From assembly GCF_003545715.1 (NCBI RefSeq), contig NZ_QVNU01000001.1, forward strand, positions 1,116,001 to 1,180,000: 64,000 nucleotides of DNA, read 5' to 3'. The notes under the pieces are model-generated. The model had not been told where the DNA came from, made no database searches, and saw only the letters and a list, made by a program, of their open reading frames with translations. Shown here piece by piece: positions 1 to 64,000 of this stretch (position 1 is the first letter of the stretch; every line of letters begins with the position of its first letter). A program made the position numbers and the translations under genes. This DNA is from Taibaiella koreensis. Lineage in GTDB: Bacteria; Bacteroidota; Bacteroidia; Chitinophagales; Chitinophagaceae.

Positions 1-2
1 CC

Positions 3-974
3 TTTATCTTCCCGGTAGGCAGCGCTACCGATATCCGGACGCTTGCTATTACGGCACCTGCCGCCATAGCAGAGATCAGTACAGCATGGTTTACGGGTAA
101 TCCGGGTACGGTTACCGACCCATCCGATGGCAGCACGCACAGTATTACCACTGTGGCCGCGCCGCTGGTCTCCGTCAGTGAAGCCGGCTTCTGGGACTGG
201 GTACCTGTCAGCGGCAGCGATGACGGTATTGCCGTAACCGTATCTATACCCGATATCGGCGGCTTCGCCAGTGCTTCCGACCTGAGACTGGCCGGCTGGA
301 ATGGCAGTCAGTGGATCGACCTGAGCGGCAATGCCACAGCCACAGGTAATACGGAAGGCAGCATCCTGAGCGGTACGATACCGGTAGGGGGTAATATCAC
401 CGCTATTGCTATCGGCAGCCTCAGTACGCCGCTGCCGGTGCAGTTCAGCGCCTTTGCGGTAAAAGCAGAAGGTTGTGCTGTGCGTATCGCCTGGAGCACT
501 GCAATGGAGCAGAACAACGATTACTTCCAGGTAGAACGTAGTGCGGACGGCCGCTTATTCAAAGAGATCGCACGGGTGGCGGGTGCTGTGAACAGCCATG
601 AGACCCGGGAGTACACAGCAAATGACGCCCATCCGCTTAAAGGACTAGGCTATTACCGCGTGCAGCAGGTAGACCGGGATGGCAAGCGTAGCAGCACGGC
701 CGTACAATCGGCTTATACCAGTTGCAACGGTGACGGAGAGATCAAGGTATTCCCCACCGCTACGAAAGATGTGGTGCAGGTACTTCTTCCTGCCGGCTAT
801 GAATCGGCGGTTGTGGACCTGGTGAACACACTGGGACAGAAGATGGCCGTTCCTATAGAAGGCGGCAATCTGTCGTACCGTATTCATGTGGATCAACTGG
901 CATCGGCTATGTATCTCATCCGCGTCAGGAAAGGCACAGCGCTGCATTGCTATAAAGTGATCAGGGAAAATTAG
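3..974 (+). CDS. Secreted protein with T9SS type A C-terminal sorting domain (5' end outside window)
   Basis: The reading frame is open from the left edge, so only the C-terminal 323 residues are present; a GTG inside the frame at 153 is not a credible start. The sequence is repetitive and rich in Gly, Thr, Ser and Ala, as in large Bacteroidota surface proteins. The last ~80 residues (from the IKVFPT motif through LGQKM and YLIRVRKG to the end) match a type A sorting domain, which directs export by the type IX system and is removed or processed at the surface. The frame ends at 974 and a hairpin terminator follows at 1028. The function of the exported part cannot be judged from this fragment. 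Confidence 0.8.
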   Translation, partial: FIFPVGSATDIRTLAITAPAAIAEISTAWFTGNPGTVTDPSDGSTHSITTVAAPLVSVSEAGFWDWVPVSGSDDGIAVTVSIPDIGGFASASDLRLAGWNGSQWIDLSGNATATGNTEGSILSGTIPVGGNITAIAIGSLSTPLPVQFSAFAVKAEGCAVRIAWSTAMEQNNDYFQVERSADGRLFKEIARVAGAVNSHETREYTANDAHPLKGLGYYRVQQVDRDGKRSSTAVQSAYTSCNGDGEIKVFPTATKDVVQVLLPAGYESAVVDLVNTLGQKMAVPIEGGNLSYRIHVDQLASAMYLIRVRKGTALHCYKVIREN

Positions 975-1027
975 TATGGACATATCTATGCCGGACCAGT
1001 AACCAGCATAGATTGGTTCAATGGCAG

Positions 1028-1053
1028 GGCGCACCGTAACAGGTGCGCCTTTT
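1028..1053 (+). terminator. Rho-independent terminator after the T9SS cargo gene
   Basis: An 8-bp perfect stem GGCGCACC/GGTGCGCC (1028-1035 and 1042-1049) with a 6-nt loop is followed by TTTT. It lies 54 nt after the stop codon of the first gene, in the right orientation to end its transcript. Confidence 0.75.
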
Positions 1054-1121
1054 GCATTTTATGCAAGACCATTTGGTGACCGTTTTTTTGTTGTGGAAGG
1101 GTAATTCCTTGGTCTTTTGAA

Positions 1122-1778
1122 TTACGATAAAGAAGCATTATCTACGCTTTCTGATTCATTTACCGGTTTCCGGTTATTCAGGAAAGCAAACGCATAATTA
1201 AGCTGTATGCCTATGATGACGGCAATACCCAGATAAGGATGAACGAGACAAAGTAATGTTCCGGACAGGTAGAGCATTTGCGCAACGGCGATTCTCTTTT
1301 TTATGGCCCTGGAAATAGCAACCTTATCCTCCGCTTCTATAAAATTGTGCCTTTCTGCATAGCGCCAGTTCACATAGAGCATCAATCCCAACAAGAAAAT
1401 ATTGAGCCAGTATATACCAATCGAAAGTTTATAATGGATATAGTCTCCCAGGAAAGCAGTAGTAAAAGGCAAAATGGATACGAACAAGAGAAACAAAAGA
1501 TTAATCCAGTTTAGGTTCCTGTCGCTCTTTTCTATGAATTTATATTGCGCAGAGTGCCCCATCCAAAAGATGCCGGCAGTAAGGAAGCTGAGAAAATAAA
1601 CCAGGAACTTTGGCATTAAGGCTAAGAATGTCAGCGCCAGATCTTTTTCGCTTCCTTTCACCTCAGGCACTTTGATCTCCAGCACCAGCAAAGTCATAGC
1701 TACGCCGAATACGGCATCACTGATCGCCACCAAACGGGCAGTATCCCGTCCCGCGAGCTTGTTGTAATTCGTTTTCAT
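1122..1778 (-). CDS. TMEM175-family (DUF1211) potassium channel-like membrane protein
   Basis: This 218-residue protein has about six hydrophobic segments. Its first helix carries the family signature RLVAISDAVFGVAMTLLVLE, a variant of the R-x3-FSD-x3-A-x2-T-L-L-V-x-E motif of TMEM175/DUF1211 channels with Ile in place of Phe in FSD. Prokaryotic members are single-repeat proteins of about 200 residues that assemble as tetramers in the inner membrane and pass K+; the length fits. The tail after the last helix is polar. The gene stands alone, with a hairpin-bearing spacer upstream. The family call is solid; ion selectivity in this organism is inference. Confidence 0.85.
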   Translation of the reverse strand: MKTNYNKLAGRDTARLVAISDAVFGVAMTLLVLEIKVPEVKGSEKDLALTFLALMPKFLVYFLSFLTAGIFWMGHSAQYKFIEKSDRNLNWINLLFLLFVSILPFTTAFLGDYIHYKLSIGIYWLNIFLLGLMLYVNWRYAERHNFIEAEDKVAISRAIKKRIAVAQMLYLSGTLLCLVHPYLGIAVIIGIQLNYAFAFLNNRKPVNESESVDNASLS

Positions 1779-2312
1779 TTTTATTTGGTATTGAGCCGGT
1801 CGCTATAAAACGGCAGCAAGCAAAATGCTCACTACCGTTATGCGGGGATTATTCCCCGGTTTTCATGGAAACAGGCCAGGCGCCGGGGCGTAGCTGCCAG
1901 GCTCATTATCGTTTGTCATGATTGCGGTGGAGCAGCCCCCCAATTACAGGGGGACTGCTTTCTCTAACCAATGAACCAACGAAACTATCTTTATTTGTCT
2001 TTATAATCCTCCTGGATTGTAAAGACGGGGGATCTGACGATTTTATTAATGGAAAATAGTATGCAATTTGTTCCTTCCCGAAGTAAAGAGCCGTAATTCC
2101 TTATTGGTAGGAATAAGCGAAATGAAGACAAAAATAGGAACGCTCTTTTTTTTCGCCAATAAGCTCCGTACTATCTCAATGCCTGAACTCGGAAAGCTCA
2201 ATAGTATTCTATAGTAGGCGCGCATGGATTATTTACAGATAACCCTGTTTTTGATAGCCTGTCTGACAAGCTATAGCAACCAACCTTATTTTTTTACGCT
2301 CTCAAAAAGCAA
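1779..2312. other. Intergenic region with two GC-rich hairpins
   Basis: No convincing gene is seen. Two stem-loops stand out: CGGGGA/TTCCCCG-type at 1843-1858 followed by TTTT, and an 11-bp stem with one mismatch, AGCAG(C/T)CCCCC, at 1931-1941 and 1949-1959. They sit 65-180 nt upstream of the minus-strand channel gene, so they could lie in its leader, or be terminators of a lost plus-strand gene. The remainder (about 1970-2312) shows nothing recognisable. Confidence 0.4.
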
Positions 2313-2669
2313 TTAAATATTGCCGGGAAAAGCCCCGGCCGACGGGATCATTTCTAAGATCGCTTCCTGTATACGATCAATGGGTGCCTTTTTCGGGATG
2401 CAACAGTCAATCATATTCTCCTCCAACAACATCATTGTCTTCATGCCGGGCTGTAGTAAGCGGGCTTGCCGGATCAGGTCCAGGTTATGCCGTTCGCCGA
2501 TCTTCCCGTCGCAGATCATCAGCGCTACCTTTTGTTTGCCCAGTACTTGCAAGCATTGTTGATGGGTATCTGCATAAACTAAGGCAGCATCAGGAAAGAT
2601 ACCCTGGATAATAAATGCCATTCCCCGGCGCATAATATCCATCCTGCTCAGAATTAAAAATGTTGGCAT
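2313..2669 (-). CDS. Stand-alone degenerate response-regulator receiver-like protein
   Basis: This 118-residue protein has no DNA-binding or output domain. The beta-alpha order and the hydrophobic strand ALMICDG with Asp at the expected end of beta-3 resemble a CheY/LuxR-type receiver. However, the paired acidic residues normally found after beta-1 are missing (the sequence reads ILSRMDIMRRG), and the usual conserved Lys is not clearly placed. It is about 290 nt upstream of the downstream end of the LuxR regulator/kinase pair and on the same strand. It may be a decoy or adaptor for that kinase, or a truncated LuxR regulator. Function unknown. Confidence 0.5.
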   Translation of the reverse strand: MPTFLILSRMDIMRRGMAFIIQGIFPDAALVYADTHQQCLQVLGKQKVALMICDGKIGERHNLDLIRQARLLQPGMKTMMLLEENMIDCCIPKKAPIDRIQEAILEMIPSAGAFPGNI

Positions 2670-2956
2670 TGATGTACTTCATATTAAATTAAGTAACGGT
2701 GATATTTATCTTACTAAATTAATATCGCGATCACCGATCGCCGTAAAGTGTAGTAATACCCGACGAGATCGATTGTGTTACTACAATAAAATGCAGACGA
2801 GCGTCGGAAATCATATCAGCTATACCTATAGCATATTGAAAAGCTTGATTAGTGAGACAACAGCTGCGCTATAGCTCTTTGTATGCCCGCCGGCCCTGTA
2901 TGCTTTACCTGTGCCGATAGATGCATATATACAATATGGTCTGTGAAATATACAAA

Positions 2957-3589
2957 TCACTTTGTGCCAAAATTATTCACAGCCCATAGCAGCAGTGCAT
3001 TTTTTTCCTGGGGCAGCGATAGTTTCTGAATAATGTTCCTTCGATGCGTTTCCACTGTTTTCTCACTGATAAACAATAAACTTCCTATTTCTTTGGAGGT
3101 GTACTGTGCCGCTACCAGTTCCAGTATCTTTTTTTCGGTAAACGTGAGCGTGGATATTTTATCATCTTCCGGCGTTGCGGTATTGTCCATGACCAGCATC
3201 CTGGTGAGCTCCGGGCTAAACCAGCATTCCCCTTTTTGAATAGCCATAAGACAGTTTTCCAATTCGTGGGTCGCAAACTCTTTTAATACATAACCTTTTG
3301 CACCCAGTTTTTGTGCATGCGTAAAGATGGACACCTCCTTGTGCATCGTCAGCAGAACGACCTTTGTAACTGACCTTTGCTGTTGCAATTTTTCCAGTAT
3401 CTCTATGCCATTCATACCGGGCATGCTCATGTCAAGGATGGCGATGCCGGGCCGGTTACTCATAATACTATTGAAGGCCGAAATGCCATTGTTACAAAGA
3501 TCAATAACCGGGTACCCAAGCGACTCAACAAAAGTCTTTGTGCCGATCAATGTGAACGGGTGGTCATCTGCGATAATCACGTTAGCCAT
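2957..3589 (-). CDS. NarL/LuxR-family response regulator
   Basis: A receiver domain at residues 1-120 (acidic pair in IIADDHP, phospho-acceptor Asp53 in AILDMSMPG, Lys in GYVLKEF) is followed by a LuxR-type helix-turn-helix at ~145-205 (LTFTEKKILELVAAQ, SKEIGSLLFISEKTVETHRRNI). The start is placed at the ATG beginning MANVIIADDH: this overlaps the kinase stop by 8 nt (ATGGCTAA), the usual coupled arrangement. A start six codons earlier would need a longer overlap and adds nonconserved residues. It should be phosphorylated by the kinase encoded just upstream and act as a transcription factor. Targets are unknown; inverted GGGTTTCCC sites upstream of the kinase gene are candidates. Confidence 0.9.
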   Translation of the reverse strand: MANVIIADDHPFTLIGTKTFVESLGYPVIDLCNNGISAFNSIMSNRPGIAILDMSMPGMNGIEILEKLQQQRSVTKVVLLTMHKEVSIFTHAQKLGAKGYVLKEFATHELENCLMAIQKGECWFSPELTRMLVMDNTATPEDDKISTLTFTEKKILELVAAQYTSKEIGSLLFISEKTVETHRRNIIQKLSLPQEKNALLLWAVNNFGTK

Positions 3590-5198
3590 GTTGTATGGGG
3601 ATTTCAATGTGAATAGTGGTGCCGCTGTCGCCCGAGGTAATCCTGGCTTCGCCTCCCAGTGCCTTGCTTCGCTCTATAATGCTGTACAAGCCAAAGGCAT
3701 GGCCATTTGATAGCGTTTCAGATACATCAAATCCTTTGCCATTATCTTTTATGGAAACAAGCAGTATATGGTCTTGTGGTGCCACAGCTATCTTGGCGGC
3801 ATGCGCACAGGCATACTTTTCTATATTGGTGAGCGCCTCCTGGACAATGCGGTAGAGTTGCAGCTCGCCCCCGGGGCTCAGTTGTTTTTCATAGTCTATT
3901 TCCGTCATCACAAACAGCCGCTCGTCCCGCATATATCGTTCGCAAAGATTCTCTATACTTGGCTTCAGGCCTATCTTGTCGAGCATAACCGGGTGCAGGT
4001 TTCTGCTTATTTGCCTGATATCATTGATGATCCTGTCTATCTTTTCCTCCGAGGGGTCAATGCCGTTCTGAAGGGTGTTTTTTAACGTCAGCAGATCGTG
4101 GGTTATGCCGTCATGCAATTCACCAGCAATGCGACCACGCTCTTGCTCTATATTTTTTAAAAGCTGTCCCGTAAACTGTGTGTGCAGCAACTTTTCCCTT
4201 TTCAGCCGGTGTTGGCGCCGCACCAGAAAACCGGTTAATCCAAGTATTATGATAACAATAAATGATCCCGTAAGCAGGACAATAAAAAAGTTCTTTTCTT
4301 GAATTTGTTTCTCCTGGAGCAGCAGCTTTGTTTCCTTTTCTTTTGTCTGGTATTTTTTGTCGAGTGCAGTCATTTTTTCCAGATGCGCCCTGGTATCATA
4401 TTGACGCGTCAGCGCTTCCAGTTTCCTCAGGTACAAGTAAGCATTTTTATAATCACCCATGGCGTAATAGGCCTGGACCATCATTTCATGCGCAAACAAT
4501 TTGGATTTGGCTATCTCACAATCGTCGGCTGCTTTAATGGCGAGCCGGAATGACGTATCCATCCTGCCGGGTTGGCGCATAGCAGCATACAGCTGGATCT
4601 GCCTGCCATAGATAAGGGGGAGGTCACAGGGACTGGCAGTCTTGATTTGCTTAATGGCTTTCTGGTACTTTTCTTCTGCCGCGCTGTAATTTTTGTTGCG
4701 AAAAGATATATAGCCCTCCTGCACGAAAATTTTTGCCTGGTCAGACACGCTTAGGTCCTTGTAGTTGCTATTGGCCACGACCTTCATGATGCTGTCAGCG
4801 GCCTCATAATGCTGAAGGTTGAAAAGAATCATCGATTTCTGACAGGCAATGTTATGCTGATAATAATCCCTTCTCGCAGTGTTCAGGCCATAGGCCAACG
4901 CCGTGTCCAGGTAGCGTAAGGCAACAAGATCATCAAAGAGCCTTCTGTAGGTGAACGAGAGAAAAAGGAACCCATAGTAGCGGTCGTCGTTGCTCTTTGC
5001 TGTTGCCAGGAAATTCCGGATCGTTGTGATCGATTCGTCGTATTTAAACTCGTTATTGAGGTGATAGACATTTTGTTCCAGATCTTTTACATATTGTTGC
5101 TGACCCCTGGCTGGCATGCTGAACAGCAGTATCAGTAACAGCAAGAGGTTGCTGATACGGATATAGCGCACGGCTTTTTGCAGGTTGAGAACGAGCAT
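3582..5198 (-). CDS. Sensor histidine kinase with periplasmic TPR repeats (NarX/DegS-type)
   Basis: 538 residues. A signal-anchor (residues 17-32) is followed by TPR-like helices at ~40-290 predicted outside the cytoplasmic membrane, one membrane helix at 304-326, a short coiled coil, a HisKA_3 dimerisation domain with His362 in the GELHDGITHD motif, and a HATPase_c domain (N box near IEKYACAHA, G1 box DNGKGFD, G2 region HAFGLYSIIERSKALGG). This layout is common in Bacteroidota. The gene is translationally coupled to the LuxR regulator that follows. The signal it senses is not evident. Confidence 0.9.
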   Translation of the reverse strand: MLVLNLQKAVRYIRISNLLLLLILLFSMPARGQQQYVKDLEQNVYHLNNEFKYDESITTIRNFLATAKSNDDRYYGFLFLSFTYRRLFDDLVALRYLDTALAYGLNTARRDYYQHNIACQKSMILFNLQHYEAADSIMKVVANSNYKDLSVSDQAKIFVQEGYISFRNKNYSAAEEKYQKAIKQIKTASPCDLPLIYGRQIQLYAAMRQPGRMDTSFRLAIKAADDCEIAKSKLFAHEMMVQAYYAMGDYKNAYLYLRKLEALTRQYDTRAHLEKMTALDKKYQTKEKETKLLLQEKQIQEKNFFIVLLTGSFIVIIILGLTGFLVRRQHRLKREKLLHTQFTGQLLKNIEQERGRIAGELHDGITHDLLTLKNTLQNGIDPSEEKIDRIINDIRQISRNLHPVMLDKIGLKPSIENLCERYMRDERLFVMTEIDYEKQLSPGGELQLYRIVQEALTNIEKYACAHAAKIAVAPQDHILLVSIKDNGKGFDVSETLSNGHAFGLYSIIERSKALGGEARITSGDSGTTIHIEIPIQHG

Positions 5199-5933
5199 GA
5201 CGTCTGGTTGTATTGCGTGTAAAATTAATCATCACACCGAAGTATTGATCAAATACTGTTAATCTAAGGGGAAACCCTTAGGCGTGAATTGACGGCTAGT
5301 CTATCGCTTGTGGCCCGGCGCGGTTGAGGTTTCCACTGACGACTATGCCAGTATGGATTATTATTGCACATTGCAAAGTTGTCGATCCACCATCATTATA
5401 TTCCTAAGGGTTTCCCTCTGGATTTGTATGCCTGCCGGATCAGAAAATATTTACCATAAATAAGTAGCAGCACTTTTTTCAAATACTGTCGGTTACAGAA
5501 GATAACCGGGAGCGGATTTTCTAACCATTGCGTGGATGATTTATAAAAGTTATCATAAACTTAATATGATTATTTATGATGCTTTTTCTGTGGATCAAAA
5601 TCGTTGCTGCATGCATTATTGCGTCAATGTGCTCCGGCAAAAAAAACGATGACCACTTGTAATCCAATGCCGGTAGCACTTGTTTTTTGAAGCCATTGTT
5701 TAGGAGATTTTGAGATTTGCCATAAATTTACAGCAGACCCTGATAACACAATGCTGAAACAAAAACGCTAGCCTGACCACTTAGGTGAAGAAGACCGCTC
5801 ATATCCATCGGGTACAGCTGAGCCGTCTCTCAATGCGCGCTATACTAAGGTAGCTTGTCCTTTTTCCAGCAATGAATAGGTGCGATGCCCTTCGGTTACA
5901 AGGACTGTGTTTAACATTAAATATTGGTTACCC
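5199..5933. other. Long intergenic region with inverted GGGTTTCCC sites
   Basis: No gene is supported in this 735-nt stretch between the divergent kinase and lipoprotein genes. It contains a 14-nt sequence in opposite orientations at 5269-5282 and 5403-5416, listed separately. The rest is AT-rich, including a run of imperfect repeats around 5545-5580 (TTATCATAAACTTAATATG-like), and probably contains both promoters. Confidence 0.5.
5269..5416. promoter_or_regulatory. Pair of inverted 14-nt sites, possible response-regulator operators
   Basis: GGGAAACCCTTAGG at 5269-5282 and its exact reverse complement CCTAAGGGTTTCCC at 5403-5416 lie 71-84 and 205-218 nt upstream of the sensor kinase start. 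Each core, GGGAAACCC or GGGTTTCCC, has GGG-N3-CCC dyad symmetry, as expected of a dimeric LuxR-type regulator site. The repeat is seen directly; the regulatory role and the choice of regulator are inference. Confidence 0.35.
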
Positions 5934-6404
5934 ATGCGCTATTTCATTTTATTAATCTTCGTGATGCTGTCATGCAATTCAGGAGTAGATGATTTTTATA
6001 AAACAAGTCACACAGAAGACATTGATGTATTACCGTTGATAAAGCCATATCGTCTTTGGACTCCAATTGCAAACTGGCCGGCCTGGGCCTTGGATTTTAA
6101 GAAACCGGTTAGCGTTGATACTGATCTGCACGTTTCTCAAATGCAGGTATGTGAAATTAATGTCAGCAATGGGATTATCTATGGACACTGTGCGCATCAA
6201 AGCAGCGCAATGAACAATTCTTATTTTGTGATTGTGCCGGACAGCAATGTCGAAAAAATATTTGGATCCAGAGAGGCATGGGATACATACCTGAGCGCGC
6301 GGAACGCTAATAGCGATGTTTTATATGACGTTAACGAAGTCTACACCAGATTTAATGAAAAAGGGTACAAAGAACTACCTTGGAACGCAGGTATAAAGCA
6401 GTAA
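5934..6404 (+). CDS. Small lipoprotein of unknown function
   Basis: The start is set at the ATG at 5934 because it gives a clean lipoprotein signal, MRYFILLIFVMLSC, with the lipobox ending in Cys14; the upstream ATG at 5880 adds 18 polar residues before it. The mature part (~140 residues) is acidic and rich in aromatic residues (LWTPIANWPAW) and has no family I recognise. Base composition is clearly more AT-rich than PorU or the NHEJ genes. It is followed by another AT-rich secreted protein gene, so the two may form an acquired island. Confidence 0.65.
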   Translation: MRYFILLIFVMLSCNSGVDDFYKTSHTEDIDVLPLIKPYRLWTPIANWPAWALDFKKPVSVDTDLHVSQMQVCEINVSNGIIYGHCAHQSSAMNNSYFVIVPDSNVEKIFGSREAWDTYLSARNANSDVLYDVNEVYTRFNEKGYKELPWNAGIKQ

Positions 6405-6570
6405 AATAAAGACATTAGCTATTCACCACATTCAGGCCGGGATGACAGTTTGGCCTCAGGCGGATTAGCGTTCAGTTGTGAAGGTTCCTGCAGGCTTTTC
6501 CACCCGAACGGAAGCCGCCAACAGTGAGTAGCAATAGCAATTGACACACCACAATTATTTATAGCTTGAC

Positions 6571-7188
6571 ATGAAACACTTTTCAATTCTATACTTTCTT
6601 TTTTTCGGACATCTGGCTTTTGGGCAAAACCCAAACCTGTTACAATGCAAAAAATATTTTGACAAGGAACTGAAACAATGGACAAACAGTTTTAACCATT
6701 TTAGTTTGTCAGATTTTGAACTCGTCGACACTTTACACTTCGACAACAATTATGCGCAGGACTTCGGGTCATTAAAAGATTTCTTAGCCGTTTATAAACC
6801 TGTCATTACTTATTCGGTTGACAGCTTGAAATTTATTGACATCTATAGCTATCAATTAAGCCTTGAAAAGAAAAGGGATTATTATAAAGCAAGCCCGGAT
6901 ATAGATCAAGCAATATTGCTGTGCGACCTCAAAACAAAATATTGGAATAGAATTTTCTTCGGAACAAGTTCGCAAAAGATTGAAGAAGTCATATGGATTT
7001 CAAAGCAACAATTCATTTTAGCCGGTATAGCTGAGTCTGAAGACGACAAGAAGGAGCCAATAGTATTGTTGGGTGACGTAAATAAACAAACGCTTATGAA
7101 ATATATTCAAACAAATAAGCAAACTTTCCAAAGCGGTAAAGGTTATTCATCATTAAAATTGAAACGAATAAAGATCAAAGGACTATAG
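6571..7188 (+). CDS. Secreted protein of unknown function
   Basis: 205 residues with a standard signal peptide (MKHFSILYFLFFGHLAFG, cleavage expected before QNPN). The mature protein is Lys- and aromatic-rich and of a single-domain size; no motif is recognised. It is AT-rich like the preceding lipoprotein. A terminator follows at 7319. Probably periplasmic or exported; no function is proposed. Confidence 0.65.
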   Translation: MKHFSILYFLFFGHLAFGQNPNLLQCKKYFDKELKQWTNSFNHFSLSDFELVDTLHFDNNYAQDFGSLKDFLAVYKPVITYSVDSLKFIDIYSYQLSLEKKRDYYKASPDIDQAILLCDLKTKYWNRIFFGTSSQKIEEVIWISKQQFILAGIAESEDDKKEPIVLLGDVNKQTLMKYIQTNKQTFQSGKGYSSLKLKRIKIKGL

Positions 7189-7305
7189 CGCCACATGCTA
7201 CCAGGCAACAGAAGGAACAATGATCTTTTACATCTTTAATCCGCAACAATAACGGGCTAACGGAACATAGCATACCGCCATGTCGCAAATACCCGATCCG
7301 GTCAG

Positions 7306-7560
7306 CTAAAGCATATAGAACCCGCTACTGGAGCGGGTTTTTGATTTAAGCCGGGATAGCTGGATCATATCATGTCCATTGCGCGCCCGCAGGCGCAGGT
7401 CGAACAGTTGCCGCATGGCGCTGTCTATATTGGTCGGCTCCTTACAATCGTAATCATGCAGGCGCCTCAGGTTCATTTTGCATTAGAGCCCTTTATCGCC
7501 CTCTGTCAAGGCCTTTTGCTCAAACGCCTCCATTAGTCGAAGGGTCCCGGAGTAAATTCC
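7306..7560 (-). pseudogene. Possible decayed small reading frame with an internal stop
   Basis: On the minus strand a frame reads from about 7560 to a TAG at 7306-7308, interrupted by one TAA near 7487. The downstream part, beginning at an ATG near 7475, encodes about 58 residues with coding-like composition (MNLRRLHDYDCKEPT...). The upstream part reads LMEAFEQKALTEGDKGL before the stop. No homolog comes to mind. It may be the remnant of a small gene cut off by the terminator hairpin, or chance. Confidence 0.2.
7319..7342 (+). terminator. Rho-independent terminator downstream of the AT-rich pair
   Basis: An 8-bp stem AACCCGCT/AGCGGGTT (7319-7326, 7332-7339) with loop ACTGG runs directly into TTT. 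It is 131 nt after the stop of the secreted protein gene. Confidence 0.7.
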
Positions 7561-7684
7561 GCGCGGTCTGTAATGCCAGGATTTTCATTGATGTTTTTGC
7601 GGATAGACTTTTCGCCATACTACAGTCCGGTATTTTACGTTGTATAATACCCAGGATTGAAATTACTATCTTAAATTTTTCGTA

Positions 7685-10600
7685 ATGATGAAATTTGTCC
7701 TATGTTTTTGGCTATTGGGCACTGTGCTCTTTTGTCTGTTTGCGCAACAAAAAGTAGTGATATCGCACCATACAGTTAATGATTACAATACCACTAAGGG
7801 TGTGGTGTCGGAGAAGCTCCTGCTGCAATACAACAGCACGCCGGTAGTAAAGCTGATCAATATACAGACGGAGCCTATAGCGGGTTTGCCGGCCGGCGCC
7901 CGTAGAACCGGCAGCTTTGAGCCGGACATCTTTACCGGTAAGGAGCGTAAGCGCACGATCGCTTTTGTGCAGATACCGGTATACCGTATCGTTGACGGAC
8001 GAACCGAACGCCTGGTTTCCTTCGACCTGGAAGTGACCGAGACAGACGACGGTTCAAACAACATTGCTCAAAAGCCTACGGATGTGCCGCATTCGGTGCT
8101 GGCCTCAGGAACCTGGTACAAGATCGCCGTTCCTGCCAGGGGTATTTACAAGATCGACTACAATTTTCTGCAGAGCATGGGTATTAATCCGGCGGGCATC
8201 GATCCTGCCAATATCCGCGTCTACGGTAATGGTGGTACCGTACTGCCTGAAAAAGTAACCGACGACCAACCCGACGACCTGATCGAAAATGCCGTTTTGG
8301 TGCAAAGCACCGGGCACAGCTTTGCCCCCGGCGATTATGTGTTGTTCTATGCCAATGGTCCTACCCTCTGGAGCAAAGATTCGGTGAACCGGAGCTTTGA
8401 TCATACCAGTAACTATTATGAGAACCGGAGCTATTATTTCGTGAATTTCGATCTTGGCCCGGGTAAACGTATTGCCAGCGAAGCGGCTACAGCTCCCGCC
8501 ACGCTCAATGTTTCTGCCTTCGACGACTACTACCTGATCGACAGCGATAGCTTTAACCTGGGCTCTATAGGTAAAATGTGGTGGGGTTATAAGATGAACA
8601 CTATAGGGACCACCAATCCCGCACAAAACCTGACTGTGAACCTGGGGCCGGCTATTGGCAAGATCAGGGTCAGATCCAATGTAGCCAATATCAATACAGC
8701 CAGCGGCAATAATCTCACCATGAGCTTCAACAATGTGGCCGTTAGAACATTCAAACTGGGCAAAGCGCCGGATGATGATATCCTCGTTTCCTCCGAAACG
8801 GCATCCGATTCGGTAAATGCGCCGGGTAGTGGCGGCCCTGTCTCCTTAAGGTTCCAGTATGTTCCCCAAGGCACCGGCGCTGCCTATATCGATTATGTAC
8901 GGTTCAACTACCGCAGGCAGCCGGTATTCACTGGCCCCCAATTCGCGTTCAGGTCCTGGGAAAGTGCCAGCCTGCCGGCGGGCGAAAATGCATCTTATAC
9001 GTTACAGAATGCCCCCGCTAACCTGAAAGTATGGGACATAACCAATCCACTCTCGCCGGTTAACCTGGAGGGCAGCGCCGGAAGTGGTCATTACACTTTT
9101 TCACGGGCCGGCAAAAGCCTCAAGGAATTTATTGCCTACGATGGCAGCCAGTTCAGCACGCCCGTCGCTATAGGTAACCTGGCCAATCAGGACCTGCACG
9201 GCATGGGACAGATCGACTTTCTCATCGTAACGCCAGGCGAGTTCAGACCGGCAGCTGAAGAGCTGGGCGGTTTTCATCGGCAGAAAGACGGAATATCCGT
9301 GGCTGTAGTGCCCCTGGATCAGATCTATAATGAATTTTCTTCGGGTAGTCAGGATATTGGCGGCATCCGCAACTTTATCCGTATGTTTTACAATCGTGCA
9401 CAAAGCGATGGTAGTGATATGATACGGAATGTCCTTTTTATGGGTGCGGCTTCTTATGACTATAAGGATCGTCTCGGCTTCAACACCAATTTTGTACCCA
9501 CCTACGAAACGTACAATAGCACATCAGGCAGCAAAGCGTACGCGTCCGATGACTTCTTCGCATTGCTGGATGAAAATGATGATATTAATGCCGATCCGCT
9601 ATTGTTCCCAATGCTTCATATCGTAGACGTGGGCACCGGAAGGATACCGGCTTATACCGTGCAGGAAGCCCGGGACTATGTGAACAAGGTAAAACACTAT
9701 ACGAGCCCCGCCTCTTTCGGCCCCTGGAGAAATGTAGTCACCTATATTGCCGATGATCATGACAATAATGCGACTGAGAACAATGATAGGATGAACCACC
9801 TCGACGACTGCGAAACAGTGAACCATTACTTTTACGACTCGGCCAACGTGTACAATGTCTACAAGATATATTGTGATGCCTTAAGTGAGGTGAGCACACC
9901 GGCAGGTCCCCGTTACCCCGCCGCTAACCAGGCTACAGATGCCCAGATCAGCGTGGGTACCCTGCTGGCCTGCTATACGGGTCATGGCAGTCCCGAACGC
10001 TGGGCCCACGAAGCCATCCTTACCTCCGAAGATTATAATGCCTGGAAGAATAAAGATAAGCTACCTGTAATGGTTACAGCGACCTGCGATTTCGGCCGCT
10101 TCGATGATCCCGGGCAGCGTTCGGCCGGAGCCAAGCTGACCATAAGCGCGGAGAATGGCGCTATCGCTATGATCACCACTACGCAGGTAGTATACCCTGG
10201 GCCCAATAAGAGCCTGAATGGCGCTTATACTCATGCACAGTTTAGCAAAGACGCACAAGGAAAATGGCGCAACCTGGGTGAGGCCCTGCGCAAGGGGAAG
10301 GCTACCTTTATAAGTGATCCGGAGAACAACCATAAATATGCCGTACTAGGCGACCCTGCCCTCTACATTGCCCTGCCCGTGCACAAAGTGGTCACTGAAA
10401 AGCTCCAGGCGGAATACGACGGCAGCGCCTTCGATACAGACACGATCAAAGCCCTGGGCCGGTACGTTATCAGCGGCTTTGTGAAAGACCAGAACGATAA
10501 TGTGCTGGACAACTTCAACGGTACTGTATATGTAACGATCTATGACAAGATGCGCAAGGTGCAGACGGTAAACCCTGATCCGAAAGCCACGTCCAGCTTT

Positions 10601-11464
10601 CCCTTACAGACCAATGTTATTGCTAAAATACAGGGCACAGTGACCAGCGGCCGCTTTAGGGCCAGGTTTATTGCACCCAAGGATATCAATTACGCCTATG
10701 GTAAAGGTAAGGTGAGCTACTATGCCAACAGCGATGTAACCGATGCCGCAGGCATCGACAGTGGCTATACGGTGGGCGGCTACAATGATAAGGCGGGCGA
10801 AGACAATGATGCGCCTATTGTACAACCCTTTATAGACGATGATAAATTCAGGAACGGTGGCGTAACCGGCCCCAATCCTACACTCTTTGTAAAGCTATAC
10901 GACGACAACGGCTTCAACATCTCCGGAAGCTCCATCGGCCATAATATGGTGGCCATACTGGACGATGATGTACAGAATCCGATGCCCGTCAGCGCTTATT
11001 TCGGTACCGGGTCCGATGACTACCGGACGGGCTATATCCGCAATTTTCCGTTACGGAATCTCCCCGACGGCATGCACACCATCCGTGTAAAGGCGTGGGA
11101 TGTGTATAACAACTCCGGGGAAGGAACGGTGGTTTTTGAGGTGAAGAACAAGGACAAAGGCTTTATCAGCGACCTCTACAACTATCCCAATCCGATGACC
11201 AACATCACCCATTTCGTATTCCAGCATAACCTGGAAAATGAAAATATGGATGTAAGTCTGGCCATCTATTCGGGATCCGGGCAGTTGGTTAAGGTAATTA
11301 AGCAGCACCTGACCACATCGGGCAATCGCACGGAAATAACCTGGGACGGCCTGGGCGAAGGTGGCGTACCTCTGGTGAAGGGCGTCTATTTTTACCGCCT
11401 GGATGCCAAAACGGCTAGAGGGATCACCGCGAAGGCCTATCAAAAGCTAGTATTGCTCCGTTAG
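7685..11464 (+). CDS. porU: Type IX secretion system C25 sortase/signal peptidase PorU
   Basis: 1259 residues with a signal peptide (cleavage near LFAQQ). The centre is a gingipain-type C25 peptidase domain with catalytic His767 in CYTGHGS and Cys801 in TATCDFG. An N-terminal propeptide-like part precedes it, and the C-terminus carries an Ig-like region and a FlgD-like/CTD segment (YNYPNPMTN, WDGLGEGG, KGVYFYRL). PorU sits at the outer-membrane attachment complex, cuts the C-terminal sorting domain from T9SS cargo and transfers the protein to anionic lipopolysaccharide. PorV, its usual partner, is not encoded next door. Several cargo proteins with such domains lie in this window. Length fits the family. 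Confidence 0.93.
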   Translation: MMKFVLCFWLLGTVLFCLFAQQKVVISHHTVNDYNTTKGVVSEKLLLQYNSTPVVKLINIQTEPIAGLPAGARRTGSFEPDIFTGKERKRTIAFVQIPVYRIVDGRTERLVSFDLEVTETDDGSNNIAQKPTDVPHSVLASGTWYKIAVPARGIYKIDYNFLQSMGINPAGIDPANIRVYGNGGTVLPEKVTDDQPDDLIENAVLVQSTGHSFAPGDYVLFYANGPTLWSKDSVNRSFDHTSNYYENRSYYFVNFDLGPGKRIASEAATAPATLNVSAFDDYYLIDSDSFNLGSIGKMWWGYKMNTIGTTNPAQNLTVNLGPAIGKIRVRSNVANINTASGNNLTMSFNNVAVRTFKLGKAPDDDILVSSETASDSVNAPGSGGPVSLRFQYVPQGTGAAYIDYVRFNYRRQPVFTGPQFAFRSWESASLPAGENASYTLQNAPANLKVWDITNPLSPVNLEGSAGSGHYTFSRAGKSLKEFIAYDGSQFSTPVAIGNLANQDLHGMGQIDFLIVTPGEFRPAAEELGGFHRQKDGISVAVVPLDQIYNEFSSGSQDIGGIRNFIRMFYNRAQSDGSDMIRNVLFMGAASYDYKDRLGFNTNFVPTYETYNSTSGSKAYASDDFFALLDENDDINADPLLFPMLHIVDVGTGRIPAYTVQEARDYVNKVKHYTSPASFGPWRNVVTYIADDHDNNATENNDRMNHLDDCETVNHYFYDSANVYNVYKIYCDALSEVSTPAGPRYPAANQATDAQISVGTLLACYTGHGSPERWAHEAILTSEDYNAWKNKDKLPVMVTATCDFGRFDDPGQRSAGAKLTISAENGAIAMITTTQVVYPGPNKSLNGAYTHAQFSKDAQGKWRNLGEALRKGKATFISDPENNHKYAVLGDPALYIALPVHKVVTEKLQAEYDGSAFDTDTIKALGRYVISGFVKDQNDNVLDNFNGTVYVTIYDKMRKVQTVNPDPKATSSFPLQTNVIAKIQGTVTSGRFRARFIAPKDINYAYGKGKVSYYANSDVTDAAGIDSGYTVGGYNDKAGEDNDAPIVQPFIDDDKFRNGGVTGPNPTLFVKLYDDNGFNISGSSIGHNMVAILDDDVQNPMPVSAYFGTGSDDYRTGYIRNFPLRNLPDGMHTIRVKAWDVYNNSGEGTVVFEVKNKDKGFISDLYNYPNPMTNITHFVFQHNLENENMDVSLAIYSGSGQLVKVIKQHLTTSGNRTEITWDGLGEGGVPLVKGVYFYRLDAKTARGITAKAYQKLVLLR

Positions 11465-11738
11465 CAGATTTGGGCCGGAAATAGAGCGGCAATGTCGCTA
11501 ACGTACTAAAGATTGAATAAGTGCAAAAGGCTATAGCGACGAAGCCGTCAAAAGAGGATAGCTTTTTAGCGCTGTCATCTTCCGCTAGCATGGATAGGGG
11601 CAAGGTTGATGTCCCGGGATAAAGAAGGGACGAAGGCGTTTTGTAACTTCGTTTCTGCCAATCAACCAAAAGATTTTGCGGCCGGTGGGGCCCATGTGAG
11701 CAGCACTACCGATGCGCAACACGTTAATGGTTATGTCA

Positions 11739-12752
11739 TCAGCCCAACCGATCCCTGTTTTCGCGTAAATATTGCATCGCTTCTTTTACGGCTTGTGTTG
11801 GATTTTTAGGGCTGAAACCCAATTCTGTTCTTGCCTTTGAGATGTCAAAATCCTGCTGCAGACCTGAAAACATGGCAATGTCCTTGGTGCTTAGCAAAGG
11901 TGCCTTTCCGCTAATCTTACTGCCGGCCTCCATCAACCAGGCAATTGCAAACAATATTGGTTTGGGTACAGTTGTTGGCAGTTTTATCTTTAGTTCCGGA
12001 AATAACTCCTGAGCAATTTTTGTGGTCTGCTTGATAGAGGTGCATTTCTCATTTGCCAGAATATAGCGTTCGCCAACTCTACCTTTTGTTGCCGCCAGAT
12101 AACAACCTTCGGCAACGTCTTTTACATCAATCCAGTTCAGCGTGATGTTGGTTTCAACTGGTATTTGCTTTTTCAGAATCAAATCTATGATGTTGTATGA
12201 TACGTTTAATGGCGCAAATGCTGTGCTGCCAATCATTGCCGATGGCAATACAGCCACCAATTCTATGTTGTGTTTTTTTGCCAACTCAAATGCCAGTTTT
12301 TCACCGTCGTTTTTCGAGTTGTAATACATATCCCTGCGGTCGGGATTGTATCCGTAATCTTCTTTTGTCGGAAGCGTGGAATAATTAAGCGCAGCAACAG
12401 AACTCACATACACCATCCGTATTACGCCCGCTTCCGCCGCGGCTTCAATCATGTTTTTTGTTCCCGACAAGTTTACTTCATAGATTTCTTTTTGGGGCTC
12501 TTTTGCCCAAAGTTTAAAAGCAGCACCAACCGCGTAAAAGGTTTCCACATTTTGCAAGGCATTCACCAAGGATTGTTTATCGGTGATGTCGGCTTGCACC
12601 ACTTCGCAATTCAAGCCTGCAAATGGTTTTTTGTTTTTGATGTTGCGAACCGATGCCCGAACAGGAATGCCTTTTTCAATCAATAATCTTATTAGATTAT
12701 TACCAAGGTGTCCGTTTGCACCGGTGACGAGAGCTAAATTTTTCTGTGCCAT
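11739..12752 (-). CDS. NAD(P)-dependent epimerase/dihydroflavonol-reductase-like extended SDR
   Basis: 337 residues from the ATG at 12752, chosen because it begins MAQKNLALVTGANGHLG, placing the Rossmann GxxGxxG motif at residues 10-17. The alternative start at 12815 adds 21 residues and would begin only 3 nt after the regulator stop. A YxxxK catalytic motif (YYNSK) is present, with the extended SDR C-terminal domain. It resembles NAD-dependent epimerases and DFR-type reductases; the substrate is unknown. It follows the Crp-family gene on the same strand and is probably cotranscribed. The pair is more AT-rich than the flanking PorU and MscS regions. Confidence 0.8.
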   Translation of the reverse strand: MAQKNLALVTGANGHLGNNLIRLLIEKGIPVRASVRNIKNKKPFAGLNCEVVQADITDKQSLVNALQNVETFYAVGAAFKLWAKEPQKEIYEVNLSGTKNMIEAAAEAGVIRMVYVSSVAALNYSTLPTKEDYGYNPDRRDMYYNSKNDGEKLAFELAKKHNIELVAVLPSAMIGSTAFAPLNVSYNIIDLILKKQIPVETNITLNWIDVKDVAEGCYLAATKGRVGERYILANEKCTSIKQTTKIAQELFPELKIKLPTTVPKPILFAIAWLMEAGSKISGKAPLLSTKDIAMFSGLQQDFDISKARTELGFSPKNPTQAVKEAMQYLRENRDRLG

Positions 12753-12818
12753 TCGAATTGATATTTTAAATGATGGCACAAAGTTGAAATTATAAAGAGC
12801 GAAACTGCTTAACAAATG

Positions 12819-13394
12819 TTAGTTAATCATTTGCCGCCTGATTCTGCTCAGGCTTTCGGGTTTCATGCCAAGAAAAGAAGCGATATATTGCACCGGAACG
12901 TTGTGAAGAATTTCGGGATAATTTGCAATCAATTTTTTGTATCGTTGTTCGGCTGTAAGTGCCGCCAATTCTTTTGAGCGGTTTTCGTTGTAGGTAATGG
13001 ATTGCTGAAAAATAGAGATGCTGAAATCTTTGAATGCAGCGCTTTGTTGGGTGAGCAGGTCTAAATCCTTTTTTGTAATTCTAAGCAGTTCGCATTCGGT
13101 GACACATTCTACATTTTCGTTGGATTTGGCTTGGTTGATAAAATTAGAGTATGATGTGATAAAGCCGGGCGGACAGTTGATGTGTGTTGTGATTTCATCG
13201 CCTTTATCGTTATAGTGAAAGAGCCTTACAAAACCGACTACAATAAAATACAGATACTTTGGAATCTTTCCTTCTTCTTCAATCACTCGGTTCTTAGGAA
13301 AAAGGACAGGTTCAAAGTATTGTTCGCACAATTCTCTGTCGGTATCAGAAAGCGTAACATTTTTTGCAATGAGCTTTAAGAGTTGTTTGCGCAT
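12819..13394 (-). CDS. Crp/Fnr-family transcriptional regulator
   Basis: 191 residues: a cyclic-nucleotide-binding-type beta-roll at ~20-120 (EEEGKIPKYLYFIVVGFVRL, ITTHINCPPGF) and a C-terminal winged helix (VPVQYIASFLGMKPESLSRIRRQ at ~165-188), which is short, as in many Bacteroidota Crp-like proteins. No Fnr-type cysteine cluster is seen, so it is not an Fe-S oxygen sensor. It lies directly upstream of the epimerase gene and may control it. The ligand is unknown. Confidence 0.85.
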   Translation of the reverse strand: MRKQLLKLIAKNVTLSDTDRELCEQYFEPVLFPKNRVIEEEGKIPKYLYFIVVGFVRLFHYNDKGDEITTHINCPPGFITSYSNFINQAKSNENVECVTECELLRITKKDLDLLTQQSAAFKDFSISIFQQSITYNENRSKELAALTAEQRYKKLIANYPEILHNVPVQYIASFLGMKPESLSRIRRQMIN

Positions 13395-13489
13395 TTTGTA
13401 AAGGTAGAAAATTCGCTTTACCCTTTGAGTACCATAAGTAGCGTTAATATTGACGCCTTGGGTTTTGCTGTCGGGTAGGAATAGAAGCT

Positions 13490-13690
13490 TTAGTAACGCA
13501 TACTATCCTGATCTAATTCCTGGTAATGGTCCGGAAGTAAACTTGAAAAGAGCGCCGTCCAGGCTTTTAAGGTTTCGTAAGTGCTGTAATAATAGATTCT
13601 AAATTGGTCACCTATCGACGGTTCCTCATGGCTCAGGAGAAAAGCAAAATTTCGGCCCGCAATGCAAATGTTTTTCGAGGAGGAATTAAA
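13490..13690 (-). pseudogene. Coding-like fragment without a start
   Basis: A minus-strand frame ending in TAA at 13490-13492 reads ICIAGRNFAFLLSHEEPS, then about 40 residues with protein-like composition ending ELDQDSMRY. No suitable start exists before the frame runs antisense to the recombinase remnant. I do not recognise it. It is probably the 3' end of a gene damaged when the neighbouring element decayed, but it could be fortuitous. Confidence 0.2.
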
Positions 13691-13701
13691 CAGGGGCCGA
13701 T

Positions 13702-13866
13702 ATGGAAAAGAAGCGGGCAGTAATTGGTTCGATGTTCCCGGAAAAATTGCATTTTGAAAACAACAGGCTTCGAACCGGAAGGGTTAATGAGTTTGTGCAA
13801 TATATCTACCAGATAGAGAGCAAAATAGGCGGAAATAAAAAAGGACAAAATGGAATTGCTTCCATT
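13702..13866 (+). pseudogene. C-terminal remnant of a serine site-specific recombinase
   Basis: The frame reads EKKRAVIGSMFPEKLHFE, then RLRTGRVNEFVQYIYQI and a GGNKKGQN end. This is the typical C-terminus of large Bacteroidota resolvase-type recombinases, recognised from memory (EKR..IGS.FPEKL.F....RT.R.NE). The catalytic N-terminal domain and the recombinase domain are absent, and the frame has a stop just upstream, so it is dead. It reads toward the tRNA-Pro gene and abuts the repeats of that tRNA's 3' end. It probably marks an old integrated element. Confidence 0.55.
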
Positions 13867-13873
13867 TTGTCCT
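13842..13873 (-). terminator. Hairpin with U-tract, first of three tRNA-tail units
   Basis: A perfect 13-bp stem (13842-13854 and 13861-13873, arm AGGACAAAATGGA) is flanked on the low-coordinate side by A-rich sequence, giving a U-tract on the minus strand. It follows the truncated tRNA-Pro 3' copy at 13879-13895, just as the terminator follows the intact tRNA. Confidence 0.55.
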
Positions 13874-13878
13874 CTCAA

Positions 13879-13909
13879 GTCGGGATGACAGGATTATTTA
13901 CAATGATCC
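13879..13909 (-). repeat. Truncated copy 1 of the tRNA-Pro 3' end
   Basis: GTCGGGATGACAGGATT (13879-13895) is identical to 14205-14221, the 3' end of the tRNA-Pro gene as read on the plus strand. The next 14 nt (ATTTACAATGATCC) match copy 2 with one extra A but are not tRNA sequence. Confidence 0.75.
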
Positions 13910-14007
13910 TAAAGGTGGAAGTCCAAAAGAAATAAAGCTTGCTACGCTGCTTTTTCTTTTGTCCCTTCTATTCGAAAACAAGTTTTCTGCCATTCGTGTC
14001 AAAAGAA

Positions 14008-14034
14008 AAAGCCCTCCGCATTGCGGAGAGCTTT
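14008..14034 (-). terminator. Hairpin, second of three tRNA-tail units
   Basis: A 13-bp stem with one mismatch (14008-14020 and 14022-14034, arm AAAGCCCTCCGCA) is flanked by AAAAG on its low-coordinate side, consistent with a minus-strand terminator after tRNA-tail copy 2. Confidence 0.5.
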
Positions 14035-14043
14035 ATTTCTTTT

Positions 14044-14073
14044 GTCGGGATGACAGGATTATTTACATGATCC
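14044..14073 (-). repeat. Truncated copy 2 of the tRNA-Pro 3' end
   Basis: The same 17 nt as the tRNA-Pro 3' end (14044-14060) is followed by ATTTACATGATCC, shared with copy 1. Spacing to copy 1 is 165 nt and to the real tRNA 161 nt. Confidence 0.75.
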
Positions 14074-14167
14074 GGGAATGGGGAGGATACAACGAAAAGC
14101 CTGCACTTCGTGCCGTTTTTTATGGCTGCCCGTTCCTTTCAAATAAATTTGACGTCACTGTCAGCCA

Positions 14168-14200
14168 TAAAAAAAGTCTTTAGCAGAGCTAAAGACTTTT
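14168..14200 (-). terminator. Terminator of tRNA-Pro
   Basis: A perfect 13-bp stem AAAAGTCTTTAGC/GCTAAAGACTTTT (14172-14184, 14188-14200) with a 3-nt loop ends in a U-tract on the minus strand, five nt past the tRNA 3' end. Confidence 0.8.
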
Positions 14201-14205
14201 CGTTG

Positions 14206-14279
14206 TCGGGATGACAGGATTCGAACCTGCGACCTCGTCGTCCCGAACGACGCGCGCTACCGGGCTGCGCTACATCCCG
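14206..14279 (-). tRNA. tRNA-Pro (anticodon CGG)
   Basis: The reverse complement folds as a 74-nt tRNA: acceptor stem CGGGATG/CATCCCG with discriminator A, D arm GCGCAGCCCGGTAGCGC, anticodon stem CGTCG/CGACG with loop TTCGGGA (anticodon CGG, reads CCG), T arm GCAGG-TTCGAAT-CCTGT. CCA is not encoded. A terminator hairpin follows. The 3' end is duplicated twice downstream. Confidence 0.96.
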
Positions 14280-14476
14280 AGTGGGGCGGCAAAAATAAGG
14301 CGATGAGGCCATATTTCAAAGGTTTTCCATAAATGAGCGCCATATTACCCCCAAATTAAATTCCGGAATGAAAAAAATATTTCCGGCTTTTGTCCTGAAT
14401 TTTGGATTCCACTTGTCATATCAGGGTAACAGGCGCTATAACGCGCTATTCTGAAAACAAATAAAATCAATAACCG

Positions 14477-14794
14477 ATGATCACAGTACAAGTAACGTAT
14501 ACCGTAAAGCCAGAATTCGCCCTGCAGAACAAACAGAATATACAGCGTTTCCTGGTAGATTTCAGAAAAATGGACGCCACCGCTTTCTGGTACCATATTT
14601 CTGTTATGGAAGACGGCGTCACTTTCCTGCATTTTTCTACCTACCGCGATGAGCAGATTCAGCAGGAGGTGCTGAACACACCTTCTTTCAAGGCTTTTCA
14701 AAAAGAGAGGGACGACAGCGGTCTTAATGGATCGCATGCGGTAAGGGTACTACAATTTGTTGGCGCCTCGAACGACAAGCTTCTGATAGGCTAG
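14477..14794 (+). CDS. ABM-like (antibiotic biosynthesis monooxygenase fold) small protein
   Basis: 105 residues beginning MITVQVTYTVKPEF, with an alternating beta/alpha pattern, WYHISVMEDGVTFLHFSTYRDE in the middle and a late Phe-rich helix (FKAFQKER). This fits the dimeric ferredoxin-like fold of ABM/quinol monooxygenase proteins. No catalytic residue set can be assigned. It stands alone, ending at a hairpin shared with the convergent DUF6496 gene. Confidence 0.6.
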   Translation: MITVQVTYTVKPEFALQNKQNIQRFLVDFRKMDATAFWYHISVMEDGVTFLHFSTYRDEQIQQEVLNTPSFKAFQKERDDSGLNGSHAVRVLQFVGASNDKLLIG

Positions 14795-14809
14795 ACTAAG
14801 CATATAGAG

Positions 14810-14844
14810 ACGAATAAAGAGGGCTTAGCGTCCTCTTTATTCGT
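14810..14844. terminator. Intergenic hairpin between convergent genes
   Basis: A perfect 13-bp stem ACGAATAAAGAGG/CCTCTTTATTCGT (14810-14822, 14832-14844) with a 9-nt loop lies between convergent genes. There is no long T-tract on either side, so it may be a bidirectional terminator of modest strength. Confidence 0.5.
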
Positions 14845-14871
14845 ACAAGATCAGTTGATTTCTTACCTGTT

Positions 14872-15231
14872 TTATTTTTGCTTGCGGGCAGCGGTCTTTT
14901 TTGCTGCTGTTTTCTTAAGAGCACTCTTTTTCTTCGCCGGACTTTTCTTCCTGGCTGCCGTCTTTTTCTTCGGGGCGGCTTTTTTAGCAGCTGTTTTCTT
15001 TGGGGCCGCCTTCTTTGGCGCTGCTTCTTTCTTCGTAGCTGTTTTCTTTTTAGTACCCGCTTTTTTGGGCACTTTGGCGCCGGCCTCACGGGCTTCGGAA
15101 AGGCCTATGGCTACAGCTTGTTTGCGACTGGTTACCTTTTTACCTGAACCCCCGCTTTTCAGTTTGCCTTCATGCATCTCATGCATTGCCTTTTCTACTT
15201 TCTCGCCGGCTTTTTGGGAATACCTGGCCAT
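14872..15231 (-). CDS. DUF6496 protein with histone-H1-like Lys/Ala/Pro tail
   Basis: 119 residues. The N-terminal ~50 residues (MARYSQKAGEKVEKAMHEM, then GKLKSG and KKVTSRKQAVAIGLSEAR) match the DUF6496 family, a short domain common in Bacteroidota and Proteobacteria. The rest is almost entirely Lys, Ala, Pro and Thr in AAPKK/TAAKK repeats, like eukaryotic H1 tails, and very basic, so it very probably binds DNA or another polyanion. Other frames over this repeat also look open but are shadows. Ku and LigD nearby have similar K/A-rich segments. Confidence 0.8.
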   Translation of the reverse strand: MARYSQKAGEKVEKAMHEMHEGKLKSGGSGKKVTSRKQAVAIGLSEAREAGAKVPKKAGTKKKTATKKEAAPKKAAPKKTAAKKAAPKKKTAARKKSPAKKKSALKKTAAKKTAARKQK

Positions 15232-15450
15232 TTCAACATGGTTTAATGGTTAACGATGGGTATGTTAAGTATCAATGCTAGCCTAACAGGCAGAGTGGGC
15301 AAAGGATGAAAAGGTCATGTTAAACAATGTTTAAATAGGGATAAGTAAAGATCACGCACGTTGCTGTCCTGTTAAAGCAGGAAGCCGTAAAAAACAAAAG
15401 CGGAAGGGGGCTGTTGTGTAAAGACCAATAACCAAATCGTTACCCGATAC

Positions 15451-16236
15451 ATGGATGCAGAGAAATGGCTCAACAGGGTCTACGACTGGATCATACTGAA
15501 AGGCCCGTCTATATTGCTGGCCTTACTGGTGCTCTTCGTAGGATTATGGCTCATTAAGTTGGCGGGGCGCTATTTGTCGCGCGCGATGGAACGGAGAAAT
15601 GTCAATGCTTCGCTCAGGCCTTTTCTTACGAGCATAATCCTGATTGTGCTGCGGTTCCTGTTGCTGCTGGTCTTTATGCAGATCGCCGGCATCACTATGA
15701 CTATTTTCGCTGCTGTGCTGGCCTCTATGGGTGTTGCTGCGGGCCTGGCACTATCCGGAACGCTTCAGAATTTTGCCAGCGGCGTGCTCATCCTTTTCCT
15801 GAAGCCGTTCCAGGTAGGCGACAATATTATTGCCCAGGGTAATGAGGGCACGGTTACGGCGATCCGGATCTTCTATACGCTAATGACGACTTACGATAAC
15901 CGGACAGTAGTGATCCCAAACAGTAAGCTGTCCAACGAGGTGATCATTAATGTAAGTATTTCTGGTAACCGCCGGCTGGATATAGAGCTTAAGTTCAACA
16001 ACAGCATCCCATACGATGAAGTGAAAAAACAAATGGAAGCTGCCATCGATGCGGCCGGCAATATCCTTCACGAGCCTGCACGCAGAATTGGCATCTCTTC
16101 TCTGGATCCCGATGGCTACAAAGTGATGCTTAACCTGTGGATCGCGGCGCATGGATTTATGGATACAAAAATGGCTTTCCAGGAACTATTGATGAAACGC
16201 CTGGTGGCATCGGGACTTAAGTTGCCGGGAATGTAG
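15451..16236 (+). CDS. Small-conductance mechanosensitive channel (MscS family)
   Basis: 261 residues: three membrane helices (~17-38, 58-82, 85-112), the last carrying the Gly/Ala-rich pore helix LASMGVAAGLALSGTLQNFASG, followed by the beta domain (PFQVGDNIIAQGNEGTV) and the C-terminal alpha/beta domain (TVVIPNSKLSNEVIINVS). These are the hallmarks of MscS, which opens under membrane tension to release osmolytes on hypo-osmotic shock. Length is slightly below E. coli MscS. It is the first of a run of plus-strand genes with small lipoprotein and hydrophilic products. Confidence 0.93.
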   Translation: MDAEKWLNRVYDWIILKGPSILLALLVLFVGLWLIKLAGRYLSRAMERRNVNASLRPFLTSIILIVLRFLLLLVFMQIAGITMTIFAAVLASMGVAAGLALSGTLQNFASGVLILFLKPFQVGDNIIAQGNEGTVTAIRIFYTLMTTYDNRTVVIPNSKLSNEVIINVSISGNRRLDIELKFNNSIPYDEVKKQMEAAIDAAGNILHEPARRIGISSLDPDGYKVMLNLWIAAHGFMDTKMAFQELLMKRLVASGLKLPGM

Positions 16237-16281
16237 CCATAGCAAGGCTTTTAAAAGATAACTTATAAATGCATAAAAGAA

Positions 16282-16545
16282 ATGAAAGCGTCTCAAAGCA
16301 TAATCAGCAGGATACTGACGCTAAGCGCGGCCTTGCTACTGCAGGCTTGCAATGCCTCCGATTCGGTAAGCCATTACGAAAGTAACGATAGCGCCAGCGG
16401 TCCCAGGATCGACAAAGAGCAACAGCAGGCGCCACCCTTGCCTGATACTTTCCAAGCGCCTGCCGATACGGCCAGGGATAGCATCAGCCGCAGGAGTATT
16501 GCGCCACCCGGCACTACGGACACTTCCAAGCTGAATATGCAATAG
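16282..16545 (+). CDS. Small lipoprotein, Pro/Asp/Ser-rich
   Basis: 87 residues. The signal peptide ends in a lipobox LLLQAC (Cys23). The mature ~64 residues are disordered-looking, rich in Asp, Ser, Pro and Gln (QQQAPPLPDTFQAPADTARD). It starts 45 nt after the MscS stop. No family recognised. Confidence 0.6.
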   Translation: MKASQSIISRILTLSAALLLQACNASDSVSHYESNDSASGPRIDKEQQQAPPLPDTFQAPADTARDSISRRSIAPPGTTDTSKLNMQ

Positions 16546-16577
16546 CCAATTTAAAAACCATAAAATCAAAACCGATC

Positions 16578-16760
16578 ATGGACAAGGATAAAAAAATACC
16601 GGAGGAAATAGAGCATAAGGAAGACGAGACCCGGCGCTACAATAAAGAATACCCGGAGAATGGCGACAATAACAGCGCTGGTAAAGAAGAAAGTGGATCG
16701 CTGCCGAATCGTCCTGCGGAGAACGCCGAACAAAAAGCCCCTGAGGAGGATAAAGAATGA
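16578..16760 (+). CDS. Small hydrophilic protein
   Basis: 60 residues, highly charged and Glu/Asn/Lys-rich with no hydrophobic core, so probably intrinsically disordered. It lies 32 nt after the lipoprotein gene on the same strand, preceded by an A-rich leader (AAAATCAAAACCG). It may belong to the stress-type set here (MscS, DUF6496, Ku/LigD), but this is inference from position only. Confidence 0.45.
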   Translation: MDKDKKIPEEIEHKEDETRRYNKEYPENGDNNSAGKEESGSLPNRPAENAEQKAPEEDKE

Positions 16761-16809
16761 TCTTATATAGCATTAACCCATTCTATTAACCTACTCAATC
16801 CCGCTATTT

Positions 16810-17226
16810 ATGGAATTGCTACGAAAAGAAGCCGGCGTGATCGAGCTAACGATACAGGGCAACTGCTCGGGACAACGTACTGCTATGGAAACGGATTATA
16901 ACTACGAACTGATCGTTGACCCCTTGCTGAATAAACCTGCTTTCGTGCTCAACGCTGAAGCAAGAATCCTGTTTGCACAGGAAGATCATATCCTCTTCAA
17001 AAGCTTTGTGATCTATATTTTTGACCAGGAGCAGGAGGGCGACGCTCTTCATGGTAAAGACCTGAAGGCAATTGCGCTGGATGGCCGGGAACGCATGACC
17101 GAACTGCTACGCGACGGGCTTGGTCCTATGCAAATGAACAGACAATTTATTCTCCCGGAGCCAGATGAAGCAACAGAGCGGGATACGCTCGACACCCTGG
17201 TCGCTGCCGGTATGCGGCTCAATTAA
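16810..17226 (+). CDS. Hypothetical protein
   Basis: 138 residues, soluble and acidic, with a plausible alpha/beta pattern and no signal peptide. No recognised motif. Its last 4 nt overlap the convergent KTSC gene. It is the last gene of the plus-strand run starting with MscS. Confidence 0.55.
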   Translation: MELLRKEAGVIELTIQGNCSGQRTAMETDYNYELIVDPLLNKPAFVLNAEARILFAQEDHILFKSFVIYIFDQEQEGDALHGKDLKAIALDGRERMTELLRDGLGPMQMNRQFILPEPDEATERDTLDTLVAAGMRLN

Positions 17227-17426
17227 TCTTCATCCAGTTTTTCAAATGCGTAATGGTCCTTGATATGCCTGTTCAGGAATTTTCCTTTGGATTTAGCCCT
17301 GGTCATGCGCCCATAGAGTTCAGCGGGCACATCGTAATAGGCATATACCGCACCGGACAGGAACTTTATGGTCAGTACCTGTTTCGCTTCGTTGTAAGCG
17401 ATATGTGCGATTACGGTTGAGGGCAT
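17223..17426 (-). CDS. KTSC-domain protein
   Basis: 67 residues consisting of one KTSC domain: VIAHIAYNEAKQVLTIKFLSGAVYAYYDVP, then SKGKFLNRHIKDHYAF. This small domain also occurs as an appendage in some lysyl-tRNA synthetases and proteases and is thought to bind nucleic acid, which is not proven. It lies 15 nt after LigD on the same strand and so is probably in the Ku-LigD transcript. Confidence 0.75.
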   Translation of the reverse strand: MPSTVIAHIAYNEAKQVLTIKFLSGAVYAYYDVPAELYGRMTRAKSKGKFLNRHIKDHYAFEKLDED

Positions 17427-17441
17427 AGCGCTGTAGCTTCT

Positions 17442-20204
17442 TTATTCCGGCAGATCTATCTTCTTAAGGTTGATGCCTTTTCCCAATACAGGCTTAAACA
17501 GGTCTCCCCTTTCTTTGATCAGGCGGGGTACGTTTTTGAGTGTAAAGTCTTTCATTTTAAGCCCCTTCTTTACTTCATGCCATGCCAGTGGCATGGACAC
17601 GGTTGCGCCCGGTTTGGGGCGCAGGGAATAGGGCGCTGCTAATGTCGCTTGTGGCCGGTTTTGCAGGTAGTCGATATAGATCTTGCCTTTACGGTTGCGG
17701 GTCATGCGCTCGATGCTGGTAAAGGTTTTGAGTTGTAGCTGTACTTGTGTTGCGATAAATCTGGCCAGCAGCTGGCTCTGGTCGTAGGAATATTGAGCGC
17801 CTAACGGGATATAGATATGTATTCCGGTAGAGCCGGAAGTTTTACAATAGCCTTCGATCTTTAGCTGCTCCAGCACGCCATGGATCGCTTGCGCTACTTC
17901 GATCACCTGATCAAAAGTGTTGCTTTTATCGGGATCGATATCCAGTGCGCACCAGTCGGGCTGTTCCGGGCTTTCGATACAGCTGTTCCAGGGGTTCATT
18001 TCTATAGTACCAAGGTTGGCCATATAGAGTAAGCCGGTCTCGTCGCCGCCTACCAGGTATTCTTTATCCCGGTCTTCATCTGCGGTGCGATAGGGAAAAG
18101 TGCGCGCCCAGCCGGGAATGCTCTTGCTGACATCTTTCTGGTAAAAGCTTTTGCCCTTAATGCCGTTAGGGAACCGGTTAAGCGATAAGGGTCTGTTCTT
18201 AAGGTAGGGCAGGATATAAGGCGCCATCTGGTAATAGTAATTGAGCATATCCCGCTTACTGAGCTTGTCATCAGGCCAGTACAGCTTGCTCAGGTGCGTC
18301 AGCTTGAGCTCATTGCCTTCTATGCTGCGTACCTGGTTTTCCTCCGAAGGGTTCAGCAAGGTCTTACGTTGCCCTTTCGCCGGCGCTTTGACAATTGACT
18401 TACTTTGCCCGCGTTTGGCGGCGCTCTTTTTAACCACTTTGCGGGTATTGGCTTCTTTTTCCATAACGACTTCTTTTGCCTGCTTATCGTTGCGCATGGC
18501 GATAAAGGAGGGATGACGGAATACCCCGTCTTCGGTGATCTCGGTAAAATTGATCTCGCAAACCAACCGGGGCTCAAGCCAGGTAACGGTGGCATGCGGC
18601 GGATCGGGCCGGAACCGGGAAGGCTTGTTATAATCGGGTAGATGATCAAACGGGCTTTCCTTCAGGACCAAGGGCTTGAACTGGCGCATCATTTCGCGTT
18701 GCAGCTTATCGTTGAATCCTGTGCCTACTTTGCCGGCATAATGCAACTGGTCGCCATCGAATATGCCCAGCAGCAGCGCACTGAACAACTTGGGTGTATC
18801 GTCGTTCCGGGTATAGCCCGCAATAATCACTTCCTGGCGGCGCTGTGCCTTGATCTTAAGCCAGTCGCGGCTACGCTCACCGGGAAGATAAAGACTGTCG
18901 GAGCGTTTGGCTATGATGCCTTCCAATCCCAGCGCACCTGCCGAGCGGAAAAAATCGATACCCCTGCCCTTGACGGTAATACCCATCTGGATAATCCCCT
19001 CTTCAGGCATCAGTGTCTGCAGGATCACTTTGCGGTCATCGAGGGGAAGGCCGGTGAGCAGGCGGCCATCCAGCCACAGCAGATCGAAAACGTAATACAG
19101 CAGCGTACCATCGGCCTCGCTACGCCAGTTCTGCAGGGCGCCAAAGTCAGACAGGCCGTTATCCTTTACGACCACGATCTCGCCATCGACTACGGCATGT
19201 ATACCCCAGCTCCGGATGGCTTCGTATACCGGGTAAAATTTTTCGTCAAAAGATTTATTGTTGCGGGACCGGAGCGCGGTCGTTTTTTTATTCATGAGCG
19301 CCAAGGCGCGGTAGCCATCCCATTTTACTTCAAATTCCCATTGCTCATTGTCGAAGGGTTCGTCAACCAGGGTGGCCAGCATAGGCTGCAGGTTTTTGGG
19401 AAAGGAAGCCTTGGTGCCCTGGCCCCAAAGTGCGTTGACATCGGCCTTTGCAGCCGGGTCTACATCTGCTTCACTGACTTTGCCTTTCCTTTTCGCCGGC
19501 GCTTTTTTTGTTGCCGCCTTTTTTGTCGTTACCTTTTTTTCAGGCGCTTTTTTTGCTGCTGCTGCTTTTTTTGCCGGCTTCCGCCCGGCTGTGGCCTTCT
19601 TCGGTGAAGAAGTCCATATATTTTGGGAGGTCGCTTCTACTTTGGCCAATGTTTTGCCCGATTGAACCGATTTGTTTTTCAAAGTAACATCCTTTTCGCT
19701 GGCATAACGGTCGCGGTGCTTGATCAGCAACCAGGCATTGTCGCCCATACCTTTTGTCTTGACCAGGGCAAACTCCCCCTTCAGTTTTTTGCCTTGCATG
19801 CGGAACTTGAGCGATCCTGTTTTCAGCATGCGTAACAACAAGCGCTCGCCTTTGAGCCGGGAGCCGGGCTCCTCCAGGGGTTCGTATGTACCCTCGTCCC
19901 AAACGATCACAGTGCCGGCGCCATAATTGCCTTCCGGTATAATGCCTTCAAAATCTTTATAGCTGTAGGGGTGATCCTCCACCATCATGGCCAACCGCTT
20001 TACTTCAGGGTCCAGCGAAGGCCCTTTAGGCACCGCCCAACTTTTCAATACGCCTTCCATCTCGAGGCGAAAGTCGTAGTGCATGTGGGAGGCATCGTGC
20101 TGCTGTATCACAAAGTGTAGCGCGCTGCTGCTCTTATGTTTCTGGCCTTTGGGTTCCGATGTCTTTTGAAAAGAACGTTTCTGGTTATAAGCGCGTAAGG
20201 TCAT
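17442..20204 (-). CDS. ligD: Multifunctional DNA ligase D for non-homologous end joining
   Basis: 920 residues in the order phosphoesterase-ligase-polymerase. The 3'-phosphoesterase domain (~28-175) has the His/Asp cluster QQHDASHMHYDFRLE. The ATP-dependent ligase domain (~265-575) has nucleotidyl Lys294 in FEVKWDGYR and motif EGIIAKR near 429-434. The primase-like polymerase domain (~630-915) has catalytic Asp755/Asp757 in ALDIDPD. A Lys/Ala-rich linker (~200-245) joins the first two and a second basic linker (~585-615) precedes the polymerase. LigD processes, fills and seals double-strand breaks held by Ku, encoded 36 nt upstream on the same strand. All three catalytic centres look intact. 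Confidence 0.95.
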   Translation of the reverse strand: MTLRAYNQKRSFQKTSEPKGQKHKSSSALHFVIQQHDASHMHYDFRLEMEGVLKSWAVPKGPSLDPEVKRLAMMVEDHPYSYKDFEGIIPEGNYGAGTVIVWDEGTYEPLEEPGSRLKGERLLLRMLKTGSLKFRMQGKKLKGEFALVKTKGMGDNAWLLIKHRDRYASEKDVTLKNKSVQSGKTLAKVEATSQNIWTSSPKKATAGRKPAKKAAAAKKAPEKKVTTKKAATKKAPAKRKGKVSEADVDPAAKADVNALWGQGTKASFPKNLQPMLATLVDEPFDNEQWEFEVKWDGYRALALMNKKTTALRSRNNKSFDEKFYPVYEAIRSWGIHAVVDGEIVVVKDNGLSDFGALQNWRSEADGTLLYYVFDLLWLDGRLLTGLPLDDRKVILQTLMPEEGIIQMGITVKGRGIDFFRSAGALGLEGIIAKRSDSLYLPGERSRDWLKIKAQRRQEVIIAGYTRNDDTPKLFSALLLGIFDGDQLHYAGKVGTGFNDKLQREMMRQFKPLVLKESPFDHLPDYNKPSRFRPDPPHATVTWLEPRLVCEINFTEITEDGVFRHPSFIAMRNDKQAKEVVMEKEANTRKVVKKSAAKRGQSKSIVKAPAKGQRKTLLNPSEENQVRSIEGNELKLTHLSKLYWPDDKLSKRDMLNYYYQMAPYILPYLKNRPLSLNRFPNGIKGKSFYQKDVSKSIPGWARTFPYRTADEDRDKEYLVGGDETGLLYMANLGTIEMNPWNSCIESPEQPDWCALDIDPDKSNTFDQVIEVAQAIHGVLEQLKIEGYCKTSGSTGIHIYIPLGAQYSYDQSQLLARFIATQVQLQLKTFTSIERMTRNRKGKIYIDYLQNRPQATLAAPYSLRPKPGATVSMPLAWHEVKKGLKMKDFTLKNVPRLIKERGDLFKPVLGKGINLKKIDLPE

Positions 20205-20240
20205 AGCATCGATTTAAAGAACGGATCCCGGAGCAGGTGT

Positions 20241-21086
20241 TTATGCGGTTTTTCTCCGGCGTTTGGTAACAGGCGCCTTTTTGCGGGGGGCAGCTTTCTT
20301 GGCTTTTGGTCCTGAGGGTCCTTCGCTTAGGCTGGCTTTCAGTTGCTCAAGCAGGCTCGATACCTCCTCTGGTACCTTCACCTTGGCTTTGACCGGCGTT
20401 GCTTTTTTGCCTTTTGCCTTATTCCGGATGAATTTCAGCAGCTGTGCGGTGTATTCGTTCTTATAGGCGCTGATGTCGAAGGGGCCTTTCATACTGTCGA
20501 TCAGCGCCGAGGCCATTTTCAGCTCTGCCGGATTCAGCTTCAGGGAGGCCGCCGGGAATTTGTAGTCATCCAATGGCCTGATCTCCTCTTCAAAGTGCAG
20601 CTTGCTGAGCACCAGGGCTCTTTCCAGTACTTTGATCACGCAGAGCTGCTCCTTATTCCGCATCACAAAGGTACCCATGCCTACCACGCCGGCTTTTTGC
20701 ATAGCGCTGCGCAGCAAGGCGTAAGGTTTGGCATCCTTTGCATCCGGCTCGAGATAATAAGTGGTGTTGTAATAGATGGGATCTATCTCCTCCTCCTGTA
20801 TAAAAGAAGTGATCTCGATGCGTTTGGTCTTTTCAGCTGAGGCCTGCTCAAAGTCTTTGTCTTCAAGGACCACGTAATTGCCGTCGACCTTATAGCCCTT
20901 TACAATATTGCTCCAGGCGACTTCTTTGCCCGTATTCTCGTTCACCCGCTTGTAGCGGATATGGCTTTTGTCTTTCTTGTCCAGCATATCTAGGTCAAGG
21001 GAAGACTCCGATATAGCGCTGAACAGCTTAACGGGTATATTGACCAGCCCAAAGGCAATGGTGCCGGTCCAGATTGGTCTTGCCAT
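20241..21086 (-). CDS. ku: Bacterial Ku DNA-end-binding protein
   Basis: 281 residues from the ATG at 21086, chosen because it begins MARPIWTGTIAFGLVNIPVKL, the canonical Ku start; nine extra codons at 21113 are not conserved. The Ku core spans ~1-250 (LVNIPVKLFSA, YKRVNENTGKEV, AYKNEYTAQLLKFI). Past residue ~255 there is a basic tail (AKKAAPRKKAPVTKRRRK), as in Ku proteins that bind DNA internally or recruit LigD. It forms a homodimeric ring on DNA ends. First gene of the Ku-LigD-KTSC unit. Confidence 0.95.
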   Translation of the reverse strand: MARPIWTGTIAFGLVNIPVKLFSAISESSLDLDMLDKKDKSHIRYKRVNENTGKEVAWSNIVKGYKVDGNYVVLEDKDFEQASAEKTKRIEITSFIQEEEIDPIYYNTTYYLEPDAKDAKPYALLRSAMQKAGVVGMGTFVMRNKEQLCVIKVLERALVLSKLHFEEEIRPLDDYKFPAASLKLNPAELKMASALIDSMKGPFDISAYKNEYTAQLLKFIRNKAKGKKATPVKAKVKVPEEVSSLLEQLKASLSEGPSGPKAKKAAPRKKAPVTKRRRKTA

Positions 21087-21175
21087 AACGCATCGGTTTG
21101 TCCATAAGAACAAATCAGGAACGATATGGTTGACGGTATGGTAAAACCCGGAAGTGCAGGGAAAATTAACGGGAC

Positions 21176-22411
21176 TTAGCCCGCGGTACGCAGGGCAGCG
21201 ATCTTTGTGGCGATCAGCCGTTGCTCCGGCGCCGAACGGGCCAGCGCCAGCGCCTGTTCCAGGTGGCCGATCGATCGCACTGCATCGGTATCCTTATACA
21301 GCTCACCCAGTAGCAGGTGATAGAGGTGATTGTCGTCCAGCTGTAGCTGCTCCGCTTCGGCAATGGCCGTTGCATTGCCCCGTGCACGCGCCAGCGCATA
21401 GGTGCGGTTGAGTGCCGCTACCGGGCTGTAGTGAATGCTGAGCAGGTGGTTGTACAGCTGCAATATCTGCTCCCATTTACCGCCCAGGTCCGTTTTGATC
21501 GTATGCCAGAAGGCAATGCCGGCTTCCAGGTGGTAGCGGGTAACGCTGGCGCCCGTTGCCGCCAGGTTAAGGTAATAATTGCCCTGGGCAATGAGCTCCT
21601 GGTTCCAGTTTTGCTCGTCCTGCTCCTCGTACAGTACGATCTCGCCCGATGCATCGACCCTGGACTCAAAACGGGAAGCATGAAAGCACATCAGGGAAAA
21701 CAGGGCATTAACCTCGGGCCGGTTGGTGAGTGGGTTGTCGAGCAGGAGCCGCACCAGCCGCATGGCTTCCCAGCAAAAATCCTTACGTAGCTGGGTGTTC
21801 TGCGATTGGGAAAAATAGCCTTCGTTAAACAACAGGTAGAGTGTAGTCAGTACGGTATCCATGCGTTGGCCTATGGCGGTAGGGCCGGGCAGGGCGATCT
21901 TTACCTCTTCTGTTCTCAGCTTCTCTTTGGCCCGGAACAGCCGCTTGTTGATGGTCTCTTTGCTGGAGAGAAAGGCATCGGCAATCTCCTCGATGCCGAA
22001 GCCGCAGAGAATACGCAAGGCCAGGCCTATCTGTGCTTCCTGGCCAATAGCAGGCTGGCATATGGCAAACATCATCTGCAATTGGCTGTCTTCAATATGC
22101 TGTTCGGAAAGGTCGATGGACATTTCTTCTGCCGCTCCCTCCGCTGCGAGCTGAGGGGCTATCTTTTGCCGGAACAAGTCGTTTCGCTTCAGATAATTGA
22201 TCGCTTTGTTCTTGGCGACAAAATAGAGCCAGGCTGCCGGATTCTCCGGTACGCCGCGGATGCCCCAGGTCTCCGCGGCCAGAAGGAACGTATCGCTCGT
22301 AAGGTCTTCGGCGACCTCGATATGAGCAATGCCAAACAACCGGCACAATACCGATACAATTTTACGATACTCGTTCCTGAAAAGATGGGGGATCAGTTCC
22401 TGCTGTTCCAT
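21176..22411 (-). CDS. ECF RNA polymerase sigma factor with C-terminal TPR-like extension (ECF42/DUF6596 type)
   Basis: 411 residues. Sigma region 2 lies at ~10-85 (EVAEDLTSDTFLLAAETWG, NPAAWLYFVAKNKAINYLKR) and region 4 at ~125-175 (ILCGFGIEEIADAFLSSKETINKRLFRAKEKL). The long remainder is DUF6596/TPR-like with ALNRTYALARARG. This is the ECF42 type, which usually sits next to a DGPF/YCII-domain gene; none is seen here. The C-terminal extension is thought to control activity in place of an anti-sigma factor. The gene is divergent from the methyltransferase across 112 nt. Confidence 0.85.
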   Translation of the reverse strand: MEQQELIPHLFRNEYRKIVSVLCRLFGIAHIEVAEDLTSDTFLLAAETWGIRGVPENPAAWLYFVAKNKAINYLKRNDLFRQKIAPQLAAEGAAEEMSIDLSEQHIEDSQLQMMFAICQPAIGQEAQIGLALRILCGFGIEEIADAFLSSKETINKRLFRAKEKLRTEEVKIALPGPTAIGQRMDTVLTTLYLLFNEGYFSQSQNTQLRKDFCWEAMRLVRLLLDNPLTNRPEVNALFSLMCFHASRFESRVDASGEIVLYEEQDEQNWNQELIAQGNYYLNLAATGASVTRYHLEAGIAFWHTIKTDLGGKWEQILQLYNHLLSIHYSPVAALNRTYALARARGNATAIAEAEQLQLDDNHLYHLLLGELYKDTDAVRSIGHLEQALALARSAPEQRLIATKIAALRTAG

Positions 22412-22523
22412 AGGGAGAAAACGCCGTCAGTCCGGGTTATATTGGTTTGCGGCCGCAAATTAACAATATCCTGCCTTCTTTCAGGAGATAAGATATTAAT
22501 ATTGCCGTACAATACCTTTTGAT

Positions 22524-23282
22524 ATGTCCGTAGATCCCACACAAAGATTCAGCAATCGTGTCGATAATTACGTGCGTTACCGGCCTTCCTATCCGGCTGA
22601 GCTGGTCATCCGGCTGCAAGAGGCCTATGGGCAGGGCAAAGACCTCCTGGTGGCCGACATCGGCGCGGGCACAGGTATTTCCAGTCTTTTGTTTCTGGAA
22701 GCCGGTTACAGGGTGGTGGCTGTAGAGCCCAACCAGGCCATGCGGGAACAGGCTGTAGCACTCCTGGCGGGTTATCCCGGCTTTTCGGCCGTTGGCAGTA
22801 CAGCAGAAGACACAGGGCTGGATACCGGCAGCGTCGATATGATCGTCTGCGCCCAGGCATTTCACTGGGTCGATGCCGAGAAGGCGCGGCCCGAATGGAA
22901 GAGGATACTGAAACCCGGCGGTCCGGTAGCGCTGATCTGGAATGAACGCCTGGTCGGAACGGATTTCGAAAAGGCTTACGAAGCACTTATCCGTAAGCAT
23001 GGCCGGCAGTATGTGAGCCTGAATCACCGCAATGTGGGTCCGGAGCAAATTGAAGCTTTTTTCCAACCGCAGCCTGTAAGGCGCGACACTTTTTCCAATC
23101 AGCAGGTCTTCGACTATGAAGGGCTCGAAGGACGGTTGTTGTCGTCTTCTTATATGCCGGCAGCCGGCGAAGAAGGCTATGAAGCCATGCTGGCCGATCT
23201 CAGGATCTTATTCGACGGTTATCAGGAAGATGGCTGTATTACGATCCATTATGAAACCAGGGTGTACTCCGGCGTGCTCTGA
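22524..23282 (+). CDS. Class I SAM-dependent methyltransferase
   Basis: 252 residues. SAM-binding motif I is VADIGAGTGISSLLF at ~43-57, with the following acidic residue in VVAVEPNQ, and motif FHWVDAEKA typical of the Methyltransf_11 group near residue 112. It begins RFSNRVDNYVRYRPSYP, usual for this subfamily of small-molecule or unassigned methyltransferases. The substrate is unknown. The stop codon is 2 nt from the convergent thymidylate kinase stop. Confidence 0.85.
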   Translation: MSVDPTQRFSNRVDNYVRYRPSYPAELVIRLQEAYGQGKDLLVADIGAGTGISSLLFLEAGYRVVAVEPNQAMREQAVALLAGYPGFSAVGSTAEDTGLDTGSVDMIVCAQAFHWVDAEKARPEWKRILKPGGPVALIWNERLVGTDFEKAYEALIRKHGRQYVSLNHRNVGPEQIEAFFQPQPVRRDTFSNQQVFDYEGLEGRLLSSSYMPAAGEEGYEAMLADLRILFDGYQEDGCITIHYETRVYSGVL

Positions 23283-23284
23283 TC

Positions 23285-23920
23285 CTATGTCAACGCGACG
23301 CCTGCCAAGTGGTTTACAGCGGCCAGAACATCTTCTGCTACTGCTTCGGCCGGCCGGTTGCCATCTGTGATGAAAATCTTTTCCCGGTCTTTTTCCTTCC
23401 CAAATGCTTCAAGGTATTTGTCCCTTACCTGCTTCAGATTGTCCAGGGTTTCGTATAGCTCTGTACTGTTCCTGCCTTTGCTGATCCGTTCCATACTGGC
23501 TTCGGGCGGCATATCGATGTAAATATTCAGGTCGGGGCGCAGCAGGTCGGCGCAGAGCGCATTGGCGGCGATCACCCAATCCATAGACATATGGGTGCCA
23601 TGGTAGGCGTAAGAAGAGAAGTAATAACGGTCGGTGATGACCGTATAGCCTTCTGCCAGCTTTTTGAGCAAGCCATTTTCCGGATGCAGCAAATGATCCA
23701 GGCGGTCGGCAACAAAAAGGGCGGCTATGGTCCTGTGGTCGGCCGGCTCCTTATGAGCAAAAATATCGCGGATCATTTTGCCGATCTTGCTGTCGGTAGG
23801 TTCGAAGGTGGTATACACCTTATGTCCCTGCTCCCGGAGCTTTCCGGCCAGTAATTGCACCTGCGTGCTTTTGCCGCTGCCGTCGATGCCTTCGAAGGCA
23901 ATAAATAGATTTTTCTGCAT
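23285..23920 (-). CDS. tmk: Thymidylate kinase
   Basis: 211 residues. P-loop GIDGSGKS at residues 11-18, DR(Y/H) motif ITDRYYFSSYAY near 95, and LID region ISKGRNSTELYE. It phosphorylates dTMP to dTDP in the cytoplasm using ATP. Length and motifs match the family. Genomes may carry more than one copy; this one looks fully active. Confidence 0.92.
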   Translation of the reverse strand: MQKNLFIAFEGIDGSGKSTQVQLLAGKLREQGHKVYTTFEPTDSKIGKMIRDIFAHKEPADHRTIAALFVADRLDHLLHPENGLLKKLAEGYTVITDRYYFSSYAYHGTHMSMDWVIAANALCADLLRPDLNIYIDMPPEASMERISKGRNSTELYETLDNLKQVRDKYLEAFGKEKDREKIFITDGNRPAEAVAEDVLAAVNHLAGVALT

Positions 23921-23990
23921 ATGCGCCCTAAAAGCTGCAAAGATTACTTTTTATCACTAAACCGGCAAGTTGTTGTGCCGGCAGATGTCG

Positions 23991-24323
23991 CTAATGGAGG
24001 CCTGGCGGCCTGCCATCGAGGAAACTTGCGAAGATACAGATGATGATGATTAAAGTTGATACAGCAAACGTGAGCACATTCAAGGCCGCCAAAAGCAGGC
24101 GCAAACCCCGTGCTACAGGAGCCGAACGATTGTTTTGCAGCAGCGTCTTCCGGCGAAAGGCGATCAGCAGGGCCACGATCCAGCCGGTGATAGCCAGGAA
24201 CAGGCTGGCCTGGCTCCAGCTGTTGGATAGCCGGGAGATGGTCTGGATAAAGCTATAGGGAATGACGAATACGAAAACCAGGAAAAGAATACTGTAGCAG
24301 GTATATTCTTGTTTGACATTCAT
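23991..24323 (-). CDS. Small membrane protein of unknown function
   Basis: 110 residues with three predicted membrane helices (~10-28, 40-57, 73-100) and a short basic loop RRKTLLQNNRSAPVARG between the second and third. No family recognised. It is divergent from the TetR-type gene, with the two starts 124 nt apart, so it is a possible target of that regulator; this is positional inference. Confidence 0.55.
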   Translation of the reverse strand: MNVKQEYTCYSILFLVFVFVIPYSFIQTISRLSNSWSQASLFLAITGWIVALLIAFRRKTLLQNNRSAPVARGLRLLLAALNVLTFAVSTLIIIICIFASFLDGRPPGLH

Positions 24324-24391
24324 AGGGCTGCGGAGATGCTCCGGAAAGATACGACAATCCGGAAATTGGGCGCATCGTTATTTTTTTAACG

Positions 24392-24436
24392 TTTGTGTAT
24401 TATTTTAACGATGTTAATTATATTTGCAGTCGTTAA
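24392..24436 (+). promoter_or_regulatory. Bacteroidota-type promoter with overlapping inverted repeat before the TetR gene
   Basis: TTTG at 24392-24395 and TATATTTG at 24419-24426, separated by 23 nt, fit the TTTG / TAnnTTTG consensus of Bacteroidota housekeeping promoters. TTAACGA (24405-24411) and TCGTTAA (24430-24436) form an inverted repeat bracketing the -7 box, a plausible autoregulatory operator. Confidence 0.55.
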
Positions 24437-24447
24437 TTTTGTTTGGT

Positions 24448-25119
24448 ATGAAAAATAAAGAAATACAGGAGCAGCGCATGAGAGGTTACTTTCTGGATGC
24501 AGCCCGGGAGTTGCTGAAGGCTGAAGGGCTCAGGAGCATTAGTGTGCGGAGTATTGCCGAAAGGGCCGGTTATTCCTATGCAACATTGTATAGCTATTTC
24601 AAGGATCTGAACGAGCTTATCTTTTTATGCGTGCAGGATTTTTACGAAGAGTGTAAAAGCCAGGTGCTGCAATCGGTGCAGCGGAAGGAAAAAGGGATCA
24701 GGCGGCTAAAGGCTTCGGTGCGGGCCTATGCCGACTTCTTTATCCAATATCCCGGTATCTTCGAATTGTTCTTTATCGAAAAGATCGGCAATGCAACCAA
24801 CAAAAAGCAAGTGCTGGCACTTATCCGGCATTCGCTCGATAATGTATGCGAAGAGGATTGGCATTATTGTATGAGCCAGGGATTGTTGCCTGCTGATAGT
24901 ATCGGGCTGATGAAAAGTCAGCTGCGGCACACGGTGCTGGGTTTGCTCCTGCTGTACCTGCATCGCGATGTGCCGGCTTCTTATGCCGATTTTGTAAGCC
25001 AGCTCAATATCGCGGTGAATGCTATCGTCGACGATACCTTTTCCGGAGCCGCTACAGCTACGAAACAGACCACTGTGAACAATGCGCTGATCTCGGTCAG
25101 GATCGGGAACAATAAATAA
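24448..25119 (+). CDS. TetR/AcrR-family transcriptional regulator
   Basis: 223 residues from the ATG at 24448; an upstream TTG at 24424 lies inside the -7 promoter box. The N-terminal TetR helix-turn-helix is at ~10-60 (AARELLKAEGLRSISVRSIA, GYSYATLYSYFKDLNELIF) and a helical ligand-binding domain (~75-200) follows. The ligand is unknown. The inverted repeat over its own promoter suggests autoregulation. Confidence 0.88.
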   Translation: MKNKEIQEQRMRGYFLDAARELLKAEGLRSISVRSIAERAGYSYATLYSYFKDLNELIFLCVQDFYEECKSQVLQSVQRKEKGIRRLKASVRAYADFFIQYPGIFELFFIEKIGNATNKKQVLALIRHSLDNVCEEDWHYCMSQGLLPADSIGLMKSQLRHTVLGLLLLYLHRDVPASYADFVSQLNIAVNAIVDDTFSGAATATKQTTVNNALISVRIGNNK

Positions 25120-25163
25120 TCTGTGATAAGAAAATATCGATGCCGGCGAAATCGCTACAAAAC

Positions 25164-25171
25164 TATCTTTG
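25164..25171 (+). promoter_or_regulatory. TAnnTTTG -7 box before the DUF2461 gene
   Basis: TATCTTTG matches the Bacteroidota -7 consensus exactly and lies 19 nt before the ATG at 25191. No clear TTTG -33 element is visible upstream, so strength is uncertain. Confidence 0.4.
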
Positions 25172-25190
25172 CCGGCACAAGTGATTTTAT

Positions 25191-25892
25191 ATGCCCCGTA
25201 AAGCACATCAATGGCCGGTGATCCCCGGTTCCAGCCTCGAATTCCTGACTCGTCTGAAGGAGCACAACGACCGGGATTGGTTCAATGCCCATAAAGAACA
25301 GTTCCTGGAAGAGCAAGCCCATATAGAGGCCTTCGCCGGCGCCCTGCTGGAGCAATTGAACGGTCACGACCAGATCGAAACCCCTTCGGGTAAAAGCGCC
25401 CTGCAACGGATCTACCGCGATACCCGTTTCTCCAAGGACAAAACACCCTATAAAGCGCATTGGGGCGGTGGCTTCCGCCGTGCTACCCGCTATCGCAGGG
25501 GCGGCTATTACTTCCATATCGAACCGGGCAACAGCTTCATCGGCGGTGGCTTCTGGGGGCCGGATAATGCCGACCTGAAACGCATCCGTGAAGAGCTTGC
25601 TTTTGATCCGGCGCCGGTGAAAAAGATATTGAACAGCCGCAACTTCAAGGCCGTATTCGGCGCCTTGCAGGGCGAGCAGCTGAAGAAGGCGCCCCAGGGC
25701 TTCGATCCTGCCCACGAGGCTATAGACCTGCTGCGCTACAAGCAGTTTCTTTTGCGCCGGCCCTTTACAGATGCCGAAGTGCTGTCGTCTTCTTTTGCAG
25801 AGGAGGCCAGTCTTACCTTCAGGCACATGCGACCTTTTTTCGACTATATGAGCGAGGTGCTCAGCGCCGATGCCAACGGATTGCTGCAGTAG
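25191..25892 (+). CDS. DUF2461 family protein
   Basis: 233 residues covering the full TIGR02453/DUF2461 domain: LEFLTRLKEHNDRDWFNAHK, SALQRIYRDTRFSKDKTPYK, then GGYYFHIEPG and GGGFWGP. The family is widespread and its biochemical role is not established. The gene is preceded by a -7 box and followed closely by a short inverted-repeat element. Confidence 0.88.
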   Translation: MPRKAHQWPVIPGSSLEFLTRLKEHNDRDWFNAHKEQFLEEQAHIEAFAGALLEQLNGHDQIETPSGKSALQRIYRDTRFSKDKTPYKAHWGGGFRRATRYRRGGYYFHIEPGNSFIGGGFWGPDNADLKRIREELAFDPAPVKKILNSRNFKAVFGALQGEQLKKAPQGFDPAHEAIDLLRYKQFLLRRPFTDAEVLSSSFAEEASLTFRHMRPFFDYMSEVLSADANGLLQ

Positions 25893-25922
25893 CGGACACC
25901 GGCTTATTGTTTATCTTTAAAT

Positions 25923-26059
25923 GACTATCTCGATATAGGAAACAAAACAATCTCCGGTCCTTGGGCCTGTCCGAAAGGACAACTATAAATGGTGCTTCGA
26001 CGGGCTCGGCAGCCGTTATCAAGACGAATTTGGCTACTGTTTCCTATATCGGGATAGTC
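25923..26059. repeat. 137-bp MITE-like element with 22-bp terminal inverted repeats
   Basis: The 22-nt ends at 25923-25944 and 26038-26059 are inverted copies with one mismatch (core GATATAGGAAACA). The interior holds a small dyad GTCCGAAAGGAC (25969-25980) and no gene. It lies between the DUF2461 and DUF92 genes and ends 15 nt before the DUF92 start, so it may supply or block that promoter. A related half-element is at 62188. Confidence 0.6.
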
Positions 26060-26074
26060 GGTTATCTTTATGTC

Positions 26075-26794
26075 ATGCATTTGCAATGGTCTCTTCTTGT
26101 CGCTGTAGCCGTACTGACGGCCGGTGCTTTTGCCGCTGTTAAGCTGCGCAAGCTAACGGTAGCTGCAGGCGCCGCTGCATTCGTTGTCGGTCTTGCGATC
26201 TATATGGGCGGTGGGCTTACGGGCTTATTGTCGCTGGCCGTCTTTTTTATACTGGCTACCTGGGCTACCGGACATAAGAAAAAGGTTAAAGCGGTACTGG
26301 AGCATAAAGGAAGGCACCAGGAGCGACGTAAGGCCGGCCAGGTACTGGCTAATGGTGGCGTGGCCGCGCTGGCTGGTATGTTGGCCTGCCTGGCGCCGCA
26401 GGAACAAGCGCTCTATACCTCTATGCTATCCGGCGCCTTGTCGTCGGCTACAGCCGATACACTGGCTTCCGAGCTGGGTATGGTCTACGGCCGCCATGCG
26501 GTCAATATCCTGAGTTGGAAACGCGAAGCCCGGGGATTGGACGGGGTAGTGAGCCTGGAGGGCACGCTGATCGGTATCGGCGGATCGGCCCTGATCGCAT
26601 TGACCGATGCGCTCGGCCATGGCTTCGGTCCCCGTATGGGGATCATTATCCTGGCCGGTACGCTGGGCAATCTTGCTGATTCCCTGCTGGGCGCTACGCT
26701 CGAACGAAAACACTATCTCAACAACGACCTGGTCAATACGTTCAACACATTGATTGCCGCGCTTGCGGTATGGGCTATGGCCACCTGGCTGTAA
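26075..26794 (+). CDS. DUF92 family integral membrane protein
   Basis: 239 residues from the ATG at 26075. The longer frame from the TTG at 25961 is rejected because its first 38 codons read through the inverted-repeat element. About six membrane helices are present, with the family motif SGALSSATADTLASELG at ~124-140 and GTLGNLADSLLGATLERK at ~204-221. DUF92/TIGR00297 proteins occur in bacteria, archaea and plants; plant VTE6, a phytyl-phosphate kinase, belongs to the family, so a CTP-dependent prenyl-phosphate kinase role is possible but not shown here. Confidence 0.85.
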   Translation: MHLQWSLLVAVAVLTAGAFAAVKLRKLTVAAGAAAFVVGLAIYMGGGLTGLLSLAVFFILATWATGHKKKVKAVLEHKGRHQERRKAGQVLANGGVAALAGMLACLAPQEQALYTSMLSGALSSATADTLASELGMVYGRHAVNILSWKREARGLDGVVSLEGTLIGIGGSALIALTDALGHGFGPRMGIIILAGTLGNLADSLLGATLERKHYLNNDLVNTFNTLIAALAVWAMATWL

Positions 26795-27013
26795 TTGTCC
26801 CGGCGCGGGTCTCTTCATTACACCTGACAGCAGCAATACTTGCGGGTAGCCACTTCTGCAGCGGGTCTGACGGCTTACCGGCATGTACTGGTTACCTGTA
26901 AACCGGTATTTCTATCCCTGCGCAAACCATTTCCCGCTCTTGCCTTGTCTGGATTTGCGGCAATTAGATAACGATAGCCGGTATTTTGTTATACAAGATC
27001 AATTCAGACCCTT

Positions 27014-28750
27014 ATGAAAAAAATGATGCTCCTGGCAGCCTGTCTGCACAGTCTGTTCCTTAACGCGCAAGAGGCCACCCCATGGATAAAACCGGTTTCC
27101 TTTTTTGGTATCGAAGATATTCCGGCTATGGGATATATACCGGGGAGTCCCATCGTAAATGCTGCCGTATGGACTTTTGAACACGGCGTCGTGAATGCGG
27201 GCGCCGACACCGAATTTCACGAATATAAATTCACCGGCCGCAATGCTGCCGACGGCACACTTATATTTGAGCATAGGGTAGAAGGTATCGATATCAACAA
27301 GGTTGTTTACGATGCTTCTCTTGACCAGGTGCTGGTGCTTATAAATATCCAGCAGTTCTCCGCTGCAACCTCGCTAACGATAGGGCCCAATACATTTACG
27401 CCCCCCAGTTTCGATTCGCGTTGTCTTACTATCGGTTTGCTGCGTTACAGCCGCAGCGGCGCCTTGCTGGGTACACAATGGTTGCCCTTTCCCTGCTCTC
27501 ATGGCCTGGCAGGTGCGCTGAGCTGGGATATTGATACCCTGAGGGAGCGCGTAGTGCTCGGTACAGAGATGTACGGAGACCTGAACACCGATTTTACGCC
27601 GTTTACCTTTGGCAGCACCACGCGTATCCTACGCACCGATTCTACCTATCTCAGTCTTTTCCAATGGGATTATTCGGGCAATCCGCTGCAACTGTCCATG
27701 TTTGAACAGCCGTTTGAACTTGAAGACCGCAGTCGCGTGGTGGATGTTGCTTATGGCGATAAAGGCGATGTTTGCATCCTGGGCACGCTTGTGAGCGATA
27801 TCCGGTTTGGAAGCATCACACTTTCGGGCACGGCCGCCGAGCGCAGCAGCTTTGCCGCCAGGTTACGGGCAGATGGGTCGGTCGCCGCAGCCCAAAAAAT
27901 ATTCAGCAGCGTGGCAGAATATGCGCCACCCCTGGGGCTCGCGTATAATAAGGTCAACAAGCGTTTTTATTTTGCCAATGCCTGGTCCGATAGCTGGTCG
28001 GTAAATGGCAGTGTAATGGAACACGGCAACCTGGGATTCAAATCCAATATCCTGGTCGCATCGGTCGATAGCAACCTGGTACAGCAACATTTTACTTCAG
28101 TACGTTATGCCGATACCGTAGGCACGCAGCTTTTCAAGCTCTCGACCTTTAAATGTCTTCAGCCGGATGCTGCAGGCAATATGTTATTGGGTGTTTTCGC
28201 TATCGATAGCTTCCGTATTAAGCAAAAGCTTTTTCGCAGCATTGTTACCAATAGCCAGACAGATATTGCTGTGGTCCGGTTTGATAAAGAATTGCAATTG
28301 GATACCTGCATCAGGTCGGCGGGCACGGGTATCGAGCAGCTATCTGTTATCGCTCCCGGCGCAGGCGACGAGGTCTATATCGGCGGCCGTTTCATAGGCC
28401 AACTGGCTTTCCCATCGCTCGAGGCCCGCACCGATGAGCCGGAGCAGGATGCTTATGTTGTAAAGCTGAGCCTGAAGAAAGGCACACCGGTTGGTATTGG
28501 CAGCAGGCGCGTTGCTCCGGCGGGAACGGTCTATCCCAATCCGGCGACAGATAAGCTGTTTGTAGCCATGGAAAAGGTAACGCATATTGCTCTTTATACG
28601 ATCGATGGCAGGTGTATGCGGACAGTGGCATGTAAAGGCGCCGGAAACCAACAATCGATTGGCATAAGCGACCTGAGACCCGGCGTTTATCTGGTGCGCA
28701 TCACCGGGCAGAATGGAGACAGCTATAGCACAAGCTTCACAAAGAAATAA
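27014..28750 (+). CDS. Secreted protein with T9SS type A sorting domain
   Basis: 578 residues. The signal peptide is cleaved near LFLNAQ. The body (~25-490) shows repeated beta-strand blocks (ILGTLVSDIRFGS, DEVYIGGRFIGQLAF) resembling SBBP-type beta-propeller surface proteins. The C-terminal ~75 residues are a type A sorting domain (VYPNPATDKLFV, LRPGVYLVRI), so it should be exported by the T9SS and processed by PorU. No enzymatic motif is seen. The unprocessed body carries few cysteines. Confidence 0.82.
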   Translation: MKKMMLLAACLHSLFLNAQEATPWIKPVSFFGIEDIPAMGYIPGSPIVNAAVWTFEHGVVNAGADTEFHEYKFTGRNAADGTLIFEHRVEGIDINKVVYDASLDQVLVLINIQQFSAATSLTIGPNTFTPPSFDSRCLTIGLLRYSRSGALLGTQWLPFPCSHGLAGALSWDIDTLRERVVLGTEMYGDLNTDFTPFTFGSTTRILRTDSTYLSLFQWDYSGNPLQLSMFEQPFELEDRSRVVDVAYGDKGDVCILGTLVSDIRFGSITLSGTAAERSSFAARLRADGSVAAAQKIFSSVAEYAPPLGLAYNKVNKRFYFANAWSDSWSVNGSVMEHGNLGFKSNILVASVDSNLVQQHFTSVRYADTVGTQLFKLSTFKCLQPDAAGNMLLGVFAIDSFRIKQKLFRSIVTNSQTDIAVVRFDKELQLDTCIRSAGTGIEQLSVIAPGAGDEVYIGGRFIGQLAFPSLEARTDEPEQDAYVVKLSLKKGTPVGIGSRRVAPAGTVYPNPATDKLFVAMEKVTHIALYTIDGRCMRTVACKGAGNQQSIGISDLRPGVYLVRITGQNGDSYSTSFTKK

Positions 28751-28816
28751 AGTTCTCCTCATAGCAGGGGACAATATGACGGCTGTAATATTGCTGCATT
28801 ACCGTATTTTTAGGTA

Positions 28817-29404
28817 ATGAAACCACTTTTGTTTTTCATGCTGATGTTGCCGTGTGTAGCCGGCTTTGCCCAGGATACTCTGACGAACGATCTGGATGTA
28901 GACGGCGCCGGCGACCTGGTCTATTATGAGCCGGCCACAGCGTTGGTGATCTGTCGCCTATCGTCCCAGGGATTTAAAGTTATGCAAAGCAGCCCGATGG
29001 ACTATAATGAGCCGAATATAGGTATACGTGCGGCGCGCAATGGCTTTGAGTTCTTCGTAGACTTTATGCGCTCCGGCTATGCCGCACAGTTCCGGTACGA
29101 TAAGGAAACAAAACGGATGCGCCTGATCGGGATGAAGGATTACGCTTTCGGCAATGCGGTCCATTCCGGTAGCGGCTCGTCCAGCGTCAACCTGCTCACC
29201 GGTGACTACGAAGGGAACTGGAACGACTATGATATGGAACGCGATAAACTGGTGGGTACGCCAGTGAAAGGAAAGTTACAAATGGATAGGATCTGGCTGG
29301 AAGATTTTGACGATAAGGTCTATGAGCAATACGCGGAGAAAAGCGCTGCGCTATATGAAAGACAAAAGCAGGCTGTAAGGAAAAGGAGCAAGGGCGCCCG
29401 GTAA
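28817..29404 (+). CDS. Secreted protein of unknown function
   Basis: 195 residues with a signal peptide (cleavage near VAGFAQ). The mature N-terminus, NDLDVDGAGDLVYYE, looks like one FG-GAP/VCBS-type calcium-binding loop; the rest is unassigned and the C-terminus is basic (RKRSKGAR). It follows the T9SS protein by 66 nt and ends at a strong terminator, so it may share its transcript. No sorting domain is present; periplasmic location is likely. Confidence 0.65.
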   Translation: MKPLLFFMLMLPCVAGFAQDTLTNDLDVDGAGDLVYYEPATALVICRLSSQGFKVMQSSPMDYNEPNIGIRAARNGFEFFVDFMRSGYAAQFRYDKETKRMRLIGMKDYAFGNAVHSGSGSSSVNLLTGDYEGNWNDYDMERDKLVGTPVKGKLQMDRIWLEDFDDKVYEQYAEKSAALYERQKQAVRKRSKGAR

Positions 29405-29435
29405 AGCACGCTGCGCCTGATGAATGATAAAGATA

Positions 29436-29468
29436 AAACCCGCTTTGATAGCGGGTTTCGTCTTTTTT
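29436..29468 (+). terminator. Rho-independent terminator
   Basis: A 9-bp perfect stem AAACCCGCT/AGCGGGTTT (29436-29444, 29450-29458) with a 5-nt loop is followed by CGTCTTTTTT. It ends the transcript of the preceding secreted protein gene. Confidence 0.8.
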
Positions 29469-29489
29469 AAGGTTCATGCACTCAAGTGA

Positions 29490-29939
29490 TTAAGCGTCGG
29501 GGATATTGGGCTCAACCAGCTTGGCAAGCTTTTCCAGCGACTCCTGCCAGCCCAGATAGCACATTTCTGCAGGGATCATAGAAGGAATGCCGGTTTGCGT
29601 GATCTTTATTTCGGTACCGGCAAGGTTCTTGCTCAGCCAAACGCTGGTAGTCATTTCCCCGGGCAGGTTGGGATCATCAAAGGTGTCGGTGTATTTCAGG
29701 GATTCATTTGGTTTCAACTCCAAGTACTTTCCGCCGAAAGAATGGCTGTTGCCGGTGGTGAAGTTCTGGAACGACATTTTGAATGAGCCGCCTTCAGTTA
29801 CATTCATTTCATGAACCGTGCAGACGAAACCATAAGGAGGCAGCCATGAGGCGATAGCTGCTGCTTCGGTGAAGGCGCGGTATACTTTTTCGGGAGAGGC
29901 TTTAAGCACTCTGTGCAGGGAAACACTGTTGTCTGACAT
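29490..29939 (-). CDS. SRPBCC/AHSA1-family protein
   Basis: 149 residues spanning one START-like AHSA1 domain: VSLHRVLKASPEKVYRAFTE, AIASWLPPYGF, then GGSFKMSF and GKYLELKPNESLKYT with a final helix CYLGWQESLEKLAKLVE. These proteins form a hydrophobic pocket; many are of unknown ligand, others are Hsp90 activator-like. It stands alone. Confidence 0.88.
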   Translation of the reverse strand: MSDNSVSLHRVLKASPEKVYRAFTEAAAIASWLPPYGFVCTVHEMNVTEGGSFKMSFQNFTTGNSHSFGGKYLELKPNESLKYTDTFDDPNLPGEMTTSVWLSKNLAGTEIKITQTGIPSMIPAEMCYLGWQESLEKLAKLVEPNIPDA

Positions 29940-30220
29940 AGCATTTATTTTTGTTCCTACTCATCTGGCTTTTCGGTTCCGCCCGTTTTTATAGTGGTCG
30001 CTGCTCCACGGATGTGCTGTTGTTTCGTTCGTTTGCTTCAGCACTACAAAGGTGAACAGAAAGCCGGGTAAGCGCAGGGTGTATCTCCGACAATCTAACG
30101 GGGCACATACGACCTCTTTTGACATAAGTATTCCTATAAGCTGCTCACTTCATGTCTTCCGGATAGTGAATATAGTCAAACAGATATAAAAATGAAGCTG
30201 TCTGAAAAATAGTCTTGATC

Positions 30221-31543
30221 CTACCGTATCGTTATTTTTTTGCTGAACGGCTTTCCGGCAGCGCCGGTGACCTGGAGCAAATAGACGCCGCTTTTCATCT
30301 GCGATACGTCGATCGGTTGCACGGTTGCGCGGGTAGCCTGTCGTTCATAGAGAAGCTGGCCTATGCCGTTCCGTATTTGTATGCGGCAATTTTCTCTTGT
30401 GAACATAGGAGACTGTATATACAGTATATCAGTTGCGGGGTTGGGTGCAATAGTAAATGGCGCTGCTACATCATGACCGGAGATGCTTAACGGTCCCACA
30501 TTGATTCTGGCATACGCGGTATCGCTGCATTGCGAGGCCCCTGTGGCAACAAGCCTTGCCGTATAGACGCCCGGAGTCGCATAAGTGTGGCTGGGATCAC
30601 TTACAGTCGCTGTTTGTCCATCGCCAAAATCCCATTCGTATTGCGTCGCATTGACCGATGTATTGGTAAAGCTAACAGACAGCATACTGCCGGTATTTTG
30701 GTTAAAGCGGGCTATTGTTTCGTAACGGCCTATACTCCAGAAGCCCATGCTGTCGTAGGCGATTCTTGTAGCGGCGTTCCTGATATTGGCGGCATCCGTT
30801 GGAGATAGCATATAGTCGGACCTGATGCTGTCTGCCGGTTTTTTGAAGATAGCCGTGTAAAAGCTACAGGCTGCGGCGTAAGAGCCGGCGAGGGAAGGAT
30901 GGCTGCCATCGCTGGCGTATAGTCCTATGCCGGGATAATGCGCCCTTATATACCGCCATACGGGCCCTACAGGAGATACCGTAACCTTGTTGCTGTCGGC
31001 CATCAGCATGTAACGCGCACGGATCACGCTATCCATGGTAAGATAGGTACAATAAAAAGGCCAGTTGGGGAAACCGTTACACATCGATGGCGTATCCCCG
31101 TTTTCCCTGCCCCAGGTCATATAAAAAATAACCTCTGCACAGGGGTTATACCGCTTTACCGTATCCACCAATTGCCTGGCATAAGGGTATACCCATTCGT
31201 AAAACAGATCGGGAGGATAGGCCGGGGCCTGGCTCTGTTCCTGCAGCACCACGTAGTCCCATCCCCCCTGGCGTATCTTGCTCAGGGTAGCTAAAACGGT
31301 AATCGTTGAGTCAAGATGCTGGTACCAAGCGGCAGCTCCCGCTGCGCTCATATCGCATTCTACTGTGTCGCCGGCCGAAGCGGCGACGTTTTTTACCATT
31401 TGCGGCAGGTTATTTGTGTAGGTATAGCTATTGCCCACAAATAATACCCGCTTTTTTTGACCATGCACGATACCAGCGATATGCAGCAGGACAAAGCAGG
31501 CAAAGCATGCTTTCCAGTAGTGTAAAAGCAATTTCTGGTTCAT
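30221..31543 (-). CDS. Secreted SGNH-type hydrolase with PKD domain and T9SS sorting domain
   Basis: 440 residues. Signal peptide (cleavage near GIVHGQ), then an SGNH/GDSL-like domain (~30-250) with nucleophile Ser in FVGNSYT, and Asp/His in ASDGSHPS. A PKD domain follows at ~275-350 (YEWDFGDGQTATVSDPSHTY) and a type A sorting domain closes the protein (IAPNPATDILYIQ, MKSGVYLLQVTG). It is expected at the cell surface, cleaving an ester, possibly acetyl groups of polysaccharide; the substrate is inferred only from the fold class. Adjacent genes are divergent and do not explain it. Confidence 0.85.
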   Translation of the reverse strand: MNQKLLLHYWKACFACFVLLHIAGIVHGQKKRVLFVGNSYTYTNNLPQMVKNVAASAGDTVECDMSAAGAAAWYQHLDSTITVLATLSKIRQGGWDYVVLQEQSQAPAYPPDLFYEWVYPYARQLVDTVKRYNPCAEVIFYMTWGRENGDTPSMCNGFPNWPFYCTYLTMDSVIRARYMLMADSNKVTVSPVGPVWRYIRAHYPGIGLYASDGSHPSLAGSYAAACSFYTAIFKKPADSIRSDYMLSPTDAANIRNAATRIAYDSMGFWSIGRYETIARFNQNTGSMLSVSFTNTSVNATQYEWDFGDGQTATVSDPSHTYATPGVYTARLVATGASQCSDTAYARINVGPLSISGHDVAAPFTIAPNPATDILYIQSPMFTRENCRIQIRNGIGQLLYERQATRATVQPIDVSQMKSGVYLLQVTGAAGKPFSKKITIR

Positions 31544-31854
31544 ACAGAACGTATTTTATTGTGTTGTGAAAATGATGGAATGGTTATATCTCCTGGTAAA
31601 GACGGGGCAATTCCTTATCAGGGTAGGGAGGAGATTGTCGCTGTGGTCACTCTTTGACCGCCCGGAAGCTTGTACAGGTATGTTTTTATGTATGAACTGA
31701 GCTGCTGGGGCCAGCCAATCAAATGCCTGTTATTGGACTTCGTTGTCAGGATCAGGTATTTCTGCATGAAGATGTAGTATTTTGCCGGATGCTGCGACGG
31801 AGGATTTTTTTATGTAGTTTGTATTGTGTAATTATTTATATTCGTTGCCGGGAA

Positions 31855-32253
31855 ATGAAAAGAATACTGACTTTACTCATGTTGCTCATGTATAGTGCCA
31901 ATATTGTTGGCGCTACGGTTCATGTGCACTATTGCATGGGAAAGTTTGCCGGCTGGAGCTTATCGCGCTTCGAAGACGATAGGTGCGGCCGTTGCGGGAT
32001 GAAAGCCAAGGGAAAAAATGAATGTTGCAAGGACGTAAAAAAGGAGATCAAGCTTGAGAAAGAGCACCAGAGAAAATCCTTCCAGGGTATTGCTTTTCAA
32101 CTTTCCCTTGCCGAGGCCGTTTTGCCTGCTGCTCCCCGGTATCTCAATCCTGCCTTCCTGCTTGCGAATCATAGCGGTAGTACCAGCTATCGCCCGCCCC
32201 CCGAAATCCGACAACGGGAGCTTTATATACTATACTGCGTTTACCTGATTTGA
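31855..32253 (+). CDS. HYC_CC_PP family protein, probable metal-related exported protein
   Basis: 132 residues from the ATG at 31855, chosen because it opens a clean signal peptide (MKRILTLLMLLMYSANIVGA); the in-frame ATG at 31723 adds 44 residues before it. The family motifs are all present: VHVHYCMGK, CGRCGMK, ECCKD and RPPPE near the end. The Cys/His content suggests metal binding. A TATATTCG -7-like box lies at 31837-31844. It is followed 114 nt later by the MbnP/diheme peroxidase operon, which supports a copper-related role by inference. Confidence 0.78.
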   Translation: MKRILTLLMLLMYSANIVGATVHVHYCMGKFAGWSLSRFEDDRCGRCGMKAKGKNECCKDVKKEIKLEKEHQRKSFQGIAFQLSLAEAVLPAAPRYLNPAFLLANHSGSTSYRPPPEIRQRELYILYCVYLI

Positions 32254-32367
32254 TTTATTGGTCGTTAACTCGAAATGACCACTCTACCGTGTAGAGTGGC
32301 TGTTCTATTGTATGCAAGACATTGTCGCTTGCTGCTTTTTTTAAAACAATCAAAAATCATTTCTGAT

Positions 32368-33330
32368 ATGAAAAACGTATGCTTACTGTTGGCTTTGATG
32401 TTCATTACAGTGATTTCCAAAGCGCAAAAAAACGTAATCCTTAATATCACACATAAGCTGGGCTCCTCTGCTTTTGCCTTTAACCAGACGGGACAGAACA
32501 ACCTTTCACAGGAGTTCAAAATTACACGTGTAGACTATTATATATCCGGCATCAGAATCATTCATGACGGAGGTGTGGAGACGCCCGTGCCGGACAAATA
32601 CATACTGGCAAAAGGTAGCGCAGCTATAGCGGAGCCTTTAGGTGCATTCAATGTCACCAATGTAGAAGGGATCAAGTTTTCAATAGGTGTGGAGACGCCG
32701 GTGAATAATGCAGACCCTTCTCTGCAGCCTGCCGGGCACCCGCTTTCTTTTCAAACGCCCTCGATGCACTGGGGCTGGTCGGCAGGCTACCGTTTCGTGG
32801 CCCTGGAGGGCAAAGCGGGTAGCGGCTTCAATACCACTTTTGAATTACATGGTCTAGGTAATGATAATTATTTTCAGCAAACCGTTATGGTGGCCGGTGT
32901 GAGTACCGGAGGCGCCATCAGCATAAATCTGGATGCCGACTATACGCAGGCGTTAAAGGATATCAACGTATCGTCGGGTCCCATCGCCCATGGCATCAAT
33001 GCTGAGGACCTTACGGTACTGCAAAATTTCAGGACCCACGTATTTAAACCCGCAAGCGGTACCACAGCCATAGAAGACCTCAACAAGATCGACAAATACA
33101 TTGCCGTGTTCCCCAATCCTGCCAAGGATAAGCTTACCATATTGCAGCTGGATCGTAGCAATACCGTAAAAACTGTGCAGGTTACGGATCTTATGGGCCG
33201 GGTTCATTTGGTTACCACACTGAAGCAACACGATGTACTCCCGCTGGCTTCCCTGCCTCGCGGCGCCTACATCCTCCGGTTTTATGAGGGGGTAAAAAGT
33301 ATGGGGAGTAAGAAAATAGTGCTGCAGTAA
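32368..33330 (+). CDS. MbnP-family copper-binding-type protein with T9SS sorting domain
   Basis: 320 residues from the ATG at 32368 (signal peptide MKNVCLLLALMFITVISKAQ); the earlier frame start at 32275 adds a nonsignal stretch. The MbnP domain (~22-235) contains FKITRVDYYISGI and the aromatic motif MHWGWSAGYRFVALEG. In Methylosinus, the partner diheme enzyme MbnH converts a Trp of MbnP to kynurenine, creating a Cu(I) site. The C-terminal ~75 residues are a type A sorting domain (VFPNPAKDKLTI, LPRGAYILRFYEG), unlike methanotroph MbnP, so this protein should be exported to the surface. Its stop overlaps the next start by 1 nt. Confidence 0.85.
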   Translation: MKNVCLLLALMFITVISKAQKNVILNITHKLGSSAFAFNQTGQNNLSQEFKITRVDYYISGIRIIHDGGVETPVPDKYILAKGSAAIAEPLGAFNVTNVEGIKFSIGVETPVNNADPSLQPAGHPLSFQTPSMHWGWSAGYRFVALEGKAGSGFNTTFELHGLGNDNYFQQTVMVAGVSTGGAISINLDADYTQALKDINVSSGPIAHGINAEDLTVLQNFRTHVFKPASGTTAIEDLNKIDKYIAVFPNPAKDKLTILQLDRSNTVKTVQVTDLMGRVHLVTTLKQHDVLPLASLPRGAYILRFYEGVKSMGSKKIVLQ

Positions 33331-34364
33331 TGCGCCGGCATAGCCTGTCAGGGTATCGTATTGGGGTAGTCCTGGCGCTGGTCCTGCTCCTGGGAGGGTG
33401 TGAGAAAAAAGCTGGTGTTGGCTTTGAGGAGGATAGCTTAATGCGGATCCCTGCGGGTTTTCCCGGCATGCCCGAACCGGAAGACAACCGTTTTTCCCCG
33501 GAGCGCTGGGCTCTGGGGAAGCAATTGTTTTACGATAACCGGCTTTCGCTTAACAATAGGATCAGTTGTGGTTCCTGCCATAAACAGGAGCTGGCGTTCA
33601 GCGACTCATTGGCGCTGAGCCCGGGCGACGATGGTGCGCCGGGGACGAGCAATGCACCCTCCCTGGCCAACATTGGCTATCATCCCTATTTTACACGCGC
33701 CGGTGGCGTTCCTACCCTGGAAATGCAGATCCTGGTGCCCATCCAGGAGCACAATGAGTTCAATACAAGCATGCCGGATATAGTGGCTAAGCTGAAACAG
33801 GATACCAGCTATGCGCATGCGGCGCTGCGTACCTACGGCAGGCCGTTTGACGCCTTTGTATTAACCCGTGCCATTGCGCAATTTGAGCGGAGCTTCATCA
33901 GCGGCAACAGCCCTTTCGATGCTTACAGCTATGCCGGTAATCCTGATGCTTTAACGGAAAGCGAAAAAAGAGGCTACCGGCTATTTACCGGTACAAGGGC
34001 GAATTGCAGCCAGTGTCATAGCGGATTCAATTTTACGAACTATGCTTTTGAGAACAATGGTCTGTATGTAACCTACGCCGATAGCGGCAGGATGCGCTTT
34101 ACCCATTTACCCGGCGACAGGGCCAGGTTTAAAGTGCCCTCATTGCGCAATGTCGCCCTTACGGCGCCCTACATGCACGATGGTAGCCTGAAGACCCTGG
34201 AAGCAGTTGTAGCACATTACGACAGCGGGGGGAAAGATCATGTCAACAAGAGCAAGTTCCTTCAGCCACTTCACCTTACCGACAAGGAGAAAGAGGATCT
34301 CATCAATTTTTTAAAGAGTCTGACGGACGATCATTTTGTCCGGGATAAAAAATTCAAGTTATGA
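33330..34364 (+). CDS. MbnH-like diheme cytochrome c peroxidase (lipoprotein)
   Basis: 344 residues. Lipobox LLLGGC (Cys24), then two heme c motifs: CGSCH at 80-84 and CSQCH at 226-230, with the conserved tail motif FKVPSLRNVALTAPYMHDGSLKTLEAVVAHY. This is the CcpA/MauG/MbnH superfamily. Given its immediate overlap with MbnP (ATG sharing the A of TAA), an MbnH-type Trp-oxidising role is more likely than peroxide detoxification; this is contextual inference. It overlaps the following paralog by 4 nt. Confidence 0.88.
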   Translation: MRRHSLSGYRIGVVLALVLLLGGCEKKAGVGFEEDSLMRIPAGFPGMPEPEDNRFSPERWALGKQLFYDNRLSLNNRISCGSCHKQELAFSDSLALSPGDDGAPGTSNAPSLANIGYHPYFTRAGGVPTLEMQILVPIQEHNEFNTSMPDIVAKLKQDTSYAHAALRTYGRPFDAFVLTRAIAQFERSFISGNSPFDAYSYAGNPDALTESEKRGYRLFTGTRANCSQCHSGFNFTNYAFENNGLYVTYADSGRMRFTHLPGDRARFKVPSLRNVALTAPYMHDGSLKTLEAVVAHYDSGGKDHVNKSKFLQPLHLTDKEKEDLINFLKSLTDDHFVRDKKFKL

Positions 34365-35443
34365 AAAACAAGAAAGCAATAGCCATATTGTCTATGCTGA
34401 CTGCCATCATTATTATCAGCAGCTGTACAAAAGACCCGCCACCTTCAGAGCCGGTCGACGAACCGTACATTATTGATAAAGGAGCCTTCCCCGATCCGGT
34501 GATCGCCGGCGATAATCCGCTTACCCGCGAGGGTGTAAAGCTGGGACGAATGCTGTTTTACGAAAAAATGTTGTCGGCCACCAATACGCAATCCTGCAGC
34601 AACTGCCATATGCAGCAATTCGCCTTTAACGATACGGCCAGGTTCTCTTTGGGGGTACGGGAATTGCGCGGGAAGAGAAATGCCATGTCTGTTTTTAATA
34701 TGGCCTGGAATACCAATGCTTTTTTCTGGGATGGCCGGGCGCATCTGTTACGCCATCAGTCGCTCAAGCCCATACAGGACCCGCTTGAAATGGATGAGTC
34801 GCTTACCAATGTAGTGGCCAAGCTGCAAGCCAGCAGTATATACCCGGAACAATTCCGGCGGGCCTTTGGCACGGCGCAGATCGATACCAACCTGATATCT
34901 AAAGCGCTGGAACAATTTATGAATACCATCGTCTCCAACAGTTCCCGGTACGATGACTACCTGGCCGGTACGGTAAGCCTGACGCCCGAGGAAGAGCGGG
35001 GGCGTTACCTGTTCTTTACAGAGTACAATCCGGGCTTCCCGGCAGCCTCAGGTGCAGACTGCCAGCATTGTCATGGCGGAGCCAATTTTGAGAACGACCA
35101 GTATATGAACAACGGGATAGACGATGATGCGACCGTTACCGATATAGGGCGTCAGACCGTGACCGGCAATGCTGCGGACAAAGCCAGGTTTAAGGTGCCT
35201 TCCTTGCGGAATGTGGCTATAACAGCACCTTATATGCACGACGGGAGATTCCGCACCCTGGAAGAAGTAGTCGATCATTATAACCTGGTAAAAACTTCGG
35301 CGACATTGGATGCCTCCTTTCAGCAACAGTTGCCGGGCGGTCTGCAATTGTCGGCCACGGATAAAAAAGCATTGGTTGCCTTCCTGAAAACACTGACGGA
35401 TAAAAAGCTGATGACGAACCCTGAGTATGCCAGCCCGTTCTGA
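34361..35443 (+). CDS. Second MbnH-like diheme cytochrome c peroxidase (lipoprotein)
   Basis: 360 residues. Lipobox IIISSC (Cys22), heme motifs CSNCH at 79-83 and CQHCH at 234-238, and the same FKVPSLRNVAITAPYMHDGRFRTLEEVVDHY tail motif as the preceding gene. The ATGA overlap shows translational coupling. Two paralogs in one operon suggest either a hetero-oligomer or separate steps or partners. A long hairpin follows. Confidence 0.88.
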   Translation: MKNKKAIAILSMLTAIIIISSCTKDPPPSEPVDEPYIIDKGAFPDPVIAGDNPLTREGVKLGRMLFYEKMLSATNTQSCSNCHMQQFAFNDTARFSLGVRELRGKRNAMSVFNMAWNTNAFFWDGRAHLLRHQSLKPIQDPLEMDESLTNVVAKLQASSIYPEQFRRAFGTAQIDTNLISKALEQFMNTIVSNSSRYDDYLAGTVSLTPEEERGRYLFFTEYNPGFPAASGADCQHCHGGANFENDQYMNNGIDDDATVTDIGRQTVTGNAADKARFKVPSLRNVAITAPYMHDGRFRTLEEVVDHYNLVKTSATLDASFQQQLPGGLQLSATDKKALVAFLKTLTDKKLMTNPEYASPF

Positions 35444-35482
35444 TAACCGGGAAGATCCATGATCGCGAATAAGCGGGAGATA

Positions 35483-35530
35483 ACCTAAGCTACAAATGGC
35501 CGGCATGCGCCGGCCATTTGTAGCTTAGGT
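35483..35530. terminator. Long perfect hairpin after the copper operon
   Basis: A 22-bp perfect stem (35483-35504 with 35509-35530) around the 4-nt loop ATGC. There is no T-tract, but the stability and position 40 nt after the last stop suggest a transcript end or mRNA 3' protection. The downstream gene is convergent. Confidence 0.6.
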
Positions 35531-35691
35531 ATATGCTATAGCAACCAGAGCAAAGGTATTCGCCTTAAAGTGTCGCAGTCCCTTTATTACTCATGAAGAA
35601 TGGAAACTGCCTATATCGGGACAGGGATAGCCTTACATGGATACAAGCTATCTGTACAGCGCTGCTTATGAAATTTGTACGAAATATATTT

Positions 35692-37893
35692 CTAGCGGAC
35701 CAATATTATGTCTCCTTTCCGGTACCGGTCCTGTCGCTGCGTGCCGCCTGTATAATGCAGTTCATACATATAGGTTCCTACCTCGGCAGGTTGTCCCGAA
35801 AACATACCATCCCAGCCTTTTTGCGCATTGTTGCTCGTAAAAATACGCTGGCCGAAGCGGTTATAGATGCTTAAGCTATATTGCTGTATCGGGCAGCCAC
35901 CTTTAATGACCGGTAGAAATATATCGTTAAGGCCATCTCCGTTAGGGGAAAATGCAGTAGGGGTAAGGGGCATGCATTCACAAAAAAGGTCTGTACTGAT
36001 ATGAATGCTGTCGGCGCCCGTACAGGTTTGTAACGTTACGCTTACCCAAAACAGGCCCGTATCGGTAGCCATAATGGAAGTGGCGTTGCTTCCGTTGCTC
36101 CACAGAATGGTGGCGCCAGGTGGCGCATTGCTCTGCAGATCCAGGTGTATGGGCGCTCCTTCACAAATGGCAGAATCGGGACCCAGGTTTTGTTGCATGG
36201 GGATAAGCAGGACCGTTATGGCAAATACCGTGTCGCAGCCCTCCTGTTGGGACCGGGATAGAAAATAATTGCCGGCGGCTAATCCTGTAAGCGTATCACC
36301 GCTCCGGGATGTGACGGGCCCGCGTAGTACCCGGTGGCTGCTGTTGCGCCAGGTATAAAAATAGGTTGTAGTATCTCCGGTTACGGGCGTTGCAGCTATG
36401 GCGCCGTTCCCGGTGCCGCAATCGGGCAGGGCGCTCAATTGGGTGGGTAATACGGGAACCAGGCGTATTTTAAACGTGTCAACATAATAAGTAGCGTCCG
36501 GTCCTGCATAGCTTACCCAATATGTGCCGTTCTGGTTCACTGTTTTCGTGTGGGCTGTGCTGCCATCTTCCCAGGCAATATTTTCAGCTCCGGGGTGCAA
36601 AGGCGCAATGGTTAGCGTGTTGTTGCAGTAAATAGTGGTATCCAATAAGGTCAGGATAACGTCGGGAAATATCGCTACATTATTGTTGATACCATAAGTC
36701 CAGTCGGTTGCCACAGTATCTTCTCCGCCTATGATCATGCCATATGGCTGAAACCCCGCCGCAGGTCCGGGAAGGTTGGGAAGCGTAAGCCGGCACATAA
36801 TATTCGAATCTATCCTGTAAAAATAGATCGTATCATTATAGAGCTTCATTAAGCTATATGGGGAATAGTCAAACGTGCTATTGGGTGTCGCCGGGGATTG
36901 GGATATCAGGTATTTCGAGGCAGCAATGGTAGCAGAATCATAGACGTTTACGTTGTACTGGAAAAAATCACATGCTAATGGTCCCGAGGATTGATACATG
37001 CTGTATAGCTTGGAATTATCGGGAGAAAAAACAACCGAGCTCGCCGCATAAGCGCTCATATCGCCGTTATCCACCGTCATTTCATCTGATACCACACCTG
37101 TGGCAGCATTAAACCTGAACAAAGTTACCGAGGGATAAAGAAATAATGCCGTAATCGGGAAGTTGTTTGATAACGCAAGCATTTCCCTATTGGGCGATAC
37201 AGCCAGTGTCGAAAACCAGTAGGTAATATCGGTCCAGTGGCTATTGGTATTGGATAGCACGGGTACGGGATTTAAGCCCGTCACAGGGTCTATATGATAA
37301 GCCTTGAATATAGAGGAATCATTGTCATGCACCATTAGCCAGATATCCTGGTTGTCGCCGGGAAAAGCGATCATGCCCGATCCCAACGAAACGTCCAGCA
37401 ATATATCTTTCTGTCCGGGAACAATGTCGCCTGATCCGCTATTCAGACTCATGTCCACCAGCGAATAGTATAAGTTGAAATCAGTACCTCCCGGCCCCAT
37501 ACCGAAATAAAATGTATAATACTGAGTACTTCCCTTTTTTGCCTGGGTGATACAGGTGCCCTGAAGTGCGAAGCTTCCGGATAAGCCGCCGCTATTAGGC
37601 ATTAAATTGTTATGCTTATCCCAGCAAAAAGTGCCCCCGTTGTTATTGGTATAAAACATCAGGTCGCCCGTAACCGGGTCTGCAATAGAGGCGCCGCCGG
37701 TGTTGAGAAAAGCATTCGTTGAAAAAAAAGTACCACCTTGGTTAAAATTGAGGCCCAGGGAATCACCGAACGCCCATACACCGTTGGCTTTCAGATATTT
37801 GGTCGTTTGGTTGAAATAAGGCTGGGCCCTGCTGTACCCGCTAAAAGCCAGCAGACCTGCTATGAGTACACCAAAAATGTATCCTTGTCTCAT
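35692..37893 (-). CDS. Large secreted protein with gliding-motility-type C-terminal domain (CHU_C)
   Basis: 733 residues from the ATG at 37893, which opens the signal peptide MRQGYIFGVLIAGLLAFSG; the longer frame to 38055 has no signal at its start. The N-terminal ~400 residues look like a WD/propeller-type fold (SPDNSKLYSMY, LAVSPNREMLALS). Then come Ig-like repeats with paired Cys, and the C-terminus is a type B/CHU_C sorting domain: PTAFSPNGDGLNDIFLP, LSIYNRFGQRIF, GTYMYELHYTG. It should be exported by the T9SS. No enzymatic function is evident. Confidence 0.85.
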   Translation of the reverse strand: MRQGYIFGVLIAGLLAFSGYSRAQPYFNQTTKYLKANGVWAFGDSLGLNFNQGGTFFSTNAFLNTGGASIADPVTGDLMFYTNNNGGTFCWDKHNNLMPNSGGLSGSFALQGTCITQAKKGSTQYYTFYFGMGPGGTDFNLYYSLVDMSLNSGSGDIVPGQKDILLDVSLGSGMIAFPGDNQDIWLMVHDNDSSIFKAYHIDPVTGLNPVPVLSNTNSHWTDITYWFSTLAVSPNREMLALSNNFPITALFLYPSVTLFRFNAATGVVSDEMTVDNGDMSAYAASSVVFSPDNSKLYSMYQSSGPLACDFFQYNVNVYDSATIAASKYLISQSPATPNSTFDYSPYSLMKLYNDTIYFYRIDSNIMCRLTLPNLPGPAAGFQPYGMIIGGEDTVATDWTYGINNNVAIFPDVILTLLDTTIYCNNTLTIAPLHPGAENIAWEDGSTAHTKTVNQNGTYWVSYAGPDATYYVDTFKIRLVPVLPTQLSALPDCGTGNGAIAATPVTGDTTTYFYTWRNSSHRVLRGPVTSRSGDTLTGLAAGNYFLSRSQQEGCDTVFAITVLLIPMQQNLGPDSAICEGAPIHLDLQSNAPPGATILWSNGSNATSIMATDTGLFWVSVTLQTCTGADSIHISTDLFCECMPLTPTAFSPNGDGLNDIFLPVIKGGCPIQQYSLSIYNRFGQRIFTSNNAQKGWDGMFSGQPAEVGTYMYELHYTGGTQRQDRYRKGDIILVR

Positions 37894-38268
37894 TAAGCTT
37901 GTTTTGTGAAGTTTAACCAATAGTAGTATCGTTTTTAACGCTGAGCCACGCAGGCGAGATGTCATTATAAGATATGTATCCGGGACGTATATTTCACTAC
38001 TAAGATAACCTGTTAACTGCTGTGCGTTGGTAGCGGAATGCATTGATTCCGCCAAAAATCAATAGAAACATTGAGATTGGGGTGCGGCCGAAAAAATGTA
38101 ATATTGAATAGGGATTTAAATATATTGACGATTGCGATACTGGAAACGTGTCTGTTGAAGCACCGTTTTATAGTTGTCCTTTCGACTGGGACCGGAAGAC
38201 CTTTGTTTCCCATATCGTTATCGTCACATTAAATACTATAGCCGCGGAAACCAATATAAACAGGCTCC
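37894..38268. other. Intergenic region between divergent CHU_C and kinase genes
   Basis: 375 nt with no supported gene. Both promoters must lie here. Short frames such as 38148-38333 overlap the kinase start and lack coding character. No repeat or hairpin stands out. Confidence 0.5.
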
Positions 38269-40203
38269 ATGTTTTGTCATCAGCATTACAGGTATTTCTT
38301 ATGGCCGTGGTTTTGGATAACGGTCGCAAGTAGTGCTTTCGCACAAAGAGATAGGGTACATATTGTCAACGACAGGAAAAGCGATTCGGACCGCATCGTT
38401 GTCTTATTGGCCACATCCGAAACGTTACAATACAAAGCAACAGACAGTGCTATCGGCATGGCCCGGGAGGCCCTGGCTATCAGTCAACGGCTGGGCAGCC
38501 CAACCTCCACTGCACGTTCCCTGCTTTCCTTAGGCAATATTTACTATAATGCCAGGGGGGAATACCAGAAGAGCAAACATTATTTTTTCAAAGCGCTTTC
38601 ATACTACGACAGGTCTCCGCTCCGTGATCGTTATGCCTATCTGTACACAAATATCGGGAATGTGTACATGGCCCTGGACAACTATGATTCGGCAAACTGG
38701 TATTTTTTTAAAGCTTTGGATATAATCAACAAGAAAAAAGTGATAGACACGGCTGCCCTTGGGCATGCTTATGCCAACCTGGGCGCCAACTTCAGCCGGA
38801 TGGGTATCTTTAATAAGGCAATTTACTACTTGCGGCAATCACTTGCCTTAGCTATCCAAAGAAAGGATAGCAATAGAATGGCGCCTATCTATCATAACAT
38901 AGCTGCGGCCTATAACAATACCCAGGAAGAAAAGGATGTCGACTCGGCCATAAAATACTATAACTACGCGCTGCGTATATATTTACAGCGCGAGCAATTG
39001 CTGCGCGCCCAACAGGCGTATTGCGATTTGGGTGTTGTGTATCTCAGGGGGAAACATTATTCAAAAGCAATGGCGCAAAAATATCTGGATGCTGCGATAG
39101 CGCTGGCTCCGGGCGCCGCTGCCAATAATTTTTCTATTCAGCGTGGCCTGGGAGCGCTTTATTATCTCAGTGGAAACGATCAAAAAGCGATTCCTTATCT
39201 GGAGCGATGTTTGTCCCTTTCCCGGGATCACGCCTCGGCCCCCGTGCTGGACGTGTATATGACATTAGCTAACTTATACCAGCGCCTCGGCAATTACAGA
39301 AAGGCCTATTCGTTTGAACATACCCGTCTGACGCTGATAGACAGCCTGGCTCGTAAAGAGAAGGACGCGATTATGAACCAGCTGGAGATAAAATACAGAA
39401 CGGCGGAGAAAGATAAACAGCTGGTGCTGGCGCAAAGCCGTCTGCGCGCCAAAAACACCTGGTTCATAGCCATAGCGGCCGGCAGCGTTATTTTGTCTGT
39501 TCTTATGGTCATTATCTATCAGAAGCAACGATTGCAACTGCAAAGGGCCAACCTGGGCAAGCAGCAGCAAAGGGTAGCACAATTGAAGGCTGTTATTGAT
39601 GGGGAAGAAAAGGAAAGAAGCCGTATCGGCCGTCAGCTGCATGACGATGTAATGGTACAGCTTTCAATAGTAAAAATGGGACTGGATGCCCTGGCTATAA
39701 AGAATCCCGGCTTTAAGCAGGGAGAGGAGTACAAAAACCTGTTGCAGCAGCTCGACTATACCAGTCAAAATATACGGCAAACGGCGCATAACCTGATGCC
39801 CGACAGCCTTTTGGCAGAGGGCCTGTTGCCTGCCGTAGGTTACTTTTGCACCAATATCACCAAAATGACCGGATTGCCGGTAAATTTTCAGCATGACGGT
39901 GATGTGATACAGCTGCCGATCGATACCGAAATAAGCATATACCGTATGATACAGGAATTGGTGCAGAACGTGATCAAACATGCGTCGGCGGCCAATATAC
40001 TGGTACAGCTGTATTATGTAGACCGTTTGCTGAGTATAACCGTGGAAGATGATGGCATAGGCTTTAACCCAAGCCAGAGCGGAAGCGAGGATAAGATGGG
40101 CTTAAAGAGCATACAAACAAGACTGAAAGCATTGAACGGCGCCCTGGATATTCATGCATGCGAGCCCCACGGTACCTCTGTAAACCTGACATTGGTTTTA
40201 TGA
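38269..40203 (+). CDS. Sensor histidine kinase with TPR repeats
   Basis: 644 residues. Signal-like N-terminus (FWITVASSAFAQ), TPR repeats at ~60-350 (SLLSLGNIYYNARGEYQKSK, YTNIGNVYMALDNYDSANW), coiled coil, membrane helix at 397-418, HisKA_3 with His458 in GRQLHDDVMVQLS, and HATPase_c with DDGIGFNPSQ and KMGLKSIQTRLKALNG. The organisation matches the kinase at 3582-5198. It lies 87 nt before a LuxR-type regulator on the same strand. Being directly upstream of the polyketide cluster, it is a candidate pathway regulator by position only. Confidence 0.9.
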   Translation: MFCHQHYRYFLWPWFWITVASSAFAQRDRVHIVNDRKSDSDRIVVLLATSETLQYKATDSAIGMAREALAISQRLGSPTSTARSLLSLGNIYYNARGEYQKSKHYFFKALSYYDRSPLRDRYAYLYTNIGNVYMALDNYDSANWYFFKALDIINKKKVIDTAALGHAYANLGANFSRMGIFNKAIYYLRQSLALAIQRKDSNRMAPIYHNIAAAYNNTQEEKDVDSAIKYYNYALRIYLQREQLLRAQQAYCDLGVVYLRGKHYSKAMAQKYLDAAIALAPGAAANNFSIQRGLGALYYLSGNDQKAIPYLERCLSLSRDHASAPVLDVYMTLANLYQRLGNYRKAYSFEHTRLTLIDSLARKEKDAIMNQLEIKYRTAEKDKQLVLAQSRLRAKNTWFIAIAAGSVILSVLMVIIYQKQRLQLQRANLGKQQQRVAQLKAVIDGEEKERSRIGRQLHDDVMVQLSIVKMGLDALAIKNPGFKQGEEYKNLLQQLDYTSQNIRQTAHNLMPDSLLAEGLLPAVGYFCTNITKMTGLPVNFQHDGDVIQLPIDTEISIYRMIQELVQNVIKHASAANILVQLYYVDRLLSITVEDDGIGFNPSQSGSEDKMGLKSIQTRLKALNGALDIHACEPHGTSVNLTLVL

Positions 40204-40290
40204 CATTGGCCATGTTATTAGAGACCGGTCAACTAATAAAATACTATGAATCGTAGTGTGCCTGAACACGACAGGCTTTAAAGTAAACTT

Positions 40291-40941
40291 ATGGACTACA
40301 TAAATATTTCGTTGGTAGACGACCATCCCATGGTTATCAGTGGGCTTACTACTTTGCTGCAGCCCTTTCCGCATATAGTGATCCATGGCACTTATAACAA
40401 TGCCGCGCAACTGCTTCAAGGCCTGCAGTATTATAGCCCCGATGTGCTGCTGCTTGACCTTATGCTACCGGATCAGTCCGGTAAAGAGCTGCTACCCCTT
40501 ATTCGTAAACAATATCCTGGCATGCGAATACTGGTGTTGACGAGCCTGGATACACCATCTATGGTTACCAATATGCTTCGTCACGGCTGTAACGGCTATC
40601 TGCTAAAAGGCGCCGGGCCTGGTACGCTGGTAGAAGCTATCGAGACGGTGTATAAAAAGGAAGAATATATTGACCCTGTCCTTAAAGAGCAATTGTTGCA
40701 GAATGTTCTTCACTTTAAGACCCGGATACAGGGCAACGCTTTGTCTGTGAAGCTGACGCAGCGGGAAAAGGAAGTATTGGGTATGATAGCCGAAGAGCAT
40801 ACTACCAGCGAAATAGCGGAGAAGCTATTCATCAGCTATCATACAGTGGAGAGCCACCGTAATAATCTGATGCGTAAGCTGAATGTGAAGAATACGGTTG
40901 GTCTGCTGAAAGTGGCGATACAGCTGGGCCTTATCCGGTAG
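40291..40941 (+). CDS. NarL/LuxR-family response regulator
   Basis: 216 residues. Receiver domain at 1-120 (LVDDHP, phospho-acceptor Asp56 in VLLLDLMLP, Lys in GYLLKGAGP) and LuxR helix-turn-helix at ~147-210 (LTQREKEVLGMIAEEHTTSE, SYHTVESHRNNLMRKL). Cognate of the preceding TPR kinase. Its targets are unknown; the biosynthetic cluster starts about 120 nt past its stop on the opposite strand. Confidence 0.92.
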   Translation: MDYINISLVDDHPMVISGLTTLLQPFPHIVIHGTYNNAAQLLQGLQYYSPDVLLLDLMLPDQSGKELLPLIRKQYPGMRILVLTSLDTPSMVTNMLRHGCNGYLLKGAGPGTLVEAIETVYKKEEYIDPVLKEQLLQNVLHFKTRIQGNALSVKLTQREKEVLGMIAEEHTTSEIAEKLFISYHTVESHRNNLMRKLNVKNTVGLLKVAIQLGLIR

Positions 40942-41058
40942 CAAAAATTGAGTGATGGCAGCATGGCCGTCTCCCATTTCTTCGCTTGATCCCGTGAAGA
41001 CAGTTGTTCTTTCTGACAGAGGGTTAGTATGGTTTGCCATTTATAGGTCATTCGCCCT

Positions 41059-41709
41059 TCAGAATACTTCCTTATGTAGCGAGATTGTTGAGGCTGCCAT
41101 CTGATCATTTGTTGCAAGGTGGCAAATGTAGTTTCCGGGTATCGGGATCTCGTTTAGGAACCAATGGGTATGCTCCAGCTGAGTCTGTTTATCTTTTATC
41201 GAAAAGCTTTGCAGGGGGATATTTAATCCTTTTCCGTTTGCCTTAAGCACACTTTCCTTGGCGGTCCAGTATCGATAGAAATGAGTTAGCTTATCGTCTG
41301 ATCGTTTTATGTCAAGCCGTTCCTCATCAGTCATGATACTGTAATAGGCATCTGTCTCTACCGGATGAATACACTCAATGTCTATTCCCAATCTACAGGT
41401 TGTGCTTAAGGCGCAAACGACACAATATTCTGAGTGGGCAATGTTGAAGTCGACAACACCACCGGGGATAAATGGTTTATTGTACGCCGTATACGCCAGA
41501 TCGGAGAGAGTATAGCTGCCGGATAGGCCAAGCGCCGCAAAACCGCGCTGGATCAATAATTTACCCAATAAGAAGGCCCAACGGTTTTTCGATCTTTTAT
41601 ATCGGGAAGCTACCTCGTGAAACGTAACAGGCAGCGTTAAGAGAAGGCGCTCAAAAGCAATATCATCTTCTGCTGCATCCGAGAAAAAAGTATACAATAC
41701 CAGGACCAT
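41059..41709 (-). CDS. Sfp-type 4'-phosphopantetheinyl transferase
   Basis: 216 residues with the Sfp-group signature: Mg-binding Asp110 and Glu112 in LGIDIECI and WTAKESVLKANGKGL at 148-162 with Glu152 and Lys156. It also has the FNIAHSEYCVVCAL motif at 88-101. It transfers phosphopantetheine from CoA to carrier-protein serines. Placed divergently from the SDR and PKS genes, it should activate the five ACP domains of the PKS. The spacer of 240 nt to the SDR gene carries a TATATTTC -7-like box at 41856-41863 for the plus strand. Confidence 0.92.
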   Translation of the reverse strand: MVLVLYTFFSDAAEDDIAFERLLLTLPVTFHEVASRYKRSKNRWAFLLGKLLIQRGFAALGLSGSYTLSDLAYTAYNKPFIPGGVVDFNIAHSEYCVVCALSTTCRLGIDIECIHPVETDAYYSIMTDEERLDIKRSDDKLTHFYRYWTAKESVLKANGKGLNIPLQSFSIKDKQTQLEHTHWFLNEIPIPGNYICHLATNDQMAASTISLHKEVF

Positions 41710-41949
41710 AATTGACTGACGGATTTCATGCCTGGCGGCCTTTATCCTGATTATGTAAATATTAATTTGCTCTTTTTATTTTACAATTGCAAGGTAGTTC
41801 ATTCTGCTAATCTTCCTCTTATAAAACCTCATTTAATTAATAGCCGTCTTGTGGCTATATTTCTACAGGGCTGTGTTTGCCGATTCTCTATGTTTGTCCG
41901 CGTTATACGGTAATCGTAATAACAACACCAAACCAAACACCCCGATTTT

Positions 41950-42702
41950 ATGAACTATTTAAAAGGCAAAGTGGCGCTCGTAACCGGCGCCACGTCCGGC
42001 ATTGGCAAATCCATTGCCCTGTTGTATGCATCGCACGGTGCAAAAGTTATGGTCTCCGGCCGTAATGAAAAAAACGGACAGGATGTGGTCCGGGAAATCC
42101 AAAGCAAAGGCGGCGAAGCGGCATTCTTTAAAGCCGATGTTTCTGATCCGGAACAATGCCGTTCCCTGATTGAAAACGTTGTTTCAACTTTCGGCCGCAT
42201 TGATGTCGCTTGTAACAATGCCGGCGTATCAGGTGGTCTCAGCCTGGTTGTCGACTATGAGGTCGAATCCTGGAAAGAAGTGCTGGACACCAATCTGAAC
42301 AGTGTCTTCTATTGTATGAAGTATGAGCTGGAAGCTATGGGTAAGCAAAATGCACCGGGTGTGATCATCAACATGTCATCCGTGCTGGGTCTGGCCGGGG
42401 AAATGGGCTTATCGGCTTATGTCGCTTCCAAGCACGCTATCATCGGGCTTACCAAAAGCGCCGCACTGGAGAATGCAACTAAGGGTATCCGGATCAATAC
42501 CGTTTGTCCCGCCTACATTGAAACGCCTATCCTCGACGTCCTCTCTGACGAACAGCGGAAAGCCGTGGAAGGCCTGCAGCCGGTAATGCGGGTTGGCAAA
42601 CCGGAAGAAGTTGCCGAACTGGTATTGTGGCTATCTTCCGATAAAGCTTCTTTTGTTACCGGCTCCCATTACTCCGTAGATGGAGGATACCTGGCCCGGT
42701 AA
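41950..42702 (+). CDS. Short-chain dehydrogenase/reductase (FabG-like)
   Basis: 250 residues. Cofactor motif TGATSGIGK at 13-21, NNAG at ~90-93, catalytic Ser/Tyr/Lys in MSSVLGLAGEMGLSAYVASKH (YVASK), and C-terminal VTGSHYSVDGGYLAR. Classical SDR, probably an oxidoreductase acting on a hydroxyl or keto group. Being first before the PKS on the same strand (191 nt), it may tailor the polyketide or supply a starter; cotranscription is likely but not certain. Confidence 0.85.
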   Translation: MNYLKGKVALVTGATSGIGKSIALLYASHGAKVMVSGRNEKNGQDVVREIQSKGGEAAFFKADVSDPEQCRSLIENVVSTFGRIDVACNNAGVSGGLSLVVDYEVESWKEVLDTNLNSVFYCMKYELEAMGKQNAPGVIINMSSVLGLAGEMGLSAYVASKHAIIGLTKSAALENATKGIRINTVCPAYIETPILDVLSDEQRKAVEGLQPVMRVGKPEEVAELVLWLSSDKASFVTGSHYSVDGGYLAR

Positions 42703-42893
42703 TCATCTTCACTTATTGGGCTGCGTCATGCAGCAGAAATACACTGCCGTGAAATCACACGGACGGTCGGTATTTGTTATGAGCCTTACTTGTTGTTGCA
42801 CGTGCGGAAAAACTGCATACGCCGTGCAATAGCAGGGACGGCTGATGCTGCATGCCAATGCCGTTTTTATTCATCTGCTCCAAACACAATACT

Positions 42894-45800
42894 ATGAACA
42901 CCCAAAAAGTGCCTTTAGTACAACAGCCCGTAGCAATTATCGGAATGGCTTGCCGCTTTCCGGGAGCGGAGCATTATGAGGAATTCTGGCAGAATTTAAT
43001 GGATGGAAGATCCGGCATTTCCGAGATACCACAGGAAAGGTGGCGCTGGAAGCAATACCAGGACGCCTTTCCGGGAAATGGTTCATCGGGGAAATGGGGC
43101 GGTTTTATCAAAGATGTGGATCGTTTCGATGCATCTTTCTTTCAGATCTCCGGTAAGGAAGCGGAGCTGATGGATCCACAACAGCGTATCATGCTGGAAT
43201 TGACCTGGTCTTGCCTGGAGGATGCGGGTCTGCCTCCTTCAAGGCTTTCCGGTACCCATACAGGTGTTTTTGTCGGTGTATTCAATTATGATTATAAGGA
43301 GCTGGCGGAGCGTGGCGGTTCAGTCGAAGCGCATTACGGCACAGGGACTTCCGCGGCTCTGGTAGCGAACCGCTTATCCTATTACTATAATCTGAAGGGA
43401 CCCAGCGTTCCCATCGATACGGCCTGTTCCAGCTCGTTGCAGGCCATACACATGGCAGCACAGTCTATACAGGTGGGTGAATGCGATATGGCTTTAGCAG
43501 GTGGCGTGAGCTTATTGCTTACGCCGGCCAGGCATATTGCATTTGCGAAGGCAGGTATGTTGTCGCCTACAGGAAGCTGTAAGAGTTTTGATGATAGCGC
43601 CGATGGCTATGTACGTGGCGAGGGGGCGGGCATCTTGCTGTTAAAATCGCTGGATAAGGCACAGGCCGACGGTGATATTATTTATGGGGTATTGCGTGGA
43701 AGTGCCGCAAATCATTGCGGAAAGACGTATACCATTACTTATCCGAGTCCGGCTGCGCAGGCCGAGGTCATAGCGATGGCTGTAAAGCGTGCGGGCATTC
43801 CGGTAGAGACAATCAACCATATAGAAGCGCATGGTACCGGAACACCTAAAGGGGACCCTATTGAATTTGAAGGCCTGGTTAAAGCTTTCGCAATGCAGGT
43901 GCAACCCGGTAGTACGAAACACAATTACTGCGGCGTGGGCTCTGTAAAGGCAAGCATCGGCCACCTGGAATCTACCGCCGGAGTAGCGGGTATGATAAAG
44001 GTATTGCTGGCTATGAAATACCGAAAGCTGCCGGGTGTATTACACTTCGGGAAGTTAAACAGTCGCATTTCACTAAATGATACCCCTTTCTATATCATTG
44101 ACCGGCATCACGACTGGGCGCCCGTTTTAGATAAGGATGATCATCCTTATCCGCGCAGGGCCGGCGTAAGCTCATTTGGCTTTGGCGGTACCAATGCGCA
44201 CGTTGTGCTGGAAGAAGCGCCTTATGCTAAGCCTGTGACACGGACGGCACGACCTGCTTATCTGATCTGTCTTTCGGCAAAAAATAGAGAGGCGTTGCAG
44301 CAGAAAATAGCGGCGCTGGCGGCATGGGTCGATGCTGGTGGAAGACATGCTCATCTTGCAGATATCAGCTATACGCTGCTTCTGGGAAGAGATCATTTTC
44401 AATACCGCAAAGCTTTTGTGGCAGCGAATATGGGAAGCTTATCAGCTTTACTGCGGCGTGCCCTGGAGTCGCAGCAGGAAACAGAAGCGATACTCCCGGT
44501 CATGCAAGCGGAGGTCTCAGACCCGATTTTATTGGATATAGACGGTAGCGATATACTGCCTATACCCACGGCCACCGATTATATCGATAGACTGGAGCGC
44601 CTGGCGGCTTCGTACACCAAGGGTTACAACGGCAACTGGTCATTACTGTTCGGCGATGACGAAGTAAAACGGATCGCTATGCCGGCTTACCCCTTTCAAC
44701 GGGCCAGGTATTGGTTGCAGGAAACCGGAGCGCCGGCTTATGTGAAATCTTTTTCATACCAGGAGCCTGCAGCACCAGCTGCGTTGCGGGAATCCCTTTT
44801 TACCGGCAATGAGTGTTTCCTGGAGGATCACGTTTTTAACGGCCGGAAGATACTGCCCGCAGTTGTCTATATGGAACTAGTACATAGTCGTGTGCAGCAA
44901 TTACTGGCTACGCAGATGTCCGGGAACGATGTGGTCTGCTTAAAGAACCTGGTTTGGATGTCGCCGTTTATCGTGGATCAGGAAGCAGCCACACTCCAGA
45001 TAGACATGGAGCAAAGGGAAAACGGCAGCCTGTACTATGAGGCTTTTTCGGAAGATCTGTTGCAGCAAAAAAAAGTACATAGCTGCGGAACGGCCTATCT
45101 GGCGCAGGTGCCTGAAATACCCGTAGCTGACATAGCTCAGCTCATGGTTAATGGTGCTCCGGGCCCATTGGAAGGCAAACATTTTTATAGCTTACTTGAG
45201 GACGCGGGATTTCACTATGGGCCATCTCATCAGATGGTCGAACGGCTCTTCGTTTATAAAGACAAGGTCTTCGCCAGGTTGAAAGCCGGTGCGCCCACGC
45301 ACCCGGAAACGCTTGCATATACTTTGCACCCGGGCTATATGGATGCGGCATTGCAGGCGACCATGGGTTGGCTGGCGATGGATGCAGCAAATGGTGCGCC
45401 TGTTATGGTCCCCTTGCCCTTTGCCATGCAGGAGGTGAAGGTATATGCTTCCAGCAGAGAAGTAGAATGGGCCATAGTACATAAGGTAATGGATAAGGCC
45501 GGTTTACTGGATATTGATCTCTGCGATGCTTCCGGAAAAGTGTGTGTGCAGATGAAGGGATATAGCGGAAGAATTATGGTCCGCGAGTCCATCTCAACGA
45601 TCGATATTGTGCCGGATGATGATGTCTGTAAATTGGAAAGTCTCTGGTCAGAACGGCAAACGACGAGCCATGCCGACGTACAGTCATTCGACAATCACAT
45701 TGTTGTGCTGTGCGACAGTAGGTCTTCAGCGACTGACGATACAGACGTCCGTTGGCAAAATATCACGCGTTTTACGCTGAAAAGTGAAGCGGTGGACATG

Positions 45801-48800
45801 GAGAACAGGTTCGCCGATTATTGCTGGAAACTAATGGAACTTGTTCAGGATCTGTTCGCGCGCCATCGGGGAAAAACGTTGATGCAGGTTGTCGTTGATC
45901 ACGAAGGCCCAGGACGGCTTTTAGCCGGATTGAGTGGCCTGCTGAAAACCGTATCTACCGAATACACTAAGTTTCAGACGCAGATCATTGAATATCCGAA
46001 AGCGGAAAGCAAACAGCTCTTATCGATGCTTTTGGCCAACAAAGCATCTGCGGCTGATCGCCATGTCAGGTACAGGAGCGGTAAGCGATGGGTGAAAAGC
46101 TGGCGATATGTACCGGAACAAACATCTGTTGAAAATCCGTGGCGTAACAAGGGTGTTTATCTCATTACCGGCGGCGCAGGCGGCTTGGGCTTGATTTTTG
46201 CCACAGAGATCGCCGGGAGGACTACTCGCGCAACCATCATTCTTTCCGGCCGTAGCCCGCTATCCCGGGAAAATGAAGCGCGATTGCAGGCCTTACGAAC
46301 CCAAGGCAACACGATACGCTACAGGCAGCTTGATGTTACGGATGCCCACGCCGTAAGGGAAACGATGGATTGGATCAGGGATACTTTTGGCGGACTGCAT
46401 GGCATTGTACACGCGGCGGGCATCATCAATGATAATTACATCATTCGCAAAACACGGGACGAGCTGGAAGGTGTATTGGCGCCAAAGGTTGCGGGGCTGA
46501 TCAATCTGGATGAGGCAAGCGCCGGAATGAAGCTTGATCTTTTTGTGCTGTTCTCTTCTACCAGCGGTGCACTCGGCAATATTGGCCAGTCCGATTACAG
46601 CGCCGCAAATAACTTTATGGACGAATACGCATGCTATCGCAATACACTTCGATCGCAGGGATTGCGAAGCGGAAGATGCATTGCTATCAGTTGGCCGTTC
46701 TGGAAGGATGGCGGCATGCGGCTTACGGAAACGGGTATTACCGCTTTATACCGGTATGCAGGAATGGTACCCATGGAGACGGAAAAAGGCATAAATGCAT
46801 TTTACACCGTGCTGCAATCGGAGCAGGATCATGTTATGGTGATGCAAGGCGACAGGGAATTACTGCTCAAAAGACTTCAGTGTGATCCGGAAGAAAATAC
46901 AAGACCGGCATCCGGTTTTCTTGAACAAATAAACGAACTGAAAATGAATCCCTACGAAAATGAACAAATCAAGGAGCTGATACAGCAGCTCATATACATG
47001 GCAGCGGGTATTCTGAAATCGTCTGCTGCTGACATCGATCCCAAAGCGCCGTTAGATGAATACGGCTTTGATTCGATCCTGTATACGGAGTTTGCGCTCA
47101 GGCTAAACGAAACATTCCAAACAGAAGTTGCACCCACATTGTTTTTTCAATATGATACGATTGCTGCGTTAGCGGCTTATCTGATCGATGCAGGTGCAGC
47201 CGGACCGCAGCCTGCTGAAGATACCGGCCGTCCCGGCAACCGGCATCCCGTGCGGGCAATCAAGGAGGATATGCTGCAGTGGCTGACCGGGGCGTTGTGC
47301 GGTTACGCGGCAGCAGTGTTAAAGGTCCCGGCAACCGATATTGACCCGGGTGCCGGCATGGACAAATATAGTTACGATTCCATCGCCTACACCGAGTTTG
47401 CGATCAGGCTAAACGACGCCTTCGGTCTTCAGCTCGCGCCTACTTTATTTTTTGAGCATGCCACATTAAGTGCATTGGCAGCACATTTACTGGACCGTTG
47501 GCCTTCTGTCTTTGAAGAGAAATTTTCTTCAAAGGCCCCTGATCAGGAATTACCCGGCGAATCCCTGCAAATGGAACAAAGACGTATTGCCAATGGGAAG
47601 GAAGACGCAGGTCCTCCAGACGCTGATCCATCGGATTCGCTTATTGCCATTATTGGTGTTAGCGGCAGTTTTGCGATGTCGGAAGATCTCGAAGCATTAT
47701 GGAAAAACCTGATTGAAGAAAGAGATTGTATCAGCGAAATTCCCGCCGACCGTTGGGACTGGCAAAGTCATTTTGGTAATGCTGTATCTGAACAAGGCAA
47801 GACTTCTGTGAAATGGGGTGGCTTTATGAAAGACCTGAATGCATTTGATGCAGCGTTTTTCAATATCTCGCCGGGTGAGGCCGCTTATATCGATCCGCAG
47901 CAGCGCCTGTTGCTGATGCATGTCTGGAAGACGCTGGAAGATGCGGGTTATGCACCGCAGGATTTCTATGGCAGCAATACAGCGTTGTTTACCGGGATTA
48001 CAAGTCATGAGTATAGTGCCCGGGTTTCCAGGATGAATGTCAAAACAGAGGGCTATCATCAGGCGAGTATTATTTCCTGCATCGGACCTAACCGCGTGAG
48101 CTATTTCCTGAACCTGCACGGCACCAGTGAGCCGGTAGATACAGCTTGTTCCAGTTCGCTTGTTGCCATTCACCGCGCAGTGCGTGAGATCAGGTCGGGC
48201 GATTCGGAAATGGCCATTGCAGGTGGCGTAACAGTGCTTTCGTCTTTGCCCTCCTACATCAGCTTCGATAAGGCCGGTATGCTTTCGAGGACTGGTCGCA
48301 GCAAAACATTCTCAGACCAGGCCGATGGTTACGCGCGTGGTGAAGGCATTGGAGTAGTTCTGTTAAAACGTTTGGATGCTGCAGAGCGCGATGGCGACCA
48401 TATTTACGGCGTCATCAAAGGATCGGCAGTAAATCATGGCGGGCGGGCCAATTCGCTCCAGGCGCCGAATATGCGGGCACAAGCCGCTTTGCTGAAAGCG
48501 GCCTATTCGAAGGCAGGCATTGATCCCCGCACAGTAGGCTACATCGAAGCACATGGCACCGGCACCAGGATCGGCGATCCTATCGAGGTCGATGCCTTGA
48601 AAGCGGCTTTTAAAGAATTGTATGGCGAGACTGGTAATACGGCCGTTGATACGACGCATTGCGGATTAGGCTCGCTGAAAACCAATATCGGTCATTCCGA
48701 GTACGCTGCCGGAATTGCAGGTGTTATTAAGGTATTGCTGCAGATGAAACACCGGACTTTGGTCAAGACCTTACATTGCGATACCGTTAACCCATACATC

Positions 48801-51800
48801 GACCTGAAAGGCAGTCCCTTCTTTATTGTCAGGGAAACGCAGCCCTGGAAGGCTTTGCGGGATGATCTTGGAAAGGAATTGCCGAGAAGAGCAGGCGTAA
48901 GCTCTTTTGGCTTTGGCGGTGTTAATGCCCACGTTATTCTTGAAGAGTACATCGATAAGCGATTGCCCCAAAGTGTTGCTGATGTCTCTCGTAGTCATCC
49001 TGCCATCTTTGTTCTGTCGGCAAAAAAGGCAGAGCAGCTTAAGGTGCAGGTGCAGCAGTTATTAGAGGCAATTCAATCCGGAAGGTATACCGGAGATATG
49101 TTTAGGGATGTAGCCTATACGCTCCAGGTTGGCCGCAATGCTATGGAAGAGCGCCTTTGCATATTGGCAGATACTTTTAGCGAGCTGGCCGGTAAATTGG
49201 AGCGTTTCCTGAAACAGGGAACGCAGGGAGATGGCTTATGGATAGGCCAGGTGAAAAGGGTAAAACCGGGTAGCGGCACGATAGACAACGTACCGGTAGA
49301 CAAAAAGGTGGTAGCAGCTATTAGCACGCACGATTATCGTGGCCTGGCTCAATTGTGGATAGATGGCTATGCGGTACCCTGGGCGCTTTTATATACAGGG
49401 ACTAAGCCCCGTCGTTTGAGCCTGCCGACTTACCCCTTCTCTAAAGATGTTTTCACGCTGAATGCGGAATATACCCTGGTGGCTAAGACTGTAATGCCAA
49501 TGGCTCAACCGGTGCCGGAAGCAGGAAGTACGGTAACAGAAAAGCCGCGAAAGCAGATACAGGAGGTACTGGTGGCCAATATTGCCCGTTTGCTGAATAT
49601 GGATGCCCGACATATAATGCTTGATGAAAACCTCGATGAATACGGCTTTGATTCGGTTTTGTATACGCAGTTTTCCATTGAATTGAACGAACAATTCGGT
49701 TGGGATTTGACGCCGGCCATATTTTTCCGGTATCCCGATATCGAACAGCTATCCGCTTACCTGTCCGGCGAATACCCGGCAACGTTTAATACGTCGGGTC
49801 ACACCATAGAAGCACCATCTTTGCCGGGGACAGGAGTTGATAGCGTTAGCCATGGTGCTACTGCTCCGGTGGAAATGCTCCAAATGCTTACCGGCAAGGT
49901 CGCGCAGATATTGAAATTCAGTGAGGACCTGATCGACCCGCATGCAGACCTGAATGAATACGGTCTGGATTCGATCATCGTAACGCAATTGACCAGCGAG
50001 CTGAATGAAGCATTTAATATCGAGCTGACGCCCAATATCATTTTCGGATGTCAGAACCTGAATGCGCTAAGTGTCTACCTGCAGGATAACTATACCGGTT
50101 TTTTTTCAAAGGCGCCGTCTGATCCACGGGCTGATGTTTCCCAAGGAAACGAGCCATTGAAAGGGGCAGATAGCCAACCGGCGCCATTCGCTTCGAGCGA
50201 AAAGAAAGATCCGTCTGCAGTGGCCATAGTCGGGTTGAGTATCCAATTTCCCATGGCAAAAGATGCCGGCCAGTTCTGGGATAACCTGGTTGAGGAAAAG
50301 CATTGTATCGCTGAGATACCCGCCGATCGGTGGGATTGGCGCGATTACCCTGAACTAAAGATAAAATGGGGCGGCTTTATGGATGATATGGCAACGTTCG
50401 ATCCGCTTTTCTTCAAAATATCTCCGGCGGAAGCATTGCAGATGGATCCCCAGCAACGTTTGCTGATGCAGCATGCCTGGAAGGCAATCGAAGATGCCGG
50501 GTACGATCCGCATTCACTCTCTGGTTCCAACACAGGTGTTTTTGCGGGTGTTCTTTGCTACGAATACAGCAAGCTGCTGGCAAAGGCAGATGTTCCGATT
50601 GCAAGCCATTCATTGATGGGTATGGTCGGTTCTATGGGACCCAACCGCATTAGCTATTTCCTGGACATTCATGGGCCCAGCGAAGCTATTGAAACCGCCT
50701 GTTCCAGTTCATTGGTTGCTATTCACCGGGCCGTGGAGGCCATCAGGTCCGGTGCCTGTGATACAGCGCTGGCCGGAGGCGTAAATACGCTGTTGTCGCC
50801 AGATGTTTTTGTAAGCCTCGACGAGGCGGGTACCTTAAGCCCTGATGGTGTCTGCAGGCCTTTTTCCGATCAGGCCAAGGGGTATGTGCGGGGCGAGGGC
50901 ACCGGCGTGGTTTTCTTAAAGCGGCTCGAAGACGCAGAACGCGACGGCGATCATATTTACGCCGTAGTCAGGAGTACTACCGAAAATCATGGCGGACGCG
51001 CCAATACGTTGACATCACCTAATCCCAAGGCACAGGCTGCTTTACTGCATACCGCCTACCGCAAGGCGGGCATCGATCCCCGTACGGTGGGCTATATCGA
51101 AACGCACGGTACCGGTACCGAATTGGGAGATCCTATTGAGGTTGGCGCGCTGAGGAAAGCTTTTGGTCAATTATACGAAGATAACAGCACGACTTTCAAT
51201 GGTGAAAAACACTGTGGCATTGGTTCCGTGAAGGCCAATATCGGTCACCTGGAAGTGGCCGCAGGTATTGCCGGGGTAGCTAAAGTGCTGTTGCAGATGA
51301 AACATAAAAAGCTGGTCAAAAGTCTCCATTGCGAACGGTTGAATCCGTACATCGATTTTAATGACGGACCTTTTTATGTCGTCAATGCAACGGAAGAATG
51401 GAAAGCGTTGTGTAGCCCATCCGGCGAAGCATTGCCAAGACGCGCCGGTGTAAGCTCGTTCGGATTTGGTGGCGTAAGCGCGCATATCGTATTGGAGGAG
51501 TACATCCCGAAACAAAAGCCTGACGCAGATCCGGGGCAGTATGTAGTGGTCTTGTCGGCAAAAAACAGGGGCAGGCTGTCCGAGTATGCGGAGCATCTGC
51601 GCAATGCCATTGAAAAGAAGCAAGTAAAAGACAGTGACATGGCAAGCCTTGCCTATACCTTGCAGACCGGTAGGGAGGCTATGGAAGAGCGGCTTGCTAT
51701 GGTGGTCGATTCCCTGTCGCAATTGCGGACCGCGTTACATGAATTTATTTCCGGTGATGCTTTTAGTGGTACAGGCTATTTGGGCAGTACCCGGCAAAAG

Positions 51801-53255
51801 GCTGGGACAAATGCATCCGGAGCTTCAGCTCTTTTATCAAAGATGGCTGCCGCGTGGGTACAAGGCGAAGACGTAGATTGGCGCAGTTTATATGGCGACG
51901 AAAAGCCGATGCGGATGAGCTTGCCCACCTATCCGTTTGAGCGTAAACGATTCTGGCCTCTCGATCCTGATCACAAAGAGCCGGAAGAATCGGCACAGAA
52001 CGACCAAGCGCTTAGCCCGGCTACAGATCATAACCTGGATGCACGCGCCATTGCCTATTTTAAACACACAATTGCCGGGCTTGTGAAGATTCCGGTATCG
52101 GAAATCCGGGAGACGGAAATGCTGATCCATTACGGCGTAGATTCCATCGCTATCAGCAGACTGCTGGTGAAGATGAAAAGCGTAATGCCTAAGGTGACGA
52201 ATAGCGTGGTGTTTGAGCATCCGACAATTGCCGAGCTGGTTGCATACCTAGTCGGTCACGAGCAAGAAGGTCTGCGAAAGCTGCTGGGCGATACTGTTGC
52301 GCCAAAAGAAGAAAGCTATTGCTCAGGAAATAGCATGCTGTTGCTCAACGAAGGCGGTAAGGGCAAACCGGTATTTTGGTTCCACCCGGGTGGCGACGGT
52401 ATTGATGGGTACCAGTATTTTGCCGAAGCCAGTGAGCGGCCATTCTACGGAATTGTCGCCGATCAATGGATCCGGGAACGAAAGCATATCCGGGGTATTC
52501 CGGAAATGGCAGCTGAATATCTCCGTATGATCCGGTCCATACAGCCGGAAGGTCCTTATGACCTGGGTGGATTTTCTCTAGGTGGTGCGTTGGCTTATGA
52601 AGCAACCCGCCAGCTGCAATTGGAGGGGCAACGGGTGTCTACCATTACCATGATTGATTCAGTGTACGTTCCGGAATTGATGGGTAAATTCCTGCTCGAC
52701 TACAAAACGATGCTGCTGCAAACGGTAAACCTGTTATTGATGTCATCGTCTTCGAAAGAAGGGATAGAAAGAACCGCCAGGCTTATTCATCGCAGGGAAC
52801 TGGACACTGGCCTCTCCAACGATGCTTTCCTGGATCAGGTGATGCAGTGCGCGCAGCAACGTGGCTTTGCCTATCCTGTAGCCTACCTGAATGCTATAGT
52901 AGCAAAGGGGCTTAAGGTAAGGGACGCTTCGGAATTTGCCGATTACAAGGTATTGCCGCTGATCGATCCTGCCGCTGTTCGTTGTGATTATTTTGTCAAC
53001 GGCACGCAATCTTTTTATGGTGCGCTGGCTCCTTACTTTATACTAAATGAAAAGGATAATGTACCTCTGGAACAGGTAGATTATTGGGCGGCCTGGGAAA
53101 AGCAGCTTTTGCACTTCCGGAAGACGGAGCTTCCGGTTACAGATCATGTAACGCTTATGAACGATCGCAACCTGCTCAGGCCGGTTATCGACCATTGTAA
53201 AGCGCTGTATGCTTCCCGGCAGCACAATGTCCAATTTGAATACGCAACCTCATAA
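42894..53255 (+). CDS. Trans-AT type I polyketide synthase: KS-DH-KR-ACP-ACP-KS-ACP-ACP-KS-ACP-TE
   Basis: 3453 residues from the ATG at 42894 (MNTQKVPLVQQPVAIIGMAC); 42852 adds 14 unconserved residues. Domains: KS1 ~10-445 (Cys178, His313, His357); DH ~640-895 (His646 in HVFNGRKILP, Asp817 in DAALQ); KR ~985-1330 (GGAGGLG at 1093, Tyr1235); ACP1 Ser1394, ACP2 Ser1496; KS2 ~1580-2020 (Cys1752, His1887, His1934); ACP3 Ser2254, ACP4 Ser2360; KS3 ~2440-2870 (Cys2603, His2738, His2785); ACP5 Ser3084; thioesterase ~3155-3450 (Ser3228 in GGFSLGG, His3418). All catalytic residues look intact. There is no acyltransferase domain: each KS is followed only by a ~150-residue linker ending in a YPF motif. 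Malonyl loading must come from the AT-ER protein. Product unknown. Confidence 0.95.
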   Translation: MNTQKVPLVQQPVAIIGMACRFPGAEHYEEFWQNLMDGRSGISEIPQERWRWKQYQDAFPGNGSSGKWGGFIKDVDRFDASFFQISGKEAELMDPQQRIMLELTWSCLEDAGLPPSRLSGTHTGVFVGVFNYDYKELAERGGSVEAHYGTGTSAALVANRLSYYYNLKGPSVPIDTACSSSLQAIHMAAQSIQVGECDMALAGGVSLLLTPARHIAFAKAGMLSPTGSCKSFDDSADGYVRGEGAGILLLKSLDKAQADGDIIYGVLRGSAANHCGKTYTITYPSPAAQAEVIAMAVKRAGIPVETINHIEAHGTGTPKGDPIEFEGLVKAFAMQVQPGSTKHNYCGVGSVKASIGHLESTAGVAGMIKVLLAMKYRKLPGVLHFGKLNSRISLNDTPFYIIDRHHDWAPVLDKDDHPYPRRAGVSSFGFGGTNAHVVLEEAPYAKPVTRTARPAYLICLSAKNREALQQKIAALAAWVDAGGRHAHLADISYTLLLGRDHFQYRKAFVAANMGSLSALLRRALESQQETEAILPVMQAEVSDPILLDIDGSDILPIPTATDYIDRLERLAASYTKGYNGNWSLLFGDDEVKRIAMPAYPFQRARYWLQETGAPAYVKSFSYQEPAAPAALRESLFTGNECFLEDHVFNGRKILPAVVYMELVHSRVQQLLATQMSGNDVVCLKNLVWMSPFIVDQEAATLQIDMEQRENGSLYYEAFSEDLLQQKKVHSCGTAYLAQVPEIPVADIAQLMVNGAPGPLEGKHFYSLLEDAGFHYGPSHQMVERLFVYKDKVFARLKAGAPTHPETLAYTLHPGYMDAALQATMGWLAMDAANGAPVMVPLPFAMQEVKVYASSREVEWAIVHKVMDKAGLLDIDLCDASGKVCVQMKGYSGRIMVRESISTIDIVPDDDVCKLESLWSERQTTSHADVQSFDNHIVVLCDSRSSATDDTDVRWQNITRFTLKSEAVDMENRFADYCWKLMELVQDLFARHRGKTLMQVVVDHEGPGRLLAGLSGLLKTVSTEYTKFQTQIIEYPKAESKQLLSMLLANKASAADRHVRYRSGKRWVKSWRYVPEQTSVENPWRNKGVYLITGGAGGLGLIFATEIAGRTTRATIILSGRSPLSRENEARLQALRTQGNTIRYRQLDVTDAHAVRETMDWIRDTFGGLHGIVHAAGIINDNYIIRKTRDELEGVLAPKVAGLINLDEASAGMKLDLFVLFSSTSGALGNIGQSDYSAANNFMDEYACYRNTLRSQGLRSGRCIAISWPFWKDGGMRLTETGITALYRYAGMVPMETEKGINAFYTVLQSEQDHVMVMQGDRELLLKRLQCDPEENTRPASGFLEQINELKMNPYENEQIKELIQQLIYMAAGILKSSAADIDPKAPLDEYGFDSILYTEFALRLNETFQTEVAPTLFFQYDTIAALAAYLIDAGAAGPQPAEDTGRPGNRHPVRAIKEDMLQWLTGALCGYAAAVLKVPATDIDPGAGMDKYSYDSIAYTEFAIRLNDAFGLQLAPTLFFEHATLSALAAHLLDRWPSVFEEKFSSKAPDQELPGESLQMEQRRIANGKEDAGPPDADPSDSLIAIIGVSGSFAMSEDLEALWKNLIEERDCISEIPADRWDWQSHFGNAVSEQGKTSVKWGGFMKDLNAFDAAFFNISPGEAAYIDPQQRLLLMHVWKTLEDAGYAPQDFYGSNTALFTGITSHEYSARVSRMNVKTEGYHQASIISCIGPNRVSYFLNLHGTSEPVDTACSSSLVAIHRAVREIRSGDSEMAIAGGVTVLSSLPSYISFDKAGMLSRTGRSKTFSDQADGYARGEGIGVVLLKRLDAAERDGDHIYGVIKGSAVNHGGRANSLQAPNMRAQAALLKAAYSKAGIDPRTVGYIEAHGTGTRIGDPIEVDALKAAFKELYGETGNTAVDTTHCGLGSLKTNIGHSEYAAGIAGVIKVLLQMKHRTLVKTLHCDTVNPYIDLKGSPFFIVRETQPWKALRDDLGKELPRRAGVSSFGFGGVNAHVILEEYIDKRLPQSVADVSRSHPAIFVLSAKKAEQLKVQVQQLLEAIQSGRYTGDMFRDVAYTLQVGRNAMEERLCILADTFSELAGKLERFLKQGTQGDGLWIGQVKRVKPGSGTIDNVPVDKKVVAAISTHDYRGLAQLWIDGYAVPWALLYTGTKPRRLSLPTYPFSKDVFTLNAEYTLVAKTVMPMAQPVPEAGSTVTEKPRKQIQEVLVANIARLLNMDARHIMLDENLDEYGFDSVLYTQFSIELNEQFGWDLTPAIFFRYPDIEQLSAYLSGEYPATFNTSGHTIEAPSLPGTGVDSVSHGATAPVEMLQMLTGKVAQILKFSEDLIDPHADLNEYGLDSIIVTQLTSELNEAFNIELTPNIIFGCQNLNALSVYLQDNYTGFFSKAPSDPRADVSQGNEPLKGADSQPAPFASSEKKDPSAVAIVGLSIQFPMAKDAGQFWDNLVEEKHCIAEIPADRWDWRDYPELKIKWGGFMDDMATFDPLFFKISPAEALQMDPQQRLLMQHAWKAIEDAGYDPHSLSGSNTGVFAGVLCYEYSKLLAKADVPIASHSLMGMVGSMGPNRISYFLDIHGPSEAIETACSSSLVAIHRAVEAIRSGACDTALAGGVNTLLSPDVFVSLDEAGTLSPDGVCRPFSDQAKGYVRGEGTGVVFLKRLEDAERDGDHIYAVVRSTTENHGGRANTLTSPNPKAQAALLHTAYRKAGIDPRTVGYIETHGTGTELGDPIEVGALRKAFGQLYEDNSTTFNGEKHCGIGSVKANIGHLEVAAGIAGVAKVLLQMKHKKLVKSLHCERLNPYIDFNDGPFYVVNATEEWKALCSPSGEALPRRAGVSSFGFGGVSAHIVLEEYIPKQKPDADPGQYVVVLSAKNRGRLSEYAEHLRNAIEKKQVKDSDMASLAYTLQTGREAMEERLAMVVDSLSQLRTALHEFISGDAFSGTGYLGSTRQKAGTNASGASALLSKMAAAWVQGEDVDWRSLYGDEKPMRMSLPTYPFERKRFWPLDPDHKEPEESAQNDQALSPATDHNLDARAIAYFKHTIAGLVKIPVSEIRETEMLIHYGVDSIAISRLLVKMKSVMPKVTNSVVFEHPTIAELVAYLVGHEQEGLRKLLGDTVAPKEESYCSGNSMLLLNEGGKGKPVFWFHPGGDGIDGYQYFAEASERPFYGIVADQWIRERKHIRGIPEMAAEYLRMIRSIQPEGPYDLGGFSLGGALAYEATRQLQLEGQRVSTITMIDSVYVPELMGKFLLDYKTMLLQTVNLLLMSSSSKEGIERTARLIHRRELDTGLSNDAFLDQVMQCAQQRGFAYPVAYLNAIVAKGLKVRDASEFADYKVLPLIDPAAVRCDYFVNGTQSFYGALAPYFILNEKDNVPLEQVDYWAAWEKQLLHFRKTELPVTDHVTLMNDRNLLRPVIDHCKALYASRQHNVQFEYATS

Positions 53256-53274
53256 AATCTCAAAAGAATCTTTA

Positions 53275-53871
53275 ATGAAAACATCTATAGCAAAATTGCC
53301 CGCAACTTATGCTGAGTTACAGCATTTCAGAGCAAATGATATATATCTTCCCGATATGAACTGGGAAGAGCTTGTGGCAGACTTCTTTCCTGAAACGGTT
53401 TCCCAGGTGGCACAAGGGCTTTCCAATACTACTTCTGCATTCTATGGACTGATGCTGCAGGAAATCGGAAACAGGTTTGGATCAGAGGCCATGGAGCGCA
53501 TTTCAAAGGCTACGGTATACGCTTTGGGAAGAAGGACCACCAGGAGGCTGCTCCAGCGTAAACCCGGATTGGAGCGCAATGCTATCGGGATAGCCAAAGT
53601 AGCCATGTCTGCGATATTCAACGCCAGTCCTGAGTACAGCTTTGAAGTGATCCGGTACGATGAAGATCGTGTGGAAATGTTGATGAGGGGGATCGATCGC
53701 TACCATAAAATTGCCCGCGAACTCGATATTCATACCTGGTTGTCCTCACCCATCGACGCGTTTGCACAGGGCATCAACGATGAGTTGGGTCTATCCTATA
53801 AAATAGCCATGGAAGTATATGGCATAGATGAAGAAAGTCATTGTTTTTATAAACTCAGTTTCGGTATATGA
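53275..53871 (+). CDS. Unassigned protein in the PKS operon
   Basis: 198 residues from the ATG at 53275, 20 nt after the PKS stop; the longer frame from 53209 would run inside the PKS gene. Soluble, alpha/beta, with an N-terminal recruiting-like stretch (LPDMNWEELVADFFPETV) and a Cys-containing C-terminal strand (SHCFYKLSF). The final motif faintly recalls V4R/ATC-hydrolase-like domains, but this is weak. Its stop overlaps the AT-ER start as ATGA, so translation is coupled and a role in the pathway is likely. Confidence 0.8.
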   Translation: MKTSIAKLPATYAELQHFRANDIYLPDMNWEELVADFFPETVSQVAQGLSNTTSAFYGLMLQEIGNRFGSEAMERISKATVYALGRRTTRRLLQRKPGLERNAIGIAKVAMSAIFNASPEYSFEVIRYDEDRVEMLMRGIDRYHKIARELDIHTWLSSPIDAFAQGINDELGLSYKIAMEVYGIDEESHCFYKLSFGI

Positions 53872-56120
53872 AGGTCTTCTTATTTCCCGGACAGGGGTCG
53901 CAGATACGCGGGATGGGTGAGCAGCTCTTCCCCAAATACCCCGGGCTGGTCGCAGCTGCAAACCGCATATTAGGCTACGATGTAGTGAGCCTTTGCCTGC
54001 GCGATCCGGACCGGTGTTTAAATAAAACACAGTTTACGCAGCCGGCTTTATATGTGGTGAGCGCGCTGTCCTATCTGGATAGCATCGGCACCGAAGGCAA
54101 ACCCGACTACTTGCTGGGGCACAGCTTTGGCGAGTATGTAGCCTTATTTGCCGCAGGCGCATTTTCCTTCGAGACGGGACTGATGCTGGTAAAGAAAAGG
54201 GCAGAGCTGATGAGTAACAGCAGGGGAGGCAGTATGGCTGCGCTGTTAGGCATGAACATAGATCAGGTGAAGGCGGTGCTGGATAAGCATGGGTATGATG
54301 GCATTGACATCGCCAATCATAATTCCTATGAGCAGATCGTGATCACCGGCCCCACTGAAGATATTATTTCGGCGCAGCAGGCATTTGAAACGGAGGATAT
54401 CAGGCTCTATTTTCCGCTTAATGTAAGCGGCGCCTTTCATTCCAGGTATATGAAAGACGCGGCCGAAGCATTCGGAAGATTTGCAGCAACCTGTACGTTT
54501 GAGCCCCTGCAGATACCCGTGATCGCGAACGTTACGGCGCGACCTTACCAGGACAACCGGATAGTTGCGCTTTTAAAGGAACAGATCGTGGGGCAGGTAA
54601 GATGGTATGAAAGCATCAGCTACCTGCTGGGAAAAGGCGACATGCAGTTTTTCGAGATAGGCCCCGGCGATGTGCTTAAGAAAATGCTCGTGCACATTCA
54701 AAAGCACCCGATGCCTGTCCCTGCAGATAAGCCAGTGCAACATGGGTCGGCAATTGCTGCAACGGCAAATGGTCTGCAAATGGTCACCCCTGAATCTTTA
54801 GGCGCAGCGACTTTTAAGAGTGACTATGGTGTCAGATATGCCTATGTGACCGGGGCAATGGTACACGGGATCGCTTCCCGGGAGCTGGTGGTGAAGATGG
54901 GGAAGGCAGGTATGCTCAGCTATTTCGGTACCGGAGGACTGAAACTTCATGATATAGAATCAGCAATTATTGAGATCAAAGCAAAGCTTGGTCAGGGAGA
55001 GCCATTCGGGATGAATTTGCTCAATGGCTCGCGGCAGGCAGAGACCGCAGCGCTGTTTATGAAACACGGTATACGGAATATTGAGGCCTCCGCCTTCATG
55101 AATATTACACCCGAGCTGGTGCAGCTACGCGTTAAAGGGATTCAGAGGAAACAAGATGGCGTAGTAGAAACGAAGACGCGGATCATGGCGAAAATATCCC
55201 GTCCGGAAGTGGCCACTGTTTTTTTGAGTCCTCCGCCTGCCACCATATTAAAACAGCTACTGGCTGTCGGTGTCCTGACGGCAGAAGAAGTCTCATGGGC
55301 AGCCTTGATCCCTATGGCCGACGATATCTGTGTAGAAGCAGATTCCGGAGGACATACCGACGGTGGCGTAGCCTTTACTTTATTGCCGGGCATTATGCGG
55401 CTGCGCGATGACATGATGACACAGCATGGCTATACGAGAATGGTGAGGATTGGCGCCGCAGGCGGTATCGGCACGCCGGAAGCCGCTGCCGCTGCATTTG
55501 TTATGGGGGCGGATTTTATATTGACGGGTTCCATTAACCAATGCACGGTGGAATCGGGGATGAGCGCTGTGGTAAAAGATATGCTGCAGGAAGCCGAGGT
55601 GCAGGATACGCAATATGCACCCGCCGGAGATATGTTCGAGATCGGCGCGAAAGTGCAGGTATTGCGTAAGGGGACTTTTTTCCCGGGAAGAGTAAATAAG
55701 CTGTATGAGCTATATCGTAATCATAATTCGCTGGAAGAGATAGACGCTGATACCCGTTCGCAGATTCAGCAACGCTATTTTAAACGGTCATTCGAGGAAG
55801 TTTATGAAGATGTGAAAGCGTATTATTCACCGGATGAAATTGCCGTCGCGGAGCGCAACCCGAAACAAAAAATGGCTTATATCTTCCGCTGGTATTTCGG
55901 TTACGCCAATGCGCTTGCGCTGAATGGCAACGAAGCCGGCCGGCCCGATTTTCAGATTCATTGTGGGCCTGCCTTGGGAGCATTTAACCGTTGGGTGAAG
56001 CATACGCCCCTGGAGAACTGGCGAAACAGGCATGTGGATGAAATGGCCGCAAAGATAATGACAGAAACCGCGAACCTCCTTAATGAGCGGATCCGCTATT
56101 GGCAAACCAAACTTCAATAA
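53868..56120 (+). CDS. Fused trans-acting malonyl acyltransferase and PfaD-type enoyl reductase
   Basis: 750 residues. AT domain ~1-285: GQGSQ at 8-12, nucleophile Ser86 in GHSFGE, and His191 in SGAFHSRYM, the AFHS form typical of malonyl specificity. ER domain ~300-750: PfaD-like FMN-type TIM barrel (AYVTGAMVHGIASRELVVKM, ADDICVEADSGGHTDGG, IGAAGGIGTPEAAAAAFVMGADFILTGSINQ), ending in the family's C-terminal tail. It is the only AT in the cluster, so it should charge all ACPs. With the DH and KR of module 1, the ER could give a fully saturated unit. Four-nt overlap with the preceding gene. Confidence 0.93.
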   Translation: MKVFLFPGQGSQIRGMGEQLFPKYPGLVAAANRILGYDVVSLCLRDPDRCLNKTQFTQPALYVVSALSYLDSIGTEGKPDYLLGHSFGEYVALFAAGAFSFETGLMLVKKRAELMSNSRGGSMAALLGMNIDQVKAVLDKHGYDGIDIANHNSYEQIVITGPTEDIISAQQAFETEDIRLYFPLNVSGAFHSRYMKDAAEAFGRFAATCTFEPLQIPVIANVTARPYQDNRIVALLKEQIVGQVRWYESISYLLGKGDMQFFEIGPGDVLKKMLVHIQKHPMPVPADKPVQHGSAIAATANGLQMVTPESLGAATFKSDYGVRYAYVTGAMVHGIASRELVVKMGKAGMLSYFGTGGLKLHDIESAIIEIKAKLGQGEPFGMNLLNGSRQAETAALFMKHGIRNIEASAFMNITPELVQLRVKGIQRKQDGVVETKTRIMAKISRPEVATVFLSPPPATILKQLLAVGVLTAEEVSWAALIPMADDICVEADSGGHTDGGVAFTLLPGIMRLRDDMMTQHGYTRMVRIGAAGGIGTPEAAAAAFVMGADFILTGSINQCTVESGMSAVVKDMLQEAEVQDTQYAPAGDMFEIGAKVQVLRKGTFFPGRVNKLYELYRNHNSLEEIDADTRSQIQQRYFKRSFEEVYEDVKAYYSPDEIAVAERNPKQKMAYIFRWYFGYANALALNGNEAGRPDFQIHCGPALGAFNRWVKHTPLENWRNRHVDEMAAKIMTETANLLNERIRYWQTKLQ

Positions 56121-56123
56121 AGT

Positions 56124-57644
56124 ATGACCAGGTATCAAAATGAAATGCTTGCAGAACCGGTCTCTGATCTTGATAGCCTGCTGGCCGGTATAACAGGTAT
56201 ACTCAGGTGCTGGATGAACGATCCGGTCAATAGTGCAAAGGCTCCGGCAGAAAAAAGGATGCCCCCGGCGCTGTTGCACAGCATTATGGCGCTACGTCCG
56301 CTTGCCGTATCCATGCCAGAACAGGCTGGTGGCCGTGGAGGAGCCATAAAGGAGTGCTTGCAGCTGCTCTCTGCCACTTCCTATGAGTCATTGGAGATGT
56401 CGATGATCTTCGGGATTAACATGTTCCTGTTCCTGCAGCCGGTGATCAAGTATGCCGGCACAGCAATAAAATCCGATATCTTTCATCGTTTCCTGGATGA
56501 GGGGCAAATGGGTGGGTTTATGCTCACCGAGCCTGATTATGGCAGCGATGTGCTTAATCTTGCCACAGCGCATGTCGATACCGGTACGCATTACCATATC
56601 TCAGGTACAAAGCATTGGCAAGGTCTTACAGGGCATGCCACCTATTGGTTGATAGCTTCCCGGAAAAAGAACCTTTCCGGTGAGCTGTCACGCGATATCG
56701 ATTTTTTTATTGCCGATGGAAATCAGGAGGAGCAGCGGACAGAAGTGTTGAAATATTACGACAGTCTTGGTCTGCACATGCTGCCTTATGGTTTGAGCAA
56801 GATAGACGTGTCTGTACCCAGGGAGCAAAGATTACATGGCGGCTCGACGGGCATCACGATGATGCTGGATATCTTGCACAACAGCCGGCTGCAATTTCCG
56901 GGAATGGCGATGGGCTTTATACAACGCATGCTGGATGAAGCTGTTGCTTATTGCACAAAGCGGCACATCGGTGGCCTTAGCTTGCTGACTTACGATCATG
57001 TGCAATACCAGATCAGCCGGATCCAGGCTGCGTATACCATTTGTTCCGCCATGTGTGTAAAATCCTGTGCGTTCAATAGTGTAGCCTGCGATGCATCTGG
57101 TTTGGGACTGGATGCCAACAGCATGAAAACATTAGTAACGGACCTGATGCATGAATCGGCACAGATACTGTTGCAACTGTCCGGAGCGCAAGGTTACCGG
57201 TTAAGCGCATTCGCAGGTCGTGCGCTTATCGACAGCCGCCCGTTCCGGATATTCGAAGGTCCCAACGACGTATTGTACAGTCAGATTGCGGAAACCATAT
57301 TACGCGGCATGAAGATAACCGGGCAGAGGAATCTTTTGGCCTACCTGCAGCAGCATCAGTCGACGATAACATCGTCCGGGCTGTTTCAAAACGACCTGGA
57401 CTTTGTCATGGACTTTTCGCTCCCTCAGCGAAAGAAAGTGGACCTTGGCGGGATCATAGCGCGCATAATAGCTGCCGGATATGTCATGGAGCTTGATCAT
57501 AAAGGATACCGGAAGGATTTGATTGATATGGCGATCTTAGTGCTGCGCCAGGATGTAGCCGGCTTGTTTGCTGCTTTTGGATCAAAACACAAGCCCTTGC
57601 CGGTTGTGGACTATAAAGAAGGTAGCGATTGGTCCGATTTTTAA
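56124..57644 (+). CDS. Acyl-CoA dehydrogenase-family flavoenzyme
   Basis: 506 residues, longer than typical ~380-residue members because of a C-terminal extension (~400-506). FAD-binding motifs GGFMLTEPDYGSDV and GTKHWQGLTGHA at ~130-180, and the catalytic-base region FRIFEGPNDVLYSQIAE near 375-391. Starts 4 nt after the AT-ER stop, so it belongs to the operon. Likely role: alpha,beta-desaturation of a carrier- or CoA-bound acyl group, starter unit or product. A tailoring oxidation cannot be excluded. Confidence 0.88.
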   Translation: MTRYQNEMLAEPVSDLDSLLAGITGILRCWMNDPVNSAKAPAEKRMPPALLHSIMALRPLAVSMPEQAGGRGGAIKECLQLLSATSYESLEMSMIFGINMFLFLQPVIKYAGTAIKSDIFHRFLDEGQMGGFMLTEPDYGSDVLNLATAHVDTGTHYHISGTKHWQGLTGHATYWLIASRKKNLSGELSRDIDFFIADGNQEEQRTEVLKYYDSLGLHMLPYGLSKIDVSVPREQRLHGGSTGITMMLDILHNSRLQFPGMAMGFIQRMLDEAVAYCTKRHIGGLSLLTYDHVQYQISRIQAAYTICSAMCVKSCAFNSVACDASGLGLDANSMKTLVTDLMHESAQILLQLSGAQGYRLSAFAGRALIDSRPFRIFEGPNDVLYSQIAETILRGMKITGQRNLLAYLQQHQSTITSSGLFQNDLDFVMDFSLPQRKKVDLGGIIARIIAAGYVMELDHKGYRKDLIDMAILVLRQDVAGLFAAFGSKHKPLPVVDYKEGSDWSDF

Positions 57645-57659
57645 TGCTTGTTAATGGAA

Positions 57660-57790
57660 AGAGGCTGTCTCCAAAGGTCTCAAGCCTGTCACATTGAGCG
57701 GAGTCGAAATGTAACAGGCTTGAGACATAATTTTGTGTTATTTCGACTACGCTTAATATGATAAAAATGACCCCTTTTTAGAGAGCCTCT
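57660..57790. repeat. 131-bp MITE-like element with inner hairpin
   Basis: Ends AGAGGCTGTCTCCAAA (57660-57675) and TTTTTAGAGAGCCTCT (57775-57790) are imperfect inverted repeats. Inside is a 19-bp stem with one mismatch (57677-57695, 57708-57726) containing the ATTGAGCGGAGTCGAAAT loop region. It lies between the polyketide operon and the oxidoreductase, and supplies that gene's 3' end. Confidence 0.6.
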
Positions 57791-58382
57791 CTTGCTCTGC
57801 CGGCTCGTTTATAGTGTAGGCATCAATGATTGCAGCTTTCCATGTTTCAACGGTCTCTGTTGTTGCTCTGTCTGCACGGTCAAAGAAAAAATGTTGCTTA
57901 ATATCGAAACCGCAATAAGTATAGATACCTTTATCAGAAGTGAGCCGCAACGCATTATCCATTCCTATTTCCTGATACTCTGTTTTTGATTTTCCGTGCG
58001 AATTAATGATGTAGGCCGACTTGCCGGTTAATAACCCTTTTTGTACTCCCAGGTCGTACCGGTAGGCAAAGCCATAGCTGAATACGCGGTCGATGTACCC
58101 TTTCATGATGCCGGGCATACCCGTCCACCATATGGGGTAAATAAAAGTAATGACCTCGGCCCAGGTAATGTACTCCTGCTCTTTTTCGATTTCTTTGCTA
58201 ACCTTCCCGCTGTGTTGCCCGGCTATGTCTTCGAGCGATAACACAGGATCGAAATTAAGTTGGTACAGATCCCTGACCACCACTTCATGGTTTTGCTGCA
58301 GGAGTGTTTCTTCTACTGTCTGCTTAAAGAGATTGTTTAAACTTGCCGCATTCGGATGGGCATAAATAATAAGATGTTTCAT
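57753..58382 (-). CDS. NAD(P)H-dependent FMN oxidoreductase (flavodoxin-fold)
   Basis: 209 residues from the ATG at 58382 (MKHLIIYAHPNAASLNN), where the flavodoxin-like N-terminus begins; the 10 codons to 58412 are not conserved. The family motif YPIWWTGMPGIMKGYIDRVFSYGFAY at ~85-110 identifies the MdaB/KefF/NQO-like group, using NAD(P)H to reduce quinones or other small electrophiles. The last ~12 residues (ERLSKKGSFLSY) are encoded by the MITE-like element, replacing the native C-terminus. It follows an AraC regulator on the same strand (76 nt), its probable controller. Confidence 0.85.
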   Translation of the reverse strand: MKHLIIYAHPNAASLNNLFKQTVEETLLQQNHEVVVRDLYQLNFDPVLSLEDIAGQHSGKVSKEIEKEQEYITWAEVITFIYPIWWTGMPGIMKGYIDRVFSYGFAYRYDLGVQKGLLTGKSAYIINSHGKSKTEYQEIGMDNALRLTSDKGIYTYCGFDIKQHFFFDRADRATTETVETWKAAIIDAYTINEPAEQERLSKKGSFLSY

Positions 58383-58458
58383 TCTTTTTGTTTTATGTAA
58401 TTGACACAACAAAAGTAGAATGACGGTAAGCGGAAAAATTGTAAGAAAACGAAACCAG

Positions 58459-59283
58459 CTATTCAGCTGAAGCCTGACAGATGTCCTGCTGAAACTTCAC
58501 GAAGCTTTTAGGAGTGAGGTTGATGAAATGCTTAAAATCATGGATAAGCTGGCTTTGATCATAATAGCCACATTCGTCTATAATTTCAAACCAGTCAATG
58601 GCATGCTGAGATAAAAGAGCCTGTTGCACCAGCCCGACCGCTTTTATAAAACGTTGGTATCGGTTGACCTCTTTGGCACTATACCCAAAATATTTTTTGT
58701 GCATCAATTGGATATTCCTTTCGCTCTGCCCGGTGGTATCGGCAACGGACTTAATCGGATTTAGCACATCAGCTTTGAAATTGGCCAGCAAAGCAACAGT
58801 ATTGTTTTGCAGCTTCAGATAGGGTCTGCAAAAATCGAGAATACAATTTACTTTATCTGTTACAATGGTAGTCTTGTTTAATTGATGCCATAAATAGGTA
58901 AAGCAGTTGTCCGCCATGGCCTCATCAGGATTCATCGGCAGGTGATCGGAAAGGAATGGCTTGCCAAAAAAGCGATAAAACGCATCGTCTTTGAAATTGG
59001 CGACTAATATCTGCGCTCCGGGGCTAAGGATATATTCAAATGCAGCTTTTATGGGGCCAAGCACGATACATTTGTCCACTTCAATTTCGGTCTTCTGTTT
59101 GGAGACCATCATGGCTTTGGCGCCGAAATTAAATACCATAATGGTTTGGAAAGACGGCAATAACGTTTTGGTCAGCGGATCTGCCGAATTGTTCTCTGCA
59201 AAATAAAAATGCGAAAACACCGCTTCAAATTCCTGGGGAACCGGTAGCCTGTAACTAGCATATATTTGTTCGTCTGGGTTCAA
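58459..59283 (-). CDS. AraC-family transcriptional regulator
   Basis: 274 residues. N-terminal ~150 residues form a cupin-like ligand region of a Bacteroidota type (FNFGAKAMMVSKQKTEIEVDK). The C-terminal AraC helix-turn-helix pair is at ~175-265 (VADTTGQSERNIQLMHKKYF, IIDECGYYDQSQLIHDFKHF, LTPKSFVKFQQ). The gene precedes the oxidoreductase on the same strand. An electrophile or quinone signal is plausible but inferred. Confidence 0.85.
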   Translation of the reverse strand: MNPDEQIYASYRLPVPQEFEAVFSHFYFAENNSADPLTKTLLPSFQTIMVFNFGAKAMMVSKQKTEIEVDKCIVLGPIKAAFEYILSPGAQILVANFKDDAFYRFFGKPFLSDHLPMNPDEAMADNCFTYLWHQLNKTTIVTDKVNCILDFCRPYLKLQNNTVALLANFKADVLNPIKSVADTTGQSERNIQLMHKKYFGYSAKEVNRYQRFIKAVGLVQQALLSQHAIDWFEIIDECGYYDQSQLIHDFKHFINLTPKSFVKFQQDICQASAE

Positions 59284-59563
59284 TCTGGCTCTGCTCTTTT
59301 TTTTGATTTGTTCTTACTGTAAAATTAATGATAAAAAAAAGACAGGGTTGATAATATGCCATAAGGAAATGTTGACACTGTCTTTGCGGCACGGACCTTA
59401 GGTATTTGATGCCCCTGCTATTTCAGACGTTGATTGCAAATAAGCCGGGTGATGAATGCCGGTGTGGTGCATGTCATTCCCGGATCTATTGGTGAATGGT
59501 GTATGAAGGTGCCTGCCTTATGGTCGGTTAGGGTATTGTATGTGAATACGCTTGTGTCGGAAT

Positions 59564-60808
59564 TTATATCCAAAGCGTTGCTAAGGCTGCGATAAGTGCC
59601 ATCATCATAATAACGCTACCCAGTTTTAGAAAAGTCCAGGCGCTAATCGTGATGCCCTCGCGTCTCAGCGCTACCAGCCACAGGATAGTAGCCAGTGACC
59701 CTGTTATGGAAAGGTTAGGACCCAGATCAACCCCGATCAGTATGGCGCTTTTAACCCTTTCAGGAATATGGCCGGCTTGAATAACGTTTCCTGCAATGAG
59801 GCCAGCCGGCAAATTATTCATCAGGTTACAAGCCACGGCAACCAAACTGCCGCTTAGCCATACCGCTCCTGTTACCGATGCGGAGACGATATTGTTCAAT
59901 TTAGCTGTAAGCTGTTGCGTTAAACCTGTTCGGGCCAGGGATTCAACGATCACAAACAGGCCCGCTACCAAGGGAAGCACCGACCAGGATACACCCTTGA
60001 TAACGGTCAGCGGATTCTTTCTGGAACTGATAATGACAATAGCTGAAGTAAGTACACCCGTTATGGCCGTCGGTAAACCCAATTCTACATCCAATGCAGA
60101 AGAAATCAACAAGATTATAGCAGTTGCAAGGATACCGGTCAAAGCTGTTTTACCACCATGTGTTAATTCCGGAATGGCGATGTCTGTTTTAATTGTTGAT
60201 TTAAGACTATTCCTTTGGGTAAAACGGAGCGCAATGTAGGTGACCAGGATCGAAGCAATAGATGGTAAACTATACTGGGCAAGCCAGCTCGATAACGGCG
60301 GCATATGACTGCCGTAAATTACCAGGTTGGCCGGATTGGAGATAGGAAGTACGAAGGAAGCCGCATTGGCTATAAATGCACAAATTAGCAAATAGGGTAG
60401 TGGTTTTTGTACTTTAGCCGCCTTTATTGCGGCAGCCACAGCAGGCGTTAACACAATAGCGGTTGCGTCATTGGACAAAAAGGTCGTTACGACAATACCC
60501 ACCAGGTAGATCAGCAAAAACAACCTGCCCGGCGATCCTTTAGCCATAACGGTGGCGTGGGCGGCCAGCCAATCAAAAAGTTTTTCTTCGCGGGCGGTCT
60601 CTGCAAGCAGCATCATACCGGTTAAGAAAAAATACACATCCAATCCTTTCAGTACGCCTGTTAACGCCTCACCGGGCTTGATCAGCTGAAAGGCAAGTAG
60701 TGCAAGGGCTCCGGACACAGCATAGATTGCTTCCGCAATCTTAAAAGGCCGGATAATAACGCAGGCAATGGACAGCAATGAAATAATCCAGACAGCAGAT
60801 GGGTGCAT
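59564..60808 (-). CDS. ArsB/SLC13-type anion exporter
   Basis: 414 residues with ~11 membrane helices. ArsB-type motifs: VTTFLSNDATAIVLTPAV near residue 111, SNPANLVIYG near 157, and the duplicated later motif DLGPNLSITGSLATILW near 364. These are the anion-site helix hairpins of the ion transporter superfamily. An arsenite-efflux role is likely by similarity, though no ars regulator or reductase is adjacent. It lies 36 nt after an MFS gene on the same strand and so is probably cotranscribed. Confidence 0.82.
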   Translation of the reverse strand: MHPSAVWIISLLSIACVIIRPFKIAEAIYAVSGALALLAFQLIKPGEALTGVLKGLDVYFFLTGMMLLAETAREEKLFDWLAAHATVMAKGSPGRLFLLIYLVGIVVTTFLSNDATAIVLTPAVAAAIKAAKVQKPLPYLLICAFIANAASFVLPISNPANLVIYGSHMPPLSSWLAQYSLPSIASILVTYIALRFTQRNSLKSTIKTDIAIPELTHGGKTALTGILATAIILLISSALDVELGLPTAITGVLTSAIVIISSRKNPLTVIKGVSWSVLPLVAGLFVIVESLARTGLTQQLTAKLNNIVSASVTGAVWLSGSLVAVACNLMNNLPAGLIAGNVIQAGHIPERVKSAILIGVDLGPNLSITGSLATILWLVALRREGITISAWTFLKLGSVIMMMALIAALATLWI

Positions 60809-60844
60809 TTATCTTATGAAGTGTTTTTGTTCAGTTATCTATAT

Positions 60845-62071
60845 TTATTTGGTACCGCAGGCGCCCTTTAGCGTCCGGGCATGTAGCAACCATATTACAA
60901 TGGAAACTATAGCGAAGCCGCCCAGGATAAGGAAGGCAGAATTGTAACCGAATCCCTCTGCGATCCAGCCGCCTATGGCCGGGCTTAACGATGCCCCCAG
61001 GCCTTGTACCGTCATCACAGCGCCCTGGCCAATATTTACCCGCCCGGTACCATTTAGGATATGGGCAACCAGGCCAGGAACGGCCACGCTCTGCAGGCCT
61101 GCACCAATGCCATCGAGGATCTGCACAGGGTACAAGCCTATATGGTTGATCATATGCGCGGCGATCAGCCCACGAACAGGAAGTGCCAGAAAAGAAAGGA
61201 ACAGTACCAGCCAGTAGCCGCTTTTTTCAGCCATACGCATTGCAATAATGGATACCACAATCATCACCACTTGTGCAATGATGATGGTCAAGGATACAAA
61301 TATCGTTGGATTACCCGTATTCTTTGCGGCAGCGGCCAATCCGTATAATGGCAACATGGCCCCATTGCCTAAATGGAAGCAGGCCAGGGCAGCCGCCAGT
61401 ATCAGTAGTGGCTTGCATTCCAGCAACACTTTGAACCCGCTTGCCTTTTCCTGCTCGCCATGCTCTTTTAATCCGCGTGCCGCCCGGTCATCTATGGCTT
61501 TAGCGGGAATCATCAATACAGACAGGATCGCAAGGGCGCCAAAAAGGGCTGCCAGATAGAAGATTGCCGGCATGCCAAATTTCATGCCCAGGTAACCCGA
61601 TAAGGCGGCGCCTGCAACATTACCGGCGTGGTTGAAGGCCTGATTATACCCGTTTTGCCGGTTAAAGCCCGCCTGTTTTACAATGCCAAGGGTAATGCCG
61701 ACGACTGCAGGGCCTATAGCAGCACCGGCAATAGCAGTTGCAATCTGTGATACGCTGACAATCCAGAAATTCTGGGAAAAGAGGATGATCGCTGATGCCA
61801 GGATGGTTGCTATGCCGGGGATGAGTACATACAACCGCTTACGTTTGGTCGCATCGATCATGGCACCCGCGGGTATCGTCATCAGCATTCCCGCTACGCC
61901 GCCTATAGTCATTACTGTACCTATATGGCCGCTTTTCCACCCATGCACCAATAAGAAAATACCCAGAAATGGTCCTATCCCTGCCTGCATATCTGCCATA
62001 AAGAAGTTGAGCAGCTGCAGCGGCCAGATAATGCTACGGTCTGTTTTGAGTTTACCTGGCTCGTTATTCAT
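60845..62071 (-). CDS. Major facilitator superfamily transporter
   Basis: 408 residues with twelve predicted membrane helices. MFS motif A-like DATKRKRLYV is at ~73-82, in the loop between helices 2 and 3. Gly-rich helices follow, and a central loop (~200-225, KAIDDRAARGLKEHGEQEKAS) divides the two halves. Direction and substrate are unknown. It is the first gene of a two-gene unit with the ArsB-type exporter, suggesting a shared toxic-compound efflux role. Confidence 0.85.
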   Translation of the reverse strand: MNNEPGKLKTDRSIIWPLQLLNFFMADMQAGIGPFLGIFLLVHGWKSGHIGTVMTIGGVAGMLMTIPAGAMIDATKRKRLYVLIPGIATILASAIILFSQNFWIVSVSQIATAIAGAAIGPAVVGITLGIVKQAGFNRQNGYNQAFNHAGNVAGAALSGYLGMKFGMPAIFYLAALFGALAILSVLMIPAKAIDDRAARGLKEHGEQEKASGFKVLLECKPLLILAAALACFHLGNGAMLPLYGLAAAAKNTGNPTIFVSLTIIIAQVVMIVVSIIAMRMAEKSGYWLVLFLSFLALPVRGLIAAHMINHIGLYPVQILDGIGAGLQSVAVPGLVAHILNGTGRVNIGQGAVMTVQGLGASLSPAIGGWIAEGFGYNSAFLILGGFAIVSIVIWLLHARTLKGACGTK

Positions 62072-62539
62072 ATCGCACTAAAACATTCCTGAATCCGGTT
62101 ATGTTTAAAAGATTACAAAATATTTAGAACCTGGCTGTAAGTATAAGCATATCTAACGATTTGACCACGGAGTATTTATTTTATACAGACTATCGGGATA
62201 TAGAAAACAAAGCCGCTCCTTGAGTTTTGTCCGAAAGGACGAAGATGATATTTCGATAAGCGCTGAAACCATGATGGCGTTACATAAGAGATATCGCCCG
62301 GAGTCAGATGCCGGGCTTTTACAAATGAAAAAAACCAGCAAAAATGCTGCGCTTTTCTTTGTTCGTCGGGAGAACGTGTCAACGTTCGAACTTTTTGATT
62401 GATGGTTTAATTAAAGTCCAATGTCTGATTGAATCATGTCATGAGATTTGAATGGAACGCTTGCATGGGAGCTTTCCGCGTTTTCGGTCTATAAAATATT
62501 TAATTTCATGAAGCCTATTTTTGAGTTGTGCATCATATT
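62072..62539. other. AT-rich intergenic region with an orphan repeat half
   Basis: 468 nt without a supported gene. It holds a half copy of the 137-bp repeat at 62188-62240. The short frame at 62220-62402 starts inside that repeat and is not credible. The promoter of the propeller lipoprotein gene must lie in the last 150 nt. Confidence 0.5.
62188..62240 (+). repeat. Half copy of the 137-bp inverted-repeat element
   Basis: Positions 62188-62209 match the 22-nt end of the element at 25923 at 19 of 22 positions, and the GTCCGAAAGGAC dyad recurs at 62228-62239 at similar spacing. No partner end is found within the following 300 nt. Confidence 0.5.
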
Positions 62540-63613
62540 ATGAAAACCCGAAAGAACAAAGGAATGAAATTGATTTTCTTAGTACTCACATTGACACTGA
62601 ACTTTTCTTGTTTTGAAAATAAATCAACAGAAAAGGAAACAAACAAGCCAGAATTGGTAGCGACTTCAAAAACCGACACCTTGAAATTTATTTCGGGAAT
62701 ACGTGCTATATTTCAAGACAGTAAAGGTAATTATTGGTTTGGAAGTCATAATGAAGGTGTAAGTGTGTATAATGGAAAGTCATTTGAATACTTTACAACC
62801 AATGAAGGCTTGTCAGACAATCAAATCCGTTCCATTCAGGAAGACAATAATGGCAAAATGTGGATTGGAACGTCAAAAGGAGTAAGTATGTATGACAAAG
62901 GAACGTTTACTAATTATTCGACAAAAACCAACGAACCAAAACATGAATGGCATAAAACCATTGGGGATTTATGGTTTTATGCAGGCGAAGAAGACGGAAT
63001 AAACCGTTTTGACGGAAAGAACATGAACTATCTGATTTTTCCAAAACCTAAAAATGAAAACCCGGATAATTCTTATGGTGTTACGGGTATCTCAAAAGAC
63101 AAATACGGTAAAGTTTGGATGGCAACTTATGCGGCAATATTCAACTATGATGGTAAAATGGTAACTATTTTTGACCATAAAACTTTAAAACTTAAAGATA
63201 ATGAGCTGTTGCATATCAGAAGTGTATTGGCAGATTCAAAAGGTCGCATTTGGATAGGAAATAATGGAATAGGCGTTTTACTAATGGAAGGTAATTCAAT
63301 CATAAATTTTTCTGAAAAAAATAATTTAATCCATCCCACAAGCACAAAAAGAGGAGATAAATCACAACCAGGTACGCTTGAACACGTTTTTGCCATTGAA
63401 GAAGATTCGGAAGGCAATATTTGGTTTGGAGATCGAGATACCGGAGCTTGGAAATATGACGGTAAAGCGTTGACGAACTACAAAATTGACTCAAAATTGA
63501 ACGCCCAAATGATTTGGAGCATTTATGAAGACCAAAACAAAAGCTTGCTTTTTGGAATGGCAGAAGGTGGTGTTTATAAATTCAACGGTAAAACATTTGA
63601 TAAACAATTTTGA
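62540..63613 (+). CDS. Lipoprotein with two-component-regulator-type propeller repeats
   Basis: 357 residues from the ATG at 62540 (MKTRKNKGMKLIFLV); the ATG at 62564 is also possible and 62528 adds only four residues. Lipobox LTLNFSC near residue 25. At least seven repeats of the Reg_prop type (AIFQDSKGNYWFGSHNEGVS, SIQEDNNGKMWIGTSKGVSM, AIEEDSEGNIWFGDRDTG) form a propeller as in hybrid two-component sensors, but here with no kinase domain. Strongly AT-rich. A related gene starts 206 nt downstream. Confidence 0.82.
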   Translation: MKTRKNKGMKLIFLVLTLTLNFSCFENKSTEKETNKPELVATSKTDTLKFISGIRAIFQDSKGNYWFGSHNEGVSVYNGKSFEYFTTNEGLSDNQIRSIQEDNNGKMWIGTSKGVSMYDKGTFTNYSTKTNEPKHEWHKTIGDLWFYAGEEDGINRFDGKNMNYLIFPKPKNENPDNSYGVTGISKDKYGKVWMATYAAIFNYDGKMVTIFDHKTLKLKDNELLHIRSVLADSKGRIWIGNNGIGVLLMEGNSIINFSEKNNLIHPTSTKRGDKSQPGTLEHVFAIEEDSEGNIWFGDRDTGAWKYDGKALTNYKIDSKLNAQMIWSIYEDQNKSLLFGMAEGGVYKFNGKTFDKQF

Positions 63614-63631
63614 AAATACGAACGCACAGCA

Positions 63632-63764
63632 GCAGCTTGGCAAATTGAAAATCAGCGAAGCTAAATGGCGGTTTTCTGCTACATTCAAGTTTAGTTCTTC
63701 GATTGAAACTTTAGTACGGAATTGAAGATTTGTGCTTTCAATTTCCGCCACTCCGCCAAGCTGC
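63632..63764. repeat. 133-bp imperfect palindrome, attC-like
   Basis: Inverted arms GCAGCTTGGC (63632-63641) / GCCAAGCTGC (63755-63764) and, inside, AAATTGAAA (63642-63650) / TTTCAATTT (63736-63744), with a 10-nt one-sided insertion between the two right arms. AACG precedes the left arm and CGTT follows the right arm. This layout resembles integron attC recombination sites. No integrase is present in the window. Confidence 0.4.
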
Positions 63765-63818
63765 GACCCGTTATCGGCTATTCTATAACAGACAGCACTA
63801 AACAATAAACAAACAGAG

Positions 63819-64000
63819 ATGAAATTAACAATACTCTTAATTTTTAGTATTCTATCCATTTTGACTTCGTGCAATGGGCAGACTTCCAATTCGAAAAACC
63901 ATTCTGTTCCTTTGAAAGACACAAACGTAAAGGGCGACACTGTAAAAAAACTTGGAAGCAGCATTATGGTAATTTACCAAGACAAGAAAAACAACTATTG
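63819..64000 (+). CDS. Propeller lipoprotein, second paralog (3' end outside window)
   Basis: From the ATG at 63819 the frame runs to the edge: signal MKLTILLIFSILSILTSC with lipobox ILTSC (Cys18), then a polar stretch and IMVIYQDKKNNYW, which matches AIFQDSKGNYWFG of the preceding gene. It is probably a tandem duplicate with the same Reg_prop fold. Only about 60 codons are visible. Confidence 0.7.
   Translation, partial: MKLTILLIFSILSILTSCNGQTSNSKNHSVPLKDTNVKGDTVKKLGSSIMVIYQDKKNNY

What the first reader, a model, noticed from the sequence alone, without database searches (positions are those of the whole stretch)
42894..53255. Compact trans-AT polyketide synthase: three KS, five ACP, TE, no loading module
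Seen: one protein with KS-DH-KR-ACP-ACP-KS-ACP-ACP-KS-ACP-TE, all catalytic residues intact and no AT. Known: such lines use free-standing acyltransferases. Inference: with a KR only in module 1, modules 2 and 3 would leave beta-keto groups, so the released chain could close as a pyrone or similar enolised ring. There is no recognisable loading module, so the starter is probably an external acyl group. I recall no described pathway with this exact architecture.
Basis: partly seen in the sequence, partly recalled or inferred. Interest (0 to 1): 0.85.

Follow-up and report, generated by a model that had tools for sequence, protein, structure and literature searches.

The report
Compact trans-AT polyketide assembly line
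A bacterium of the phylum Bacteroidota carries a small, self-contained polyketide assembly line with its own helper enzymes that may reuse one set of reducing domains for two extension steps, so its product cannot simply be read off the order of its parts.

Summary
In detail: one ORF (42894-53255 +) encodes KS-DH-KR-ACP-ACP-KS-ACP-ACP-KS-ACP-TE with no AT. It sits in a cassette: SDR, PPTase, PKS, a 198-aa protein of unknown family, an AT fused to a PfaD-type ER, and an acyl-CoA-dehydrogenase-like protein. All six recur in Taibaiella soli (PKS 71%, SDR 92% identical) and, diverged, in Dyadobacter tibetensis. KS1 groups with an N-terminal KS of the thiomarinol plasmid (100/100), which also starts without a loading module. 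The pyrone idea is weakened: KS3, although it follows a bare KS-ACP-ACP stretch, groups with KSs fed by DH-KR-ACP modules (95/84), and ACP3/ACP4 share residues with DH-KR-type ACPs that ACP5 lacks. Best model: the single KR-DH serves two extensions, leaving a beta-keto group only on the last ACP. This is inference. In Dyadobacter no ACP was found between KS2 and KS3, but its DH has lost both catalytic motifs, which limits the model. No product is known to me. New variant of a known kind.

The parts
41059..41709 (-). 4'-phosphopantetheinyl transferase (PF01648)
   Evidence: motifs GIDIE and WTAKE; 41% identical gene after the cassette in Taibaiella soli, 36% in Dyadobacter
41950..42702 (+). short-chain dehydrogenase/reductase, possible trans KR or tailoring enzyme
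   Evidence: 92% identical in Taibaiella, 62% in Dyadobacter, upstream of the PKS in both
42894..53255 (+). trans-AT PKS, 3453 aa (ORF open from ATG 42852)
42924..44246 (+). KS1
   Evidence: sister to an N-terminal thiomarinol-plasmid KS
44784..45578 (+). DH
46152..46718 (+). KR (reads as B type: no W motif, D after HAAG; typing rule recalled)
46977..47189 (+). ACP1
47286..47495 (+). ACP2
47640..48974 (+). KS2, groups with DH-fed KSs
49557..49766 (+). ACP3, carries two of three DH-KR-type ACP residues
49878..50087 (+). ACP4, carries two of three DH-KR-type ACP residues
50217..51527 (+). KS3, groups with DH-fed KSs although it follows bare KS-ACP-ACP
52050..52253 (+). ACP5, lacks those residues
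52365..53213 (+). thioesterase
53275..53871 (+). 198-aa protein of unknown family (weak ATC_hydrolase match, below cut-off)
53868..56120 (+). AT fused to PfaD-type ER, the trans AT and trans ER
   Evidence: GHSFG and GAFH motifs; 79% and 62% identical in the two relatives
56124..57644 (+). acyl-CoA/ACP dehydrogenase-like protein
   Evidence: FEGPND and TEPDYGSD

Best explanation
A complete small trans-AT PKS pathway. Shown: domain content, catalytic motifs, a neighbouring AT/ER, a PPTase, and conservation of the cassette in three genera. Inferred: the AT/ER loads malonyl on the five ACPs; KS1 is primed from outside with a small acyl group, probably acetyl, like the first KS of the thiomarinol and mupirocin lines. 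KS1 extends it on ACP1/ACP2, where KR and DH (and perhaps the ER) act. KS2 extends it again with ACP3/ACP4; these ACPs are still recognised by the same KR-DH, or the SDR does the ketoreduction, so KS3 receives an alpha,beta-unsaturated chain. KS3 adds the last unit on ACP5, which the KR does not recognise, and the TE releases a beta-keto, diene-type (or partly saturated) short acid. The dehydrogenase-like protein and the 198-aa protein act on the chain or its starter. So one reducing set serves two extensions and the line is not collinear.
For: In a 55-row tree KS2 and KS3 of the three lines form a set (UFBoot 97 / SH-aLRT 85) that joins five reference KSs, all fed by KS-DH-KR-ACP (95/84). All eight nearest labelled references of window KS3 are DH-fed, seven of eight for Dyadobacter KS3. 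Holding KS3 with three KSs fed by bare tandem ACPs is rejected (p-AU 3.1e-8, groups named after seeing the tree). The trans-AT correlation rule: same-line KSs that take different substrates usually do not group (PMC7930024, passages). T at Ser+4 with N at Ser+11, two of three residues conserved in ACPs of DH-KR(B)-KS+ER units (PMC8549798 section 10), occur in ACP1-4 but not ACP5; among references in 7 of 23 DH-KR, 1 of 25 KR, 0 of 24 bare and 2 of 16 N-terminal ACPs. Dyadobacter has three ACPs after the KR and none found between KS2 and KS3, so KS2 seems to work with ACPs elsewhere. KS1 with the thiomarinol KS 100/100.
Against: The Dyadobacter DH has lost HxxxGxxxxP and has E for the second Asp, so its own DH should not dehydrate anything, yet its KSs sit in the same clade. 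Trans-AT KR-ACP pairs are reported as specific to their module, against sharing unless ACP3/4 are cognate. N at Ser+8, the third residue, is missing in ACP1-4; N at Ser+11 alone is common in bare-module ACPs (18 of 24), so the signal rests on T at Ser+4 (0 of 24 bare); 16 of 23 DH-KR references lack the pair; Dyadobacter ACP1 lacks T. KS2/KS3 and ACP1-4 may look alike only through duplication within the gene. KS3 outside KS2 plus the DH-fed references is not rejected (p-AU 0.53). The next wider set holds a bare-labelled bacillaene KS, and the 20-row set around it KR-fed and another bare KS. A nearest DH-fed reference meant a DH-fed KS in only 18 of 26 cases (4 KR, 4 bare). Plain beta-keto-fed references were few. 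The SDR, not the PKS, is the most conserved of the genes compared (92%).
Confidence: 0.42

Rival explanations
1. Strictly collinear reading: module 1 reduces and dehydrates, modules 2 and 3 leave two beta-keto groups, and the TE product closes to a 4-hydroxy-2-pyrone.
For: No KR or DH lies in modules 2 and 3; TE and KS motifs are intact; KR-ACP pairs in trans-AT lines are reported as module-specific.
Against: KS3 and ACP3/4 look like parts for reduced, dehydrated chains; KS2 and KS3 group together; no module-2 ACP found in Dyadobacter.
Confidence: 0.22
2. Module 1 (KS1-DH-KR-ACP-ACP) iterates to make a polyene or fatty chain, and KS2/KS3 only finish it.
For: Tandem ACPs and a trans ER; programmed iteration in trans-AT lines is rare but known and was said to make conjugated alkenes (PMC10098928, passages; gladiolin module 5 in PMC10921412, passages).
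Against: KS1 groups with a starter-position KS; KS2 and KS3 keep their active-site motifs. In gladiolin a trans ER suppresses iteration.
Confidence: 0.15
3. The conserved SDR, with a dehydratase from outside the cassette, processes the module-2 product in trans, so the module-1 KR-DH is not shared.
For: SDR kept in all three cassettes and 92% identical to that of Taibaiella; it would also suit Dyadobacter, whose DH motifs are lost.
Against: No dehydratase among the cassette genes scanned with Pfam (not searched genome-wide); the SDR's best NCBIfam hits are general SDRs, the top one below its cut-off, and it could be a tailoring enzyme.
Confidence: 0.15

Closest known systems
Bacillaene-type trans-AT PKS of Bacillus velezensis pDMB05-1 (name recalled, not in the record)
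   Same: Its NRPS-PKS subunit has the reference KSs nearest to window KS2 and KS3 (58-60% identity) and the ACP nearest to ACP1 and ACP2; free AT genes
   Different: Each of those KSs is followed by its own DH-KR; the cluster has NRPS parts and an HMG-CoA-synthase-family gene
Thiomarinol/mupirocin lines
   Same: KS1 is sister to the first KS of the 6697-aa thiomarinol-plasmid protein (TmpD by recall; 100/100); MmpD starts with a KS without a loading GNAT (PMC10098928)
   Different: Much larger; the thiomarinol plasmid has an HMG-CoA-synthase-family gene, this genome has no PF08540 match; MmpB makes only the last extension of a fatty side chain (PMC10098928)
Dyadobacter tibetensis second PKS (L137/L138)
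   Same: Short Bacteroidota trans-AT line with AT/ER (47%) and a homolog (39%) of the 198-aa protein
   Different: Collinear: MT-ACP-KS-DH-KR-ACP-KS-DH-KR-ACP-KS-ACP, no fused TE, no match to the dehydrogenase in the held stretch

Membership tests
trans-AT modular PKS | KS modules without integrated AT | tested here: met
   No AT domain in 3467 aa
trans-AT modular PKS | Discrete AT encoded in the cluster with active-site motifs | tested here: met
   53868-56120, PF00698 and TIGR00128, GHSFG and GAFH; two AT-domain loci in the genome, this one and a 298-aa frame
trans-AT modular PKS | KS sequences of trans-AT type | tested here: met
   RhiE-like linker x3; the PDB list is led by PksJ-type and 'AT-less' PKS KSs, with cis-AT KSs also in it. 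No cis-AT KS was put in the trees.
pyrone-releasing line with two unreduced modules | Last KS of a type fed by bare (unreduced) modules | tested here: not met
   KS3 groups with DH-fed KSs; grouping with three bare-fed KSs rejected. Plain beta-keto-fed references were few, so this is not decisive.
pyrone-releasing line with two unreduced modules | Product is a pyrone | not testable with these tools
   no metabolite data
HCS beta-branching module (tandem ACPs) | HMG-CoA-synthase-like enzyme in the genome | tested here: not met
   PF08540: 0 matches at E<=0.001 in the own genome, control rings in 4 of 14
MmpB/TmpB-type module | KS of the same clade | tested here: inconclusive
   window KS1 lies apart from thiomarA_19125_KS1 (KS-DH-KR-4xACP-KS) in the 107-KS tree, but that this protein is TmpB is recalled, and it is not an exact match to MmpB
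shared KR-DH (non-collinear) line | Module-2 ACPs carry the KR-recognised residues and the last ACP does not | tested here: inconclusive
   two of three residues present in ACP1-4, none in ACP5; their role in this KR is not shown
shared KR-DH (non-collinear) line | Active DH kept in all relatives | tested here: not met
   Dyadobacter DH motifs lost

The most novel reading that the evidence does not exclude
A conserved, single-protein trans-AT line in which one KR-DH pair acts on a pool of four KR-recognised ACPs spread over two modules and ignores a fifth, so that ACP identity rather than domain order sets where reduction stops. Dyadobacter would be the extreme form, where all those ACPs lie beside the KR and two KSs stand side by side.
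Probability: 0.3. Interest if true: 0.6.

Novelty: new variant of a known kind. Interest (0 to 1): 0.42.

Why it matters
If right, it is a small natural test bed (one 10.4-kb PKS gene and five small neighbours) for how trans-AT lines programme non-collinear reduction through carrier-protein recognition. Two natural relatives, one with the same order and one with moved ACPs and degraded DH motifs, give ready comparisons. It also weakens a product guess that would have sent a metabolite search after a pyrone.

Tried and rejected
Beta-branching as the reason for tandem ACPs: no PF08540 match in the genome. The 198-aa protein as a marker of PKS clusters: in the held flanks of four relatives (G036, G618, G672, G653) my PKS-domain HMMs match only one FabF-sized KS in G036, though both Dyadobacter PKS loci have a homolog. 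The dehydrogenase as a marker: 78 of 80 kept loci (of 123 relatives found) show no KS in the held flanks; 39 of the 80 loci are shorter than 21 kb; my notes say 77, the calls give 78. No neighbour family is in more than 16 of the 80 loci (Pfam of three such families). Function of the 198-aa protein by sequence: one below-cut-off ATC_hydrolase match (E 0.053), no PDB match under E 0.2, no PHROG match; the paper search on it found nothing. A genome-contig scan with the 198-aa protein gave no relative. No Rfam match at 40000-58500; promoter-like and terminator-like sites are at or below shuffle level. Prevalence: KS2 at E<=1e-120 in 1 of 395 phylum genomes, the own one; 198-aa protein in 3 of 59 relatives (own, Taibaiella, G036), its profile in 2 of 394 family genomes and 4 of 395 phylum genomes; these are samples, and Dyadobacter (G797) was not among their matches. 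Rows left out: the 107-KS tree left out KS fragments under 390 residues and duplicates; the 57-row tree left out most KR-fed and N-terminal references; the 55-row tree also dropped two very long rows; 18 ACPs without a found DS site were left out. Names bacillaene, macrolactin, factumycin, TmpD, TmpB, and the KR-typing, AT-motif and HCS rules are recalled; PMC10098928 names Pseudoalteromonas SANK73390 for thiomarinol.

Full report
Observation. The ORF at 42852/42894-53255 + is open over its whole length. Pfam finds three KS, DH, KR, five carrier domains and one thioesterase, three RhiE-like linkers and no AT. HMMs built from the protein itself and its ortholog give the order KS-DH-KR-ACP-ACP-KS-ACP-ACP-KS-ACP-TE. 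Catalytic motifs of KS, DH, KR, ACP and TE are present.

Cassette. Downstream on the same strand lie a 198-aa protein (19 bases after the PKS stop), an AT/ER fusion (overlapping it by 4 bases) and an acyl-CoA-dehydrogenase-like protein (3 bases on); upstream lie an SDR and, on the other strand, a PPTase. The AT has GHSFG and GAFH motifs, which I read as malonyl type (recalled rule). The genome has one other AT-domain locus, a 298-aa frame, and no PF08540 HMG-CoA synthase match.

Relatives. Dyadobacter tibetensis Y620-1 has SDR 62%, PPTase 36%, a PKS of 3497 residues, 198-aa protein 53%, AT/ER 62% and dehydrogenase 56%. Its PKS reads KS-(DH)-KR-ACP-ACP-ACP-KS-KS-ACP-TE: no carrier was found between KS2 and KS3, even with filters off. 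Its DH has lost both catalytic motifs. The two species belong to Chitinophagales and Cytophagales. The same Dyadobacter genome has a second, collinear trans-AT PKS with its own 198-aa homolog. The cassette looks rare: the 198-aa profile is in 2 of 394 genomes of the family sample.

KS types. Labels for reference KSs were taken from the domains upstream in the same protein, on plasmid-borne lines; they miss domains my five HMMs do not cover, and such stretches were flagged. Among 60 labelled references, a DH-fed nearest relative from another line meant DH-fed in 18 of 26 cases, KR-fed in 4, bare in 4. For window KS3 all eight nearest references are DH-fed, for Dyadobacter KS3 seven of eight. 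In a 55-row IQ-TREE, KS2 and KS3 of the three lines form one set (97/85) that joins five DH-fed references (95/84), and KS1 of the three lines joins the first KS of a thiomarinol-plasmid protein (100/100). In the 57-row tree the next wider set adds one DH-fed and one bare-labelled KS, and the 20-row set around it KR-fed and a further bare KS. Holding KS3 with three KSs fed by bare tandem-ACP modules is rejected (p-AU 3.1e-8), but KS3 as an outgroup to KS2 plus the DH-fed references is not (p-AU 0.53). A paper on 1782 trans-AT clusters states that KSs of one line that take different substrates usually do not group (PMC7930024, passages). So KS3 most likely takes the same kind of substrate as KS2, an alpha,beta-unsaturated chain.

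ACP types. In PksJ, ACPs of the DH-KR(B)-KS+ER type carry conserved T, N and N at Ser+4, +8 and +11, and KR-ACP pairing is specific (PMC8549798, section 10 read). Window ACP1-4 carry T and N at +4 and +11 but not N at +8; ACP5 carries none. Taibaiella is the same; in Dyadobacter two of the three carriers after the KR carry both and the last ACP none. Among references the T/N pair is in 7 of 23 DH-KR, 1 of 25 KR, 0 of 24 bare and 2 of 16 N-terminal ACPs; N at +11 alone is in 18 of 24 bare ones, so T carries the signal. This fits ACP3/ACP4 being clients of the module-1 KR, but duplication within the gene would give the same picture.

Starter. KS1 has no loading domain before it. The first KS of mupirocin MmpD is described as lacking a loading GNAT and possibly primed through a free ACP (PMC10098928, passages). 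By kinship of KS1 with the thiomarinol counterpart, an externally supplied small acyl, probably acetyl, is the best guess.

Dehydrogenase. A PKS-linked acyl-CoA dehydrogenase, HliR, makes a diene starter in haliangicin (PMC4768178, passages); this is a precedent for a role, not a relative tested here.

Literature seen. Passages of PMC10098928, PMC7930024, PMC9248904, PMC10921412 and PMC4768178, and passages plus one whole section of PMC8549798; of all other papers only search listings. PMC9248904 names Taibaiella as rich in gene clusters and trans-AT PKS as rare in Chitinophaga.

Conclusion. The pathway is real and conserved, the architecture is confirmed, and the pyrone prediction is weakened. 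The shared KR-DH model explains KS3, ACP3/4 and the missing ACPs in Dyadobacter, but not the degraded DH there; SDR-assisted or collinear readings remain open. My ten paper searches listed nothing that describes this line, which is weak evidence of novelty.

Noticed in passing
window 32275-35443 +: An MbnP-family secreted protein followed by two di-haem MauG-type cytochrome c peroxidases, an MbnP/MbnH-like set (the MbnH comparison is recalled).
   Followed up: no
L137 5158-17670 and L138 684-4413: Second Dyadobacter trans-AT PKS: MT-ACP-KS-DH-KR-ACP-KS-DH-KR-ACP-KS-ACP with AT/ER, a 242-aa frame that reads like a stand-alone thioesterase (not searched) and a homolog of the 198-aa protein on the other strand.
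   Followed up: partly
L014 12264-18034: In G618 the 198-aa homolog lies after a TetR / outer-membrane efflux / HlyD / MFS set; G672 has ORFs of like size in the same order, not searched.
   Followed up: no
window 38269-40941 +: TPR histidine kinase and LuxR-type response regulator just before the PPTase, a possible regulator of the cassette.
   Followed up: no
window 7685-11464 + and 17442-20204 -: A C25-family peptidase with a secretion tail, and a LigD protein with ligase, phosphoesterase and primase-polymerase domains.
   Followed up: no
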